Source: Chrysogorgia sp. JL179-B06
Taxonomy: Eukaryota > Cnidaria > Anthozoa > Scleralcyonacea > Chrysogorgiidae
NCBI GenBank assembly: GCA_035772405.1
Contig: JAYKKM010000307.1
Location: 560,501-624,500, forward strand
Length of the DNA stretch: 64,000 nt
Direction: 5' to 3'
Made by a program: the position numbers and the translations under genes. Positions 1 to 64,000 of this stretch are shown one piece after another. The notes beneath the pieces were generated by a model, which saw nothing but the letters and a program-made list of their open reading frames with translations, was not told the origin of the DNA and did no database searches. Positions within the stretch are counted from its first letter, which is position 1. Each line of letters begins with the position of its first letter.

Positions 1-179
1 CGGTTTCTGCTTTAAAAAGCAACGACGACGTTTTATTGCGGTCAGTGCTTGTCGAACATTGGCAAAGGGGGAACATTTTCCCATGATTGGGCGCACATTA
101 TTCAGGGTATTGGCGTGGAGACCACTTACCTACCACAACAGGTGAAGGCTGACAAGAGCAAACCCACCAAAGCTTTAAG
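1..179 (+). other. Partial exon of an unrecognised gene, cut by the window edge
   Basis: One frame stays open from about position 15 to 179. It encodes a Cys-x2-Cys pair (YCGQC) followed by a Lys-rich tail ending in a KPTKALR-like stretch. The frame ends at AAG|GTATGT, a good splice donor, which is why it is called an exon rather than a chance frame. It contains no start codon, and the upstream part lies outside the window. I do not recognise the family with certainty; a transposon-encoded protein is as likely as a host gene. Confidence 0.3.
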
Positions 180-693
180 GTATGTTTATACGTTTATTTC
201 ACTTAATCTATAATATTGTCGTTACTGGTTCTGTGATGTAAGAGGATTGATCTTTTGTAAGAAATGATTTATTCAGGGTTTTCCCTATATTTTTTTGTTC
301 TACATATTATGTATACATGAGATGATTAATACGTACGAGACGAACTTCACTGGAATGTAAAATATAAACATTACCATACGGTCGTACATATTACATGTGT
401 CAGCCCTGATTTTAATTTCAGATCTGAAGCGTCTGGGAATTGTTTGTACAGCTTGGCGTCGTTGGCACTGGTTGGAGATAATACCCTTGTCCAAACACTA
501 AGGGTCATGGTATCCATTGAGCTTTTTTTAAGTGCTACTTTTTATTGTAACCATCCACCTTTTGCTTTCATCTTTGCAAAGCACAAAGAGAAGATGGCTG
601 GTAGCTTAAAAAATATTTTACCATTATGTGTTTCATTTGAAAGCTTGGATGTAGAACGTTTGAAAGCTGAAATATCTTCAGACTCTCTTATTT

Positions 694-2657
694 TTACAGG
701 TAGATCGTTCCATAATGTACTGGCAATATACATGAATGACTTATGGATCCATTCAAGATTAGACGAGGCTGTTCTAGTCTTGTACCAATTCTGCGTAAAT
801 TGTATTTAATTAATTTAAATTTAAAAAGTTCATTGATATAGGTTGGACCAAAATTGTTAACTGATTTATAAACTAATTCAAGAAGCGATCTAATGTTTGC
901 ATAATCTTTGAGTATATCTTCGTATGTCAGCGACTTAGACAAGCCCAGGAGAGTTCTAAGAATATAATAGTTAGTGTTTTCCAATTTCTTTGTTTCAACC
1001 TTTCCAATCCCCAATAAAAGTGGACTACAATATTCCAAATGAGGTAAAATGTAAGCCTTGTAAAGGCGAATCATTACTTCCTGTGGAATAAATCTTCGTA
1101 GCCTGCGAAGGGCTGATGCCTTAGCGAATGCCTTCTTTGTCTGCTCTGCTATATAAGCCTTGAAATTCAATTTTTTATCTAATGTGACTCCAAGTATCTT
1201 CAAATTATCAGATAGTTTAATCTTGGAATCATCCAGCTTGAAATCGTATTCATACGCCGACGGGCCAACTGCCATTGCTTGCGTTTGCGTATCATTAACC
1301 TTTAAATAATTACTCTCAAACCATCTCGAAAGATATTTGAGATCTTGTTTTATGGTGTATTCCAAGACCATTGGTGAGACGTCGGAAGTATACTCTGTTG
1401 TATCGTCTGCATAGAGCCTCAATGACGTGTTAGAAACGTTGTAGTTCAAATCATTAATATAAATGTTGAATAACAATGGGCCCAAAAGTGATCCTTGAGG
1501 CACTCCAGTCTTTACTACCCGCCACTCAGAAAAAACATTGTCAAGTTTAACACGTTGTCTTCTTCCCCGTAAATAGGCGACCATGAGCTCTATAGAGTCA
1601 TCAGAAAATCTATATGCTTTCAACTTAGCGAGCAGGAGGTTGTGACAAAGAGAGTCAAATGCCTTACTCAAGTCAACAGCAACTGTTGCAAGAGCTTCGC
1701 GTTCATCGAGACTTTTTCGCCAGTCTTCTGTTATTTTGAGAAGTGCTGTACAACAAGAATGACCTTTAAGGTAGCCAGAAATATTAGGCGATAAAATAGA
1801 ACCAAATACGATATAAATTTGATCGTACATCACTCTTTCATATATCTTCGAAACAGAGGGGAGCACAGACACAGGTCGGTAATTGGTTTTGTCCGTCTGA
1901 TCATGTTTATTGTGTACTGGTGATATATTAGCACTCTTCCAAACCAAAGGCCATACACGGTTGTGAATAAAATGATTAATTAAGTTGGTTAGCGGCTGTA
2001 CAATTACAGGAGCTGATATACGCAACAACCGTTGAGAGATATCGCAACCAACCGCTTTTCGTGGATTGAGATTATCCAATATATTTTTGATGTAAGCTAC
2101 TCCGACTGGAACAAAATTGAATTCCGGTTACAAGGCAGCATTCTTGATAATAACTTTAATACTCGAATATGATTCTTAAAATCATCAATTTCCAAATTAT
2201 CCCCAACACTCTCGACCACTTCGCAAAAATACGTATTGAAGATCTCAGCTACAGCAAGAGAGTCAGCTATAACGCCGTCATCCTCTAACAACGCGATCTT
2301 AGATTTACTTTTTTCCTTGCCTGGTAGAAGAGGTATAATTTTACTCCAAAATTCGCCATGGTGTTTCGTGTTAATTGAACCATCAACACAAAACGCTTTC
2401 ATACCTTTCCTCTTTAATGAGGTGACTTTGTTTCGCTGTTTCCTAAACTCCTCCCAAGAGGACTGTGATGGCTTTCTTTTATGTAGCTTAAACAAGCGTT
2501 TCCACATAGAGATCTCTCGCTGCAGCTGTGGTGTAATCCATGGTAATTGATCGCCTCTGATTCGCTTCTTCTTAAGTGGAGCATGTTTATCTAAGACCTC
2601 GTAAATCCCACAGGTCGTCAACATTATCAAATATGTACGCCGTATCCCATGGAACAT
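694..2657 (-). pseudogene. LINE reverse transcriptase with linker (frameshifted)
   Basis: Two overlapping open stretches (2657-2097 and 2079-694) together form the linker and reverse transcriptase of the LINE whose endonuclease lies just upstream. The enzyme copies element RNA at a nicked target. Visible landmarks are KAVGCD, NYRPVSVLP, an AVDLSKAFD motif A, GVPQGSLLGPLLF, and YADDT, the catalytic motif C, followed by LGVTLD and the HLEYCSP C-terminal region. The two pieces are joined by a frameshift near 2085-2097. The downstream end shifts frame again near 700. Confidence 0.85.
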
Positions 2658-2725
2658 TCTTGAGATCAGACAGAAAATCGCTTTCGTTAAATCTCTTCAT
2701 ACTTCTATATTCGATTTCCCTTGGT

Positions 2726-3418
2726 TTAGACAAGGTCATGGTCACTTACACCAAGATGCAAATTACCACAGGTAGCATAACGTTCTGGGTGACTTGCAAG
2801 CATAACATCAATAAGTGTTCGAGTGCTCTCTGTTACCCTAGTGGGTTCAGTTATCTGATTGTCCAAACAGAACCTATTGCAGAAGTCAGTTAGATTACCA
2901 TCGGCTTTCCTATCCTCCTTTTCATCCGTAGTCATATCCATGTTGAAATCACCGAGCAATAGAAGTTCCTTTCGCGACTTATACATAAGCTCAGTCACAG
3001 AGGTTAACAATGAAATAAAATCGGGGACTTTACAAAACTTTGGTGATCTATAACACGCACAAACAATAAATCGAGATTTCTTTGAGTCCATAACATCTAA
3101 ACATATTGACTCAACCGCTTCCGGCTCCAGTTTACGTCTGCGATATGCTGACATATCATCGCGTATGAAAGCAATCAAGCCGCCACCAGCACCCTTCTTA
3201 CGATCTCGTCTGATATTTCGATATCCTGGCTGCGTGAGCAAATTATTTGAAAATGTACTATCGAGTTTAGTTTCTGCAATGAATAGAATATCAAATAGAT
3301 TTCGATTAAGCATATCCTTCACTTCATCAAGTTTATTCTGAATGGAGTTTATATTTAAGTACGCGATTTTTAAGTTCGATTTGTAGTAACCACAGATTTT
3401 CGATGTAAAACAATTCAA
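2726..3418 (-). pseudogene. LINE APE-type endonuclease domain
   Basis: About 230 residues carry the landmarks of an AP-endonuclease-like LINE nuclease that nicks target DNA: an N-terminal LNINSI segment, an ET pair in FIAETKLD, an ACYRSP segment, a GDFNMD motif and a terminal SDHDL motif. These correspond to the metal-binding and catalytic positions of the exonuclease-endonuclease-phosphatase fold. The frame breaks just after SDHDLV, and the continuation lies in the next frame at 2657. Confidence 0.85.
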
Positions 3419-5310
3419 CGATTCAATTCAACAATTAAAACAATTAAACATCAGTAAAAAGTAATCACGTCAATGTTTTTATCATTCCAATTCATTCATT
3501 CATTGTTCGTGCACTGATTCGTTTAATAATGGTACTGTTTAACATTAATAGTATTTGCCTCAAGGAAAAAATCTAATTAATAATACATCTTCAAATCAAT
3601 ATTTAATTATTTGAAAAATGATGTAATGCTGCACAAAGGAATATGGTTGTGGAATTTTTATTTTTTCGTTAAACCATTGATAGTAGAAAGACCCAAGACA
3701 TTTCGAAACCAGCTGACGCCAACAAGCTAGCTCAGTTACGAATTTCCTCTTTCCCTTTTCTTCGGGGAAATTTAATCACTAATTCCCCTCAAATCATAGA
3801 CCTCTTTCATAATGGAGACAATTTTAATATTATTTTATATGCATCTAAGTTAGCCTTTCTAGCCTCATACGGAAGCAAATGTCGTACATACAATGTGCCA
3901 ACAGTGTGCCGAGCCTGTTATACTATTAAATTAAACTTGCATGTATACAGTCGTACTTGTCGCCATAAATATTTATATGTTAAAAACACAACGGATCAGT
4001 CGAGATACAAATCGTAAGTTTAGACTTAAGTAAAAACTCAATCTTTTTTCATCAAATTATTTTCGATTTGCCTATATCTGAGAAAGAGATCAGCCTACGC
4101 TTCCATTGTTTCAAACGCTTTTTGTATAACTGTTGTGGTTTTTGCGCTTAATGATAGCCGACCCTATGTTTGCCCAATCACCATAACTATTTGATTGTAC
4201 AATGTCGTGATTATCAAACTCTTCTTTTTCTTCGATTAAGGTATCGACGAGGACATCAAGAACTTTTTTCTAAATAGCTCCATGACGGATTAGACAGTTT
4301 TCTTATTTGGCAATCATGTATTCCGTCATCTTCGCCTTTGTGGTGCCTCAGACCTGATAGTGGCAGTACTTTCACAATGCAGCCATTTACCCAACCTGTT
4401 TTTTCACGATCTTTACATCTGCAAGATTGTGAACACACATGCTTTGTAGCATGGACATTGGCAACGTCGTTCACCAGGTACTTGCATGCATGATTTATGA
4501 GACTTTTTTGAAGATCCACCTCTGCCACATCTACACCCTTTGACAAAGCCACCAGTACTTCTTTCTGTGCCACTGCCACTGGATTCCATTGGTTTGGTTT
4601 GGTTACATGCAGATCAACGCTTGGCAGCTCATGCTGGTAAGCTGCATCATAGTGCCCATATTGAGTGATTGAAGGCCAGAAGTAGAGAGTCATTGGAATA
4701 AATTCTGTTGCAAGGAATAACTGGAATAATTTCCATTTGTTCCACTAAGTGAAATAAATTATATTAAATTTCAAAATATTGGCCAAAGCAGAAACCATGT
4801 TTCCATCTCTCTAGAAAAGACGCTTTTTCTTCAATATTATTTAGCCATTTCTGCAAAGCTTTCATTCATAGAACCACTGATTAAATTATTGTATTCATTT
4901 TCATAGTTTAACCATCAGCTTTCTGAGAATTCTTATTCCTTCTTCCTCATTCACGTTGATCGAATTAAACCAATACTATTTAAGTATGTTTTATATTGCT
5001 CATTTCCACCATCTGTAAAAATCTTTTGTAGACCTTTCAAAGCAGAAGAAAAAAGACAATCTCCATCTGGAAAAAAGACAATCTCCATTCCGTAACTCCC
5101 GAGCAAATTAATCAAGTGCAATATTTCTTCATTTCCACCATGTGCGGTTGATTATGTTCCAAATGCGAAAAGCATCTTTGGAATTAAAGTTCTTTTTACG
5201 TTTTTCATTCCACAGCCAAAAGAATGTTGTAAAAAGTGCTACAGCTAGTTTAACGCCAATGCGTGATTTCCCCATGGCATTTCTTAATCCCCTAGCCCGG
5301 CGCATAGCGC
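3419..5310. other. Mostly unassigned AT-rich spacer with one unknown ORF
   Basis: No recognisable gene. An open frame on the minus strand at 4256-4693 (145 codons) contains a Cys/His-rich patch (CSQSCRC with flanking H and C). It reads like a fragment of a transposon-encoded protein, but the family is not recognised. A short GC-rich palindrome (CCGGCGC-ATA-GCGCCGG) sits just before the start of the repeat arm at about 5297-5314. Confidence 0.4.
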
Positions 5311-6216
5311 CGGCCGAAGGCCTGAGTGCGAGGGTGCTAATATCGACCGGCGTTTAGTCCCTTATCACGCGAGATGGAAGCGGTTCCTAGATCTAGGATC
5401 GAGTTTATAGGTATATATATATATATGATCAACCGTCCTCATGCGCGGCATCGGAAAATGTGGCCCTGGTAACTAGATATAGACAGAAGCTGATTGGTAG
5501 ATATCTGCATTGGAATTAATATTTGAATTGCAACCGTCTCATGATTGCGAATGCAAAAATTGAAACGGTATTGAAACTGGTTTTTTGTGCGTTAAATTTA
5601 ATGTAATTTAAATTTTAAATTTGGTGTAATTTAAATTTAAATTGACGCCAGCGCGACAAACCGCTTTCCGGAAGAAGCCGCAATTACGGACGGCGAAATT
5701 TATATTACCATAAAAACCAGCCATTTCCTCACAAAATCATCGGATGCAGTAATGTTAGACATTATCAGCTGATTTCAAGCCGAAACTGTAGTGTTGAAGG
5801 ACAAGATAATCAAAGACAGACACAAATAAAAGGTAAAAGGACTATTATAATTATGTACATTGTGATTCTCACGGCGACTCAACGGTCTGTGTTGAGCAAT
5901 TAATTTGCCTTTTCTGCATAGTTTTTTTTGGTTAGGGTTAGCAATTTGGTTAGGTTTAGGATTTTGGTTAGGTTTAGGATTTTGGTGATATTTACGCGCA
6001 TTTCGTTGAATTCTAAGAGACTATAGCGTCGTACGGCTACACACTACACACTGTATTGTGTATTTGCTCCAAGCTCCGAAATCTAATAGACACATTTTGA
6101 AATACTTAACAGGAGATTTGGGAAAATTTGAAGGTGTGTAATGTTTTGAATTTTCAAAACATATATGTACTGTATAATATTTTGACAGTTGGAATTAAAT
6201 CCATGCAGTGTAAAAT

Positions 6217-6335
6217 CAGGCTTGGACTGGCTATTGTGCCATCTTGTGCTAGAACAATGCGAATGGCACTTTGTGGCAGCACAATGGCTGGCCATTGTTC
6301 TGGCACAAGATGGCACAATGGCCAGTCCTAGCCTG
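6217..6335. mobile_element. 119-bp hAT-type foldback MITE
   Basis: The sequence starts CAGGCTTGGACTGGC and ends with the near-perfect inverse, and almost all of it pairs with itself. It is flanked by TGTAAAAT and TTTAAAAT, an 8-bp target duplication with one mismatch, as expected for hAT elements. The inverted copy of the host repeat near 56560 lacks exactly this block, which gives direct empty-site evidence for insertion. Confidence 0.85.
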
Positions 6336-6504
6336 TTTAAAATATATACCATTTGTTCTTTACTGCAGAATAGTAAGTGGTAGTACAAATTTTGGAATTG
6401 CATGTACAGTATGTTTATTATTTGATTAAAATTATAAATACTATATGCTTGATAATTAGCCTATACAGTACTGCTCAGAAGTAACCTAACGCTGCGTTCT
6501 CGTC

Positions 6505-6610
6505 CAGAACGCGTTCCCTTCCCGTTCCGAACGCGTTCCGGAACGCGTTCCGAACGCGTACCGGAACGCGTTCCGGAGCCGTTCCGGAACGCGTTCCTGA
6601 ACGCGTTCGA
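6505..6610. repeat. Tandem GAACGCGTTC palindrome array, left end of Tc1 element
   Basis: About eight irregular repeats of an 11-12 bp palindromic unit (GGAACGCGTTCC with small changes). Each unit is its own inverse and contains MluI-like ACGCGT cores. The matching array is at the other end of the element. Confidence 0.85.
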
Positions 6611-7505
6611 TTGAGATGGAAATTTTGTCGGAAGCTATTACCGAGTTCGGAAAACTCCGAGTGATTAACCAATGTAACAAATCACATTTATACGAAGAAT
6701 GTATGAACTTGAGACTTGTGGCTTGGATCAATCAATGATGAGAGTGAATGAGAGTTGCGCATAAGTAATAACTGAGTCAGTAGTTCAGACACAGGCTTAA
6801 TATAAATTTTACTCCGTGTTTGATTATCACGTGGCGCCATATATTTTTTAAAAACATCAGGGTTGTGGACGGATGGTTGGTACCTTTTTATATGAACGCT
6901 CTGTGTTTATTAAAAAAACACTCATCAAATCTTTATTTTATTCATCTGTGAATTAAAACGACCGCTATAAAAATTCGTGACTGCCATGCTTCGCATGCAT
7001 GCACATTGTAATGTGTGCAATGACATGTCGTTTCGCTACAAGTCGCTTCGCTACAACCAGAAGTCGTTTTGCTATAGTATGTAACACAAAGTCGTTTCGC
7101 TTCCAGCGTAACTGTATGTGTCGACTTACCAACAAACGATTTCGTTTTAATGGTTTATTGGTAAGTCGTTTCCTACATCTATACGTTTATGTTTCGTTTT
7201 GGTTTCATGTCAGTTGGAAATTATTCTGAATTTTGATCTTGAAATATGCTCTGATAAATATGTAATCAATCTCGTACCCAGAGCCTGCGTTCCTTTATGA
7301 TTGTCGATGGCGAATTTATATTTAAAGATTATGAGCTCGAGATTTCTATCATGATGTGATAAATGACGATGGCGAAGGCAGAGTCATCTATCATCTCATA
7401 GAAATTGAGAGCGAATAGACTATTGGCAAGCGCGGGGTAAAGTTTATAATGGGCACGCGGCAACATCTTTATGAATCATCACTTATTGTTTTCACTCAAC
7501 TGCCA

Positions 7506-7608
7506 TGATTTTTAGTAACGAAATACTGACGTTTCGAGCGGACGTTTTACTCTGATGAAGGGCTCCGCTCGAAACGTCAGTATTTCGTCACTAAAAATCT
7601 TGATACGC
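7506..7608. repeat. Foldback (palindromic) MITE-like sequence
   Basis: Arms of about 35 bp (ACGAAATACTGACGTTTCGA and its inverse) flank a roughly 20-bp spacer containing CTGATGAAGGG. A foldback with a similar CTCGAAACGT core is at 41068-41195. Confidence 0.75.
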
Positions 7609-7969
7609 TTTACTACCTTTTCACTTTGCTATATATCCAAAACCCTGTCTACGCGCACTCTACTTTTTAACTTTATACTATCGTGATATCGTCGGCCGGG
7701 TATTTCATGTTCGAAGGTCGTTTCTGATTGACATGTTTACATGCTTATGTTCGGACGAAGCAAAACATAATCCGTAGATATAAATTCATATTAGACTCGC
7801 ATATACGATAGTGTAGCGAAACGACTTAAGGTTGTAGCGAACTAAACTACTCGTATCACAAGCTGTGGCGGTCAGCAATGCGCAAGAGCTCGTGAACCAA
7901 AACGTTTTGTCCATAATTTGTTTCGCCTGGATAACCGGCGATCTAGATTATAATATCTATATATAACCG

Positions 7970-8215
7970 GCGAGTCATATTCGTCTATCAATTTGATATG
8001 TTCTTCTGTCACTTTTGGCCTTCGACCACTGCGAGGAGCATCGTTCAATTGACCACTCATTCGATATCGCAAAAGAAAAAGACAGATTGGTGATCTTGAG
8101 ATTTTAATTCCTTCCTCGATTAGAGTATCTTTTATTTTTGGAATCTTTACTCCAGCAGATCTCAAAGAAATTACTCTTTTTCTTGCATATAATGAAAGCT
8201 TTCTCATCGTAAAAT
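7970..8215 (-). pseudogene. Tc1-like transposase N-terminal fragment
   Basis: The minus strand encodes a helix-turn-helix region with the hallmarks of Tc1-family transposases: an ISLRSAG segment, an EEGIKISR segment, then a RYRMSG segment and a PRSGRRPK basic stretch that resembles the GRPR AT-hook-like linker. This domain would bind the terminal repeats. The DDE catalytic domain is not present in any frame I can see, so the gene is truncated. Confidence 0.75.
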
Positions 8216-8336
8216 ATCTCTTATATTCAGTAAATATGGCGGAGCGACGATATGAAACAAGATGACGCTTCGAATCGGAAAGTGACGACAATTTCCGGAT
8301 ATGGCCGAACTGATCACGACATGTATAGCCTGAAAA

Positions 8337-8463
8337 CCGGAACGCGTTCCGAACGCAATTTGGAACGCGTTCGGAACGCGTTCTGGAACGCGTTCGGAAC
8401 GCGTTCTGGAACGCATCCGGAACGCGTTCTGGAACGCGTTCGGAACGCGTTCGGAACGCGTTT
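8337..8463. repeat. Tandem GAACGCGTTC palindrome array, right end of Tc1 element
   Basis: About ten copies of the same GGAACGCGTTC(C/T) unit as at the left end, adjoining the right terminal inverted repeat. Copy number differs between the two ends. Confidence 0.85.
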
Positions 8464-9733
8464 TTGGTTAGGTTATTTCTGAGCAGTACTGTATATACAG
8501 TAGTGTAGGGTGAAAAAACATGCATACTATCGCTGTTTATATGACCTGGGCCTGGCCTACAATTTTGTAGCAATAAACAAGCATTACTATGTATACTTGT
8601 CAGTGTTAATACTTAATATATACACTGCTGTAGTGAATAAGGGAGAGCTTGGAGGGGAACAGACGATACAGTACATGGATGATTGTCAAGCAAGATCATA
8701 TCCTCTGTGTCCCGTACGGGGATAACTTTCTGATTTCCAGTGACATGCTCTGACCATTGAGCTACCAAGACTCAGATGGTGAGTGAACGTTACATTGATG
8801 TACTGATTCTATTGATATAACAGCAGTGTATATATTAACACACCCAATCATTAGTCATTACTGAAATATATAGTAACTGCTGTGCATAGGCAGTACATAT
8901 ATCATTAGAACCAGTGCATCATTGTAACCTCTCTCCATCTGAATCTCGATGGCTCAATGGTTAGAGGCCGTCACTGCTATAACATGTATGAACAGATTAA
9001 TTGAAACATGAAAAATAGCTCTTTACTGGTAGATATGTAACTTGCTTCTAATACAAGAGGTACAAAACTTGGGATTTCTATTAACCAATCAGTTTCAAGT
9101 CCCGACTTAGGAAAGATCAGTTTCCCTGACATGCATAGAGACCTATGATTATGTATTCCTGCCAGCTCCACATCACAGTAGTCCAATGTGGGTAGAATTA
9201 TCAATTAACTGTATATAATCTATCCACACCAACAATTGGAGTAGAATCCCTAATACGTCTTAGTAAATCTAATTTGAATGGACCCCTACATTTGCAGACA
9301 TTTGAACGAATTTGATTTTTTTAAAGGACACTCATTGTATGATAGATATGCACTTTCTTCCTTCAACAGCCATTGGTGTCTATATACAAAATACTGCATT
9401 GATTATTTCGTGAGTCATTGATATTGTGATAAAATTAATTTCTTTCTTAGTGATTGATGGTAGAAACAGCAGTAGACCCCCCACTATTCTGTTGCTGCAC
9501 TCAAAAATTAAAAAGTTTGGGCTGGATGTATTTATTTTGATGTCCTATGAAACAATTAAATTCAGACAATACAAAGCTCAGAGATATTGTCCACTGAAAA
9601 TTTATTTACTGTAGTTTGGCAAATGAAGTGGCTATTATCTAATTCAAGTAATTTAGAACTAAAAGAAGTACTGTACTGTGAGATTCAAACAGCAATTGGG
9701 CGAGGGGTTGTTGCGTATACGCATTGCTAGTAT

Positions 9734-10872
9734 TTTATGCATATTTTCGTTGTGCTCAGTACCACAACCTGGTCCAATAGACGAGATACAACCTTTTTAT
9801 CTTTCTTAAGATTTAAAATTTATTTTAGCACTGCACTGGTGTCCCATCTGGAGATGTCTTTTCACTTGCTTATAAATTGGTCGACTTTTTGTTCAATTGT
9901 TTCGGGACAAGGCGTATATTGTTGGCGAGTGTAACCTTTATCTTGTGGATTTCTGGAGGACATTGAGAATTCTCTTGCACATTGTTTTGAAAACGATGAT
10001 GCTTTGGTATGTGTTTTATTACCCGTTGTACTGCATGAAATAGATACAACGAAGAAAAAATTACAAGATGTTTTTGGAGAGGGCAGCAAATGTTGCTGTA
10101 AATTAACGCTACCTGTTTTTCATTATTTAGAAAACGGTTATGTATACGTTGCAGTAATTCCTTTACGTTGTTGAATGCCATTCCTTTCATCAAGAATCAT
10201 ATTGTTTTTCCCATTGGCCATCTGATTTTCGTTTTACTCCTACATTTGCAGCGATTTTAAAGTGTGATCAATAGATATCCATTCCACAGGGATTTGTGTC
10301 ATTGCAAAAAAAAGGTCCTTTTTGTTGAAAGTCACATATAAAACAGTCTGCAATGGTATTGACACTGGGTCCTTTATATTCTTCTGGAAGATCTGGAAAT
10401 GTTTAGTTTCATGTGAGAGCAAATGGTTCGAAATCCGCATAGTACATATTTCGCTTGCACATATATCTGTCGTATAGCCTTTAGTTAATCATTATTTCTA
10501 TTTAATCAAGTGACATCAACCAACCTCCCAAAATAGGTTGCCACGATCTCTCAGCTGCTGGATATGAATAGGCAAACTGCAACCTCTAGGGGGGTTGGGG
10601 CATGCTCTCCCTGGAAAATTTTGAAAACTAGTGTCTCTGAAATGGTATTTCCTGCATTCTGAGACTGTTCCTCAGACTTGACAGGTTCATTGATTATGCC
10701 CAAAATGTGCACGTTTTGGAGGTAAGAAAGTCTGCAAGAACCGACATGGCACCAGAATTCAAGGGGAAAACGAACCAGACTTTGAATAATTTAGTTTATC
10801 TTTCGCTGAATATCCATTGGCGTTAAAGTGTCTATCTCGCGTTTGGGGATTTTACATATTCGTAATATTTGG
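9734..10872. other. Unassigned region with a decayed minus-strand frame and a hAT-related remnant
   Basis: Overlapping minus-strand frames at 9862-10193 look like remains of one coding sequence, but no family is recognised. At 10588-10670 the sequence closely matches 22237-22314, inside the hAT-like element that interrupts the integrase gene (shared GTCTCTGAAATGGYATTTCC and TGCATTCTGAGA), so it is a remnant of the same repeat family. Confidence 0.4.
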
Positions 10873-11106
10873 GTCTTCCTGACCAAAATCATAATATATC
10901 TTGTCAGCCGAAAATTTAATCTTCATGGACTTTTTTGCTGTCAAAGTTACCGGATGTGATGTCACAAGAGGCATTCCAAACCGGTGTTCCTTTGTTACTT
11001 GCCACAAAAATGCCTCTTGTGACATCACATCCGATAACTTTAACAACAAAAAAGTTCATGAAGATGAAATTTTCGGCTGACAAGATATATGATTTTGCTC
11101 AGGAAG
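10873..11106. repeat. Large foldback immediately outside the left Polinton terminus
   Basis: Two arms of about 100 bp are inverted copies of each other (shared TGACATCACATCCG and TTTTCGGCTGACAAGATATA) around a roughly 35-bp spacer. It ends 16 bp before the left terminal repeat of the Polinton-like element. It looks like a palindromic MITE; no coding capacity is supported. Confidence 0.8.
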
Positions 11107-11122
11107 ACAAACGTGAGATAGG

Positions 11123-11390
11123 AGTAGTAAGAAACAGTGCGTTTCATCTCATTTCAAAAAAGTGAGTTGAAACGCACTGTTATTTGAGAGTGAGGTGGTG
11201 TCCCGCCTTCCCCAAAACCCCCCGCGGTCATTTTTTGGGTGAACCCCCCACGCGGTCACTCTCCCCCAGTCCCCCCGCCGCGCGCTCGGTCACTTCCGGT
11301 TGAGTGGATGACGTCATTCGAAAAAAATAAATTTCTAACCTGATTGAGTTAGAAATTTATGTAGTTATTTTAACATTTTACAAATAAGTG
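11123..11390 (+). repeat. Left terminal inverted repeat of the Polinton-like element (268 bp)
   Basis: It matches the inverse of 30295-30589. From the tip inwards it contains a 49-nt imperfect palindrome (11133-11181) and a C-rich block with three CGGTCA-containing repeats (about 11224, 11252 and 11287). It then has a TGACGTCA palindrome at 11309-11316 and a 13-bp-stem hairpin at 11327-11360. It includes the last 13 bases of the DNA polymerase gene. Confidence 0.93.
11327..11360. terminator. Hairpin 3' of the DNA polymerase gene, inside the left terminal repeat
   Basis: ATAAATTTCTAAC (11327-11339) pairs perfectly with GTTAGAAATTTAT (11348-11360) around an 8-nt loop. It lies 18 bp beyond the polymerase stop codon. 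The same hairpin at 30325-30358 follows the outermost right-hand gene. A transcript 3'-end role is inferred from position. Confidence 0.5.
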
Positions 11391-14300
11391 CACGAATCTC
11401 CAATTCTAAAGTGCCCCAAAGCCAGCGTGTTAACTCCATCAGGTAAGATGTGTCGCTTATCGTCATTAGAACTTAACGCTGTCTTGTTAATAGCTTCGGT
11501 GTAGATCTCATGTCCACGTGATCTGAACACGTTCATGGTTTTGTACGCAGGATCGCCAGTGAGTAGACAATCCCTGTAGTCGTCGAACTTAATGTCCTTG
11601 TCGACTACGCCTTTTTTAACACCTTTACACTTTTTCTGATCACCACGCAATGTTCTGAACGCGTAGAGCTTAGCTCTTAGTCCAACGAATTCTAAGACCT
11701 GTTCACCATGATGCTCGTCTTTCATCATACCGACCACCTTCTTGTTGAGACCTATTGGGATACAGCTCGGGTGGTTTTTTACGTAACCGGATGTGTCAAA
11801 CCTCTCCTTAACATCATCAGCGATGTCATCGTAGAAGTCGTCTGTGAAAATTTCGTACATGAGACTATCCGTGTCAGTGAAAAGTAACGTAACCTTATCA
11901 CCGTATTTTGGTTTGATATAGTCGTAGTGAAACTCGTACATGATAGTCTTTGAAATGTCGAGTATGGACATCCCGAGGTAGACTGGCTTGTCGAACTTCA
12001 CTTTAGTCCGTCTCATGTGGACAGCGACTAAATTCTCGTCGAAAATAGTCCTATGGTGATAATTAGGCTTGGCGACTAACTTTCTCATCTTTTCTTCCGT
12101 GGTGACTAGCTGGATGTCAACTCTCTTACGAATATTTTCCATGGTTTTTCCAAAAACAGAGTTATTCATGAGCTTGAAAAAGTCTTTCTCAAACTCGTTC
12201 TTCGCCTTAGTCCTAAGCCGCGTGTTAAGGTCGATGTACGGTTTCATCCACCGACTCTCGAAAAATGTTATTCCACGATGGATCTTTGTGAGTTTCAACC
12301 CTAACCTCAAGTACATCTCAAGATTTTTCTTGTGAAGCACGTAGTTGGTCTTGTTATTCAAATTTGGGATGAGCTTCTCTACTCCGTTAACCATGACTCT
12401 CTCCGGTGCTAAAGGATAGTCATTATGAAGGTCGTGGAGCTCTTCTGGATATTCTAGATCTACTTCTAGAATGCATGGGAAGTCTCGCCAGTTCTCTAGC
12501 TGGTCTTCTGCTATCCACTTGAAACCATGCGTGGGTAGCGGTTCACCCATCCCACCACCGTATAGATTGTTATTGTCTAAGTCTGGTAGAAAGACGCTTG
12601 GTTTTGTAGGATCGTATAGTGAGTCTCCAGTACGTTCAATGATCTCATCACTATTAAGGTGATCCATATACTTGTTGTTCGCAACAGCGTGTCTCTTAGT
12701 GATAGTGCTAACCCCACCACGAATTCCAGCCTCTAACATCAACAGCATGTCTATGTCTGTGATTAACTCCAACTTCACTCCGGTAACTTTAAGTAACGCA
12801 TCCCAAGCTAATCCAGGTGCAGTGTAGTAGAATGCAGGGTCCAGTTCGTAATGAGTTTTACATGTCTTCCTGAAATTCTGAAAGACGTCTTCTAGTAACA
12901 TCACGTCCGTCTTCAGGTAGAGATCATGGTATTCACGCATGGTGGTCATCTCGAAGTGTTTCCAAACTTTCGTAGCGTGTCGGTAGTCTTCTTCAGAGAT
13001 GTCAGTGTTGTTCAGTTTCGAGTGGAACTTTTCTATGGTAGGTAACCATCTCTCGTCGAGAGATGACAACCCAGTCATATGTTCGTAGGGATAGACACCT
13101 TTCTGTGAGACTAACTCGAAGTTCTTGCCAAACACTCTTTTCGTTGAGACTAGATCGTCACTATCAAGATTTTTGACTAACTTGTCTAGACTAGAAGGCA
13201 TGAATTTGACGCTATCGATGAATCTTATTTCTCGCTTGACAGGTCTCTCCTCACCGTCGTTATCTGTCTCGTGATCAACAACGATGTCCTTACTGAACGA
13301 GATATATTTCTCCTCATTGTTCGGAATACATCTGATGTCACCCTCCGTGATGCTAAGATTTTTTATGAAAAGATGTGAGTCATAACCAGACAAGTTGTGA
13401 AAAATAACCGGCACGAACTTCGGAAGCTTATATCTCAAGTTACAACTGCTATGTGCAGCACCACGATACTTACCAGTGAGGTGACAGTGGTCTCTGACTT
13501 TACGGTCTGGATTACCTTTTTTGGTCTTCTGAGTCCAGTCCTTACCACACAACCAACACGACTCACTACTCTCATGGACTTGTTTGTCATCTGATCCGTA
13601 GATCATCTCTTTCGCGACTTTGAACTTGTCGTAAATGTTCTTGACGGCTTTCTCCACCTCCACGACAAATTTTTCACCGATGTTCTCACCTTCAGTTTTT
13701 TTAGTGTAGAGGTAGGGTTCTTCGTAGTGAAGTGAGTCATCATGACACTTTAGGTGAAAACAAAATCCAGATGGTGTGTGGTGTTGGTATTGCGTGGTTG
13801 AGCTACGTGAGTCGTCGTTGACACATCCGTCGATAGGTTCGATGAAGCTCTCGAAGTCCGCGTAGATTACAAATGGTACGTCTTGTGTTTTGTAGACATT
13901 CTCAAACTTTATGGTGCTCCCCTCTTCTGGCATTTCTGTCTTAATACTGTCCACGTTCGAACAACGCTCGACGTGTTTCTCTAGAACTATCTCACTAGTG
14001 AAACTATTTAGACACCGATAGCAAAAGTAGATCTTTCCATTATGTTTTCTCTTAGCGCTGGATAACAACCGGCTCATATTTTTAATCCACGCGTAGTGAG
14101 AGTTAACCGTCCCATCTTCAAGCTGTTCTGTAATGAGTAACAGGTTAATAGTGTTTTTTGGGTCACCTCCAATGAGAAGTGGGTAGACACCGGTTTTCTC
14201 TTCGTATGCGAACACGTTGATGTTAATCTTGTTGTTTTTCGTGAACTTCTTAATGTCCGATAGTGGTGTGGGGAATGAGATCCCACTCCAGTCAAACTTC

Positions 14301-15067
14301 TCAGACTCTACTCTTAGGTTTTTACTTAACCTCTCCGCATTTTTTTGTATCAACGATCTCGCGGAGGTGATGGCCCATTTGATGCACTCGTTGTCAGCCT
14401 TGTTTTGAACGTTGACGATCGCGAGTTTTTTAACCAACGCCGCCGGTGTTGGGATATATGACGACCCGCTTATTGGCTTATATGTGTCAATGTATATGTC
14501 TAGTTTCACGACACGTAGGACTCGCCATCCACTACCTTTTTTCAAGTAAGTCGACAAGTTTTCTAGAATTTTTCCGACAGATCTATCGTATAGCTCATCC
14601 ATATCGGTCCCAGACAACGTGGTGTTCACGAGAGAGCGAAACATCGCGACCGCTTCGACAGGTCCAGCGTCAGTCGCTCTCACCATAACACATTCCAACG
14701 CGAGTTTTGTTTTTAATCCACTCCTCTTTTTTACTTCGCTAGTCCAAAGGTCGATCACGAGAGTTTTCGAATTCGCTAGAAACGTCTTTGGATCTACTTT
14801 CCCTTGAGCGTCTATAGTGAAAGTCTCTGAAAATCCACGCATAGACTGTTCAGTCCTCTCTACGACTTGATCTTGCGCGTCGTGGAACTCTTCTTCTGGT
14901 TCTTGTGCGTCGTGGAACACATCTTCTGGTTCGGTCGTCTCGAATAGGGAGGTTACCTTACTTTTTAGAGACGTGAAAGCAGCTGCGACTCTCTCCCTAA
15001 TTGGCTCTGGTGTATGACTAACAAACCAGTCAGACCATTTGCTAAGTTTTCCTTTCAAGTAGTTCAT
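11378..15067 (-). CDS. polB: Family B DNA polymerase of Polinton type (pPolB)
   Basis: A 1,229-residue polymerase that would replicate the element, probably by protein priming as in related linear genomes. Landmarks in order: acidic repeats with two FHDAQ units (about residues 50-65); a C2H2-like finger FCYRC...H..RC (about 345-365); the ExoI motif YADFES (about 402); a Cys-x2-Cys plus DHCHLTGKYRG plus Cys module resembling the endonuclease VII zinc region (about 510-545); and GYDSHL, ExoII (about 560). There follow YLKTDVM, ExoIII (about 720); DNNNLYGG, motif A (about 830); NNSVFGKT, motif B (about 970); and TDTDSLMYE, motif C (about 1065). All catalytic acids are present, and length is normal for the family. 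It is the leftmost gene and reads outward, so its last codons lie in the terminal repeat. Upstream, AATAAATAGATAAG precedes the start codon. Confidence 0.95.
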   Translation of the reverse strand: MNYLKGKLSKWSDWFVSHTPEPIRERVAAAFTSLKSKVTSLFETTEPEDVFHDAQEPEEEFHDAQDQVVERTEQSMRGFSETFTIDAQGKVDPKTFLANSKTLVIDLWTSEVKKRSGLKTKLALECVMVRATDAGPVEAVAMFRSLVNTTLSGTDMDELYDRSVGKILENLSTYLKKGSGWRVLRVVKLDIYIDTYKPISGSSYIPTPAALVKKLAIVNVQNKADNECIKWAITSARSLIQKNAERLSKNLRVESEKFDWSGISFPTPLSDIKKFTKNNKININVFAYEEKTGVYPLLIGGDPKNTINLLLITEQLEDGTVNSHYAWIKNMSRLLSSAKRKHNGKIYFCYRCLNSFTSEIVLEKHVERCSNVDSIKTEMPEEGSTIKFENVYKTQDVPFVIYADFESFIEPIDGCVNDDSRSSTTQYQHHTPSGFCFHLKCHDDSLHYEEPYLYTKKTEGENIGEKFVVEVEKAVKNIYDKFKVAKEMIYGSDDKQVHESSESCWLCGKDWTQKTKKGNPDRKVRDHCHLTGKYRGAAHSSCNLRYKLPKFVPVIFHNLSGYDSHLFIKNLSITEGDIRCIPNNEEKYISFSKDIVVDHETDNDGEERPVKREIRFIDSVKFMPSSLDKLVKNLDSDDLVSTKRVFGKNFELVSQKGVYPYEHMTGLSSLDERWLPTIEKFHSKLNNTDISEEDYRHATKVWKHFEMTTMREYHDLYLKTDVMLLEDVFQNFRKTCKTHYELDPAFYYTAPGLAWDALLKVTGVKLELITDIDMLLMLEAGIRGGVSTITKRHAVANNKYMDHLNSDEIIERTGDSLYDPTKPSVFLPDLDNNNLYGGGMGEPLPTHGFKWIAEDQLENWRDFPCILEVDLEYPEELHDLHNDYPLAPERVMVNGVEKLIPNLNNKTNYVLHKKNLEMYLRLGLKLTKIHRGITFFESRWMKPYIDLNTRLRTKAKNEFEKDFFKLMNNSVFGKTMENIRKRVDIQLVTTEEKMRKLVAKPNYHHRTIFDENLVAVHMRRTKVKFDKPVYLGMSILDISKTIMYEFHYDYIKPKYGDKVTLLFTDTDSLMYEIFTDDFYDDIADDVKERFDTSGYVKNHPSCIPIGLNKKVVGMMKDEHHGEQVLEFVGLRAKLYAFRTLRGDQKKCKGVKKGVVDKDIKFDDYRDCLLTGDPAYKTMNVFRSRGHEIYTEAINKTALSSNDDKRHILPDGVNTLALGHFRIGDSCTYL

Positions 15068-15119
15068 CTTATCTATTTATTATTGTGTGCTCACTTTAAA
15101 CAAAAGTCGATTCTATAAG

Positions 15120-15146
15120 TTTCGAAAGACACAAAGCCTTTCGAAA
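15120..15146. terminator. Hairpin between polB and the upstream small gene
   Basis: TTTCGAAAG (15120-15128) pairs with CTTTCGAAA (15138-15146). It lies just past the stop codon of the minus-strand gene at 15161-15451 and before the start of polB, the position seen for hairpins after other genes of this element. Confidence 0.5.
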
Positions 15147-15160
15147 TTAAAAAAAGTTTC

Positions 15161-15451
15161 TCATCTCACGAACTCAACGTATTCTGATTCACTCATTCGA
15201 GTTTGTAAAAAGTAAAATATCACTCCAGACGAGTGAAAATAATGACGACGAACCATCGCTATCAGCATGTCAAGAGTCATGTCACCGTCTTCGTCAGTGT
15301 ATACTCTGGTGAACGTTTCAATCTCGTGGTTGGAGACAGTCTGTCCATATCCGAGTACTTCGAACAGTAGAACAAGTCTAAGCATACTGTCGGCTTCGTT
15401 AAACCAGGTGTCTATTATCATCTCGATAAGTTCACTTGTTATCATGTTCAT
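15161..15451 (-). CDS. Small acidic, probably helical protein of unknown function
   Basis: 96 residues, with Met-rich helices at the N-terminus (ITSELIEMIIDTWFNEADSM) and a DEDGDMTLD segment that superficially resembles an EF-hand loop. A single loop with no clear partner is weak evidence of calcium binding. No catalytic motif or membrane segment is seen. It lies between the polymerase and a DNA-binding protein in the replication-side minus-strand block, which is the only hint of role. Met3 would be an alternative start. Family not recognised. Confidence 0.65.
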   Translation of the reverse strand: MNMITSELIEMIIDTWFNEADSMLRLVLLFEVLGYGQTVSNHEIETFTRVYTDEDGDMTLDMLIAMVRRHYFHSSGVIFYFLQTRMSESEYVEFVR

Positions 15452-15495
15452 TGTTCGTCTTTACTTTTACAACTTTTAAACAAAGTGAACTCGAT

Positions 15496-15906
15496 TCATT
15501 CTTTTCGAAATGTATACGTAACTCCGTCAACTATGAGACTTTTCCCTGTTTTTATACGGTAAGTAATAGACCCTGCAAACATTTTCAAACTGTTTGCTAA
15601 CTCAAATATACTTTTGTATTTTGTTTCCTCTCCAGTGTCCGTGTTTGTTTTAGTCACGATCTGAGCAGGTTTTCTAACTCTACAATGATTGTATCTTTTC
15701 GGTAATTCTATTGGGTCTAACTCTAGTGTCTCTCTAATTTCGCTACGACTTACGTTACATCTTAGTTTAACTCCTCGCTCTTTCGCGATAGTTTTTAAAT
15801 CTTTTAGAGTTTGATAGTCGTCCTTCTCTTTTTTTGGTTTTTGTTTTCTTACATACTTAACTTTTGGTTTTTGAATTTTGTTGAGTGAACCTTTTGGTCG
15901 TGTCAT
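15496..15906 (-). CDS. Basic DNA-binding protein with NUMOD1/SAP-like segments
   Basis: 136 residues. The N-terminus is strongly basic and starts with an AT-hook-like RPKGSLNK stretch. The middle (TLKDLKTIAKERGVKL) resembles a SAP-type helix pair. The C-terminus (SIFELANSLKMFAGSITYRI followed by G.SLIVDGVTYTF) has the shape of a NUMOD1 helix-turn-helix repeat, as found next to homing nucleases and in viral DNA-binding proteins. It probably binds element DNA and may act in replication, packaging or regulation. Upstream ATATAAAAAGAG precedes the start. A partial repeat of the GSLNKI coding sequence lies just upstream at about 15938-15970, in another frame. Confidence 0.7.
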   Translation of the reverse strand: MTRPKGSLNKIQKPKVKYVRKQKPKKEKDDYQTLKDLKTIAKERGVKLRCNVSRSEIRETLELDPIELPKRYNHCRVRKPAQIVTKTNTDTGEETKYKSIFELANSLKMFAGSITYRIKTGKSLIVDGVTYTFRKE

Positions 15907-15957
15907 CTCTTTTTATATAATGTCTTTTTTTAAAGAAAAAATGTTTTTCAATTTTGT

Positions 15958-16131
15958 TTAGAGATCCATCACGAGGACGACACCTAATCTGATAGATTGA
16001 GCACCCCATTTGACGAGGTGACCACCCGCTACTAACAAGACACAACCTACTGTCAACTTTGTTGTGAATGCAAAGGTGGAGGTGTCTTTCACAATGATCG
16101 TACTGTTGTCTTCACTAGTAGTGTTGTCCAT
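15958..16131 (-). CDS. Small membrane protein (57 aa)
   Basis: A short gene starting at the ATG of AATAAATGG (16131) and ending TAA at 15958-15960. The first 28 residues are polar and Ser/Thr-rich. They are followed by hydrophobic KLTVGCVLLVAGGHLV and a second hydrophobic stretch (IRLGVVLVMDL), so one or two short membrane helices are likely. The gene is supported by its start context, shared with most genes of the element, and by filling the gap between two clear genes. Similar small membrane proteins are usual in Polinton-type elements. Function unknown. Confidence 0.7.
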   Translation of the reverse strand: MDNTTSEDNSTIIVKDTSTFAFTTKLTVGCVLLVAGGHLVKWGAQSIRLGVVLVMDL

Positions 16132-16142
16132 TTATTATAAGT

Positions 16143-16170
16143 TTTCCAAACACGTTACTGTGTTTGGAAA
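16143..16170. terminator. Hairpin after the 16189-16692 gene
   Basis: TTTCCAAACAC (16143-16153) pairs perfectly with GTGTTTGGAAA (16160-16170) around a 6-nt loop. It sits between the stop codon of the upstream minus-strand gene and the start of the next. Confidence 0.55.
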
Positions 16171-16188
16171 CTATAGGGAGACACTAAC

Positions 16189-16692
16189 TTAGAAGAGTAT
16201 ACGTTCACGTTTTAGTTTCGTTTTCGTTTCTTTCTTTTCGTCTAAGATTACTATTTCATGAAAGTACAACTGTAAGTGTGCTACTCCGTCTTTGATGAAT
16301 GCACTACTCACATCGATGGCTGTATTTACTTTGTATTTCTTAAGTTTCAACAGATCGTCGAATTTCACCTCCTCATCGTCCTCCTTGTACGCTGTGAAGA
16401 GATCAGGATTCGCTTTGACGTATACCTTGTCATTGTACAATCCACTTTTCACTTCAGTGACCACGACACCCTTGTTCGCAAGTCCTTTCAAACAGTCTTC
16501 TCCAACCTTCTCCAGTTTCGCCAACTGGTCTTCATCGAGACACAACGCTGCAGTGAATTTTGTCTTATCAAACTTACTCACTTGAACACCAAATGTGAAC
16601 ACATCTTTGAGTAGGATAGGTTTCATTTTGATACTCACTGTAGCGTTGTTGAATTTCTTGTTAATCATACACTTTCCAAATTCTATACTCAT
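16189..16692 (-). CDS. Possible single-stranded-DNA-binding (OB-fold-like) protein
   Basis: 167 residues, soluble and with alternating strand-like segments (NATVSIKMKPILLKDVF, KFTAALCLDEDQ, HLQLYFHEIVIL) around a charged middle (YKEDDEEVKFDDLLKLKKYK). The pattern of a substrate-loop region followed by AIDVSSAFIKDGVAHLQLYF resembles phage and viral single-stranded-DNA-binding proteins, and the gene stands in the replication-side block near the polymerase. There is no diagnostic motif, so this is a guess from overall shape and context. TATAATAAAGAG precedes the start. Confidence 0.55.
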   Translation of the reverse strand: MSIEFGKCMINKKFNNATVSIKMKPILLKDVFTFGVQVSKFDKTKFTAALCLDEDQLAKLEKVGEDCLKGLANKGVVVTEVKSGLYNDKVYVKANPDLFTAYKEDDEEVKFDDLLKLKKYKVNTAIDVSSAFIKDGVAHLQLYFHEIVILDEKKETKTKLKRERILF

Positions 16693-16747
16693 TCTCTTTA
16701 TTATACTCTACTTTTTTCCAATCACCTAGTGTGCGTTATTGATTTCT

Positions 16748-17149
16748 TTAAACGATGTACGCCAACATCTTGTAACCAACCCACCCCGTACCTAGATACA
16801 TTGCTCCTTCTGTTATCGATAGGTACTCTTGCATCTCTGACGATGGTGTATAGTAATCGCGTAATTTTGGTTCTTTGCGAAACGTTGCGCTAAGTAAGTC
16901 AAGAGCTGAGTTTGTGACGTTTATGTCGCGGTTAGCGTCCGACAAAGCAAGTCGTAGTCTCGCAAGTTTGTCACGATGTTCAACCTCTTCTTCATTCCAC
17001 TTTTCTCTCTCTCGCGCGAGTCTTTCCATCGCAAGGTTGTGACGTTTCATCTCTTCGCCGTATTTGTTCCCATCTAGACTTTTGAAAAGAAAACCAGCAC
17101 CTGCAAATGCAAGTGCATTGAATAATCCTCCTGCCATCATAGTTGTCAT
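16748..17149 (-). CDS. Membrane-anchored coiled-coil protein
   Basis: 133 residues. A hydrophobic, Gly/Ala-rich N-terminal segment (GGLFNALAFAGAGFLFKSL) is a likely membrane anchor. It is followed by a highly charged coiled coil from about residue 30 to 90 (KRHNLAMERLAREREKWNEE onward). The C-terminus (MYLGTGWVGYKMLAYIV) is again hydrophobic. Proteins of this layout recur in Polinton-type elements of invertebrates and may be structural. It diverges from the next plus-strand gene across a 71-bp gap (17150-17220) that must hold both promoters. Upstream AAAATAAAAG precedes the start. Confidence 0.65.
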   Translation of the reverse strand: MTTMMAGGLFNALAFAGAGFLFKSLDGNKYGEEMKRHNLAMERLAREREKWNEEEVEHRDKLARLRLALSDANRDINVTNSALDLLSATFRKEPKLRDYYTPSSEMQEYLSITEGAMYLGTGWVGYKMLAYIV

Positions 17150-17220
17150 CTTTTATTTTATCAACTATAGTTTTTCATTCACCTCCATATTTTAATTAAA
17201 CTCGACTTCTCCTCTAATAA

Positions 17221-17424
17221 ATGTTTACAGGAGCACGATCACGACAATCACATTTAGAAGAGTACGCAATTAAAGTGTTGAAATTAGAGAAAAAGATTGT
17301 GGAGTTAGAGGATTACGCAAAGTTTCGCGTAGAGAAAATAAATACTCTGGAGTATGAGAATAAGTATTACAAAAGTCAACATGGTGAGGCGACTGTTAAA
17401 AAGAGGTCACTAGGTTCTGACTAG
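17221..17424 (+). CDS. Short coiled-coil protein (67 aa)
   Basis: Almost the whole protein forms heptads (LEEYAIKVLKLEKKIVELED, then INTLEYENKYY). The ends are basic, and no membrane segment is seen. The start is chosen because TAATAAATG precedes it directly, as in most genes of the element. A 43-bp tandem repeat begins just before or at its stop codon. Function unknown; a scaffold or oligomerisation role is plausible. Confidence 0.6.
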   Translation: MFTGARSRQSHLEEYAIKVLKLEKKIVELEDYAKFRVEKINTLEYENKYYKSQHGEATVKKRSLGSD

Positions 17425-17566
17425 CTTTGACATGTGTGTGACTAGCTTTTGACTAGAATTTGACTAGCTTTGACATGTGTGTGACTAGCTTTTGACTAGA
17501 ATTTGACTAGCTTTGACATGTGTGTGACTAGCTTTTGACTAGAATTTGACTAGCTTTGACTAGAAC
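17419..17566. repeat. 43-bp tandem repeat, about 3.3 copies
   Basis: The unit contains TGACTAGC, TTGACATGTGTG and TTTGACTAGAA. The spacing of the CATGTGTG core is exactly 43 bp twice (17431, 17474, 17517). It fills the gap between the 67-aa and 109-aa genes and is the only tandem array inside the element. Confidence 0.9.
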
Positions 17567-17577
17567 TATAGATAAAG

Positions 17578-17907
17578 ATGGAAACCATAACGAACAATAA
17601 ACCTGAGAAGATAAAAGATCCACGACGAGTAGCCTCTGGGAAAAGACTTGCTGTAATTAGTAAAGAGGCAAAAGAGAGAAAAGCTCGTGAGAGATTTGAA
17701 GAGGGAGAGCGATGTAATGAACGAAGTGAAAGCGATTTTAGTTTTGAGTATGCTATTGGAACGATTGGTGCTATCGCAGGTGTTGGTGCACTGTACTTTG
17801 CGTACCTACAAAACAAATCTCAAGACGAGTCTCAAGACAAGTCCACACCACCGTCATCAACGACACCTATCACACCTGTTACCTCTGCCCTCGAGACTTT
17901 TGACTAA
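17578..17907 (+). CDS. Single-span membrane protein with basic N-terminus (109 aa)
   Basis: The first 45 residues are basic and carry a KDPRRVASGKRLA segment of a kind seen in Polinton-type elements. A hydrophobic helix follows (YAIGTIGAIAGVGALYFAYL, about residues 58-78). The tail is polar and rich in Ser, Thr and Pro with a repeated SQDxSQD unit. The order suggests a bitopic membrane protein. Function not known. Confidence 0.7.
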   Translation: METITNNKPEKIKDPRRVASGKRLAVISKEAKERKARERFEEGERCNERSESDFSFEYAIGTIGAIAGVGALYFAYLQNKSQDESQDKSTPPSSTTPITPVTSALETFD

Positions 17908-17926
17908 AAAACACTATAATAAAAGA

Positions 17927-18151
17927 ATGACAGATCGAAAAGTAATCATGAACGAAGTGTACGATACTTTACTCTACGTCGCAGCCGCAGTTGGTATTAG
18001 TATGGTATCAAAGAAAGTTTTTGGAGAGTCACTTGGAACACCAAGTAGTCTTGTCGGGACATTGAAACTCGCGGTCGCAGTGAGTGCTGGAACAGTCGCT
18101 GTGAAACTTGCACAACAAAAAGGATTCGTCCCTGACGATCCTTTCGAGTGA
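17927..18151 (+). CDS. Small hydrophobic membrane protein (74 aa)
   Basis: The start at 17927 is preceded by ACTATAATAAAAGA, matching the start context of neighbouring genes; a longer reading frame from 17687 overlaps the previous gene and is not needed. The protein has two hydrophobic stretches (YDTLLYVAAAVGISMV and LKLAVAVSAGTVAVKL) separated by a Gly/Ser-rich turn, and ends PDDPFE. It is a candidate two-span membrane protein of unknown role in the block of membrane-protein genes. Confidence 0.7.
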   Translation: MTDRKVIMNEVYDTLLYVAAAVGISMVSKKVFGESLGTPSSLVGTLKLAVAVSAGTVAVKLAQQKGFVPDDPFE

Positions 18152-18174
18152 GAGTTAGTTTAGACGTATGTTTT

Positions 18175-18194
18175 TGTAATGAGTAGTCATTACA
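18175..18194. terminator. Hairpin after the 74-aa membrane-protein gene
   Basis: TGTAATGA (18175-18182) pairs with TCATTACA (18187-18194) around GTAG. It is T-rich on the 5' side and lies 23 bp past the stop codon at 18151. Confidence 0.5.
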
Positions 18195-18220
18195 CAATTT
18201 TTTCTCGTTCATAATAAAGA

Positions 18221-18598
18221 ATGTTCAGTCAAAACTTAGAAGAGTTAAGTCTTGCGGTGAAGAAAGATTTGCGGAGTTCAAAGAAGAAAATGTTACGACT
18301 CAAAGTGAAAGCTATTGTGAAAGTGATTGTGACCACAGTTGTGCTTGTCAGTGGGATAGTCGTGACTATCTTGGTTCCGAATCCAATAACAGGAGCTATC
18401 GCTCTTGGTGCAGCCACGATGTTGTCGGGATCAGAAGGGATTAAACATACGGTGAAAAGGTTCAAGTCTGTGAGAGAAAACAAGAAGATTATCAAAGAGA
18501 CAGACAAAGAGACTGATGAGAGGATCTTCGTTGATAAAATTAGAACTTCGATGGGTGATCCGACTGCACCACCTCTGTATCCAAATTTGGAAGCATAG
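18221..18598 (+). CDS. Two-helix membrane protein ending in overlapping PTAP, PPxY and LYPxL motifs
   Basis: 125 residues. A basic N-terminal helix is followed by a hydrophobic segment (IVKVIVTTVVLVSGIVVTIL, about 33-52) and a second one (ITGAIALGAATML, about 55-70). A charged cytoplasm-like region then ends in DPTAPPLYPNLEA. This tail contains PTAP, PPLY (PPxY) and LYPNL (LYPxL). In enveloped viruses these motifs recruit TSG101, NEDD4-family ligases and ALIX, respectively, to drive ESCRT-mediated budding. The position at the extreme C-terminus of a membrane protein suits that role, but function here is inferred. CATAATAAAGA precedes the start. A hairpin and a convergent gene follow. Confidence 0.8.
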   Translation: MFSQNLEELSLAVKKDLRSSKKKMLRLKVKAIVKVIVTTVVLVSGIVVTILVPNPITGAIALGAATMLSGSEGIKHTVKRFKSVRENKKIIKETDKETDERIFVDKIRTSMGDPTAPPLYPNLEA

Positions 18599-18626
18599 AA
18601 CGGCATCCGCTGTATTCAGATTTATT

Positions 18627-18657
18627 TTTTTTTGTAACCAGAACGATTACAAAAAAA
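18627..18657. terminator. Hairpin between convergent genes
   Basis: TTTTTTTGTAA (18627-18637) pairs with TTACAAAAAAA (18647-18657). It lies between the plus-strand gene ending at 18598 and the minus-strand gene ending at 18664, so one structure could serve both strands. Confidence 0.6.
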
Positions 18658-18663
18658 GTTCTC

Positions 18664-19452
18664 TCACACTATGTTATACTCTAACATCATACTCTTGTTC
18701 AATCTTGAGATGTCACCTGAATCTAGGAAACCACTCACAATCTTCAACCCATGTATCTCACCCGAGACGGGTTTGTTGAGTAACGACGCCTTGGAGAAGA
18801 CTAAACTAAACTTTGATGCAGAGTCACTGCGAGAAGATCTTGCTGTGGAGAACCGTTCATTGAAAAAGATCGAACCAAACGTAGCTCCATTTGCTTTCTG
18901 GTTTGCCGTGAAGTCACTGTTTGAAGATTTTATATCATTCAGACGAATATGACTTCCATTCATTAACCAGTGACATGATATTAAATGTTTCTCCAACCTA
19001 TTGACACTTGGTGGAACTTCACAGTTATACTCTCCTACAGGCCATCCACCACCGAATGTGATCTTATCGTTGGGATCAGAGTTGTTGTACGCGATGAATT
19101 TGTCGTAACTCCCATTGTCATTACCAATGATATATGACCAACCTCCAGGAGTAGGTTCTGAGAGTAGTTTGAACACTACGAAGATAGACACATTGATTGT
19201 GGTGAGTCTAGGACAGTCAAAAATCATTCTACTTGATCTTCGATTTCTAATGAAACCATCACCAACTGAAGGACTTTTACTGTAGGTGACTTGATGAAGA
19301 TAAGAATCTCCATCTTTGACTCTTGTGATTCTTGATCTACCCGTGTGAGGTGTGATCACTGCATTAGACATGTTGATGTTAAAAATAGTCTCGTATGGTA
19401 GTTTTTTCTCTACTTCAACATTATCTTTGTCATATCCAAGGTACAAACTCAT
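18664..19452 (-). CDS. LamG/pentraxin-like (concanavalin-type lectin fold) protein
   Basis: 262 residues. The C-terminal two thirds follow the pattern of LamG-like jelly-roll domains: strand-rich segments (TINVSIFVVFKLL), a WSYIIGNDNGSYDKF region, HWLMNGSHIRLND, and a terminal GEIHGLKIVSGFLDSGDISR helix-turn typical of the end of such domains. No signal peptide or membrane helix is seen. In a virus-like element such a domain suggests a surface or fibre protein that binds glycans or host proteins; this is inference. It starts 5 bp after the stop of the upstream minus-strand gene, with AGAATAAATG at the start. Confidence 0.6.
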   Translation of the reverse strand: MSLYLGYDKDNVEVEKKLPYETIFNINMSNAVITPHTGRSRITRVKDGDSYLHQVTYSKSPSVGDGFIRNRRSSRMIFDCPRLTTINVSIFVVFKLLSEPTPGGWSYIIGNDNGSYDKFIAYNNSDPNDKITFGGGWPVGEYNCEVPPSVNRLEKHLISCHWLMNGSHIRLNDIKSSNSDFTANQKANGATFGSIFFNERFSTARSSRSDSASKFSLVFSKASLLNKPVSGEIHGLKIVSGFLDSGDISRLNKSMMLEYNIV

Positions 19453-19457
19453 TTATT

Positions 19458-20804
19458 CTATAGTACGAACTTACTTACCATCACTCCCATCAGTATCAAC
19501 GACACGGGAAACAAACTGGGAGACGATGTCTTTTTCACAGTGTCTAATGTTTCCAAATGTTCACCACCACTCGTGTGTGTTTTTGGTCTCTTCACTATAT
19601 TTTTAAAATTAAGTTCACTATTGAAACCAAACACCATGTTCGTCTCTGACGACTCTCTCAGTAAATTATTATATCCTGGAATAGGTGTTTTTAGCAAAAC
19701 CATACTTCGTGGTATTAGCCATGTGTTTGGAGTGACTGCCATATCTAACTTGACGTTCGTATCTTTAATAGCTTTGTTCATGAAGTTGATCCATGTACTT
19801 GGTGAATATTGTACAACTGCATCTTCAACGATATTTCTAAACACTTGTTGAACTTCACGAGCACTCGCACGACTACCTACAATACTTTGTTTGGATTTTG
19901 CCTGTGCACCGAGTAATGCGTAGACGTAGACTTCTATAGATTGGTTCAAGAGTTCCTGTCCTAACTCGGTGATCCCATTGCTCACTCTTGGACAGTACCG
20001 TTTGTAGTCTCCTTGCAAGTCTTTGATAATACTTACCCAATTACCACCTAGAGGGAGATGATCTCTTAAAATTCTATAATCTGGTACATACAACCTGAGA
20101 ATGTTAGCGATGTCAACACTAGACTTGTCAAGACGAAACATTACCCTTCGCATAGTGAAATACACATGAAATCTCATGAGACTTGTTATTTGTTTCGGGA
20201 CGTCTGAGTTAGGTGTTAGGTTTTGTAAAGACACCCCAGACCTGTACGTGGCGATGTACATCGCTGCAATAGCTTGGTAGTAACTCTTCGACAATGTCCA
20301 CACTGTACTGATCATACTCCCGTCTGGTCCATCCTGATAGTATTTTTTTGTGTCTATCACTATCTTGGGTAGGTTAGAGTTAAAGTAATTCTTATCGTCC
20401 ACGTACACATTAAAGTCGTTGACTTGATAGTTGAGTATGTACGGTGGATAGGTCACGTTAGACGTGCCGGCTCTTTCCGTATGCAAGAGTTTTTGTACTG
20501 TACCACCACTATTCCATATTCTCGGGAAAGGTGTGTTGTTGTGTAACCATTTCCACATACTTTGATCGTTCTTGAATGTGGTGCTGGTAATGTCAGTCGA
20601 GAGTATGTCACTATTTCGAAAATATACATCTACTCTCGTCACGTCACCGTCTTGTGTCTCGACTGGATCAAATTCAAACTTACTCAGTGTGATGAATGGA
20701 TATTTTTTCAATAGATCAGACTTTGCTTTTTGAGTTGCAATTTTAGAGTTTTTCATCGCTTTGTCATAGTTATCACCATAATAAGATTGTATCATTTTCT
20801 CCAT
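19458..20804 (-). CDS. Large unrecognised structural-type protein with C-terminal membrane anchor (448 aa)
   Basis: The start is taken at MEKMIQSYYG (20804), because the frame further upstream would cross into the divergent gene. The protein is long, polar and Tyr-rich, with no catalytic motif I can identify. It ends with a hydrophobic segment (LFPVSLILMGVMVSKFVL), a plausible tail anchor. It is divergent from the candidate minor capsid gene with only 7 bp between start codons and is followed directly by the lectin-like gene. A virion surface or tail-anchored structural role fits the context but is not shown. Confidence 0.7.
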   Translation of the reverse strand: MEKMIQSYYGDNYDKAMKNSKIATQKAKSDLLKKYPFITLSKFEFDPVETQDGDVTRVDVYFRNSDILSTDITSTTFKNDQSMWKWLHNNTPFPRIWNSGGTVQKLLHTERAGTSNVTYPPYILNYQVNDFNVYVDDKNYFNSNLPKIVIDTKKYYQDGPDGSMISTVWTLSKSYYQAIAAMYIATYRSGVSLQNLTPNSDVPKQITSLMRFHVYFTMRRVMFRLDKSSVDIANILRLYVPDYRILRDHLPLGGNWVSIIKDLQGDYKRYCPRVSNGITELGQELLNQSIEVYVYALLGAQAKSKQSIVGSRASAREVQQVFRNIVEDAVVQYSPSTWINFMNKAIKDTNVKLDMAVTPNTWLIPRSMVLLKTPIPGYNNLLRESSETNMVFGFNSELNFKNIVKRPKTHTSGGEHLETLDTVKKTSSPSLFPVSLILMGVMVSKFVL

Positions 20805-20811
20805 TTTATAA
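20805..20811. promoter_or_regulatory. Seven-base gap between two divergent start codons
   Basis: The sequence from the minus-strand start (CAT, 20802-20804) through TTTATAA to the plus-strand ATG (20812) is nearly palindromic and contains TATAAA in both directions. Any promoter must lie inside the opposite gene, or transcripts must be leaderless or start here. Confidence 0.5.
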
Positions 20812-21489
20812 ATGAAAAGACTATCAGTGTTTATCGAGAATGGTAATAAAACAGTCATGTTGGACAGGAGTTTAATACTCCCAACGTGTTCAACTCTCGT
20901 CGTAAAGTCGGCGAGTGTGTTTTGGGATTATAAGAATGTGATTAAAGACTACAATGATGTTATTCAGTACAACTCACAAAAGATTACACTACCCACCGGA
21001 TATTGGTCATTCGAGAGTCTTGCAAAGTATTTTGTCGACAACGACACTACAAAACTAACAATCTCACACAACGTGCACGATCATACATGCACACTAAAAA
21101 CAGAACACCCTATCAAATTATACAAGTTTGGAGAGTTACTTGGTTTCCCAACAGACACCCTTGTACCAAAAGGAGAGGAGGTTAGTCCTGGTAGGATAGA
21201 TATCAACAGAGGTCTAAGATTTGTAGAGATTCATTGTGACACTCTTGTAGACAAGACTATAGATGTGTCTGGTAAACAAAGTAGCGTTATCGCAGTTCTC
21301 CCTATCACATCAGAGTCTACACTCAGTGGTAGTGTATTACATTTTCCAACGGTCGAGTCTAGTGTTTCCACTCGTAATGGGACGTACAATAACTTGTCTT
21401 TTCATACCAAGACGAATGTGAGCGGTATAGATCAGGTAGGGAGTGTTTTGATTGACATTAATATACTTTCCAATAAAAAGTATGGATAG
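20812..21489 (+). CDS. Candidate minor capsid (penton-like, jelly-roll) protein
   Basis: 225 residues, strand-rich and soluble. The layout matches a Polinton protein family often proposed as the minor capsid or penton subunit. It has an N-terminal pair of strands around SASVFWDYKNV, then the segment LPTGYWSFESLAKYF, a LLGFP motif, then INRGLRFVEIHCDTLVDK and a C-terminal VLIDINIL strand. It overlaps the integrase start by 8 bp (ATGGATAG) and sits with the capsid and packaging genes on the plus strand. The capsid role is inferred from family pattern and context. Confidence 0.6.
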   Translation: MKRLSVFIENGNKTVMLDRSLILPTCSTLVVKSASVFWDYKNVIKDYNDVIQYNSQKITLPTGYWSFESLAKYFVDNDTTKLTISHNVHDHTCTLKTEHPIKLYKFGELLGFPTDTLVPKGEEVSPGRIDINRGLRFVEIHCDTLVDKTIDVSGKQSSVIAVLPITSESTLSGSVLHFPTVESSVSTRNGTYNNLSFHTKTNVSGIDQVGSVLIDINILSNKKYG

Positions 21490-22177
21490 AAGTGTTGTAA
21501 CAGAACAGAGTCTAAGAGATTTGTATTATAACCCTGTGACTGGTTATCAAAGTATGGAAAGACTATATCAAAAAGCATTAGAAGAAGGTTTGAGTGTAAG
21601 TAGAAAGTCTGTGAAAGAATGGTTGAAAACCCAAGACACTTTCACACGATACAAGTCTATAGTGAGACGACACAAATTCCGAAAAACATGGGTCTCATAC
21701 CTTGGTGAACAAATTCAACTTGATCTTGTTGATATGGGAAAATACAAAAACAAAAATAACGGTTACTATTGGATACTCACATGTGTTGAGATTCTTAGTC
21801 GTTACGCTTTTGCTATCCCTGTGTATCGAAAAGATACGAAAAACATGACGAAAGCCGTAGACGAATTACTACGACAGTTTCATGAAAGATTTGAAATGTA
21901 TCCAAAATTTGCACAGTTCGATGAAGGATTAGAATTTTACAATGTAGGTGTTAAAAACTTATTAAGTGAACATGACATAGAGTATTTCTCCACGAACTCT
22001 GATAAGAAAGCGGCTGTGGTTGAGAGATTCAACAGAACCCTGAAGACAAGTATGTGGAAATATTTCTACAGTAAGGGAACGTACAAGTGGATAGACGTTC
22101 TAGACGATCTTGTTGAGAGTTATAACCACACGAAGCATAGTAGTATTCTCATGAAACCAGTAGACGTCAATAAGACT
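21482..22177 (+). pseudogene. int: Retroviral-type integrase, 5' part (interrupted by a transposon)
   Basis: The frame starts at the ATG overlapping the stop of the previous gene. The first 70 residues form the HTH-type N-terminus usual in Polinton integrases (LYYNPVTGYQSMERLYQKA, WLKTQDTF). The rve core follows with D in QLDLVDM, D in QFDEGLEF and E in VVERFNRTL, the DDE catalytic triad, then YNHTKHSS. The enzyme would insert the element into the genome. After position 22177 the sequence switches abruptly to a hAT-like insertion, and the frame ends a few codons later. The remaining roughly 20 codons resume in frame at 24432-24494, past the duplicated AGACT. Confidence 0.9.
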
Positions 22178-24426
22178 CAGGGGCGGATCTAGGATTTTTT
22201 TTACCTCAGTCAAATTTCTGTGAAGTGAAATAGTAAGGGGGGTACGGGGGCATTCCCCCCCGGAAAATTTTTATATTCGGGGTCTCTGAAATGGCATTTC
22301 CTGCATTCTGAGAGCACTTTGGAACAAAATTTAAAGGTCTCAAATAGCGATTTTTTTAATAGTGTTAATTTAATTTAGAAAAACATTTGGTCCAAATGTG
22401 GACTAGTTTCATTTTGCATGTAATTTTTCTGTACGTCAGCAAAAATAAGATTATTTTGATACTGAGTAATGAAAAGAAGAAAACATTATGTCATGTGAAC
22501 ACAGTGACAGGGAAAAACAAAAGCTACTGTATAGAACAATTGACCTGGCTGTTTTGCTCTATATAAGAGCTCATTAGTATGCTTAGGAAACACTAAAACC
22601 ATAACACTTGTGTGTTTTAGTCAGTGAACCAACATGGATGGCCTGGTCCATTGGTAGAACTTGACCTATGTGGTGGACCCAAAGCTATCTGGTTTTAAGG
22701 TGCCAGAAACCCACCTTTCACACCTGGTTAGAAGAGGGAGACCATATGGGATTGGGATATTTAATGCATGTGAAGTTGCTCAGTTTTCCACACCATCCTC
22801 ATATTAAACCATATACCAAACTGGAATTCATTAATCAATATTTATTGCATGAAAAGTTTGCATTAGGAAAAGTTCAATAGATGTCAGCAGACTCTACCAA
22901 TACCAATGAAACCGAGCTGTATAAACAGTTTCCAGCAGCTTCAGACCTATACTAGACATACGTTTCGCAATAACCCCCGCCCGCCTGTTCTCAATCTCGT
23001 ACACAGAGCCAACCTAGAGTTTCATCCACCCCCTGCGGGATTTTACCCATCACTGGTCCCCAGACCTCGCATGCCGTGTATTTCACTGTTGAAGCACGGT
23101 GCATAGATGTTGAACGTTATCTCGGCCAATATTCAACCGATTTCAATTCTGAAAACAGATTTGGAATTACCAAGTCTAAATACATAACATACGTGTGTAT
23201 TATATTACGATAACGTGTATACATTTCGTAAAAAACCTGTTTATGTAACTTCGTCGTATATTATTTTGAACGTTATCTCGGTCAATATTTCACCGTTTTC
23301 AATTCTGAAAACAGATTTGGAATTACCGAGTCTAAATACATAATATTCGTGCCTATTATGTTACACAAACGTGTACGCCCTTCGTAAAAACCTGCTTATG
23401 TTATCATAGGACATATGTTATCATAGGATTATGATATCATAGGACATTGAAGAACTCATATTTCATATCGACTATACGGTCTCACTCTGAGACTACTGAC
23501 TCAAATTTAAAGGCACAATCCAGTTCAAATATCAATAAAATCTAACGGGACTTGACCAAAGGCATTAGGCCGTGAGCATTTGAAATTCATAACATTTGCC
23601 ACGCAAAATGGCCGGCCCGTGGCAAGCGCGACATATGCTAATGTTGAGTCTTTGACATTCATGAATACTATAGCAGACAGCAAGACGCTACTGATAACAT
23701 AGGCTAAGTTTTGACAGCTATTAAAGAAGAGTTTGTGGACTTGGAAGCCTCTGCAGAGGAGAGAGGACTTACCTTACAGCAACACAAGACTTCCCTAGTT
23801 TCTTTACACTTGCATGCTGTGGAATATGAACATCTCGAGCCTAAATTTCTGCTCAAGAAGCTCGAAGTACTTCGAATTCAGTCATTCAAATGCTCCTCCA
23901 AAGAAACCAGTTGACGACTGCTTAATCTAAATGACATCGCTGCTCTGAAAATCAGATGCTACGCGTTCGAAAACGCTTAGAAAACTCATGACCGATACAA
24001 CAGCTAGTGTCCAAAGTGAGCTTCGTAGAATAAATTAAATCCTCAGCAGATCAGTCAGAATAATTAATATCAACGCAGGAGCCAATCAGATGGCTTATAT
24101 TCCAGAGACATTTCAGTCAGATCAGTCAAAATGACGTCAGATCAGTCAAAATGACGTAACACTGAGTTGCGTCCAATCAAATTGCTCTGCAGATCAGTCA
24201 AAATGGAGGGCAAATCAGTCAACCGCGTTAACGCGGGCTCTGGGAACGAGATGGAGCAGTCCGGCCGCTCATTTCCGGTTGACCCACTTCCGACTAACAA
24301 AATACGCTGTTTGGATACAGATTGCGAAATCTTTACTGCGCCTGAAGGTAGGGTCGGATTTTTTCACGCTCGCAAATTTTTACGTCAGTCGCGTGACTGA
24401 TTTGACTTACGCTAAATCCGCCCCTG
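22178..24426. mobile_element. Non-autonomous hAT-like insertion, 2,249 bp
   Basis: The ends are CAGGGGCGGATCTAG and its near inverse (TAAATCCGCCCCTG), flanked on both sides by AGACT (22173-22177 and 24427-24431). The terminal sequence is of hAT style, but the duplication is 5 bp rather than the usual 8. There is no transposase frame. Inside are a 156-bp-period tandem duplication (about 23112-23420, GAACGTTATCTCGG units) and several ATCAGTCAAAATGACGT repeats around 24120-24210. Related sequence occurs at 10588-10670. Confidence 0.85.
23112..23420. repeat. Tandem duplication of about 156 bp inside the hAT-like insertion
   Basis: Two adjacent copies, each starting GAACGTTATCTCGGYCAATA and containing CTGAAAACAGATTTGGAATT, begin at 23112 and 23268. 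They differ by scattered substitutions. Confidence 0.8.
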
Positions 24427-24431
24427 AGACT

Positions 24432-24494
24432 AATGAGAGTCAGGTATGGAGTACGAGGTTGGAAATGATGTCCACTACTCACGAGAGAGACTAG
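24432..24494 (+). pseudogene. int: Integrase, 3' end after the insertion
   Basis: Directly after the right-hand AGACT copy, the frame that continues the integrase codes for about 20 residues, including a QVW segment like that near the end of the Polinton integrase core, and stops at TAG 24492-24494. A longer C-terminal chromodomain, present in many Polinton integrases, is absent. It overlaps the next gene by 49 bp. Confidence 0.75.
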
Positions 24495-24682
24495 TAGAGT
24501 TGTTGGTGAGAGAGAAGAGGGCTAGGAGGATATCCATTGGGAAAGGGTTGGCCACCAAGGAGAAGATAGATAAACTAACGGACAAACTAACTACCACAAG
24601 AGCAGAGGTCGCCGATCATACAAGAAGGATCGGCTGGTTCGAGCAGGAGATTGCCAAGATGCCACCGTCACCTACTCTTTGA
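24446..24682 (+). CDS. Small coiled-coil protein (78 aa)
   Basis: The frame starts within the last codons of the integrase, in a different phase. Residues 10-70 are highly charged and heptad-like (SRERLVELLVREKRARRI, EKIDKLTDKLTTTRAEV, RRIGWFEQEIAKM). Overlap with the integrase end is typical of compact viral gene order. It lacks the AATAAA start context of its neighbours, so it may be translated from the integrase transcript. In this copy its promoter region has been displaced by the 2.2-kb insertion. Function unknown. Confidence 0.5.
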   Translation: MEYEVGNDVHYSRERLVELLVREKRARRISIGKGLATKEKIDKLTDKLTTTRAEVADHTRRIGWFEQEIAKMPPSPTL

Positions 24683-25075
24683 AGCCATTGGACATGTTGT
24701 CCTACGTTGAAAACACTATCTGACAAACACTGGTCGTCTCACCTTTAGAGGCGACCGAAACTTTTTTCAAAGTCTTGTACGTAAAAAATATATTTTTCAA
24801 AAATCTTACGAGTCGTTCGTTAATATCTAGTTTTTTAACGTAGTTCTCGTAGTGAGTGTCTCTAGACACTACCTACAGGGTCATAACTCAAGTTATCACT
24901 AAAAGAAAGCTAAAATTCGTAGTGTTTCCTACGGGTTTTTTAGACTTTCGCGGCTTTTTTTGTTTACGGCTTTCTTCTTCGCACGGGCGCGCGTGCGTAG
25001 TGGTCAGCGGAAACCCGCAACAACCAGTAGAGGGGCTCCCTCTAGGGAAAATTTTTTTTCTCCTCTACAAATAAA
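24683..25075. promoter_or_regulatory. Long leader region upstream of the 383-aa membrane-protein gene
   Basis: At 393 bp this is the longest gene-free stretch of the element. It holds T-rich tracts and two small hairpins: AGTGTC-TCTA-GACACT (24855-24870) and AGAGGG-GCT-CCCTCT (25029-25043). ACAAATAAA precedes the start codon. It may carry a promoter, a 3' end for the previous gene or a replication signal; none is proven. Confidence 0.35.
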
Positions 25076-26227
25076 ATGGCAGAAGCTGACGATAATTTTG
25101 AGATGGAAGAAAGGTTTCCAGAGTACGATAATCTGGATAACGAAGAGTTAGACACAACTCTTGACAATCTCAATCAGAGATTTCTGATTGATGACGACGT
25201 GTTAATTACTGAGAGGATCACATACATTAACCGCCTTCTTTTAGCCGAGACGAGTTTTGGTGGTGATGGTGTAGCGAATGATGTGTTTGCACAAGTGAAC
25301 AAATACGTACAAGACTCTCGTGAAGGACAAAAACTTAATCCTCTCTCAGAAAGTGTTATTGAACTTAGAAACAGAACTACCGTTAGAGACGGTAAAGTCT
25401 TTTTCAAAGAAAGACTAAAAAACGGTGGGTACTCTACTGTTGAGAAGATAGTTCTCAATCACGTGAACGGTTCTTACGTGAAAAACATAGCGAAAAGAAA
25501 CTCAAACGCCGTCTCACAATTCGAGAAACTCATCGAGTCTGCAGTAAGTGAAACGAACACGGCCTCCAACTTACCTATGATTTCTGTCGTAGACCAAGTG
25601 ACACTACCAGACGATGTTCTCAGTAGACTCGGTGAGGAGGACCGACGTGTTGTGAACGGTGTTCTTAACCCGTCGACTACAATCTTACCAGAGAGTAGAG
25701 TCGGTAGTCGTGGAGCGATCCAACTCATGATCGATGAGTTTCGAGAACGAAGTGATGCGAATCTTGAGTTAGCTAAAGACAGTGATATAGCTGACGCAAG
25801 GGAATTTTTTCAAAAGTCTTTCGATGAAGACGCGGTCGCCGACGCTTTTGAACGACAAAGGATTATCGAAGAAACACACGCTGAGCAAGAGAAAGACGTG
25901 AGTCGTCTAGAGAGAGTGAAAGAATGGTTGAAAAAAAATTTAATCAGTCTGTCGGCGATAGGTATCACCATCGCGGGGTTGATCACAACTATTATAGTTG
26001 GAGCGAGAACTGCTATTACGAAGGGAGCGAACGCGACGTTGTCGTTCGCAAAAGCGGTAAAGAACGCTATCGCTAGTCTAGGTCCGTTCGCGGTAGGAGT
26101 GGCAAATTTCGTCTACGCCTTGTTGAAGGCTGGTGCAAAAACACTACAGTGGTTAGCTCAAAACCTGTGGATTGTGGTCATTGGCGTGGTGTGGGCACTG
26201 AATGAGTATCGCAAAAATAAGAAATGA
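25076..26227 (+). CDS. Large membrane protein with C-terminal hydrophobic bundle (383 aa)
   Basis: The N-terminal 280 residues are acidic and mostly helical (EADDNFEMEERF, then helices to about 285). The C-terminal 100 residues are hydrophobic. One long segment (LISLSAIGITIAGLITTIIV, about 290-310) is followed by an amphipathic region and two more (FAVGVANFVYALL, WIVVIGVVWALN). The protein ends in Lys-rich residues. This layout recurs in Polinton-type elements of invertebrates, where its role is not settled; virion membrane or host-membrane interaction is possible. The start is supported by AAATAAAATG. Confidence 0.7.
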   Translation: MAEADDNFEMEERFPEYDNLDNEELDTTLDNLNQRFLIDDDVLITERITYINRLLLAETSFGGDGVANDVFAQVNKYVQDSREGQKLNPLSESVIELRNRTTVRDGKVFFKERLKNGGYSTVEKIVLNHVNGSYVKNIAKRNSNAVSQFEKLIESAVSETNTASNLPMISVVDQVTLPDDVLSRLGEEDRRVVNGVLNPSTTILPESRVGSRGAIQLMIDEFRERSDANLELAKDSDIADAREFFQKSFDEDAVADAFERQRIIEETHAEQEKDVSRLERVKEWLKKNLISLSAIGITIAGLITTIIVGARTAITKGANATLSFAKAVKNAIASLGPFAVGVANFVYALLKAGAKTLQWLAQNLWIVVIGVVWALNEYRKNKK

Positions 26228-26268
26228 ATCGAGTTTAAAAACGTTCTAAGATAAAGAGATAGTGAGAG

Positions 26269-26844
26269 ATGAGTTTGAATGAGAAAAAGGTTGGGATCGT
26301 GTACATACTTTTCAACACGAAGAATAGCAACACTTATATTGGGTCTTCATCTAAGACTCTTGAGCAACGGCTCGCAGGGCATAGACAAAGGTCTACGAAC
26401 TCAAAGTATCAAAACATGAAGTTATACCGCGACGTCGTCGAGATTGGTGGGTGGGAGAATGTTCGTAGTCTAGTAATACGAGAAGAGTCGTGTACCAAAG
26501 TCGAACTCGCACAGCTCGAAGGTGCTTGTATCGAAAGATTCTCCCCTAGTTTAAACTCTAGAGAGACTGGACTGTACTACGACGAAGATGGTAAGTACGA
26601 TGTGAAAAAGTACAGTGAGAAGTACTACGTCGACAACGCTGACAAGTTCCGAAAGTACAAAAAAAAATACTACACCGACAACGGTGACAAGATCAGAGAG
26701 CGAGCGAGAGACCACTACCACGACAACGTTGAGTATATTAATGAGAGAGTGGTTTGTGAGTGTGGACGAGAGACGAGTCGTAATTCTTCACTGCGTCACA
26801 AGAAGAGTAGAGTCCACGCTGAGACTATACAGTCGATCTCATAG
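26269..26844 (+). CDS. GIY-YIG endonuclease with C-terminal zinc-binding tail
   Basis: 191 residues. The GIY-YIG module occupies the first 90 residues: GIVYILFN, then TYIGSSS, with an Arg in LEQRLAGH and a Glu in the QLEGACI region that fit the catalytic positions. The middle carries short KYYVDNADKFRKYKK-type repeats, as in GIY-YIG proteins of large DNA viruses. The tail has Cys-x-Cys ... His-x5-His, a likely zinc site. It would cut DNA during recombination, repair or homing. It lies between the large membrane protein and a 50-aa gene, just upstream of the major capsid candidate. Confidence 0.85.
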   Translation: MSLNEKKVGIVYILFNTKNSNTYIGSSSKTLEQRLAGHRQRSTNSKYQNMKLYRDVVEIGGWENVRSLVIREESCTKVELAQLEGACIERFSPSLNSRETGLYYDEDGKYDVKKYSEKYYVDNADKFRKYKKKYYTDNGDKIRERARDHYHDNVEYINERVVCECGRETSRNSSLRHKKSRVHAETIQSIS

Positions 26845-26848
26845 ATAA

Positions 26849-27001
26849 ATGTGTTTCGCTCAACTTATCAGACACTTCAGAAACTATCTAACACCTAGAA
26901 AGACTTATAATGTTGTAGTGAGAGATAGGAAACCAAAACCTGACGACGGGTTTGAAGAGATCTTACTATCAGACGACGAGGGAATAGACACAGTCTACTA
27001 A
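26849..27001 (+). CDS. Very small acidic-tailed protein (50 aa)
   Basis: The start ATG lies in AGATAAATG, 2 bp after the end of the GIY-YIG gene. The first half is basic and aromatic (LIRHFRNYLTPRKTYNVV). The second half is acidic with a casein-kinase-like SDDEG site near the end. A perfect hairpin follows 9 bp after the stop, as for other genes of the element, which supports it being real. Function unknown. Confidence 0.55.
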   Translation: MCFAQLIRHFRNYLTPRKTYNVVVRDRKPKPDDGFEEILLSDDEGIDTVY

Positions 27002-27010
27002 ATTTTAGTC

Positions 27011-27037
27011 TTTTCATAACTTACATAGTTATGAAAA
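27011..27037. terminator. Perfect hairpin before the major capsid gene
   Basis: TTTTCATAACT (27011-27021) and AGTTATGAAAA (27027-27037) form an 11-bp stem with a 5-nt loop. It lies between the 50-aa gene and the major capsid candidate, whose start is preceded by ACTATAATAAATG. Confidence 0.6.
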
Positions 27038-27055
27038 TTTTTCATACTATAATAA

Positions 27056-28276
27056 ATGAGCACCAACAAAGACTTATCCATACATGCAAAAAAGTCCAGT
27101 ATGAGTGGAATCATAGGACGACGTACACGGCACGTTGTGACAATGAATCCTAACAAAGCTAATCCTGGTGAAACAATTTACATTGACATCCCAAAACTTA
27201 ACCCAGACTTGTGTCTTGTCCCGGGAAGTTTAAACATTCTGTATGACTTCAAGAATGCGAACGTGAAAAGTTGGTTTTTGAACAACTTATCCAAACTTCT
27301 CCAAAGTCAACTCACAATCAAAATGGCTGGTGAAGTCGTCTACGACAACACCGGTGAGTCGATCATCGCCGTTTACAAAGACTTGTGGAAGACAGCCATC
27401 CAGCGAGAGGAGATGATGGAGTTTGGTGTTGCTGGAGAGAACCTACGAAAACTTATCTCTAAAGACGACAGTGGAGCTGCGAGTGGGAACGCTTCAAAAG
27501 TGTCCGACGCGTTAATGTTTAGCGTCACAAAACAAAAAATATCACTTGATAAAATTTTAGGAGACTCTGGGTTGTACGCTCCATACAATATGATTAATAA
27601 CCTTCAGTTCGCTATCAAACTACCGGCGGCTACTGACATTATGATTGCACAATCTGGTAGTGCTGTCGCTGGATACTCTCTCGAGAATCTAAAACTTGAA
27701 TACGAAACTATCAACAACGTCGACCTTGCAACTGAAATTACAAATCTCTACATGCTTGGTAAGACACTTCCGTATGAACATATTACACTTATGAAAAGGA
27801 GTCCATGGGGAAAAGATGAAACTCTGATTAATGAGAATATCAACCTTCCTCGAAGGAGTATGAAAGCTGTAGTTCTGTTATTCACTAAAGCTACAATCAC
27901 CGACTCGGAAGACTATGGCAACCCGAACATCGACAATGTGAAAATTACTATTGAGGGTGTTCCCAATGAGGTCTACAGCCAAGGGATACCCAAGTCAAGG
28001 TATTACTCTGAAGCCGAACGGCTATTTGGACAAACTGATCAAAGTGTTACACACAGGGAGTTTTTCAAAGACAGCTTTGCATTGGTAATAGACTTGCGAA
28101 GTACACGAGATCAAAAAGTACACGGATCAGGTAAAAAGATTATGAACACACAAAGTGGAATCTTGTTGGAAATTACAAAACGTGTTACAACCACTGATTT
28201 GATCTGTCACATATTTGTATTGTCAGACGGGTTTCTGAGCATCGAAAACGGAAACTTAAAAGTTATTGAGTACTAG
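27056..28276 (+). CDS. Candidate major capsid protein (double-jelly-roll type)
   Basis: 406 residues, strand-rich, with no membrane segment. It belongs by pattern to a family abundant in invertebrate Polinton-type elements, with a YIDIPKLNPDLCLVPGSLN segment, an NNLSKLLQSQLTIKMAGEVV segment, YSLENLKLEYE, a conserved ITIEGVPNEVYSQG region, and FALVIDLRST...HGSGKKI near the C-terminus. Adjacency to the packaging ATPase and its length suit a capsid shell protein. I did not confirm the double jelly roll, and the protein is shorter than typical Polinton major capsid proteins, so the identification is by context and family resemblance. Confidence 0.6.
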   Translation: MSTNKDLSIHAKKSSMSGIIGRRTRHVVTMNPNKANPGETIYIDIPKLNPDLCLVPGSLNILYDFKNANVKSWFLNNLSKLLQSQLTIKMAGEVVYDNTGESIIAVYKDLWKTAIQREEMMEFGVAGENLRKLISKDDSGAASGNASKVSDALMFSVTKQKISLDKILGDSGLYAPYNMINNLQFAIKLPAATDIMIAQSGSAVAGYSLENLKLEYETINNVDLATEITNLYMLGKTLPYEHITLMKRSPWGKDETLINENINLPRRSMKAVVLLFTKATITDSEDYGNPNIDNVKITIEGVPNEVYSQGIPKSRYYSEAERLFGQTDQSVTHREFFKDSFALVIDLRSTRDQKVHGSGKKIMNTQSGILLEITKRVTTTDLICHIFVLSDGFLSIENGNLKVIEY

Positions 28277-28292
28277 AGTTGAAAAATAAAAG

Positions 28293-28892
28293 ATGGATAT
28301 CCCGTTTAACATGTTGATAGTAGGCCCCACGTATTGTGGAAAAACTTTCTATCTTTTAGAAATGTTAGAAAAACACTTCAAAGGAGTGTTTGATTATATC
28401 GTTCTAATTTGTCCAACTATACTCTGGAACACAACGTATCATAATTGGAAATATTATCACGACGCGGACTTTGTTGTTCTACCTATTGAACAGGACAATG
28501 TGAACACGATGATGAAATATGTTGTTGACGTGTACACCAATACGAAAACACTTATTATTTTAGACGACTGTGCGAGTGGCCAAGATGTAAAAAACAGAAC
28601 GAGTGAACTCGTCAAATTAGGTTACTCTGGTCGACATTATGGATTGTCTACTATTGTTCTAACACAACAACTCACAAGTATTGCAAAACCTTACCGAGAT
28701 AACATTTCAAGAATAACTAGTTTTCATAACACAAATAAAAAAGATATGTTAGAACTTATCAACGACTATTTGAATGGTGTTTCAAAAGAAGATGTAACAC
28801 AGATCACAAAAGAATTAAGAGAAAACAAACATGCGTGTCTAGAAATAAATCTTAGACATCCTTACGGTTATGAAGTCATTTCACCTAAATAA
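28293..28892 (+). CDS. A32/FtsK-HerA-type genome-packaging ATPase
   Basis: 199 residues. Walker A is GPTYCGKTF near residue 11, and Walker B is TLIILDDCASG near residue 88. A GLSTIVLTQQL segment holds the sensor-like Gln, and an arginine follows in the DNISRITSF region. These are the marks of the packaging ATPase of poxvirus A32 type found in Polintons and related viruses, which would pump DNA into capsids. It follows the capsid candidate and is 3 bp from the next gene. A decayed relative with the same partner gene lies at 52.3 kb. Confidence 0.92.
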   Translation: MDIPFNMLIVGPTYCGKTFYLLEMLEKHFKGVFDYIVLICPTILWNTTYHNWKYYHDADFVVLPIEQDNVNTMMKYVVDVYTNTKTLIILDDCASGQDVKNRTSELVKLGYSGRHYGLSTIVLTQQLTSIAKPYRDNISRITSFHNTNKKDMLELINDYLNGVSKEDVTQITKELRENKHACLEINLRHPYGYEVISPK

Positions 28893-28895
28893 AGA

Positions 28896-29384
28896 ATGAA
28901 TCCAGAAGACTTAACTAACTCTGCGCAAGAAGAAACAACAAACTCCGAAACCACTGAAGACATTGCGAAGGAGGTCGATAGGAAAAGAGAAGAACTCTTA
29001 CTTCTAGCAAATGATGGTGAGATTAAAAAAAATGAAGCGTACATTAGAAAAGCTAATGCGAAGACGATTCTAAAGTTGTACGCTGAATATGAAGCTGAAG
29101 TACGAGAAAAAAGCACTGTATTTTTGTGTGATATGTTTCTATCAAAGTTTGCCATGATAATGGGTGGACTTGATGCAGTAGAGAAACCAGAAGAGATGGA
29201 GAAAGAATTAAAGAGAGACCCTTATCTTAACAAAGATTTGAAAAGTCTCATGTCAAGACTAACACCATTGATACCGTTTCTTGGACTACTCTCTGGTGGA
29301 CTCACTGTAGGAAAACATATGTACAGTCATACAAAGAGTGAGAAACACGACGAAAAAGAGGAAAATCCAAAAACATCTACCTAG
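28896..29384 (+). CDS. Conserved ATPase-linked protein of Polinton-type elements (162 aa)
   Basis: The N-terminus is acidic and disordered. The middle is helical (NDGEIKKNEAYIRKANAKTI), followed by a FLCDMFLSKFAMIMGGLDAV segment. The C-terminal part has a conserved LTPLIPFLGLLSGGLTVGKH hydrophobic stretch, a likely membrane-inserting helix. The gene is almost fused to the ATPase, and the same pair occurs in the decayed copy at 52.3-53.7 kb, so the association is conserved. It may act with the ATPase at a packaging vertex or membrane; function is not established. Confidence 0.7.
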   Translation: MNPEDLTNSAQEETTNSETTEDIAKEVDRKREELLLLANDGEIKKNEAYIRKANAKTILKLYAEYEAEVREKSTVFLCDMFLSKFAMIMGGLDAVEKPEEMEKELKRDPYLNKDLKSLMSRLTPLIPFLGLLSGGLTVGKHMYSHTKSEKHDEKEENPKTST

Positions 29385-29406
29385 AGACACAACAAAGTAA
29401 GTTTTT

Positions 29407-29434
29407 TTTTTGTAATCTTTTGAGATTACAAAAA
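29407..29434. terminator. Hairpin between convergent genes near the right end
   Basis: TTTTTGTAATCT (29407-29418) and AGATTACAAAAA (29423-29434) form a 12-bp stem with loop TTTG. Convergent genes end at 29384 (plus) and 29446 (minus), so the structure is positioned to serve both. Confidence 0.6.
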
Positions 29435-29445
29435 TACACATTACA

Positions 29446-29664
29446 CTACGACTCTGTTATTGGTGGAACGACAGTTGGTAAATCTTCATACTTCTTGTCA
29501 TCGTATCGTTCATATCCAGCTAGAACATCTAACTCTACCGTACCATCTTCCTTTCCAAATTTCAAACCAAGTTTTACTCTTCGATGTGTTTTCATTGTCA
29601 TGTTGCGTGGTGGTTGATCTACTGGTTGAGACTGACTTTTGTTTTTGCTAGATAGACAACCCAT
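29446..29664 (-). CDS. Small protein with myristoylation/palmitoylation signal (72 aa)
   Basis: The protein begins MGCLSSKNK: Gly2 with Ser6 and basic residues after it fits the N-myristoyltransferase consensus, and Cys3 is a standard palmitoylation site. The rest is polar, with a PPRN stretch and a strand-like centre (VKLGLKFGKEDGTVEL), and ends in acidic YDDKKYEDLP and VVPP segments. A protein anchored to the inner face of a membrane, like a viral matrix or adaptor protein, is the simplest reading. It overlaps the upstream minus-strand gene by 46 bp. GATAAAAAATG precedes the start. Confidence 0.75.
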   Translation of the reverse strand: MGCLSSKNKSQSQPVDQPPRNMTMKTHRRVKLGLKFGKEDGTVELDVLAGYERYDDKKYEDLPTVVPPITES

Positions 29665-30044
29665 TTTTTATCTAACTCTTTTTTTTCTCTCTTGGTTTTC
29701 TTGGTTTCTTTTTTCACTATAGAAACCACTTGTCGACGTAATCTCATTTCACCACATACCGTACAACATATTGTTCCACGAATCTCTTCTCTACTAGGGT
29801 GTGAACATTTTGTCACCTCTTTCTTATCTCGCTCACACACCTCTCTTTCCATCATCTTACACAAATCCATTCGACTCATCTCTTTTCTTTCTTCATCACT
29901 TAGATCTGCTACTTTCATTTGTCTTAACCTATTCACATACGCCGTTCTTTCCGCACGTTCTGGAGATAGACGACTACTCTCTACTCCCTCCTTTCTTAAC
30001 TTTTCAAGTTCAGATTCGGTGTAGACTCTCTTCACTCGTGACAT
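29619..30044 (-). CDS. Zinc-ribbon-like basic protein (141 aa)
   Basis: The start is taken at MSRVKRVYTE (30044), with CATAAATATG upstream; the open frame extends further but without a good context. A charged helical N-terminal half is followed by four candidate zinc ligands (C-x-H ... CC-x2-C around CSHPSREEIRGTICCTVCGE) and a Lys-rich tail that ends in WVVYLAKTKVSL. It may bind nucleic acid, for example as a small transcription factor. Its 3' end overlaps the lipid-modified protein gene. Confidence 0.6.
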   Translation of the reverse strand: MSRVKRVYTESELEKLRKEGVESSRLSPERAERTAYVNRLRQMKVADLSDEERKEMSRMDLCKMMEREVCERDKKEVTKCSHPSREEIRGTICCTVCGEMRLRRQVVSIVKKETKKTKREKKELDKKWVVYLAKTKVSLNQ

Positions 30045-30101
30045 ATTTATGATTACAAATCGGTAGTCACCTGCACAACAGTAGACGTTACAACTAAAAG
30101 T

Positions 30102-30320
30102 ATGATGCACTATTACGTCAAATCCGAACTGAACATGTACGATCTCGAAGTGACCCTTGGAGAAGATAGAGTACGCGTTCACTATCACAAAGCTAGTGAC
30201 GAATGGGAAATTCGTGTTCCCGAATTTGGTTGGGATAATAACTTTGGAAAACTCGTGAAGGAAAGTGGGATCGCACATGCACGACGACAATATACACTTA
30301 TTTGTAAAATGTTAAAATAA
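30102..30320 (+). CDS. Small protein of unknown function, ending in the right terminal repeat (72 aa)
   Basis: Compact, probably alpha-beta, with LEVTLGEDRVRVHYHKASDE followed by an RVPEFGWDN segment and a basic C-terminal helix ending CKMLK. The last roughly 26 bases of the gene lie within the right terminal inverted repeat, mirroring the polymerase gene at the other end. It is divergent from the zinc-ribbon gene across a 57-bp gap. Family not recognised. Confidence 0.6.
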   Translation: MMHYYVKSELNMYDLEVTLGEDRVRVHYHKASDEWEIRVPEFGWDNNFGKLVKESGIAHARRQYTLICKMLK

Positions 30321-30589
30321 CTACATAAATTTCTAACTCAATCAGGTTAGAAATTTATTTTTTTCGAATGACGTCATCCACTCTACCGGAAGTGACCGAG
30401 CGCGCGGCGGGGGGACTGGGGGAGAGTGACCGCGTGGGGGGACTGGGGGAGAGTGACCGCGCGGGGGGTTCACCCAAAAAATGACCGCGGGGGGTTTTGG
30501 GGAAGGCGGGACACCACCTCACTCTCAAATAACAGTGCGTTTCAACTCACTTTTTTGAAATGAGACGAAACGCACTGTTTCTTACTACT
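30295..30589 (-). repeat. Right terminal inverted repeat of the Polinton-like element (295 bp)
   Basis: It is the inverse of 11123-11390 plus a 27-bp duplication: the GGGGGACTGGGGGAGAGTGA block occurs twice here and once on the left. It therefore has four AGTGACCG/AATGACCG repeats instead of three. It shares the TGACGTCA palindrome (30369-30376), the internal hairpin (30325-30358) and the 49-nt palindrome at the tip (30531-30579). Confidence 0.93.
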
Positions 30590-33500
30590 TAGATTCAGCT
30601 CTCCCTTGTTAGTGCCGGTGGCGGTTTGATCACAAGCGACACTCTTTTAAAATTAAAATGCATCATATGTCTCCGTAAAGTTGACTCTGAAACATTCTCG
30701 TTGCAATGAGCACAAAAAATGTATTTTGACGGTGCACTCATTTTAAAATTATCGTAAATAAGTACTGTAATAAGTTCAGGACAGAAAAGGCTGATGCACT
30801 CTGCATGTATATATCTTCCACAACAAGACTTGGGCATGTAGCTATGGCAACAGTTAATTATGTAAGTTTTTTAAAAGTACTATAACTTTAATACGCTTTA
30901 ATAGTACAAACTAAAGATCTAATAAAAAGATCTTTGCAACATTTAAACATTGGATTAAAGCAGCATTAAAGAGCAAGATATCTTTATTCAACTTTAGTAC
31001 CAGGTTATATATGTATTATATGCATGTCCACCTTTAATCATTATATAAGCATTCTTTAACCGTATTAAGGTATAATAACTATAATACGCTTTAATAGTAC
31101 GGGAGAAAGATGTAAAGGTACCTTCACAATATTTAAGCTAATGATTATAAAGCATAGTGAATCTGTCATATCTCTGGGCTCTTACTTCATGTACCGGACA
31201 CAGAATATTACATCATTGAAATATTTAGTTTAAAAGTAGGGTTAGTATCTCTTTATTTTCAGGGTGACTAGAGTTTTTATTTTGGTTATGGGTAGGGTTT
31301 TTGTTCTTATAAAGCTTCTGAATCTTCGAGAAAATAACCTGTATGTCTATGACGTAGTCTGTGTATCTCTGCCCAAAGAAAATAAATTTGTTTGCATTAC
31401 GTCCAAAGTATTGGAACTGTTAAACTTTTGCCATTACAAACTGGCCATTATGGGGATTGGCAGTCCAGAAGGATTGTCAATAGGGTATATGCTAACAACA
31501 TATAATCAGCAGCATCGTTATTGTTTACTGGAAATAACTTTGCAAAAATTTAATTATTCTCAAAATGTTTTGGTCTAGTGTCATTAGTTACAACGGAAAG
31601 TGTTTAGCTAGGCCAGTGCATTATTGGTGGAATACAATGCAAGAACAAATCTTTGAAGCTCTTGGTAACCAGCCTGTGATTGTGTCCGGTGAGGGTAAGA
31701 TGGATTCTTTAGGGTTTTCGGCAAAGAACTGCACATATACCCTGATGCATGCCACCTCAAATTATGTCCTTGGTGTGCGACACTCAACTGCAGAGTGTAG
31801 TAATTGCAAAAGTTGGATGTGAGAGAGCTCTAGATACTCTCAATTGTCACATATGCTTCTTCACAGATTATCAAAATGATTGGTAAGGGTTATACAGTAC
31901 TTTAATAGTGGAAGCCTTTGGAGACCCCAGTATAACGGACAATTATTATCGAGCCTTGGCATTATAGTATTGCCTTAGTATAGTACATTATATGTATTAT
32001 AACAACCTTTTGTTTATAACGAAACAACCTCTGAAGATTATATGCATTAATTTGTTAAAGGTGTCACCAACCTTGTTTATTCAAAAATTATTTATCCACG
32101 ACGCTGGAGTAAACGTGCTAAGAGATGAGAAGTTGTGACAGTGAAAGAAAAGAAGAATTACTCCTACCTTCGATTGTGTGCTGATGTTTTGAAGGGCCTT
32201 CGCACAGGGATATCCCAGCCTATGAGCATGACCCTAGGGATGTTGCACCATTTCTATATTCCCTACATCACCAACAGCTACACTTGTCCAAGAACATCTT
32301 TCACGATTCTAATTATGAAAATTACCACCAATAAATTGTATACTATATAGATTTAGATTACTTCTAAAGGTGTCTTTATATGAAAGCGAGCCAGCCCTGG
32401 TAGGCTAGTCCGCTTTGCCGGGCTGACTTCATCCCGTGTTTCGGTGTTTACGTCACAGCTACCCGGGCTGGGTGCATTTATTTTCTCACGATACCCATAA
32501 TCGCACATTTGCGATATAATTTAATTTATAATTCTTCTGGAATGTCATGTCTCACTATGAAAGATCTGTGATGTATTGAGAATCATAACTAAATCTTCAA
32601 TTTTACCAATATCCATAGACCATTACACATGTTTTTTATTTACCACTGCGTAATTTTATAAAATACAAAACAATGGACACAGAAAAAAGTTGATTCAACA
32701 TCTTGATTCAACATCTTGATTCAAGGTTTCAGTCATCTACTACCAGATACTAGCTTGCAGTCACCATTACTGCAAGTTAAAATGGTTATCAAAATTATAA
32801 ACTTCTGAGTGTCCATTGTTTGTTTTGGTGTGTTTTCTATTCTAATGCTCAAATCAAATAATTAGTGTCGTGCTATTTGGCAGATACACAATGTTTCGAA
32901 TTCGTAATTAAGGTATAGGGTGTATGCAATATAGAAATAATTTGTAGATTGTGCTATCGTTAATATGAATCAGTATTTTTCTTTTCTACTGCAGGTAAAT
33001 AATATTTATTCAACATTGAACAGTGATTCGTTTGACGAGTTTCAGTAATTTAACCTTTTAATATGCTTCTCAACCATGTCCTTAGCAATATAGGGTAGAA
33101 ACGGTTTAAATGAAGCATTACAGTAGTAATAATTTGTAAAATTGGTTGTATGTATTTACATATAAGAAAACGATCTTCGAAAAGAATCCACAGCAACCAT
33201 GTATACTATTATTCTGGTATACGTCATATTCTTACCAGCGATATCTTTGATCATCATGGTTAGTATTTTTAATATTGAATTCATTCAAATACAGAAATGA
33301 GAAGCTTCAAAGGGATTTGTTGTTGCTGCTAGTCAAGCGAAAGCTATACAACGTTTGCCTTCCCATCCATACCTTCCATTGCTGATGGGTATATTTTTCA
33401 ACCATATCTGATAGTCACCATGATTAAGGTTGATGCTTTCTCTCAATGCTGTTTTAAAAGAAAATGATACAAGAAAATTCACCACTGCATGCTGGCTATC

Positions 33501-33840
33501 CATCCTGGAAGATATTTACCAAGGTCTCCTCCATATGCATATACAAATGGGATTTTGCCACGTCCAACATAATTTTGCATCAGAAATAGGGATGTCAAAG
33601 TTTTGCAGCCTGTATTTCGTAGATCCTGTTGTGTGTGATTGTTTTCGAGAAATTACCAAAATATTGTTGTCAAAGGTACCAATTTCAAATTAATCGAAGA
33701 TATTATAGTTTGTCTACATACCATCAGTAATGATCATGACTCTACAGGCTGAGATAAATCCTATAATATTTTATAAATCATGATTGCTTACATGTGTGTA
33801 CATACTCTGATCTCATGAAAGAGTACTGTGAAAGAGTATT
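30590..33840. other. Right flank of the Polinton-like element: gene fragments and spacer
   Basis: A minus-strand frame at 30595-30837 encodes a MSAPSKYIFCAHCNENVSES start with a single C2H2-like finger, typical of first exons of invertebrate transposase genes; it ends close to the Polinton border. Plus-strand frames at 31264-31578 and 31565-31822 look like one decayed coding sequence. The second contains EGKMDSLGFSAKNCTYTLM, a DGR-DS-G-SAK-type motif seen in THAP/Kolobok-like transposon proteins. The rest (about 31850-33840) shows no gene I can support. Confidence 0.4.
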
Positions 33841-35480
33841 GTCTGTAACACTATCAAACAGTACTCGTCTAAGTCCTGTGCCTTAGATCCTCTATCTACA
33901 CATTTGCTAAAGGAATCTTTTGACGTGTTAGCTGCCCCAATAACTGACATTATCAATTCATCTTTGTCCTCAGGACTATTTCCTCTGTCTCTCAAGCAGG
34001 GTCTCATTCGCCCATCTATTTAAAAACCTACTAGTGATAAAGAGCAATTCCCTAACTATAGACCTATTACTAACATGGCTTTCTTGTCAAAAGTATTAGA
34101 GCAGATTGCTGCCACACAGACAACAGACTATCTTATTGAGAATAACCTTGCAAAAATGCAATTTGCTTGTAGACACTTTCACAGAGACAGCAGTTCTGCA
34201 TGTTTTCAATGCCATCCTATTGCGCACTTGATGAAAATCAGAAAGTAGTGTTGGTACTGTTGAACTTATCATCTGCATTCAACACCATAAGCCTTGTTTA
34301 CACGGCCATAATTTAAGCGGGATCTGATCCACTTCTGACTTTAAGCGTGCTTAGTTTGCACTACCTCCGAGAGGTGGATTAAAGCAGGATGAAAGTGAGC
34401 CGTGTAAACGCTACCCGATTAAACTACGCCTGCTATGACGTTGTACGCATGCATGGAAGCATAAATCTTCTGAAAATATGGCGGCAAGATGGGTGAACTG
34501 GTCCGAAGAAGAAACACGATGTCTCATAGCTGTGTGGGGAGACAAAAACATCCAAAATCAACTGGACGGCACTACTAGAAACCAGCAAGTGTATAAAGGA
34601 ATTTCGAAGCGACTCATGGTATGATTATTTAATACTATTTGTGCATTAAAACCAGTCGAAATATCGCCGACTCGAGACCCTACAATAATTTGTTTTCAAT
34701 TTCATGTTTAACTTGTATGTAGGATGAATACGCGATTGAAAAATCTCCCGTCAAATGTAAAACATGAATATAGACCACACCGTTCTATTGGAGAGACTTA
34801 AACATTGTTATGGATTTAGTGGAACTGTACTAGCCTGGTATCACTCGTACCTTTCTACCTATCGGGTATATAGTCAGTTGTGGTGAAGAATACGCATTCC
34901 TCTATCACTGGACTCACAGTAAACGTTTGCGAATAATTAATGCTAAGTGGATATATGTTACAGAATAATATATTAATAATATATCTTAATATTTACCAAA
35001 TTTTTTCCCTTTATATGAATGATCTACCCCTTTCTATTCCTCACATAAATGCAGACATTTATGCAGATGACACAACACTATGGATATCAGACAGTTATCC
35101 CCTGAAAATTCAAGGTGTTCTTCAAAACAGTCTTAACATTACAAGTAATTGGTTTTCACTGAATGGTATGGTTCTAAACATCAAAATGACCAAATACTGT
35201 TGGTTGGCACCAGGCAAAAGCTTCTGCATTCAAATACACCCTCTATGGAACTCTACCTTAATAGTAACCTTATAAATGAAGCTAAAGACGAAGCAATTCT
35301 GGGTGTCAGGTTGGACAAATAGTTGGGACAGTCATGTTGACTAACTGATTCACAAGTTGAATTCAAGATTTTTCCTCCTTAAAAGAGCAAAAGGTTATCT
35401 TTCTATTTCATGTAGAAAACTACTATACAATGCAATTATCGAATTCAGAAATACTGTTATGTAATCACCAAAAAAGTCCA
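33841..35480 (+). mobile_element. Decayed CR1/jockey-type LINE fragment with nested insertion
   Basis: Translation of 33841-34289 shows the start of a reverse transcriptase (SSGLFPLSLKQG, NYRPITN, AFLSKVLEQ) with in-frame stops. The protein breaks off at an AFNTI motif and resumes at 34770 with DHTVLLERLKHCYGFSG. Further on, 34940-35275 holds FSLYMNDLPLS and YADDTTLW, the catalytic motif C. Many stops and shifts make it a pseudogene. Confidence 0.75.
34290..34769 (+). mobile_element. Harbinger-like fragment with Myb/SANT exon inserted in the LINE
   Basis: The insertion starts AGCCTTGTTTACACGG and is bordered by ATA on both sides (34287-34289 and 34770-34772). Inside, 34479-34617 encodes MAARWVNWSEEETRCLIAVW followed by GDKNIQNQLDG and RNQQVYKGIS, a Myb/SANT-like trihelix of the type in Harbinger partner proteins. 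It ends at a GTATGA donor, and a second short exon begins after GTATGTAG near 34722. The element is 3' truncated. Confidence 0.6.
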
Positions 35481-38260
35481 AAAAATTAATAGCAGTTTTA
35501 CTGTATTCATTCAGGAATTCGCACGAATGCATCACAACCGAGCCTCTCCAATTATGATAACTAGGGGGAAGCCGTTATAACAACCATGAGTAATACTTTA
35601 AATGCAGTTAAAAAACTCATTAATAATTCATGAGGAAAACACAAAGGATCAGCATATGTCATAGGTTTTATGTGATAAAATTTCATCCTAATTTACATAA
35701 ACTTTAGCTTTGATTTTCTCGGCTTAGACAACATCGATTTTCAAAATTACTACGCCAATGAACTTATCAAATGGGTCGTTTTTCAAGCCGTTTGATAAAC
35801 TCGCAGCACATGTTTTATCAGATCTAAAACACTCTGGCTACGCCCTCGTGTTTTATATCTGATAAAACACTGCTGCTCGTTCATTAAACAGTACTTAACA
35901 CTGCTTCTAACATTTTTACTATTACTACACTAATCATGCAAAATTAGTAATCTGATGCTCTGCGACTTACTTGTACAATCAACTATCAAAAATCGTGTTT
36001 ACATTTGATAATTAAGTATAATTTTTAGTAAAGAATAAAAACCTTCAGTTCTCTTTAAATGCCATTAAGAACATTTTTTGTCTAACAAATTCATCGCAGC
36101 ATGGCATGCGATTGTTATTTGATAATTTTTAAATGGAGTTTACATTGACCACGATAAAGAGGTATCTTTCAAAATACAAATCATCATTGTTTTCAATACC
36201 AAACACAATACGGCACAGAAAAAACATAGCAAGAAACTCTCAGAACCTACTTTAGCAATTATTTTCGTCTCTGGAGACTTGTTGTTGGCGTCAAAGTACT
36301 GCCAATACCCAACATTCGTCCTCAACGGTCAACAATAAAAAAACAACCGTTATCAAATCCATCTTTAACGCGTTCCAAACTATTTCGGGATTTTCCAATA
36401 CTTGAATTTTCAGCAATTTTATCACTTTTGGGCATTTTTTTGCTGAATTTTATACTTTGTTCAACAAAAATCAGACGTTTCCTTTAGAACCATCTAAAGA
36501 TGCTAGATCAATTTCAAAAAAAGCATAATTTTCGATGAAAATAACGGAAAAAACATTCGCAAAATAAAATATGCAAATATTGAAAATATATTTTTAAACA
36601 CTTTTTTTAAACAAAACCCGCGAACACCCCTTGCACATAAACATTAAAATGTTGAAATATAGAGGTATCTAAACATTAAAATGTTGAAACTCAAAATATA
36701 GAGGTATCAAAACTTCTGAACCCTCCATAAGACCGAAATCAGCAAAATATCTCTAAAACTCGCACTCGAAATATAGTCTGAACAGCACAGGTAGAGGGTA
36801 AACCGAGGTATCAAAACTTCAGAACTGTCTATAAGACTAACTCTAAAAATCGCACTCGAAATATATAGAAGTGTCAAAACTTCTAAAGCCTCCAAGGCTG
36901 AAATCAGCAAAATATCACAAACAAAAAATAGTAATTTACATAAATACTAATCTACTTCGGACAAGTCATTTAAACCAAAGCAATTATTTAAATCTAAGAA
37001 ATGTAACTTAGCTGCTTTCTTGCAGACAATTCTTCATCATCATTCTGGACAAGCACAATCCATTTATTTTTGTACTGAAGGCAGCGGCAACAACAGCAAC
37101 TAGAAATAAATACAATACTGTGGATGAGACAATGCAAAAACCATGTATAACTGAAAGGGAATAAATAGAACTTTATTGCCACAAATTAATAAATTTGAAC
37201 TAAAAACATGTTAGTAATATATGACGAGGCAACCCAGAATAACTATAAAGTTAATAAAGCTGGGTGGCTTTTTTTAGAATTTTGACCTTGAATATTAGTA
37301 CTGTACCTTCTGGTGAATTGATGTCTAACACCCACTCGTTTTGGAAGCTAACAACTCTACAATTCTGTTGTAAACACCACTTCCTTCTTCCATGAACAAG
37401 TTTGAGGTTGCTTTTGACTGAAAATTAAAATATTCTAGCAAAATTTGTCGAGATGCGGATGCATGATATACCAAAGATGCACAGACTGTGTTCATCATAC
37501 CAAGGTCACCTATCCAATAATAATTAACAATTACTTTATCATTTTTAGTAAAAATAATTACACAGAATGCCATTGGGAATTCAGACTAAAAACGTTTTGT
37601 ACAACACTGGTGACAAACAGCTAATCCAGCAATGTTTATTCGATTTCCTAAATGAAATCCCAATTGCTCGCATAAACTAGAGCACAGGCTTTCTCAAAAC
37701 GACTTGGTTAATCAAACCGAATCAGCGAAACGCAACCTTTTAGTATTTTATACTGTCTAATGTCAGGGTTGCAGCATTGGGCAAAATGTGATAGTATGGG
37801 CAAAATGCGGTGGGGCAACAATGACAGCCTCAAAATTTAGTGCCTCTGAAATAGCATTTTCTTTTGTGGAGTTGCTATAGAGTAAATTACTGGATTGGGC
37901 AGCGCATCCCATCCCTGCTAACAGCCCTGTTATGTCAGATGATCTTATAACCAAACAATCATAGCTAGTTTAGTATGAACTCAGGAGAATATTATTAGTG
38001 CACTATTCTGTACTACAATACCTGAAACGTTTGTCCTGTCACCAGTTAATATCCAATCTCGATTGAAGCACCTCTTGACGACAAACCAATTCTTAATGTC
38101 GTGCATAACGCAAACGCATTACAATTACGAAATCGAAGCCTTTATGCATTCAGTTGAACGAGGAAATGAATATGTGGCTACAGAACTTAGAAACAGTCAA
38201 TGGCAGCCCGATAGTAACCCCAACTCCGCATCTTATGATTTTCAGATGCTTCTATGAGAG
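35481..38260. other. Unassigned spacer with a foldback and a tandem repeat
   Basis: No gene supported. A foldback at about 35796-35880 pairs GCAGCACATGTTTTATCAGA with an inverted copy. Around 36640-36930 a roughly 120-bp unit (GAGGTATCAAAACTTC...GCACTCGAAATATA) is repeated about three times imperfectly. A weak relative of the 10588/22237 hAT terminal sequence lies near 37780-37870. Short frames elsewhere look like chance. Confidence 0.4.
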
Positions 38261-38261
38261 G

Positions 38262-38525
38262 CTGTGGAGCCGTCTGTGGCATTTGGACCAACGGGTGGTA
38301 ATGGTCTGCCATAGAGAAATGCTTACATATAAATGTTCTGGAACTGAAGGGTGCGTTCCTAGGGATACAATCTCTCAGAACGAAGTTCAGAATCACGCAG
38401 AAATGCTGAGCATGGAAGCCATAGTGTTAAACACCCAACTACTGTGGGTTGGTCATGTCATGTGTATGGACAACTTACAAAGGCAAACGTTCACAAGGTG
38501 GTCAGAAGTTGACATAAAGATGTAA
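38262..38525 (+). pseudogene. LINE C-terminal fragment
   Basis: The frame ends with a segment (EAIVLNTQLLWVGHVMCM, then a WSEVD tail) matching the RWxGHVxRM C-terminal region of non-LTR retrotransposon reverse transcriptases. No catalytic core is present. Confidence is limited by the short match. Confidence 0.5.
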
Positions 38526-39430
38526 CGAAAACGCCACATGAAAACGGCTGATATACAGAAGATAACTGTCAATATAAATAAAACTTTTTGCATGCCGAAT
38601 CTGTTCGTAAACAGCGACTGTGCAAGCCAGCGGTTAACAAACAAAATAAAACAGCACGTTGTAACCAACACATTATTGGCATTGTAAGACCGTTCTATGC
38701 AATAAATTGTTTCATTGTAACCTAAACGGTAAACCTAAAAATAAATTTAAAATAAATTAAAATTGAAGAAATTGTGTCCAAATAGGGCCACTTTGGAAAA
38801 TCGGGACGTTTGTTTCCACGAGATGGAAAGTTACTTAACGGAAACAAAACTGTGTAGATCGGTTTCCACAATTTTGCCATGCTATGAAATGAGAAAAGGC
38901 AGCAATGTACTGTATGTTGACCCCCACAAAACAGTGAAAAATTACTTGCAAAATACCTCATTCTTTATGGGAATAAACTGCCTTTTTAGCATAAACGTCT
39001 CTAAGTTATTGATGACATCATCTTCACTTTGGTTCAAGGTGGCCAAACATCGGTAGTAACAACGATTTCCAGATCCTGATGGATCTAACTTCAGCACAAA
39101 CCCCATCTTAGAGGCCTCATGAAAACTGGACATTCTTCAATCGCTCATCTACATAGAATAAAATATGCTAATAAATACAAATTGAAATAATTCATAGTAA
39201 ACTTGCATAAAGGTTGACGATAACCTTCGGTTAGAAACTGTTCGTAAAAACGTAGCACTCGATGGATTAAATAGGATGTAAATCCAAAAAACATTTCGAT
39301 TGGTAAGCCAACGAGGAAACCAGCAGAGAATGCCAGAGAGGAGAGGCAGCAAAATAGATCATTTACAGCAAAAATTTACCTGTGTCATTCACCTGTGAAC
39401 CGCACCATGTACTTGCGCCAAATAGATACT
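38526..39430. other. Unassigned spacer
   Basis: A minus-strand frame at 38942-39133 contains LKLDPSGSGNRCYYRCLA, faintly like the start of an OTU-type protease, but it is too short and decayed to call. Nothing else supported. Confidence 0.3.
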
Positions 39431-40240
39431 CCCCATGGCGTGCGAAGTCTGGGGATCATAGATGGGGCTGATGGCCAATATACGTAGCTTGAATGTAGCT
39501 AAAACGGAATTTATGTTGATTGGTTCAAAATCATTGATAAATCGTACTTCAAATTCTCACCCAAATATTTCCATTGAAAATAAACAGATTAAGCAAGTTT
39601 ATGAATGCAAAACTGTTGGAATAACAATTGACCAGCATTTATCTTGGAAGAGTAATACTGAAAATATTTGCGAAAAAATAACATCAGGAATCTCTGCCCT
39701 CTGTCGTGTCAAACCTTTTGATGATAAAGAGACACTTATCTCTATATTTCGCTATTGTTCGCCCATACTTCGATTATTGTTGTGAAGTGTGGGATGTGTT
39801 TTGCAAAAGACAATTAAAAAGACTTCAAAAACTACAGAATAGAGCTGCTCGAATTATCACAAACATGAGCAATGATATAGATCATTCTATTGCTTTACAT
39901 GCCCTGGGCTGGGAGCCACTTAAAATGATGAGAAAAAGGGTAAAAGCAAAAATGATGTATAAAATTTTAAACAAAATGGGTCCTGAGTCACACTGACTTT
40001 TTTACTTATAAAAGTGAGATGACAAACTATCAACTTCGAGACATTTCAAGTAGTCGTTGTTTACCACAACCAACGTACCAACAATATGAAAAACAGTTTC
40101 ATGTATGACGGTGGTCACCTATGGAACTCTATTCCAAACGAAATCAGGTAGAGTAAATCCCTTTCTTGTTTTAAAAAGAAAATTGCTACTCACATTTTTC
40201 AATCGTGACAAAAACAAACACTGTAAATAGTTACTTTATA
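39431..40240 (+). mobile_element. CR1-type LINE 3' fragment
   Basis: Frames at 39462-39785 and 39706-39996 encode the C-terminal half of a LINE reverse transcriptase (KTEFMLIGSK, KTVGITIDQHLSWKSNTE, FDYCCEVWD, LKRLQKLQNRAARIITN). They are shifted relative to each other once. The stretch after 39996 continues with LRDISSSR-like and GGHLWNSIP-like C-terminal sequence in other frames. The copy is 5' truncated. Confidence 0.75.
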
Positions 40241-40509
40241 TTCATAAATTTTATTACTTATTACACACTATCTCATATTTTGTGAATACTTTGAATATTG
40301 CTATGTTGTTTGTTGGACACTAACTGTGCCTCATATTTTGTAAATAACATTAACTATTGTATATATTCCTATTTTTTACACGCCCCCTGTGGAAATCAGC
40401 TTCGGTTGACGGGGTCAGCGTGGTTAAATAAAGTTATTCTATCTATCTTCTATGTAACTGGCATACTACTTTTTACATTGTTTTTACATTTATTAGATTT
40501 ATCACTCTT

Positions 40510-40728
40510 TGGTGAACGGAATACCCCAACAGGCTAGAAGCCCAATTGATAGGGGTTCCGGGGGCCTACGATTTAAGGTCGTTATCCGAGAAGACCCGAA
40601 AATCTTACCATTTGCTGATATTATTGCAAAGGCAGCTCTTTCTCCTCGATTATTTTCAAGGACTTGAACCTGTGTCTCCCAGCTCATAGACATGTGTGGT
40701 AACCACTAGACCACAACAACTACTACAT
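40510..40728 (-). mobile_element. tRNA-derived SINE head
   Basis: On the minus strand, TGGTCTAGTGGTTACCACAC is a good polymerase III A box, and GGTTCAAGTCC a perfect B box about 35 bases later, the spacing of a tRNA. The following roughly 150 bases are unrelated to tRNA, as expected for a SINE body. The cloverleaf is imperfect, so it is not called a functional tRNA gene. Confidence 0.6.
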
Positions 40729-41067
40729 CTACTTAAATCATTAAACACACATGTGCAGTACTTAATATATTTCAGTTTATACTCTGCTTCAGACTAATAA
40801 TAAAGAAGCCATCCAAAAACATAAAATTTGTAGAACTTATTTGATTTTGCAAGGAATTACATGTTTGAATATAATTCCTTTTTCTGAAATATTATATTTC
40901 AGTAAAATAATTATTTTATACAGTATAAAATGCTATTATAGACAGTGTACCAAATACAAATATTGATAATTTTCCTCTTTTTTTAAAGGTTTGTTAGGAC
41001 AAATGTTTCAAATGCTATCCTGAAGTTAAAGACTATGTTTTAAAGTATCTAAAAAGGTTAGTGTACT

Positions 41068-41195
41068 CCGAAATAGCATGTAAGTTGTCCAACATTTCGA
41101 GTGAAGGCCCTTCGTCAGAGAGTTGAAGGCGAAGGGCCTTCACTCGAAACGTTAGACAATTACATGCTATTTCGGTAGTACACCAAACTTTTTAG
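41068..41195. repeat. Foldback MITE-like sequence
   Basis: Arms of about 50 bp (CCGAAATAGCATGTAAGTTG and its inverse; CGAGTGAAGGCCCTTCG and its inverse) flank a short spacer around GTCAGAGAGTTGAAGG. It shares the TTTCGAG core style with the foldback at 7506. Confidence 0.75.
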
Positions 41196-41464
41196 ATATT
41201 TGATTTGTATTTCTACACTGCCTAGGCATTTTATAAGTTTTAAAGTGATTTGGCAATTTGAAAACAATACAAATCAGGTTTCGATTGTACATGTAATCTA
41301 TATTTTAGCACTTTGTATACAAATGGTTTATATTTTAAATGTTGTCATCATTTAGGTAGGGTTTAATAAATTTGCATTTAAATAATTTGCAATTGAATCA
41401 GTTTTTGTGTTTCTGAATGATGGGAAGATTTCAATTTTTAAGATTGCTAAAAATATGCATACAT

Positions 41465-41610
41465 GAAATTTTTGCATGCAACCTATGCATGCATGCAACC
41501 TAATGCATGCATGCAACCTTATGCAGAATTATACAAATCCTGCATAGGAAATGCATGCAAATGGGCCAAATTGCATGCATGCAGCATGCATGCGGCATGC
41601 ATGCACAGTT
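41465..41610. repeat. ATGCATGC-rich simple repeat
   Basis: Irregular repeats of GCATGCATGCAACCT and related palindromic TGCATGCA units. Any open frame across it (Cys-Met-His-rich) is an artefact of the repeat. Confidence 0.8.
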
Positions 41611-41961
41611 TAGAAGGGGTTGCCCCTATAGGGATTGTTTATTTGTCATCATTTCGTCTGTTCTCTACTCTGTTGTAGTCGCAAAAGAGATTGCGATATA
41701 AAACAGAGATATAATAGAGCACTAAATTCTAGCTTATTTTATCAATCCAGCAAGTTGAATGGATACTAATAAACAGCCACAAACAGCATGAACCAACTCA
41801 TGTTGGCCAAGGTGTTCTCCAGCTGTAAGAGAATTGATTTCAATCTGTGCATATTTCATGCTGTGCCAATTTACAAATGGCCAATGGCATTCTTTTATTT
41901 CTTTCCCGCTCGATTTTAACTTGCTTGATCAACGTCAACTCATGATTCAAACTCTGGAGCC

Positions 41962-42240
41962 GTGGAGCATGAACAGTGGCCTTTCAACTGTCATTGTCTG
42001 AAATTCGAAGGTACCGCAGAAATGAATGTGTCGCTTCCTGATCAGTACGTGCTCTTGCCTCAAGATGTCGTTGAGCAGAACAGACTACTACGAGAACAAA
42101 TGCAGCAGAACATCGAACAAGGCAAATCTTCTTTATGCGAGATAAATGCAAAAGTCGATAACCTGGCAGCAGTTTCTTCTGCAAGCGCAAGAGGATGCGT
42201 ACGGCAAACAGAAAGACCTGTCCGAGTACCGAGAGCCTGC
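41962..42240 (+). other. Partial coiled-coil exon ending at a hAT insertion
   Basis: The open frame encodes LPQDVVEQNRLLREQMQQNI and a basic RPVRVPRACS tail, like the coiled-coil and linker that precede a domain in some invertebrate genes. It is cut by the start of the ZBED-hAT element (CAGTGTAATAGGGTCGG). The gene is not identified. Confidence 0.35.
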
Positions 42241-43470
42241 AGTGTAATAGGGTCGGGCGGTTTATCGATAAACCGAAAAAAAACTCCGTAATATTGAAGA
42301 AAATGGCATTAAAATAATGCCAAAAATTTGCAACATTGTGAACCATTGCCGCTAAGCGCCGGAAGCATCGAGTAAGCGGATCACACGCGTGAATAATTTG
42401 ACGCATATGACTCATTGCGAAAATATGCAGAGCTTAACATATAAATACTAGTGCGCTTGGTTGGGTATTCATATTAGATATACAAGTCGTTCAATAGCAT
42501 TAACATGAGTAAAAGTTCAGCTTGGAATTTCTTCAAGAAGTCTGAAACAGGGCAGGATTTTGCCGAGTGCAAAATCTGTGCACGTTCCATTAAGAACAAG
42601 GGAGGAAACACGACAAATTTGATTCAGCATCTTCGAAGAGCGCATCCTTCCCAATATGGAACGATGACTCCATCAGGACGAAAGTCAGCACAGGCAAACG
42701 ACAGCAGCCCAGTTTCGTCAGCTACTGCAGTTACCGGCCAACCTACAGTAAAGAGCCTCTTTGCCAGCAGCACGCCACGAAAGTATTACTGATGCTATCA
42801 CATATTTCCACTGCAAAGACAGTGTACCGTTTAACGCAGTAAGTCGACCAGGATTTCAAAAACTCTTGAACATACTAGAGCCACGTTACAAAATCCCAGA
42901 TCAGACAACATTTTCAAAGAACAAAGTTGCGAAGCTGTATGATGTTACGAGAGAAGCGGTTATGTCAGACTTAAGCAGCATAGATTACTTCGCATCAACG
43001 ACTGACACGTGGTCTTCCCACGGCCTGACACCGTATATGGGATTCACGCTGCATTGGATCGACTCAGAGTGGCAGTTACGAAACAGAAACCTTGGGACGA
43101 AGTTTGTTCCTGATGACCACACTGCCAAACAGTTGACCGAGACAATGAACGACATGCTTGCGCATTGGAAGCTAAGTGTTGCAAAACAAATTGCCATAAC
43201 GACTGATAATGGTTCCAACATAAAGAAAGCCTGCCAAGACAACGAATGGACAAATGTACCATGTTTTGGTCACAATCTGCACCTCGCCATCACCAACACC
43301 TTGAAGAACAACCCAAGAGTACAACGTGCATTGGGTGTCTCCAAGAAGATCGTGGCAGCTTTTGGCACAAGCTGGAAGAGATGAAGAAATCTTGCCACCG
43401 CCCAAGTTCAAGAAGAACCTGGACAAAAGTTCAAGAATTTGACATTGGTGAGTATGAAGTAAACAAAGAT
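42240..43470 (+). mobile_element. ZBED-type hAT transposon, 3' truncated
   Basis: It starts with a hAT-like terminus (CAGTGTAATAGGGTCGGGCG), then a leader, then a BED finger exon and the first half of the transposase in a second frame. No C-terminal hATC dimerisation domain or right terminus is seen. The two frames overlap near 42761-42792 and are joined by a frameshift. Confidence 0.7.
42505..43384 (+). pseudogene. ZBED/hAT transposase (frameshifted, truncated)
   Basis: The first frame (42505-42792) has a BED finger: C-x2-C in ECKIC and H-x4-H in HLRRAH. The second frame (to 43384) carries the start of the RNase H-like core: TDTWSS with the first catalytic Asp, then ITTDNGSNIKKA and CFGHNLHLAITN, all typical of ZBED-hAT transposases. 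The enzyme would excise and insert hAT elements. The protein is broken by a frameshift and lacks its C-terminal half. Confidence 0.8.
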
Positions 43471-43749
43471 TGAGTGTAAGTACAATGATCTATGTTATTG
43501 TTTAGTATTTTCGGTATGAATATTAAGTTTGTGTATCGAAGTGAATCGACCTTTGTCACTCGAGGTTATTTATTATTTAACATGTGTGCTTTATTCATTG
43601 TTCCTAGGGATTCTTCTTACCTTATACAATAGTTTATATGATTCTTGAAGTACTGTGGGTTCAAAAGGATATTGGTTCTATATTTTGAGGCTATATTTGA
43701 AATTTTTTGTAATATAAATTGATATCGAATATGATATTGCCTATTGTTT

Positions 43750-44590
43750 ATAGAACAACGTTCGTCGAAAACTGAAGACATTGAAAGCCTCGGATGCTAA
43801 TTTGTCATTTAGATTTGATGAAAGGTTTGTTCTATGTTATAAGCAAGGTGGTTCATGATAAGTACAATAATTTATGAATACAACCATGTAATGCTGTGAT
43901 AATTAAAACTGTATAGCTTGATACACCCATGGTTGTATCCGTAAGTTTATTGAACTATAAGCATTGATGTGATTGCTTTCATTCGATTTTTATCAAGAAA
44001 CAGCTAGAATAAAATGCTAGAGTGTCACTTTGCTTCTCATGAATGGAATTAACAGTGATATAACATTTTAATTTAATTTAATCACTCATCTTTTTATATT
44101 CCATTGAATGTTTTACAGTGCCAGTTCAGAACACAACAACATGCTGTTCAGTAGAATGAGAATAGAACTTGATCATGAGTTTGGAGGTCAATATAGATGT
44201 CCCTGGTCAGTTATTGTACTGAAAGGTAAATTAACAAGTTTCGATAGAAAAACTCCCACTAGCATATGCTAAGTCCATTACTAATTTACAATTTCATTTA
44301 AATATTTGCAGAAGCATTCAAGACTTACTTAAAGTCATGCAAGGCAAGTATGTACAAGTCCTGCAAGGCAAGCATGTACAAGTTTGCAGGAGGCGAAATA
44401 GGAAGGACCAGGTACAGTATACAATTACACATACACACATATATATATATATATAAGGATTGATGGTGAAGGAAAATTTCAAGTGTTGGAATATATACAT
44501 TTTAAGACCAAACCGGGACCAGTTGCGAAAAATGCATCTTCAGGTTGCTCAGTGGTCAGAGCACTGCATACATATAGATTATATCGATCG

Positions 44591-44627
<37 letters not shown>

Positions 44628-45415
44628 ACTAACTTACATAGCCTTCCATGGAAACATGGATATTTTATATCTACAATTTACCCAATTTCCTTCTGTTGAA
44701 TGATTTTAGATCGATATGTATGAAGGAGCAATTAGAAGGTGTTCTCCCACAACTTGGGCAGATTGAAGAAGGGCTGAATGTTTATGCACTGGTTAATGTT
44801 ATCAGAGAGTGTAACAATTTATGGGAACCAGTATTTGTTCCAGATAAAGGAAGCTGTGTGAATGCGACCAGCTCAAACCAACAGAATAGAGAAATTGAAG
44901 CAGATGTATGTGTTCACATATTTTTGTGATTTTTTACACAGCACAAGTACAAACAGTGAGTGTAATAGGCCACAGAATGTTTTGTATAGTTTAAACCTAG
45001 GAAAAGGATAATTTTCAAATTTGCTTTTCTGAGTTTGGAATAATAATTTATCTGAAATACTATTTGTTCATACTAAAACAGTTGGGCAACTCACCCTTAT
45101 TTTCTATGAGCTACAGTCAACTTGCTTACCTAACTTAGGTTAACTGATGTGTCGTTCCTACCAGGAGTTGAGGGGGTCTGCATTCAAGACTTTTTGCAGT
45201 GGCTTACAGGGTCACGGAATATGCCAACTTTGGGCTTTCCAAAGAAAATCAAATGTCAGTTCTTACATGGTTGCAAGGAGAATTGCCATTGCAGGCCAAC
45301 AACCTCTACTTGTGATTTGGTGATCACTTTATCTGTCCATCTGGAGAGCCATGAACACATGCAGGAAATTATGGTATCTGCTCTGAAAGACTGCATAGGT
45401 TTTGGCTTCATATAG
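43750..45415 (+). pseudogene. HECT-like (G2E3-type) gene fragment with several exons
   Basis: The last exon (about 45163-45415) encodes FLQWLTGSRNMPTLGFPKKI, then a Cys-rich insert, then PTTSTCDLVITLSVHL and ALKDCIGFGFI, the layout of the C-lobe of HECT-type ubiquitin ligases, including the Cys in STCDL at the catalytic position. Upstream plus-strand pieces around 43754-43840, 44119-44224 and 44709-44906 look like earlier exons with plausible splice sites, but the gene is incomplete. Such HECT-like genes are common in transposon neighbourhoods of invertebrates and fish. Confidence 0.45.
44576..44630. repeat. (ATCT)n microsatellite
   Basis: Twelve or so ATCT units after TATAGATTATATCGATCG. 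Confidence 0.95.
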
Positions 45416-45435
45416 ATGAAAATTTTAATATTTTT

Positions 45436-46540
45436 TTATTTTGCATCAGCATGTACAGCAACTACAGTACTTATTTTGATTTTCCTGTTCATATAGTTGT
45501 TTAATTTATTATGATTCATCTGATTGATTCTATCTTCAGAAATGTGCATCAGCAAATTATCTTGCCCACCATGACATTCTGGAAGAAGGTACAACTCATC
45601 TGGTCTGCCCGAAATTGTGTCATGCTTAGAATCTCTGATAAGATGACTGTTCCAGTGAGCTTTCACTTTGTCCAAATCTTCTTGCAGGATGGTAGAAAAT
45701 CAAAACCACATGCACTCTTTCTCTAACTCATTGGATGGATTAAATAGTTCTCTCTCATTCAAGGTATCCACCAAGCCTCAATTCTTTGGTTTGCTGAGGA
45801 TGTACCATAAATATGTGCATCTTGCCCACGAAATTCACACTGAATAGCTGCCATAAGACAATTTTCTGTCCCACAATCAGTTCTTAATTTCACGGGACAT
45901 CCTTGTTGGGTTACGGTTTCCAAATAGAATTGAGCTGGGATTTTTGGTGCATTGTTAGATCTGACAACCTTTAACCACAGTATCTTTCTACTCCACCCAT
46001 CAATGCATCCATGTACCGGAAATCCGTATGGTTTGAGTTTGTCATATCCATCTACGTGCCAGCAATGGTCAGGGCCTGGTGATCTATATTGTCGTCTTCG
46101 TAATCTTTTCGCTCGTCTTGTTTCGCATCCTTCTGGGTCAAGTTCTCGAACAATTTCCTCCACTATTTTCCGTGATACCTGAATGCCTTCCATTCGAAGT
46201 GTGTGCCAAACAGAGCGATACCCTCCCATACAACCAGGACCATTCAGTTCAGTTTGTATCCTGCCATGAACTGAGGCGAGATCATAGTCAGTTGATCTCC
46301 TGTTCAATGAATACTGCTTAAGACGGTTTCTTAAAGTCCTTTCGGACATGTTTATCCCATGTTCTTTCTCGAGCAAACGAACGATTACCTTTTACGTATA
46401 ACCTCTCGAAAAGTAGAACGAAATTATTCTTCTTTCGTCTGTACTATCTGCTCCACAAAACGGACAGTATTTATATGTAATTGGAAGTATTTCTCAGCAA
46501 TTGTCACCATCACAGACATTGTTCGGTTGTTCCGCCATAT
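45436..46540 (-). pseudogene. IS3EU-type (EINTEG) integrase remnant
   Basis: On the minus strand the frame opens near 46540 with an NVCDGDN start and a YCPFCG finger, with in-frame stops. It is then open from 46376 to 45759, with a helix-turn-helix region (NMSERTLRNRLKQYSL) and an rve-type core: WHVDGYDKLKPYG with the first Asp, then KLRTDCGTENCLM with the second Asp and SSANQRIEAWW with the Glu. This is the pattern of eukaryotic IS3-like integrases. A deletion or frameshift after AWW separates the C-terminal part (45675-45436: KAHWNSHLIR, GRPDELYLLPE). The copy is dead. Confidence 0.75.
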
Positions 46541-46587
46541 TTGTACACGTTCTTTCAGGAGGACTGGAAACTAATTGTACTGTATTT

Positions 46588-46736
46588 GTGCTGGAATAAA
46601 TATATTTGTACTGCGAAAAAATATATTTGTACTGGAATAAATATATTTGTATTGCGAAAAAATATATTTGTACTGCGAAAAAAATGTTTGTACTGGAATA
46701 AATATATTTGTACTGGAATAAATATATTTATATTGC
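46588..46736. repeat. AT-rich tandem repeat of about 20-21 bp
   Basis: Alternating units ATTTGTACTGGAATAAATAT and ATTTGTACTGCGAAAAAATAT, about seven copies. Open frames across it (YLFQYK-like repeats) are artefacts. Confidence 0.9.
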
Positions 46737-46806
46737 CGTTATAAGCCACCGTATAATTCAACAGTGTTTGTTATTTTAACATTATTTTTCAATATTGTTA
46801 TATTAG

Positions 46807-47772
46807 GTGCCAGAGCTAATGAAATTAAGCAGGGGTTTGAGGAAAAAAGAGGTTTCCCCATGTTATTGGTGCTCTAGATGGTACACATCCTGACAGTTAC
46901 CTGAACAGAAAAAGATCCCATTCTGTAATTTTGCAGGTGATCACATTTATGTTAATATACTTAATAAAGCCAGAAAGCAAGCATCTCCATGTGTATTTAA
47001 ATTGCCCTGTCTAACCACTTTCGTGTCCAAAAAACACAATGATGAGGCTCCTCAGGCTCAAAATGCTAAATATTTAAATGCACATAAATGTGATGAAAGA
47101 AATATATTATTCCTGAAAGAGTAAATAAGTACTACAGTAAAGCACTCAAACTGGGCTGATATTTTTTTATATAATATTATAGGCAGTTTGTGCTCATGAC
47201 CTCACATTTACAGATGTATATGCAGGTTGGCCAGGGTCCGTACATGATTCCAGAGTACTAATAAATCATCAGGAGGCTTTACCCTGGTGATGCTCACTTA
47301 CTTTCAGATTCTGGTTACCCTTTGTTAAGGTATCCAATGATTTGTCAAACAATTTACTGCATATATACATAAACAACATACCGAGTTGAGGTAATAGTAA
47401 TATCGATGGTTTATTACTTTATTTATATTCAGGTGGGTGATGGTACCATACAGAGACAATGGCCATCTTACAGCAGCACAACGAACATACAACTTTAAAC
47501 AGTCCTCAACTAAACAGGTCATAGAGCGAGCATTTGGCTTATTAAAGGGGAGATGGAGGAAATTATTTTATTTAGACATGTTTTGTCAGAAGAAAATTGT
47601 TTCTGTGATTATTGCAGCATGTGTTCTACACAACTTCTGTTTAATGTTAGAGGAAAACTATGAAGAATTTCTTGATAACAACAGAGCTGACAACATCAAT
47701 GACAATGGTGAGCATGCAAACAACCAAGCGGCTGGAGTAAAAAGAGACGTTCTTAGGGATTATCTTGTGTAG
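46807..47772 (+). pseudogene. Harbinger/PIF (HARBI1-type) transposase, three exons
   Basis: Exon a (46807-46936) contains HVIGALDGTHPD, with the first catalytic Asp, and ends at CAG|GTGATC. Exon b (47183-47329) follows an ATTATAG acceptor and has AVCAHDLTFTDVYAGWPGSV then HDSRVL, with the second Asp region. It has a one-base shift before a DSGYP-like part and ends at AAG|GTATCC. Exon c (47433-47772) has PYRDNGHL, KQVIERAFGLLKGRW with the Glu, and ends LRDYLV. These are the marks of DDE_Tnp_4 transposases. Frameshifts in exons a and b suggest it is inactive. A Myb-like partner reads convergently downstream. Confidence 0.8.
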
Positions 47773-48129
47773 TATGCTACTGATATTAATTCTTGAGCAC
47801 TATCAGTTTCAGAAATTAATGAAACCCAATGCTGTTTAAAAAAACTTATTTATTCCATAACCTGAATGAAACTGGTAACTTGTTACACCACTGAACAATA
47901 TAATTATAAATATTTAAATTTTAACACAATGTGAAATATAATGTACATACAATGTTTGGTTATTTATATATATAATTGAATGTATGATAAATAAATAAAG
48001 CATGGACAAACACAATGTATTATTTAAGCTTGATACTGTCTCTCCATTATGGTAAGAAATATGTTCATTACCTCCATTTTATCATCGTGCATTCTTTTCA
48101 GCATATCAATTCTTTCATTTTCCGTGCTG

Positions 48130-49585
48130 TGTTTATTCAGAAATTCAACAACAGCAGACGAGGTAGACCTACTTTTTCTTTTTTTCTTCTTTCTATCCTC
48201 TTCTTTTTCTTCTTCGTGCTAGCCCGCGTGGCAGGCGTTACGTTTGGGGGGGTGGGCGGAATTGGGGGGGTGGCGGAAAATGGAGAGGCGAAAGTAACGC
48301 CTGCCAAAATCCTATTCATAAAAGCGTACAAACTTAATTAGCATGATTGACATTGTTTACTTAGCAGTTCGCAAAACAACCAATAAAACGATGTGTACTA
48401 ATTAAGCTTCACTAAATAAATAAAACATTGCAAATAGGAGAGGTCTTTTGTTGCGCGATATATTAAAAGTGATATTAAACATAACTTCGAAACAAATTGT
48501 GAGATCTCGATCGCGAAGGACCTAAAAGTGCCGCTGCTCCAAGAGACTATTGACTATCGACTATCTAGGCTCTCAAGCGGACAAATGGCAAGACAACTAG
48601 ACGAAGTTGGTCTATCGTTATTCGTCTTATGAAGGGTTAACATTGCCTGATCACAAACGCTAACATGTGGAGTATCAAACTTTTCCAAATGCGGTAGGCA
48701 AAATAGCCACGACATCACGAACGTGGCTGTTCGGGCTTAAGATTAATTTCATATGGAAATACCAACGCTACCTCATTCCTTTGATGTATTGGGCAAGTTT
48801 GACAGTTTATTTACATAAGACGCGAATGTTTACATAAGACTCGAACGAACCAATGGGAATTTAGCCGATACTTTTGGTGGAGTTTGTACGCTTTTATGAA
48901 TAGGATTTTGGCAGGCGTTACTTTCGCCTTCCCATTTTCCGCCCTGCCCCCAATTCCGCCTGCTCCCCCAAACTATCTTCGTGCTGACTGGTGATGTCAT
49001 CCCCATTGCCATTGGTATCTCTTTCTTGCACTGAACCTTTCATACTATTCATTGTGCAGACTGGTGCAACATTTGGACTCTTACCCATAACATTTTCCAT
49101 GAGATCGTAGAACTCCCATACCTTTAGGTCACTTCCAGATTGGTTATTATGAAACTTTACTTCTTTGTACTTCTGTTCAAGCTTTTCCACTTGCTTTAGC
49201 ACTGCTCACCAGTGGTAAAAACACCACCACCCTCGACTACATCGTTAAACTTATTCGCAATTCGACTCCATATTGCCTTTCTTAATACACCAGTGTGAAA
49301 CAGTTTGTCGCTTTCTTTTCTTATAGAAATCAGTAATTTAACATTAGGAGTTGTCCATTTCGTTAATATTGTTACAGGGTCGGAAGACTCGAACGATTGA
49401 CCTGAAAAAATAAAATGGCATGTTTAGCTCATTTTGAAGATTTCCTTGGATATTCAGACGAATAAGAAAAAATGTAATACTCTATTTCTTCATTTAAATT
49501 GTACTACACATAACTTTTCCTGTATATTTAGGACTTTAAGAACAATGCAACAAGCCAGATCTTACCTTCCATACTGTCCGCCATT
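48130..49585 (-). pseudogene. Harbinger Myb/SANT-like partner gene, broken by a MITE
   Basis: A first mini-exon near 49585-49565 encodes MADSMEG and ends at GAAG|GTAAGA. The next exon (about 49402-48985) has a trihelix (ILTKWTTPNVKLLISIRKES, KAIWSRIANKFNDV, then KYKEVKFHNNQSG) with a frameshift near 49203. The gene is cut at 48985 by a 756-bp foldback insertion. The tail resumes at about 48211-48137 with a basic KKKKRIERRKKEK stretch. Such proteins help Harbinger transposases bind DNA. Confidence 0.65.
48221..48976. mobile_element. MITE of 756 bp with long inverted ends and 9-bp target duplication
   Basis: Flanked by CTTCGTGCT at 48212-48220 and 48977-48985. The sub-terminal regions (about 48240-48345 and 48890-48973) are inverted copies of about 90 bp, containing GGCGAAAGTAACGCCTGCC and AATCCTATTCATAAAAGCGT. 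No gene inside. The 9-bp duplication would fit a Mutator-like origin. Confidence 0.75.
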
Positions 49586-49589
49586 TTTG

Positions 49590-52290
49590 TTTTCTTTCAA
49601 GGTGGGAAATCTGGTCAGAATGGACCACCTTTTGATTAGGCCCAAATTTTCTGGTTCGACCGGCCCCAATCCCCAAGCGTTTCGTATTCCATTTAAAAAT
49701 AAGACCGGTCTGACCGATCTGACCGTGTAAATGGAAAGCCCTCTAAGTTTGTAAAGAAATACAAAATTTCATTTGAAGACCTAGCGTTTGTCCTAAATTT
49801 TATCCACCATCCAGATAACACAGTTCCTTCTTCGCACAGAATGGCTTCGTGTGATGACACTACTCATTGTAGAACGTTGTCAGTCTATAGCACAGGCTCT
49901 AAAAAAAGAGTGAAAGTTTTTAGAGGCCATCTGCTGTCTCATTTCCAACATTCGCTAAGCACTGGCTGCTTGAAGAGACGGCTTAATGTAAAGACCATTG
50001 TGAAACATGCAACAAATGCTTAGAAAGATACCTTTTATTGGTCAACAACAGTGATTTACCAGAAACAAGAAAGGCCCACTACCAAAAACTGCTTGATAAT
50101 ATCAAGACAAAGACACAGACATACATAGCTCATCTCGTTTGCAGCAAGTATCAGAAGCAGCAATTTTTGAAAGCTATAAACGAGTCTGGTCCTGGCCACA
50201 CAATTGCAGTCTGACTATATGATGAAACTTTTGATACAGAATTTTCACAAACCACAAAAGGATTGGTATGCCAAAAAGGGAGTTTCTGTTCATGGATATA
50301 CGTATGTTCTTCTTTCGATGTGATAAATCTTCAGAAATTCAGATTGAAATCCATGACATCATTATGGTTGCAGACAGTGTGACTTAGTACTTGAGTTGCA
50401 TATTTGACTTTCATTTTTGTAAAACCATACAACATATTGACAAAGTACTGCCCTTTTCATACATACCCCTGACGTCATTTCAGCTAGCTACTTTATCTCC
50501 AAAATGAAAATTATAGTTAATCAGATTGTTTCTTACTGCTTTGATAAGGTGTGGTTGGTCCAACAAATAAACAAGCTTTACCCCATTGTGGAAGAACCAT
50601 GGCTGTGTTGGAAGAACCATTGGTGATACCATGAGCCATGAAGACAAAAGAGCAGATGTAGCAACAAGTTTACTTCGTTGACCATTGCCAAAATCGTCTA
50701 CACCAACACTTCATCTCTGGCTGCATCATACAAAAGGCTTGTTTTCAAAGATACCTCATCCATATAAATTGTGCATGGCTTGCTGGATTCACTCATGACT
50801 TTCACTTTGCTGGCTGCAATAGTCCAGGAGATTTTGGTAACCCCGAAACCCATTTTAAAAGACTGCTCTTCGAAGGTCGGTAAAAGAATATGGAAACCAA
50901 CCTATATGCTTTCCCACTGATGTGGTACAGTGACAAAGCAAAAGCTTTGATATCTGGTGCATATCTTTGTTCTATTTTAACTTCAATGAAATTGACAATC
51001 CTCTCGTACCATTGTTCTCAATGCCACTAATGCTGTCTCCTTGTTTACATTTGTTTGTTTTTTCTTTTTCATGTTTAACGTCTGTCGAAGTCGTGACAGC
51101 CATTTTCTCTGGCACATAATTGCCAGTTTCTGATACACTTTTGTTCGTGTTCCCTGAGAGTCTTTTGTAAGTTTGACATTCAACATGGCGGCATGTCTGT
51201 GGCTCTGGAGAATGGATAATGCCTATCAAATTATGAATGTTTTATTCTTTTGCAATGTACAGTACCATGGCATAGCAGTTATTGTAATTGTTCTAAAATC
51301 AATACCTTGATCAATTTCATCAGTTGCTATTACTTCAAGGTCATCCATTGTTTCATGTTGGTTACATGTTGGTTACAGGTAGGTGCAGGGCGACGATCTA
51401 TAGTAGTAAAATATCATAATTATATGATCTACCTTTAAAATCATTTCCATAGCAGCTATTGTTATTTGGTGGGAACCCCTAGTTTGTATAGGTAGGGTAC
51501 AGTACATGTGTACATGTATATCAGTTACAACAAGGGCCATTAGAGTAATATTCATAAATAACGAATACCACTGTCACTTTCATCTGTTGCTAAATATTCT
51601 ATTATTGCCTTGTTTAATGTTGGTGGAAGAGCAGAATCTGGAATTACAAGTTACAGTATAATATATAGCAATGTGAACACTGAACAATAATGTAAACATT
51701 GTATCCAAAATATGAAAGGTCATTAAGATATTTACCCCAGTTATTTTACGAATGGTGAATACCTTTTGTCAGTTTCATCAGTTGCTGCTCTTTCTGTGAT
51801 GTCAAAAAGCCACCTTAATGGGTTAATGTGCCTTTAATAATGGATTAATCGTGATTACCTTGATCAGTTACAATTCCTTGAAGATGCATGTAGTTCACTA
51901 TGATCTTGTCTGGTGTCACTGTATGTGAATTACAATCAGAGTCTAGTAATTAGATAACGTATTGAATGTGATAAAATATTTACACATGTCAAGGAGATAT
52001 TCATAATAATTATTGCTCATTAGTGTCACTGCACCTTGTATTATTTCATCAGCTGAACTAGTTTAGTATGTACCATTACCTTCGTCGTTTCAGAATTCAG
52101 CTGATATGGAGAATGCATAGTGGCATACCTTTCAATTCATTTCTTATGTATGTATTACAAATGTATGGTTTGAAACAACACACCTTTTGCCTTGCGAGTG
52201 TATCATACTGTGCGTATCATATTCTAAAAATCGAGCTTGTGTCGTGCACTCCAAGAATTTTTTAAATTATTATTTTTAAATTTAAACTTA
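49590..52290. other. Unassigned region
   Basis: Several short open frames (for example 50972-51229 minus and 49841-50023 plus) show no recognisable family. Occasional coding-like stretches around 49800-50300 may be decayed transposon genes. Nothing firm to report. Confidence 0.3.
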
Positions 52291-52292
52291 GA

Positions 52293-52740
52293 ATGTTTCT
52301 GGAGGTACCTGTGAGTATTATAAATGACTGTCCGTTTAATATGCTAATTGTTGGAATGACAGTGTGTGGCAAGACATACTATCTGCTAGACACATTACAA
52401 AAACAATACAAACGTAAATTCGACTAGATCGTCTTTGTATGCCCTACTTTCGAATGGAACAAAGCGTACCAAGAGTGGAGATATACACACACGATCCTGA
52501 CTTTATCACAATAGACTGCAATCAGGATAACGGTGACACTGGTCTTATGCACGTTACAGAGACCTTTAAAGGTAGTAATACCTTGATTATATTAGACGAT
52601 TGTGCAAGTGGACAGGATGATAATAGTAGAATTAGTCAATTAATCAATCTAGCTTTTAGCACACAGCAATTTGGATTGTCCACCATTGTGATCACAGAAC
52701 AGTTGACGTCAATAAACCATATAATAGAGAAAACATTAGT
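52293..52740 (+). pseudogene. Decayed Polinton-type packaging ATPase
   Basis: The frame opens at ATG 52293 with a CPFNMLIVG start and a Walker A motif GMTVCGKTY. It hits an in-frame TAG near 52424, shifts frame near 52490, and then shows the Walker B region TLIILDDCASGQDD and the GLSTIVITEQLTSI segment. It is clearly related to, but diverged from, the ATPase at 28293-28892. It is followed by remains of the same partner gene, so it is a fragment of a second Polinton-type element. Confidence 0.85.
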
Positions 52741-52789
52741 AAGCTTGTCACTTTGAAACTTTATATTGTCCAAGCAAAAGTGATATGAA

Positions 52790-53370
52790 AACGGTCACGG
52801 ATGATAGTATGTAGGTGATAGTAGGCAGGTAGGCAGATAGATTAATAGCAAGCTACATTGCAGCAATTACTGAATTGAGTAACTTTTACAAATGTCCTGG
52901 CCCAGTTTGACCCTCTGTGATCTACATGTGAGAAAGGATACAATCCAATTGATGATATACTATGTGGAAAATCCTTGTGTTTCAATTTCCTGACGAACGT
53001 AGCATGATCGATAAGATCAAATGCCTTATGGTAGTCAAACAGTAGAATCCGCTCTGATGAACTTGTACCATCAGTTCCTTTTAGCCATGATGGTAGAAGA
53101 CCCTGAAATTGATTAGGGTCAATCGACTTTACTACAGACTTTACTATCGGCTACCACAAATTCTTCGGCAACTTTGGAAAGAGATGTAGTAAGTGACATT
53201 GGACGGAGTTCCTTCTTTGTGTCTTTAACTTGTTTGACTTTGAGAAGTGGAAGTATTCCAAAGAGGAAGTACTCTCAATTGTGAACACGTTAAATATAGA
53301 ACCATAAATATACATGACTAGATCATGTTGAGGCATCCATACGACTACAAAATTGTTGTTCTGCAATAAA
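52790..53370 (-). mobile_element. LINE reverse-transcriptase fragment inserted between Polinton gene remnants
   Basis: The minus strand encodes SSERILLFDYHKAFDLIDHA, reverse transcriptase motif A with KAFD, plus flanking VRKLK-type sequence, near 53070-52970. It separates the ATPase remnant from the partner-gene remnant. Ends are not clear. Confidence 0.55.
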
Positions 53371-53383
53371 GCTTAGATTATTA

Positions 53384-53685
53384 ATGGTAAAACGCAAAAC
53401 TGAAGAGGAGCCTGCTATCAAAGCACTAGTTAAGGCACTCCAAACCATCGACAATGCAGTAATCCGCAATGACAAGACTGTTGATGACATCAATGTCATC
53501 AAAATAGTTGAGTTAATTAGATTATCTGGCAATGGTGAGATAAGTCAATCTAAAGGATACATTAAAAAAGCATCTGCAAAGGTCAGCAACAAGATCTACT
53601 CTGAACATGAATTGAAAAGAATGGAAATGGCAAACGCTTTTCTCACTGATCTGTTTATCGGCATGATCACCGTGTACCGGTCACA
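53384..53685 (+). pseudogene. Decayed ATPase-linked partner gene of the second Polinton fragment
   Basis: The frame encodes LIRLSGNGEISQSKGYIKKA and KMEMANAFLTDLFIGM-like sequence, aligning by eye with the middle of the 162-aa protein at 28896-29384 (NDGEIKKNEAYIRKA and FLCDMFLSKF). It is cut at about 53685 by C-rich repetitive sequence, and the C-terminal hydrophobic domain is missing. Confidence 0.7.
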
Positions 53686-54400
53686 GGAAATTCGCTCCCC
53701 TCCTGGGGGCGAATTTCCTAGGAATTTCTCCCCCCTGGGGGCTAATTTCATAGAATATTCGCCCCCCTCTAGGAAATTTGCCCCCCCCCCTCAATTTCGT
53801 TTTGAAATTAAACTTCTCAAGAACATTATTACCAGAAAATAGTTCTTAAAATAACGATTTTGTCGTAGTGACAAAATTAAATATTGCTTTGGAAAATGCA
53901 TTCATGAAGGTGAATAGCAATGTTGGATAGTTCTTAAAAGAAGTGTTCAAAACTTAGCAGAGTCAGAGTTAAGAAAAAAGTGGAGAAAAACATTTAAACT
54001 AAAAAAGAAGGATAAGATAATGCATTTCTGCAGACGATTTATCAACAAAACAGAGCAGGTATTTATACGATAAATGTTGAATAACGTCACCTTAGTGACG
54101 CTATATTTAACAACATACTAAAAACAAAACCCATGCACATTAGGAGAAAGATGTTTTCCAATCGCTGAGTCACAACTGACAACTGGTCACAATTGGCTCG
54201 CTTCGACATTGCCGTTTTGGCTGCTGACGAGTGGTCTAATAGTTTTATTTCGAATGACAGAAGACGTGTTGTTACCACATATTGACGGCAAGTGGATTCC
54301 GATTCATGCGACTAAAGAGGAGGGCGAAATTCCTAAAGGGGGCGATATTCCTAGGAAACGTGTCCCCCGGGAGTGTGGATTTCCTTGGGACACCGGACAC
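53684..54400. repeat. C/G-rich short repeats, probable insertion
   Basis: Repeats of a GGGGGCGAATTTCCTAGGAA-like unit in both orientations occur at 53690-53790 and again at 54318-54370. They appear to bracket a roughly 600-bp AT-richer stretch. The edges (GGTCACAGG and GGACACCGG) are only loosely inverted, so the type of element is uncertain. Confidence 0.45.
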
Positions 54401-54865
54401 AGACTACGTCATACGCCTCATCAAAGTTATTTTTTCAGGATTCAGAAGCACAACAGGATCCAAAAAAACCTATTACATAACCCAGATAAAACTGTAGTCC
54501 TAACCCTGAAATAAAGAAATACTAACTAGGCTTCTAAACTCAATGATGCAATATTCTGTGTTCCAGCACAACGTGAGCTGACCTGTTTATCAGTAAGTTC
54601 TCAAAACTTGTTGGGTGTATTGGACGAGTTGAAAAAAGATAAGCTATTGAAAAAAGACGTTGAAGCATCATTGCAACCGTAACGCCATACCCACCTTTCT
54701 TGGGTTTGCTATCGGGTGGTATCATAACGTCCAAACATATCCAGAACTATTATTCTAAAAAGGGTCGCAACATGTCAACTATTGAAAGTGTGCATGGTGA
54801 TCAACAAATCAACTAATTTGCATAACAGCTAGCGACAATCGGCAGGAATGTTAGATCTGTACTAG

Positions 54866-55665
54866 AAATACGTATACGCAACAACCCCTCGCCCAATTGC
54901 TGTTTGAAACTTACAGTACAGTACTTCTTTTGGTTCTAAATTACTTGAATTGGATAATAGCCACTTCATTTGCCAAACTAAATAAATTTTCAGTGGACAA
55001 TATCTCTCAGCTTTGTATTGTCTGAATTTAACTGTTTCATAGGACATCAAAATAAATACATGCAGTCCAAACTTTTTAATTTTTGAGTGCAGCAACAGAA
55101 TAGTGGGGGTCTACTGCTGTTTCTACCATCAATCACTAAGAAAGAAATTACTTTTATCACAATATTGATGACTCACGAAATAATCAATGCAGTATTTAGT
55201 AACAGTAAGTTGATAATTCTACCCACATTCGACTACTGTGATGTGGAGCTGGCAGGAATATGGATAACTAAATATTGATGGTCATAGTCAGAGGTCTCTA
55301 GGCATGTCAGGGAAACTGATCTTTCCTAAGTCGGGACTTGAAACTGATTGGTTAATAGAAATCCCAAGTTTTGTACCTCTTGTATTAGAAGCAAGTTACA
55401 TTGTGTAATAAATTCCATAGCATTTTAACATCATATCTACCACTAAAGAGCTATTTTCCATGTTTCAATTAATCTGTTCATACATGTTATAGCACCATTA
55501 TCTATTGCCAAATATATGTGAAGGATATACAACTTTTGAGTTAAAATTAGTTTTTGTAACATTGTACTGTACATTGATGAATATGTGTTGAAATTTGTAA
55601 CAACTGTAATTTGTTAGAAAACAAGACCCCGGCTATCCTGTATAAATATTATTGTATTATTATTG

Positions 55666-55696
<31 letters not shown>

Positions 55697-57474
55697 ACTA
55701 CTAATAATAATGCATTGACAATAATACTACTAATAATAATGCCTAATGCAGATTGCAGATACCATATTTGCCATGTAACAAAGCATATATATGGCATTGT
55801 GTACTATAGTACTATAGATGGAGTACTGTAAACACAGATTATATATGGAATACATGCCAGTATACAAAACATGGACGTCAAGATCATATCGTCAGAAACA
55901 TAATATTCCTGGTTGAAAAAATTATAACCTTCTTATTGTCAGTGATGGCATGTAACCATTGAGCCATCGAGATTCAGATGGAGAGGTTACAATGATGTAC
56001 TGGTTCTAATGATATATGTACTGCCTATGCACAGCAGTTACTATATATATATATATATCAGTAATGATTGGGTGTGTTAATATATATACACTGCTGTTAT
56101 ATCAATAGAATCAGTACATCAGTTACTTCACTTGCCATCTGAGTCTTGGTTGCTCAATGGTCAGAGCATCTCACTGGAAATCAGAAAGTTATCCCTGTCT
56201 GGGACACAGAATAATTTTTCTGAGGATATGAGCTTGATCCATGTACATGTACTGTATCTTCTGTTTCCCCCCGAGCTCTCCCTTATTCACTACAGCAGTG
56301 TATATATATTAACACTGACAAGTATACAGTAATGCTTGTTTATTGCTACAAAATTGTAGGCCAGGCCTAGGTCATATAAACACAGCAATAGTATGCATGT
56401 TTTTTCACCCTAAACTACTGTATATATAGGCTAATTATCAAGCATATAGTATTTATAATTTTAATCAAATAATAAACATACTGTACATGCAATTCCAAAA
56501 TTTGTACTCCCACTTACTATTCCGCAGTATTATATATAACAAATGGTATATATTTTAAACTGCATGGATTTAATTCCAACTGTCAATTCAAAACATTATA
56601 CACCTTCAAATTTTTCAAAATCTCTCTGTTAAATATTTCAAAATGTGTCTATTAGATTTCGGAGCTTGGAGCAAATACACAATACAGTGTACAATTATTT
56701 TAATTATATTAAAATTAGCGAGTCAAGTCAAAAAGTTAAACGATAAAGTTACGCACTGAACTGAAGGTACATAAATGGCTATTCGTACGGTAGCCGTACG
56801 ACGCTATAGTCTATTAGAATTCAACGAAATGCGGGTAAATATCACCAAAATCCTAAACCTAACCCTAATCCTAACCAAAAAACTATGCAGAAAAGGCAAA
56901 TTAAATGCTCAACACAGACCAGTGAGTCGGTGACAATGTACATATTTAATATTACTATTAGTCATGTTTGAGAATACTAATTTATTTACCTTTTACTTGT
57001 GCCTGTCTTTGATTATCTTGTCCTTCAACACTATCAACAATATGAAATCAGCTGATAATGTACTGCATCCAATGATTTTGTGATGGAATGCTGGTTTTTA
57101 TGGCATATATAAACTTTCGCCGTCCGCGAATGGTAGCGAATGGCGGCTTCTTCCGGAAAGCGGTTTGTCGCGCTGGCGTCAATTTAAATTTAAATTACGC
57201 CAAATTTAACGCACCAAAAAACCGTTTCAATTTTTGCATTCGCAATCATGTGACGGTTGCAATTTAAATATTAATTCAAATGCAGAGGCTCAGGTCTACC
57301 AATCAGCTTCTGTCTACGGCATTGGAAAATTTGGCCCTGGTAACGAGATGCGCATGATCGACGACGTTGATCCTGAATATATATATATATATACAAGGAA
57401 ACTGAAAGTGACTCTACATTACGCCTGGAATCCGTGATGAGGGACTAAACGCCGGTCGATATTAGCACCCTCGC
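54866..57474 (-). repeat. Right arm of the large inverted repeat pair
   Basis: The inverse of 5311-9733 without the Tc1/mariner and hAT MITE insertions. It carries instead an extra roughly 450 bp around 55490-55950 that includes an (ATT)n microsatellite (55640-55695). The outer edge is ...TCGATATTAGCACCCTCGC at 57473. It has the same telomere-like CCTAACC repeats (56850-56880) as the left arm. Confidence 0.85.
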
Positions 57475-57665
57475 CCTATACTTATATACTTTCTATGTTA
57501 TTACACCTATTGTTCGTGTTTCATGCTGGGCCCTTAATTTTCATTCCTTCTACATCAACTCTATGAGGCATGATTTATGACATTGCTGGGATCTTGTGAT
57601 GATCTGAACAGGTTTATTCTCATTAGTTTAACTTGGATCTTGTCTTTGCTCGACTATTTTGTAGA

Positions 57666-57747
57666 TATCTGGTACCCATGACATATCAATAATAGAGCAC
57701 AACGGAACGCTTGGTGACGTTATTTGTGAATCAAGTGCTTCTAATGT
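57666..57747 (+). other. Putative single exon of an unidentified gene
   Basis: An acceptor TTTTGTAG precedes, and a donor GTAAGT follows, an 82-bp stretch that stays open and encodes HDISIIEHNGTLGDVICESS. It could be an upstream exon of the P2X7-C-type gene, but no link is proven. Confidence 0.3.
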
Positions 57748-58323
57748 AAGTACAATCTGAAATCCAATCTTGCTAATTAATCTTACCACTTTTATACCAT
57801 AGATAAATAGTCAGTATATATGGTGAGCAGGTAAAGAATGTTTTAAACATTCATTGTGATTATGTGAGTCAATTAATCATACTGATGCATTGGGATTAAC
57901 TATAACTACTGCACTATTGTGAATGATGCTAACATATTGAAGTATTTGGCAGGAATGTTTATAACACTTTGCTTAACTTAATTCCATACATACAAATGAT
58001 GCCCAGCTCATGCAACTGTTCTAACAAAACTTCTCACAACTTTGTCAAAGATATTTAGTGATCAGGGCTTAAAGTGCATATCACCCAATTTTTTTTATTT
58101 GATAAACCAAAAGTATAGATTACTACGAATAAAAAATCGACATAATTTTTTTAAATATACTCTCCCATCACATTTTCCCCCGTGAACAATGCGCAATAAA
58201 CAAATTATGACCGAGCGCGGCGGTTAGGCGGGGACTGGTACCTGTGACGTAGGGCGAGGAAGTCGCATAAACAAACAGAATATATAGTAAGCCTATTTTC
58301 ACTTCTTTGTTGGATTTACTACG

Positions 58324-59314
58324 TTGAAAATGTCTTCAAAGTCTTCAGATTCTGATCCAGCCTCTCTTTCTGATGATGATTCGGAATTTAACTATATTCC
58401 GGGTAAATATAATATTGAAATGGAGATCATGGAAGCTTCTGACAGTGACGACTGTGATATAAATGACCAACAAACGGGGCCGTATTCAAACGAACCCATG
58501 GCAGACGAGCAATGGGCAGCAGAGTACAGACAACGACAAGCGGAGAAAGAACAAATGCTTGCAAGTTTAAAAGATCGTCTTGTGGGAAAGGAAACCCTTA
58601 GTAGTTGGTGAGTCACAAAACTTAATTATTTATATTTTATCTGACAATTGCTCTACAGTACATCTCAACAAATTCAACAATACTCTCATTATAAAACTGT
58701 TGTTGTTGATTGAAATTTTAGGTGCTCTTGTGGTAATTGTTCCATAACCTTCCTACAAAATGCAAACGAGTGCTCGTGTTGTCAAGACATGGAGAAATGT
58801 GTGGAGTCCCTGTCAGATAAATGGGTTCTAGAAGATATGGAAACTGCTCCAAAATGCATAACATTACACCCAGCATTCGCTACAGTATGCCTTGATAGAT
58901 GGTGTCTACGGTTGGCAGCTGGAAAGTACAGAACTATTGATAGAAGTAGTTATCGGCAAACTGGTTCAGAGGAAGCGTAAGTCAATTCTACTCAGAATCA
59001 TTTTTGTTTACTTATAAAAGCCAACTGACATCTACTGTACACAATGTAGCACTCATTGTCAATTGTGGTAGCCTTGAACTACTATACTATATACGTTGTA
59101 TTATAAAACTTAAATTATGTTATTTAAACATATTGATAGGTTTATGAGAAGCCTGGCATATCGACAATTTATACACCTTGTGTATGACCGTGTGGGGAAA
59201 CACAGAATTCCACTTCCAGCATGTGCCTATCATGCAATAAGAAGCAGGTTTCAACTTAAAGACAACAGTGAACATTTTGTTGGCTTTCAAGATGAGTCAG
59301 ACATGGATGACTAA
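58324..59314 (+). CDS. P2X7-C-terminal-domain (ballast domain-like) gene, three exons
   Basis: Exon 1 (58324-58607) is acidic and ends at TTG|GTGAGT. Exon 2 (58722-58976) follows TTTTAG and ends at AAGC|GTAAGT. Exon 3 (59140-59314) follows TTGATAG and ends in TAA. The spliced protein has WCSCGNC, then NECSCCQDMEKC, an ITLHPAF segment, AYRQFIHLVYDRVGKHRIPL and a final SRFQ...FVGFQDE. This is the layout of the Cys-rich intracellular domain of P2X7 receptors, which occurs alone in many invertebrate genes. There is no channel part, and none of the three exons is disrupted. Coordinates give the span including introns. Confidence 0.8.
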
Positions 59315-60063
59315 GTATGTAATAAACTAAACTAAAACTGATTGCTAACAATATAAACAAGCAATAACTTGTAGAAGAACAGTAAAGATTATTGTGTGAG
59401 CAGAGCCTTTTTCCCTGACATAGCTTGTGTACGGCAGCCCTAACAAGGAGTGGGAAAAGAAGCTTTGCTGTGTTCATGTTTGGTTATAAAGTGGGCTCAT
59501 ATTTGGGTAAATACCAACCTAAAATGATCATGTTTTGTGATTGGCTTCACAAAACAATGATGATCAGTGTTTATGACTCGTTCTTTAGAAAGATGATTTC
59601 TTTACTTCATTGTCTTTTATTGTTATGATAAACCAATCACAAAGCCCGTTCATATAGGTTGGTGGCAACCCTCATATTTTGGACATTGGTTTACTTTCAA
59701 AATAAAGCCTTGCACATTAAATCCACACAGTTGATGTTTGAGCGATGTTATTTTAGTGCGATATGAGCCAATCACCAAACAGAAAACATCTTCAAGTTTG
59801 AATTGTGAACATATACGAAATAACATCACTCAACTGGGACTGTACATGATGTGTGCCTTTAATCACTGACATTCAGAGCCTTTTTGTCTCCATGACAATG
59901 TGAGGAAAGGAGGCTCTGTTCACAGGGTTACTCATAGTACTCATACTGTATTTAGAAAAAATGATGAAAACATTTTTTTTTGCAATATTTTGTTTTTGTT
60001 TTCTTCTTTGGTATATTTTGAAAGTATATGCCAAATCTTAAATTGTCTGACTATTGATAGCCT
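59315..60063. other. Spacer between the P2X7-C-type and THAP genes
   Basis: Only short frames of no recognisable family. An imperfect inverted pair (GAGCCTTTTTCCCTGACA near 59402 and CAGAGCCTTTTTGTCTCCAT near 59875) may mark another insertion. Confidence 0.35.
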
Positions 60064-60489
60064 TCATCTATGCTTGCATGTTCTTTGGGCAGTCATGTTC
60101 TTTGCGCAGTCATGTTCTTTTGGGCAGTCATGCCCTCTTGTTGAACTCGAATCAGCACTATCAACCTGCGATTTGCCGCAATCGCTAGTTTCGACAGGAG
60201 TTTTGTATATAGTAGGAACAGCGTCCTTCTTCAATAGCGCACGACTTACAAAAGGCGTTCCAGGTACTGTCATAAATGGACTTTCAAAATCTTCGGATTT
60301 AAAGTGCTCTGAACAAAGCCGGGAGTTTGCTGTTGGCGACCATTTTGCGCGTTTTGTTCGCACAAATGCAACCCAAAGTCGCCGTATTTTCTTGTCCAAA
60401 TCGTTGTCATCTGGAAATTTATGAAGGCCAATACTCTGGGAAGGGTCAGGAAGGTTTGAACAACCACCAGCTACACATCTGTTAGGCAT
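60064..60489 (-). CDS. THAP-domain protein, exon
   Basis: The start is taken at MPNRCVAGGCSN (60489). The THAP zinc finger has C-x4-C at the start, HKFPDD, a Trp-rich stretch, KWSPTANSRLCSEHF with C-x2-H, then the closing Pro and an AVPTIY motif (about residues 1-90). THAP domains bind DNA in a sequence-specific way and are shared by host regulators and P-element or Kolobok transposases. After the domain the frame continues for about 50 residues with repetitive CPKEHDCAKN sequence and stops at 60064. Introns or a truncated gene are possible. Confidence 0.8.
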   Translation of the reverse strand: MPNRCVAGGCSNLPDPSQSIGLHKFPDDNDLDKKIRRLWVAFVRTKRAKWSPTANSRLCSEHFKSEDFESPFMTVPGTPFVSRALLKKDAVPTIYKTPVETSDCGKSQVDSADSSSTRGHDCPKEHDCAKNMTAQRTCKHR

Positions 60490-61333
60490 ATTTTTCTTAC
60501 AACATACCAAGAAATCTCAATAGCGAAGAGTCGCGAAGTATGTAAATACAAATTGCAAATGACTTCCACGCTCTACGTCACTAGGCCCAGTCTCCCTAAA
60601 TATCATTTCGCTCGGACAAAAACTAATGTATGGGGAAAATGTTCTGTTTTTGAGACTTGAAAGGCTCAGAAAAAGTAAAAAAAACGGTAAAAATGGATGG
60701 TTTTTTTTAAATTGGCACTACTTAAGGGTTTTACTTTTGATTAATCAAATAAAAAAAATTGGGTGATATGCACTTTAAACAGCAAGTGATGTCAACCACT
60801 GCACATGCAAGTACGAAATTGTTTCTCCAAACAGAAATAGTAAGAGAAGTACTAATCTCATGGACTCTATATGAGGGGTTTCCAAGAACACTTTTAGTGA
60901 ATCTAAGAAGTAAGAAAAACATACTTGGTCGAGTATTCAATTCAGATCTCGCTAATATGAAGTTGACCTAACCTTATTTTAGATCTTGTAAAAATAAGGT
61001 TGATCAAACCTCATAATAGCCACCATTTTTATTTCATGTCTTGTTGTAATGTAATGTAATGTAACAACTTTATTTAACGAGTTTACACTGATTAACTAGT
61101 GGCCCTCAATCATAAAAATTACAATAAAAATGTGACTATTGTACATTTAGAATAAATAGATAAAAATAGAGGATGGAATAGTATATCAATGAAATCACGA
61201 ACTATATATAAGAATAAAAACTACAGTACATGCTTGAAGTATACAATTATATAATATTTATACTTGAGAATAAGTTTGAAAAAAAGTTTTTAAAGTTGAT
61301 TGGAAGGTTCTAATTGTTTCTTTCGTTCTTATA

Positions 61334-63161
61334 TCAATTGGTATACTGTTCCATAGTTTGGTTCCATTTACTTGGAATGTCCTTCCTCCAGATTCCCTTT
61401 TGTATCGCGGGCATTACCAAGTTGATGTTTCCATGACGACTAACCCTGTTGTGTCGATCAGAGTTCCTGACAAGGAGTTGAGCTATGTAACTAGGGGAAT
61501 CACCTGTGATTCTGTTGAAAATTAAGCAGCACTTTTGAATATTTATTTCCTCCTTAATTGGTAGCCAATTTAATTTTTTGAAAAGATGTATGCTCCTGCT
61601 CATCGTGTCAGTATCGAGTATGACACGGGCAGCCCTTTTTTGAAGGTTACAAACGCGATCCATGTTCTCTGCTGTAGTCGTACTGCACACACTTGAACCA
61701 TAGAGCACTATCGGTCTAATCATAGCATTGTAGTATAACTTCCGCTCCTTCAAGGGCAAGTTATGCTTAATTTTCTTGAGAACACCAATTCTTTGAGAGA
61801 ACTTTTTACAAAGATTTTCAATGTGTTCGTTAAAATTTAGATGACTGTCTAACGTTACGCTGAGTAATTTCTGGGAACGAACTTGTTCAACATTGTTTCC
61901 ATTTACTGTAATTTTAAGATCAGTGGCAGGGATCTTGCTCTCTAGACTCTTTCCTGTGACTAGCAAGACTTTGGTTTTCGACACGTTTAGGACCATTTTG
62001 TTTTCATCAGTCCATTCTACTATTTTGTCCACATCATGTTGTAGGTGTTGCTCAATATCCGAAATCTTCTCTGTAGAAGCACTTAGAGTAGTGTCATCCG
62101 CATAAATGTCCACAACAGAATTTGTCACTGACTTTGGAAGATCATTTATAAAAATAATGAAAAGTAATGGTCCCAACACTGAACCCTGTGGGACTCCATG
62201 TGTGATTTGCGCCACTTCCGAATGAATACCATCAATCGAAACAAACTGCTTTCTGTTTTTTAGGTACTCAGAAATTAGCATGAGTTCCTTTGATTCGATA
62301 CCATATGCCTCAAGTTTTAGGAGCATATCATGGTCAATCAGATCGAAGGTTTTCTTGTAATCGATGAAAACAAGACCGCTTGGACGTTCATTATCCATGT
62401 CTGTTAACAATTGATCAGTAAGGCAGATGAGAGCTGTCTCGGTGGAATGGGCTCTGCGAAAACCAGACTGAAGAGAATATAAAAGATTGTTTTCTTTCAT
62501 ATAACCATACAAAGTTTGGTGGATGTGCTTTTCAAAGATCTTCGATAGTAGTGGTAAAACTGAAATGGGGCGGTAGTTGCTTATGTCGTCTTTACATTCT
62601 TTGCGTTTATAAATGGGAGTGACCTTAGCCAGCTTCCAAGCTGTAGGGAAAGTGGTGGTGTCAATGCAGTGGTTAAAAAGTCAGCGGTAGTGATATCAGC
62701 GGCAGTGATATTGCAGGCGCAGCTATCTTTAGGATCTTTGCTCCAAGGCCATCAATTCCTGTAGCTTTATGTAGAGGCATACACTGCAAAAAGACTTCTA
62801 TCTTTTGTGGTGTGATATGTGAAATAGTAAATGCTGATGTATTGGTGGTATTAATGGTTTTTCTTCTTAGATCTCTAATACGCTCAAAAGAAGACGAGAC
62901 CCCTTGTATTAAGTTTGCCGGTAGGTTTCTGAGTAATTTCGCAGGTTGAGTCACAAAAAAGGAATTGAATAGTTTTACAATGGATTGTTTATCTTTTATT
63001 ATGTTGCCTCCATCATTCAATTGATTTATAGTGGGACGGTTATTTACATCCTGTCTTGTAAGGTTCTTGATAAGATTCCACAGCATTTTAGGATTGTTTT
63101 TGTTTTCAGAGAATTGAGTTTTAAAGTAGTTCTCTTTTGCACTTAAAATTGACCCAGTCAT
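61334..63161 (-). pseudogene. LINE linker and reverse transcriptase
   Basis: The linker (63161-62673) contains NPKMLWNLIKNLT and HKATGIDGLGAKILK. The reverse transcriptase follows in other frames: GFRRAHSTETALI, VFIDYKKTFDLIDH (motif A), GVPQGSVLGPLLF, DIYADDTTL (motif C) and the LPLKERKLYYNAMI C-terminal part. A shift near 62520-62690 separates the pieces. Catalytic residues are present, but the protein is not continuous. Confidence 0.8.
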
Positions 63162-63259
63162 TCGAAAGTCCGGTTTTTCTGGCTTTTTTAGTAAACTGTC
63201 CCTGTTTTTAATATCTTGACTTAATTCTCCAGTGAACCAATTTGGTTGCTTACTGCGTT

Positions 63260-63706
63260 TTACTCTTTTTTGTTTTGTTGGTACTTGGTTGTCAAGGACG
63301 TTTTTAAATAATTCATACCAGCTATCAACAATGTCGTCTGTGTCTTCAAATGTAAATACGGTATCCCATGGGACCTCTTCAGTTCATTTACAAATTTTTG
63401 TTTGTCGAGGCGTTTCAAATCTCTGTAGGTAAATGTGTTTTTTCGTTTTTGTTGTGGAGCAGACTCTTGACCTTTATAACGTCGCACAGCTATTGTCGGA
63501 AGGTGGTCTGACAGTCCAATGTTCTTTATGTCCACGCTTGCTATCCTCTCCAGATGACTTGTCCAAATGTGATCGAGACATGTTTTCGATACAGGCCTTA
63601 TAATATCCTTCACAATTTGCACCAAATGCAAATTTTTAAGTGTTTTTACAAGCTTGTGTTTACTAAACCGATCCACATTTAGAAAATCAATGTTGATATC
63701 TCCCAA
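63260..63706 (-). pseudogene. LINE endonuclease, C-terminal part
   Basis: It includes GDINIDFL and IGLSDHLPT, the late metal-binding motifs of the APE-type nuclease. The preceding VYRPPSS segment can be read at about 63800, but upstream sequence is lost. Confidence 0.75.
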
Positions 63707-64000
63707 AATAATGATTTCCTTATTTAAGAGATATGCACTTTCAAAGTTTTTCCCAATGTTTAAGTCTTCGCTAGACTTAGAAGAGGGAGGGCGGTAAACA
63801 CCAGCTATGAGAAATGAACGTATATATATAATATATAATAACTGTCTATTTGGCTGGTCTGGTGGTCAATCAACACGCATATAAACACTTTCCTGCTCTG
63901 GTGCGCGTCGAACGAATTTGGCGAACATCCTATATTCCAAACGAATATCCTATATTCGAAATAGTTTTGGCTTTCTTTACTATTTAATTTCTGGGAGGGT

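What the first reader, a model, noticed from the sequence alone, without database searches (positions are those of the whole stretch)
18560..18598. Ten-residue tail combining three viral budding motifs
Seen: the two-helix membrane protein at 18221-18598 ends DPTAPPLYPNLEA, which contains PTAP, PPLY and LYPNL overlapping one another. Known: these motifs recruit TSG101, NEDD4-type ligases and ALIX in enveloped viruses. All three nested at the extreme C-terminus is unlikely by chance. Inferred: this element's lineage may recruit ESCRT for particle release. I am not aware of such a tail being described for Polintons.
Basis: partly seen in the sequence, partly recalled or inferred. Interest (0 to 1): 0.88.

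Follow-up and report, generated by a model that had tools for sequence, protein, structure and literature searches.

The report
Polinton membrane protein with ESCRT-recruiting tail
A small membrane protein carried by virus-like Polinton elements in what looks like an animal genome ends in two short signals, kept intact through many copies, that in other viruses call in the cell's membrane-cutting machinery, which hints that these elements can leave cells wrapped in membrane.

Summary
The tail is real: the 125-residue ORF at 18221-18598, in a ~19.5-kb Polinton-like element, ends DPTAPPLYPNLEA. The host genome holds at least 150 matches, none with a stop inside the match. I read 80 (window's own included): 76 have intact tails, 72 distinct. 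All 72 keep (S/T)AP and YP(N/D)L; 68 keep full P(S/T)AP. At six core codons I count 52 silent and 2 amino-acid changes, against 26 and 51 in the four codons upstream. Among 13 usable tails of distant relatives, [LM]YPx[LIV] occurs in 12 and P[ST]AP in 5. PPxY is not conserved: 15 of 72 copies, 0 of 13 relatives. Charge and hydropathy suggest a membrane hairpin with both ends cytosolic. The host has TSG101 and ALIX exons. Most likely it is a membrane-anchored ESCRT-I/ALIX adaptor for non-lytic release, working like bluetongue virus NS3 but without detected homology. Binding and release are inferred. The gene is accessory: undetected in 11 related elements. Library searches showed no report of such a Polinton tail.

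The parts
18221..18598 (+). ORF of the 125-aa hairpin membrane protein with the ESCRT-type tail
   Evidence: at least 150 matches in the same genome, none with a stop inside the match
18311..18376 (+). first hydrophobic helix (residues 31-52)
   Evidence: Kyte-Doolittle best 19-mer 2.62; helix in the model
18389..18433 (+). second, weaker hydrophobic stretch (residues 57-71), after a PNP turn
   Evidence: uncharged; best 17-mer from residue 52 on 1.24; over 87 sequences median 0 charges
18560..18571 (+). PTAP motif (residues 114-117), TSG101-type
   Evidence: P[ST]AP in 68 and [ST]AP in 72 of 72 distinct genomic copies
18569..18580 (+). PPLY (residues 117-120), overlapping, not conserved in the family
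   Evidence: PPxY in 15 of 72 distinct copies and 0 of 13 relatives' tails
18575..18589 (+). LYPNL motif (residues 119-123), ALIX-type
   Evidence: YP[ND]L in all 72 distinct copies; [LM]YPx[LIV] in 12 of 13 relatives' tails
11123..11390 (+). left terminal inverted repeat of the Polinton
   Evidence: arms 11123-11276 and 11244-11390, 99% complementary to the right end
30295..30589 (+). right terminal inverted repeat
11378..15067 (-). putative protein-primed DNA polymerase B (1229 aa)
   Evidence: DTDS and KLMNNSVFG-type motifs seen by eye; no polymerase family listed by Pfam or NCBIfam and no PDB match
21482..22192 (+). retroviral-type integrase
   Evidence: Pfam rve E=1.2e-7, 32.4 bits, just under the 32.6 cut-off
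28293..28892 (+). packaging ATPase (Pox_A32)
   Evidence: Pfam E=4.2e-15
27056..28276 (+). putative major capsid protein (406 aa)
   Evidence: position and length only; no family hit
19458..20858 (-). 466-aa neighbour gene used as an independent anchor for the hairpin locus
   Evidence: 91 matches in the genome, 60 with a hairpin match within 4 kb
18664..19452 (-). 262-aa adjoining gene, unknown
   Evidence: no Pfam hit; only chance-level PDB matches

Best explanation
The protein is a membrane-anchored ESCRT adaptor. A short hairpin holds it in a cellular membrane with both ends in the cytosol. The disordered C-terminal tail presents P(S/T)AP to the UEV domain of TSG101 (ESCRT-I) and (L/I/M)YPxL to the V domain of ALIX. 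It thereby brings ESCRT-III/VPS4 to sites where Polinton capsids contact membrane, so that capsids are wrapped or bud out without lysis, as a helper (NS3-like) or as a virion membrane protein. Shown here: the tail, its intact copies, purifying selection on the two motifs, and host TSG101 and ALIX exons. Inferred: binding, topology, capsid contact, release.
For:: of 80 loci (window's own included) 76 have intact tails, 72 distinct DNAs; A, P, Y, P and L of the motifs are invariant in the 71 that fit the pattern, and the 72nd is SSAPPMYPDL. (all 72): core six codons 52 silent and 2 amino-acid changes; four upstream codons 26 and 51. (71 copies): omega 0.008 core, 0.171 body, 0.597 upstream four., 14 tails (window plus 13 relatives): [LM]YP.[LIV] 13 of 14 (shuffled mean 0.07), P[ST]AP 6 of 14 (0.12), [PAG][ST]AP 12 of 14 (0.29)., anchored on the neighbour gene: of 26 hairpin genes found in the flanks of L081-L110, 24 have an intact tail, and all 24 keep [ST]AP and YP[ND]L, including a divergent cluster of 7 with PSAPPGYPDL; both flanks positive (median net +6 and +8) around a nearly uncharged hairpin in 87 sequences. 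and 93/116/117: host TSG101 UEV and ALIX V-domain exons.
Against: No binding or release data. The second hydrophobic stretch is weak (1.2 in the window copy; median 1.81 by best 15-mer over 87 sequences); if only one helix spans, the tail would face the wrong side. One relative (P0002) has LYPTE/YPNG instead of YPxL, P0014 has PAAP, and only 5 of 13 relatives have full P[ST]AP. The first P is A or S in 4 of 72 copies, and the residue before YP is G in a 7-element cluster. Four of 80 copies read and 2 of 26 neighbour-anchored ones have broken tails. The hairpin gene was not detected in 11 elements (L115-L125) that carry the neighbour gene, so it is not essential to every Polinton of this kind. 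No envelope protein was recognised, though none was specifically searched for beyond the Pfam scan.
Confidence: 0.62

Rival explanations
1. The tail binds TSG101 and ALIX, but for trafficking, entry or membrane repair (for example multivesicular-body sorting, or escape from endosomes in the way adenovirus protein VI uses PPxY), not for release.
For: Same motif evidence; adenovirus protein VI is named as a canonical membrane-active core protein of the related virus group (PMC11071296, passages); its PPxY/Nedd4 use is recalled.
Against: The family keeps the ESCRT-I/ALIX motifs and not PPxY; no Adeno_VI family among the Pfam hits.
Confidence: 0.2
2. YPxL is a generic YxxPhi sorting signal for AP clathrin adaptors, and the proline-rich part is only a flexible spacer.
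For: YPxL fits YxxPhi; YxxPhi is enriched (13 of 14 tails against a shuffled mean of 4.7).
Against: A YxxPhi signal does not need proline at Y+1 (recalled), yet that proline is invariant in 71 of 71 copies with 17 silent and 0 amino-acid changes (again 17 and 0 over 72). It also leaves [ST]AP (72 of 72) unexplained.
Confidence: 0.1
3. The three motifs coincide by chance in a proline-rich tail.
For: PPxY itself is not enriched (1 of 14 tails, the window's own; shuffled mean 0.44).
Against: Shuffle tests and the excess of silent over amino-acid changes at the motif codons speak against it for P(S/T)AP and YPxL.
Confidence: 0.03

Closest known systems
Bluetongue virus (orbivirus) NS3
   Same: Two-transmembrane protein of a non-enveloped virus, with polybasic stretches near the membrane and late-domain motifs (PSAP for TSG101, PPRY for NEDD4) that serve non-lytic release (PMC6949946, passages).
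   Different: No sequence family match; late domains are N-terminal in NS3 and C-terminal here; the passages name PPRY and PSAP for NS3, not YPxL; NS3 has a glycosylation site between its helices.
Retroviral Gag late domains (HIV-1 p6 PTAP + LYPxnL; EIAV YPDL; MLV with PSAP, LYPAL and PPPY)
   Same: Same pair of ESCRT-I and ALIX motifs close together (PMC2651531 and PMC2958808, starts of abstracts in the listing; EIAV and MLV details recalled).
   Different: Those sit in the structural Gag protein of enveloped viruses; here in a separate membrane protein of a DNA element.
Adenovirus protein VI and other 'membrane-active capsid core' proteins
   Same: Membrane-active proteins of related viruses, some with holin-like hydrophobic domains (PMC11071296, passages).
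   Different: Protein VI carries PPxY for entry (recalled); no family similarity found here.
Nematode Mavericks with a putative fusogen
   Same: Another sign that some Polintons form infectious particles (PMC10680173, passage of a meeting report).
   Different: A fusogen acts in entry; none was recognised in this element.

Membership tests
Viral late-domain (ESCRT-recruiting) proteins | P(S/T)AP and/or YPxnL and/or PPxY motif, kept by selection | tested here: met
   P(S/T)AP and YPxL. PPxY not conserved.
Viral late-domain (ESCRT-recruiting) proteins | motif exposed to the cytosol in a disordered segment | tested here: inconclusive
   Low-confidence model with disordered tail; charge pattern favours both ends cytosolic; second helix weak.
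Viral late-domain (ESCRT-recruiting) proteins | binds TSG101 / ALIX and is needed for particle release | not testable with these tools
   Host TSG101 and ALIX exons exist; binding not testable.
Orbivirus NS3 | sequence homology to the NS3 family | tested here: not met
   No such family among the Pfam hits of the 16 family members at E<=1.
Adenovirus protein VI | sequence homology to Adeno_VI | tested here: not met
   Not among the Pfam hits.
Polinton/Maverick element (the carrier) | long terminal inverted repeats, about 15-25 kb (size range recalled) | tested here: met
   11123-30589, arms 99% complementary.
Polinton/Maverick element (the carrier) | retroviral-type integrase and A32-type packaging ATPase | tested here: met
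   rve 1.2e-7 (0.2 bits under the curated cut-off), Pox_A32 4.2e-15.
Polinton/Maverick element (the carrier) | protein-primed DNA polymerase B | tested here: inconclusive
   1229-aa ORF with polymerase-like motifs seen by eye; no polymerase family or PDB hit.
Polinton/Maverick element (the carrier) | major and minor jelly-roll capsid proteins | tested here: inconclusive
   Candidates at 27056-28276 (no family hit) and 20812-21489 (none) by position only; no structure was modelled.

The most novel reading that the evidence does not exclude
A lineage of animal Polintons makes particles that leave cells through ESCRT-driven wrapping or budding (enveloped, quasi-enveloped or in vesicles), using a dedicated membrane adaptor that carries both an ESCRT-I and an ALIX motif. 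That would give Polintons a non-lytic way out, with an adaptor gene that sister elements lack or have swapped for others.
Probability: 0.5. Interest if true: 0.87.

Novelty: new variant of a known kind. Interest (0 to 1): 0.77.

Why it matters
Whether Polintons make infectious particles, and how these leave a cell, is open: capsid genes argue for virions, but an extracellular form had yet to be detected according to the abstract of PMC7805220 of 2021 (start seen in the listing). A motif pair this strongly kept, in a protein with nothing else recognisable, gives a concrete and cheap test (peptide binding, release assay) of an extracellular phase. [quoted passage not shown]

Tried and rejected
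Rejected: chance origin of P(S/T)AP and YPxL; PPxY as a family feature; a generic YxxPhi signal as the full account (invariant proline at Y+1). Homology between the hairpin and the two-helix protein found in L116-L118: the profile comparison gave only 24 columns at 23.8% probability, not accepted. Known domain families: only hits under the curated cut-offs or at E above 0.02 without cut-off. Structure search of the model in the viral library: 0 matches with E<=0.001, and the model is poor. PDB profile search: 13 matches, best E 0.5, none meaningful.

Led nowhere: viral-contig scans with the hairpin, capsid candidate, ATPase, A2 and P0012, genome contigs with A3, phages with the capsid candidate: no relatives. 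Whether P0012- and P0006-type relatives occur in the same genome did not complete, nor was the count of capsid-candidate copies. Target-site duplication was looked at and not resolved. The small neighbouring membrane protein at 17578-17907 is not a paralogue.

Rows dropped and limits: the 14-tail test is the window's protein plus 13 of the 15 relatives; P0009 (truncated) and P0016 (fragment, near-duplicate tail) were left out; P0008 and P0010 are both in although their tails are identical, so 13 distinct tails. The third protein search scored only the 7,992 best candidates. L020, L043, L076, L077 (frameshifted or cut tails) were left out of the selection test; L021 was left out by the pattern and put back. 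The genome search scored 150 of 216 candidates; of the 150 I read 80 (window's own, 7 loci given, 72 fetched), chosen as one per distinct score/identity class; the other 70 were not read. Of 91 neighbour-gene matches (91 of 3,758 candidates scored), 60 have a hairpin match within 4 kb, 10 more showed one in the flanks read (two of them broken: L085, L103), 11 showed none in 5.1 kb and 10 were not resolved.

Full report
Observation. PTAP, PPLY and LYPNL overlap within residues 114-123. Shuffling the last 30 residues 300,000 times never gave all three together. No other of 39 mechanical ORFs of at least 60 aa in 11000-30600 has P[ST]AP or more than one of the motifs; three others have one motif each.

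Setting. The ORF lies in an element bounded by inverted repeats at 11123-11390 and 30295-30589, with a retroviral-type integrase (E 1.2e-7, just under the cut-off), an A32-type ATPase (E 4.2e-15) and a GIY-YIG protein. A 1229-aa ORF shows polymerase-B-like motifs by eye, but Pfam, NCBIfam and PDB searches named no polymerase. Capsid candidates are by position only. I take it as a Polinton, with these reservations. The window lies in a 781-Mb genome of 522 contigs.

Relatives elsewhere. Three searches of the protein collection gave 15 relatives (in the last only the 7,992 best candidates were scored). In their alignment the tail varies most in length, yet nearly all tails carry (L/M)YPx(L/I/V) and most an (S/T)AP. 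The test used 14 tails, the window's own and 13 relatives (P0009 and P0016 dropped; P0008 and P0010 have the same tail): [LM]YP.[LIV] 13 of 14 against a shuffled mean of 0.07; the stricter [LM]YP.[LI] 10 of 14; P[ST]AP 6 of 14 (0.12); [PAG][ST]AP 12 of 14 (0.29); PPxY 1 of 14 (0.44). Without the window's tail these are 12, 9, 5, 11 and 0 of 13. The two motifs come in either order: P0007, for example, has MYPKL before PSAP. The exception for YPxL is P0002 (LYPTE, YPNG). The pattern [LM]YP.[LI] is recalled from ELM; the ELM 2022 paper, of which I read passages, describes short LYPxL motifs that bind the ALIX V domain and are used by viruses for budding (PMC8728146).

Copies in the host genome. 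The search gave 150 matches, none with a stop inside the matched stretch; this is a lower bound because 150 of 216 candidates were scored. I read 80 of them, the window's own included, one per distinct score class. Four have frameshifted or cut tails (L020, L043, L076, L077). The other 76 give 72 distinct DNA sequences. In 71 of them [PA][ST]AP is followed by a 1-4 residue spacer and xYPxx; the 72nd, L021, reads SSAPPMYPDL. Across the 71: first position P 68, A 3; S 55 or T 16; A 71; P 71; residue before YP is L 35, I 33, M 2, V 1; Y 71; P 71; N 57 or D 14; L 71. PPxY occurs in 14 of 71, or 15 of 72 with L021. All 12 groups formed at 85% identity keep (S/T)AP and YP(N/D)L. Seven further copies with 1.5-kb flanks (L002-L008) match the window's element beyond the gene.

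Selection. On a tree built from the body of the gene, changes were counted codon by codon. With the 71 copies the six core codons (P.AP and YP.L) show 51 silent and 1 amino-acid change (omega 0.008), the body 609 and 343 (0.171), the four codons just before the motif 24 and 46 (0.597). With all 72 the core shows 52 and 2, the upstream four 26 and 51. Random sets of six body columns were this clean in 694 of 100,000 draws, and one contiguous stretch of the body (six columns from alignment column 67) has no amino-acid change at all. So the core is about as strictly kept as the best-kept parts of the membrane domain, although it sits beside the fastest-drifting codons. Caveats: the copies were found by similarity to the window's protein, broken tails were left out, and parsimony counts are rough.

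An anchor not chosen by the tail. I searched with the 466-aa neighbour gene instead. Of its 91 matches (a capped list) 60 have a hairpin match within 4 kb. In the 30 best loci held (L081-L110), 26 show the hairpin gene within the held flank: 24 with an intact tail, all 24 with (S/T)AP and YP(N/D)L, including a divergent cluster of seven with PSAPPGYPDL that the first search did not list; two (L085, L103) are frameshifted. The other four (L087, L098, L100, L105) have their hairpin match further off. In eleven more divergent elements (L115-L125) no hairpin gene was detected in 5.1 kb: three (L116-L118) carry a different 160-aa two-helix protein, seven (L119-L125) a protein whose member in L123 is of the DUF2738 family (E 2.1e-62; the other six are alike by eye), and L115 shows no recognised replacement. 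So the gene is an accessory one in this Polinton group, but where it is present and unbroken its tail is kept.

Shape and side. The AlphaFold model is weak (mean pLDDT 62.7) with helices 2-51, 55-68 and 74-110 and a disordered tail. Over 87 sequences (copies and relatives) the first hydrophobic stretch is strong (median 2.38), the second moderate (median 1.81 over 15 residues, nearly uncharged), and both flanks are basic (median net +6 and +8). A hairpin with both ends in the cytosol is the simplest reading. In the window copy the second stretch is weak (1.2), so this is not settled.

Partners. The host has a TSG101 UEV exon and ALIX LYPxL-binding-domain exons. From recall, the PTAP-contacting residues Tyr68, Asn69, Pro71 and Met95 of TSG101 fall in that exon and are the same in the host's. 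The key ALIX phenylalanine (recalled as 676) appears to fall just past the exon read and was not tested.

Mechanism. Best account: a membrane-anchored adaptor that brings ESCRT-I and ALIX to a membrane and so helps capsids leave wrapped or by budding. The nearest working analogue is bluetongue virus NS3, a two-transmembrane protein of a non-enveloped virus with PSAP and PPRY motifs (PMC6949946, passages). I put about 0.8 on real recognition by TSG101 and/or ALIX, and 0.62 on the whole account. PPLY of the window copy most likely arises from the one-proline spacer between PTAP and LYPNL. In the 12 copies with PPLY the spacer proline is written with three codons and no amino-acid change, so a role in that subgroup is not excluded.

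Novelty. Full-text searches of the held library for Polinton with late domain (0 papers), PPxY (1: a virophage review that counts PPxY motifs in virophage proteins; passages), ESCRT (2, listing only) and egress (3, listing only) showed no such tail in Polintons. The adintovirus paper of 2021, the 2006 NS3 paper and a 2023 paper on nematode Polintons are not held, so prior mention there cannot be excluded. Late-domain proteins are a known kind; a dual-motif hairpin adaptor in Polintons is a new variant of it.

Noticed in passing
L116:3722-4213, L117:189-692, L118:3734-4216: In three elements without a detected hairpin gene a different, well-conserved 160-aa protein with two hydrophobic helices is found (beside the 262-aa gene's relative in L116 and L118); no credible family hit. 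It reminds me of SLATT-type proteins (recalled, untested).
   Followed up: partly
L119-L125, e.g. L123:991-1983: Seven other elements carry a protein of about 320 aa there; the one tested (L123) is DUF2738 (PF10927, E 2.1e-62).
   Followed up: partly
window 17409-17560: A 43-bp unit built on GACTAG repeats upstream of the small membrane-protein genes, also present, apparently in more copies, in L008; possibly regulatory.
   Followed up: no
window 22192-25076: About 2.9 kb without an ORF of 100 aa, with a 128-bp direct repeat (23107/23263); possibly an insertion into the Polinton.
   Followed up: no
window 26269-26844: GIY-YIG endonuclease-like protein inside the Polinton (Pfam E 6.7e-10).
   Followed up: no
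window 25076-26227: 383-aa protein with a hydrophobic C-terminal part, a candidate membrane-active capsid-core protein by look only.
   Followed up: no
genome G000: At least 150 hairpin matches without a stop inside the match in one genome suggest recent or continuing activity of this Polinton group.
   Followed up: partly
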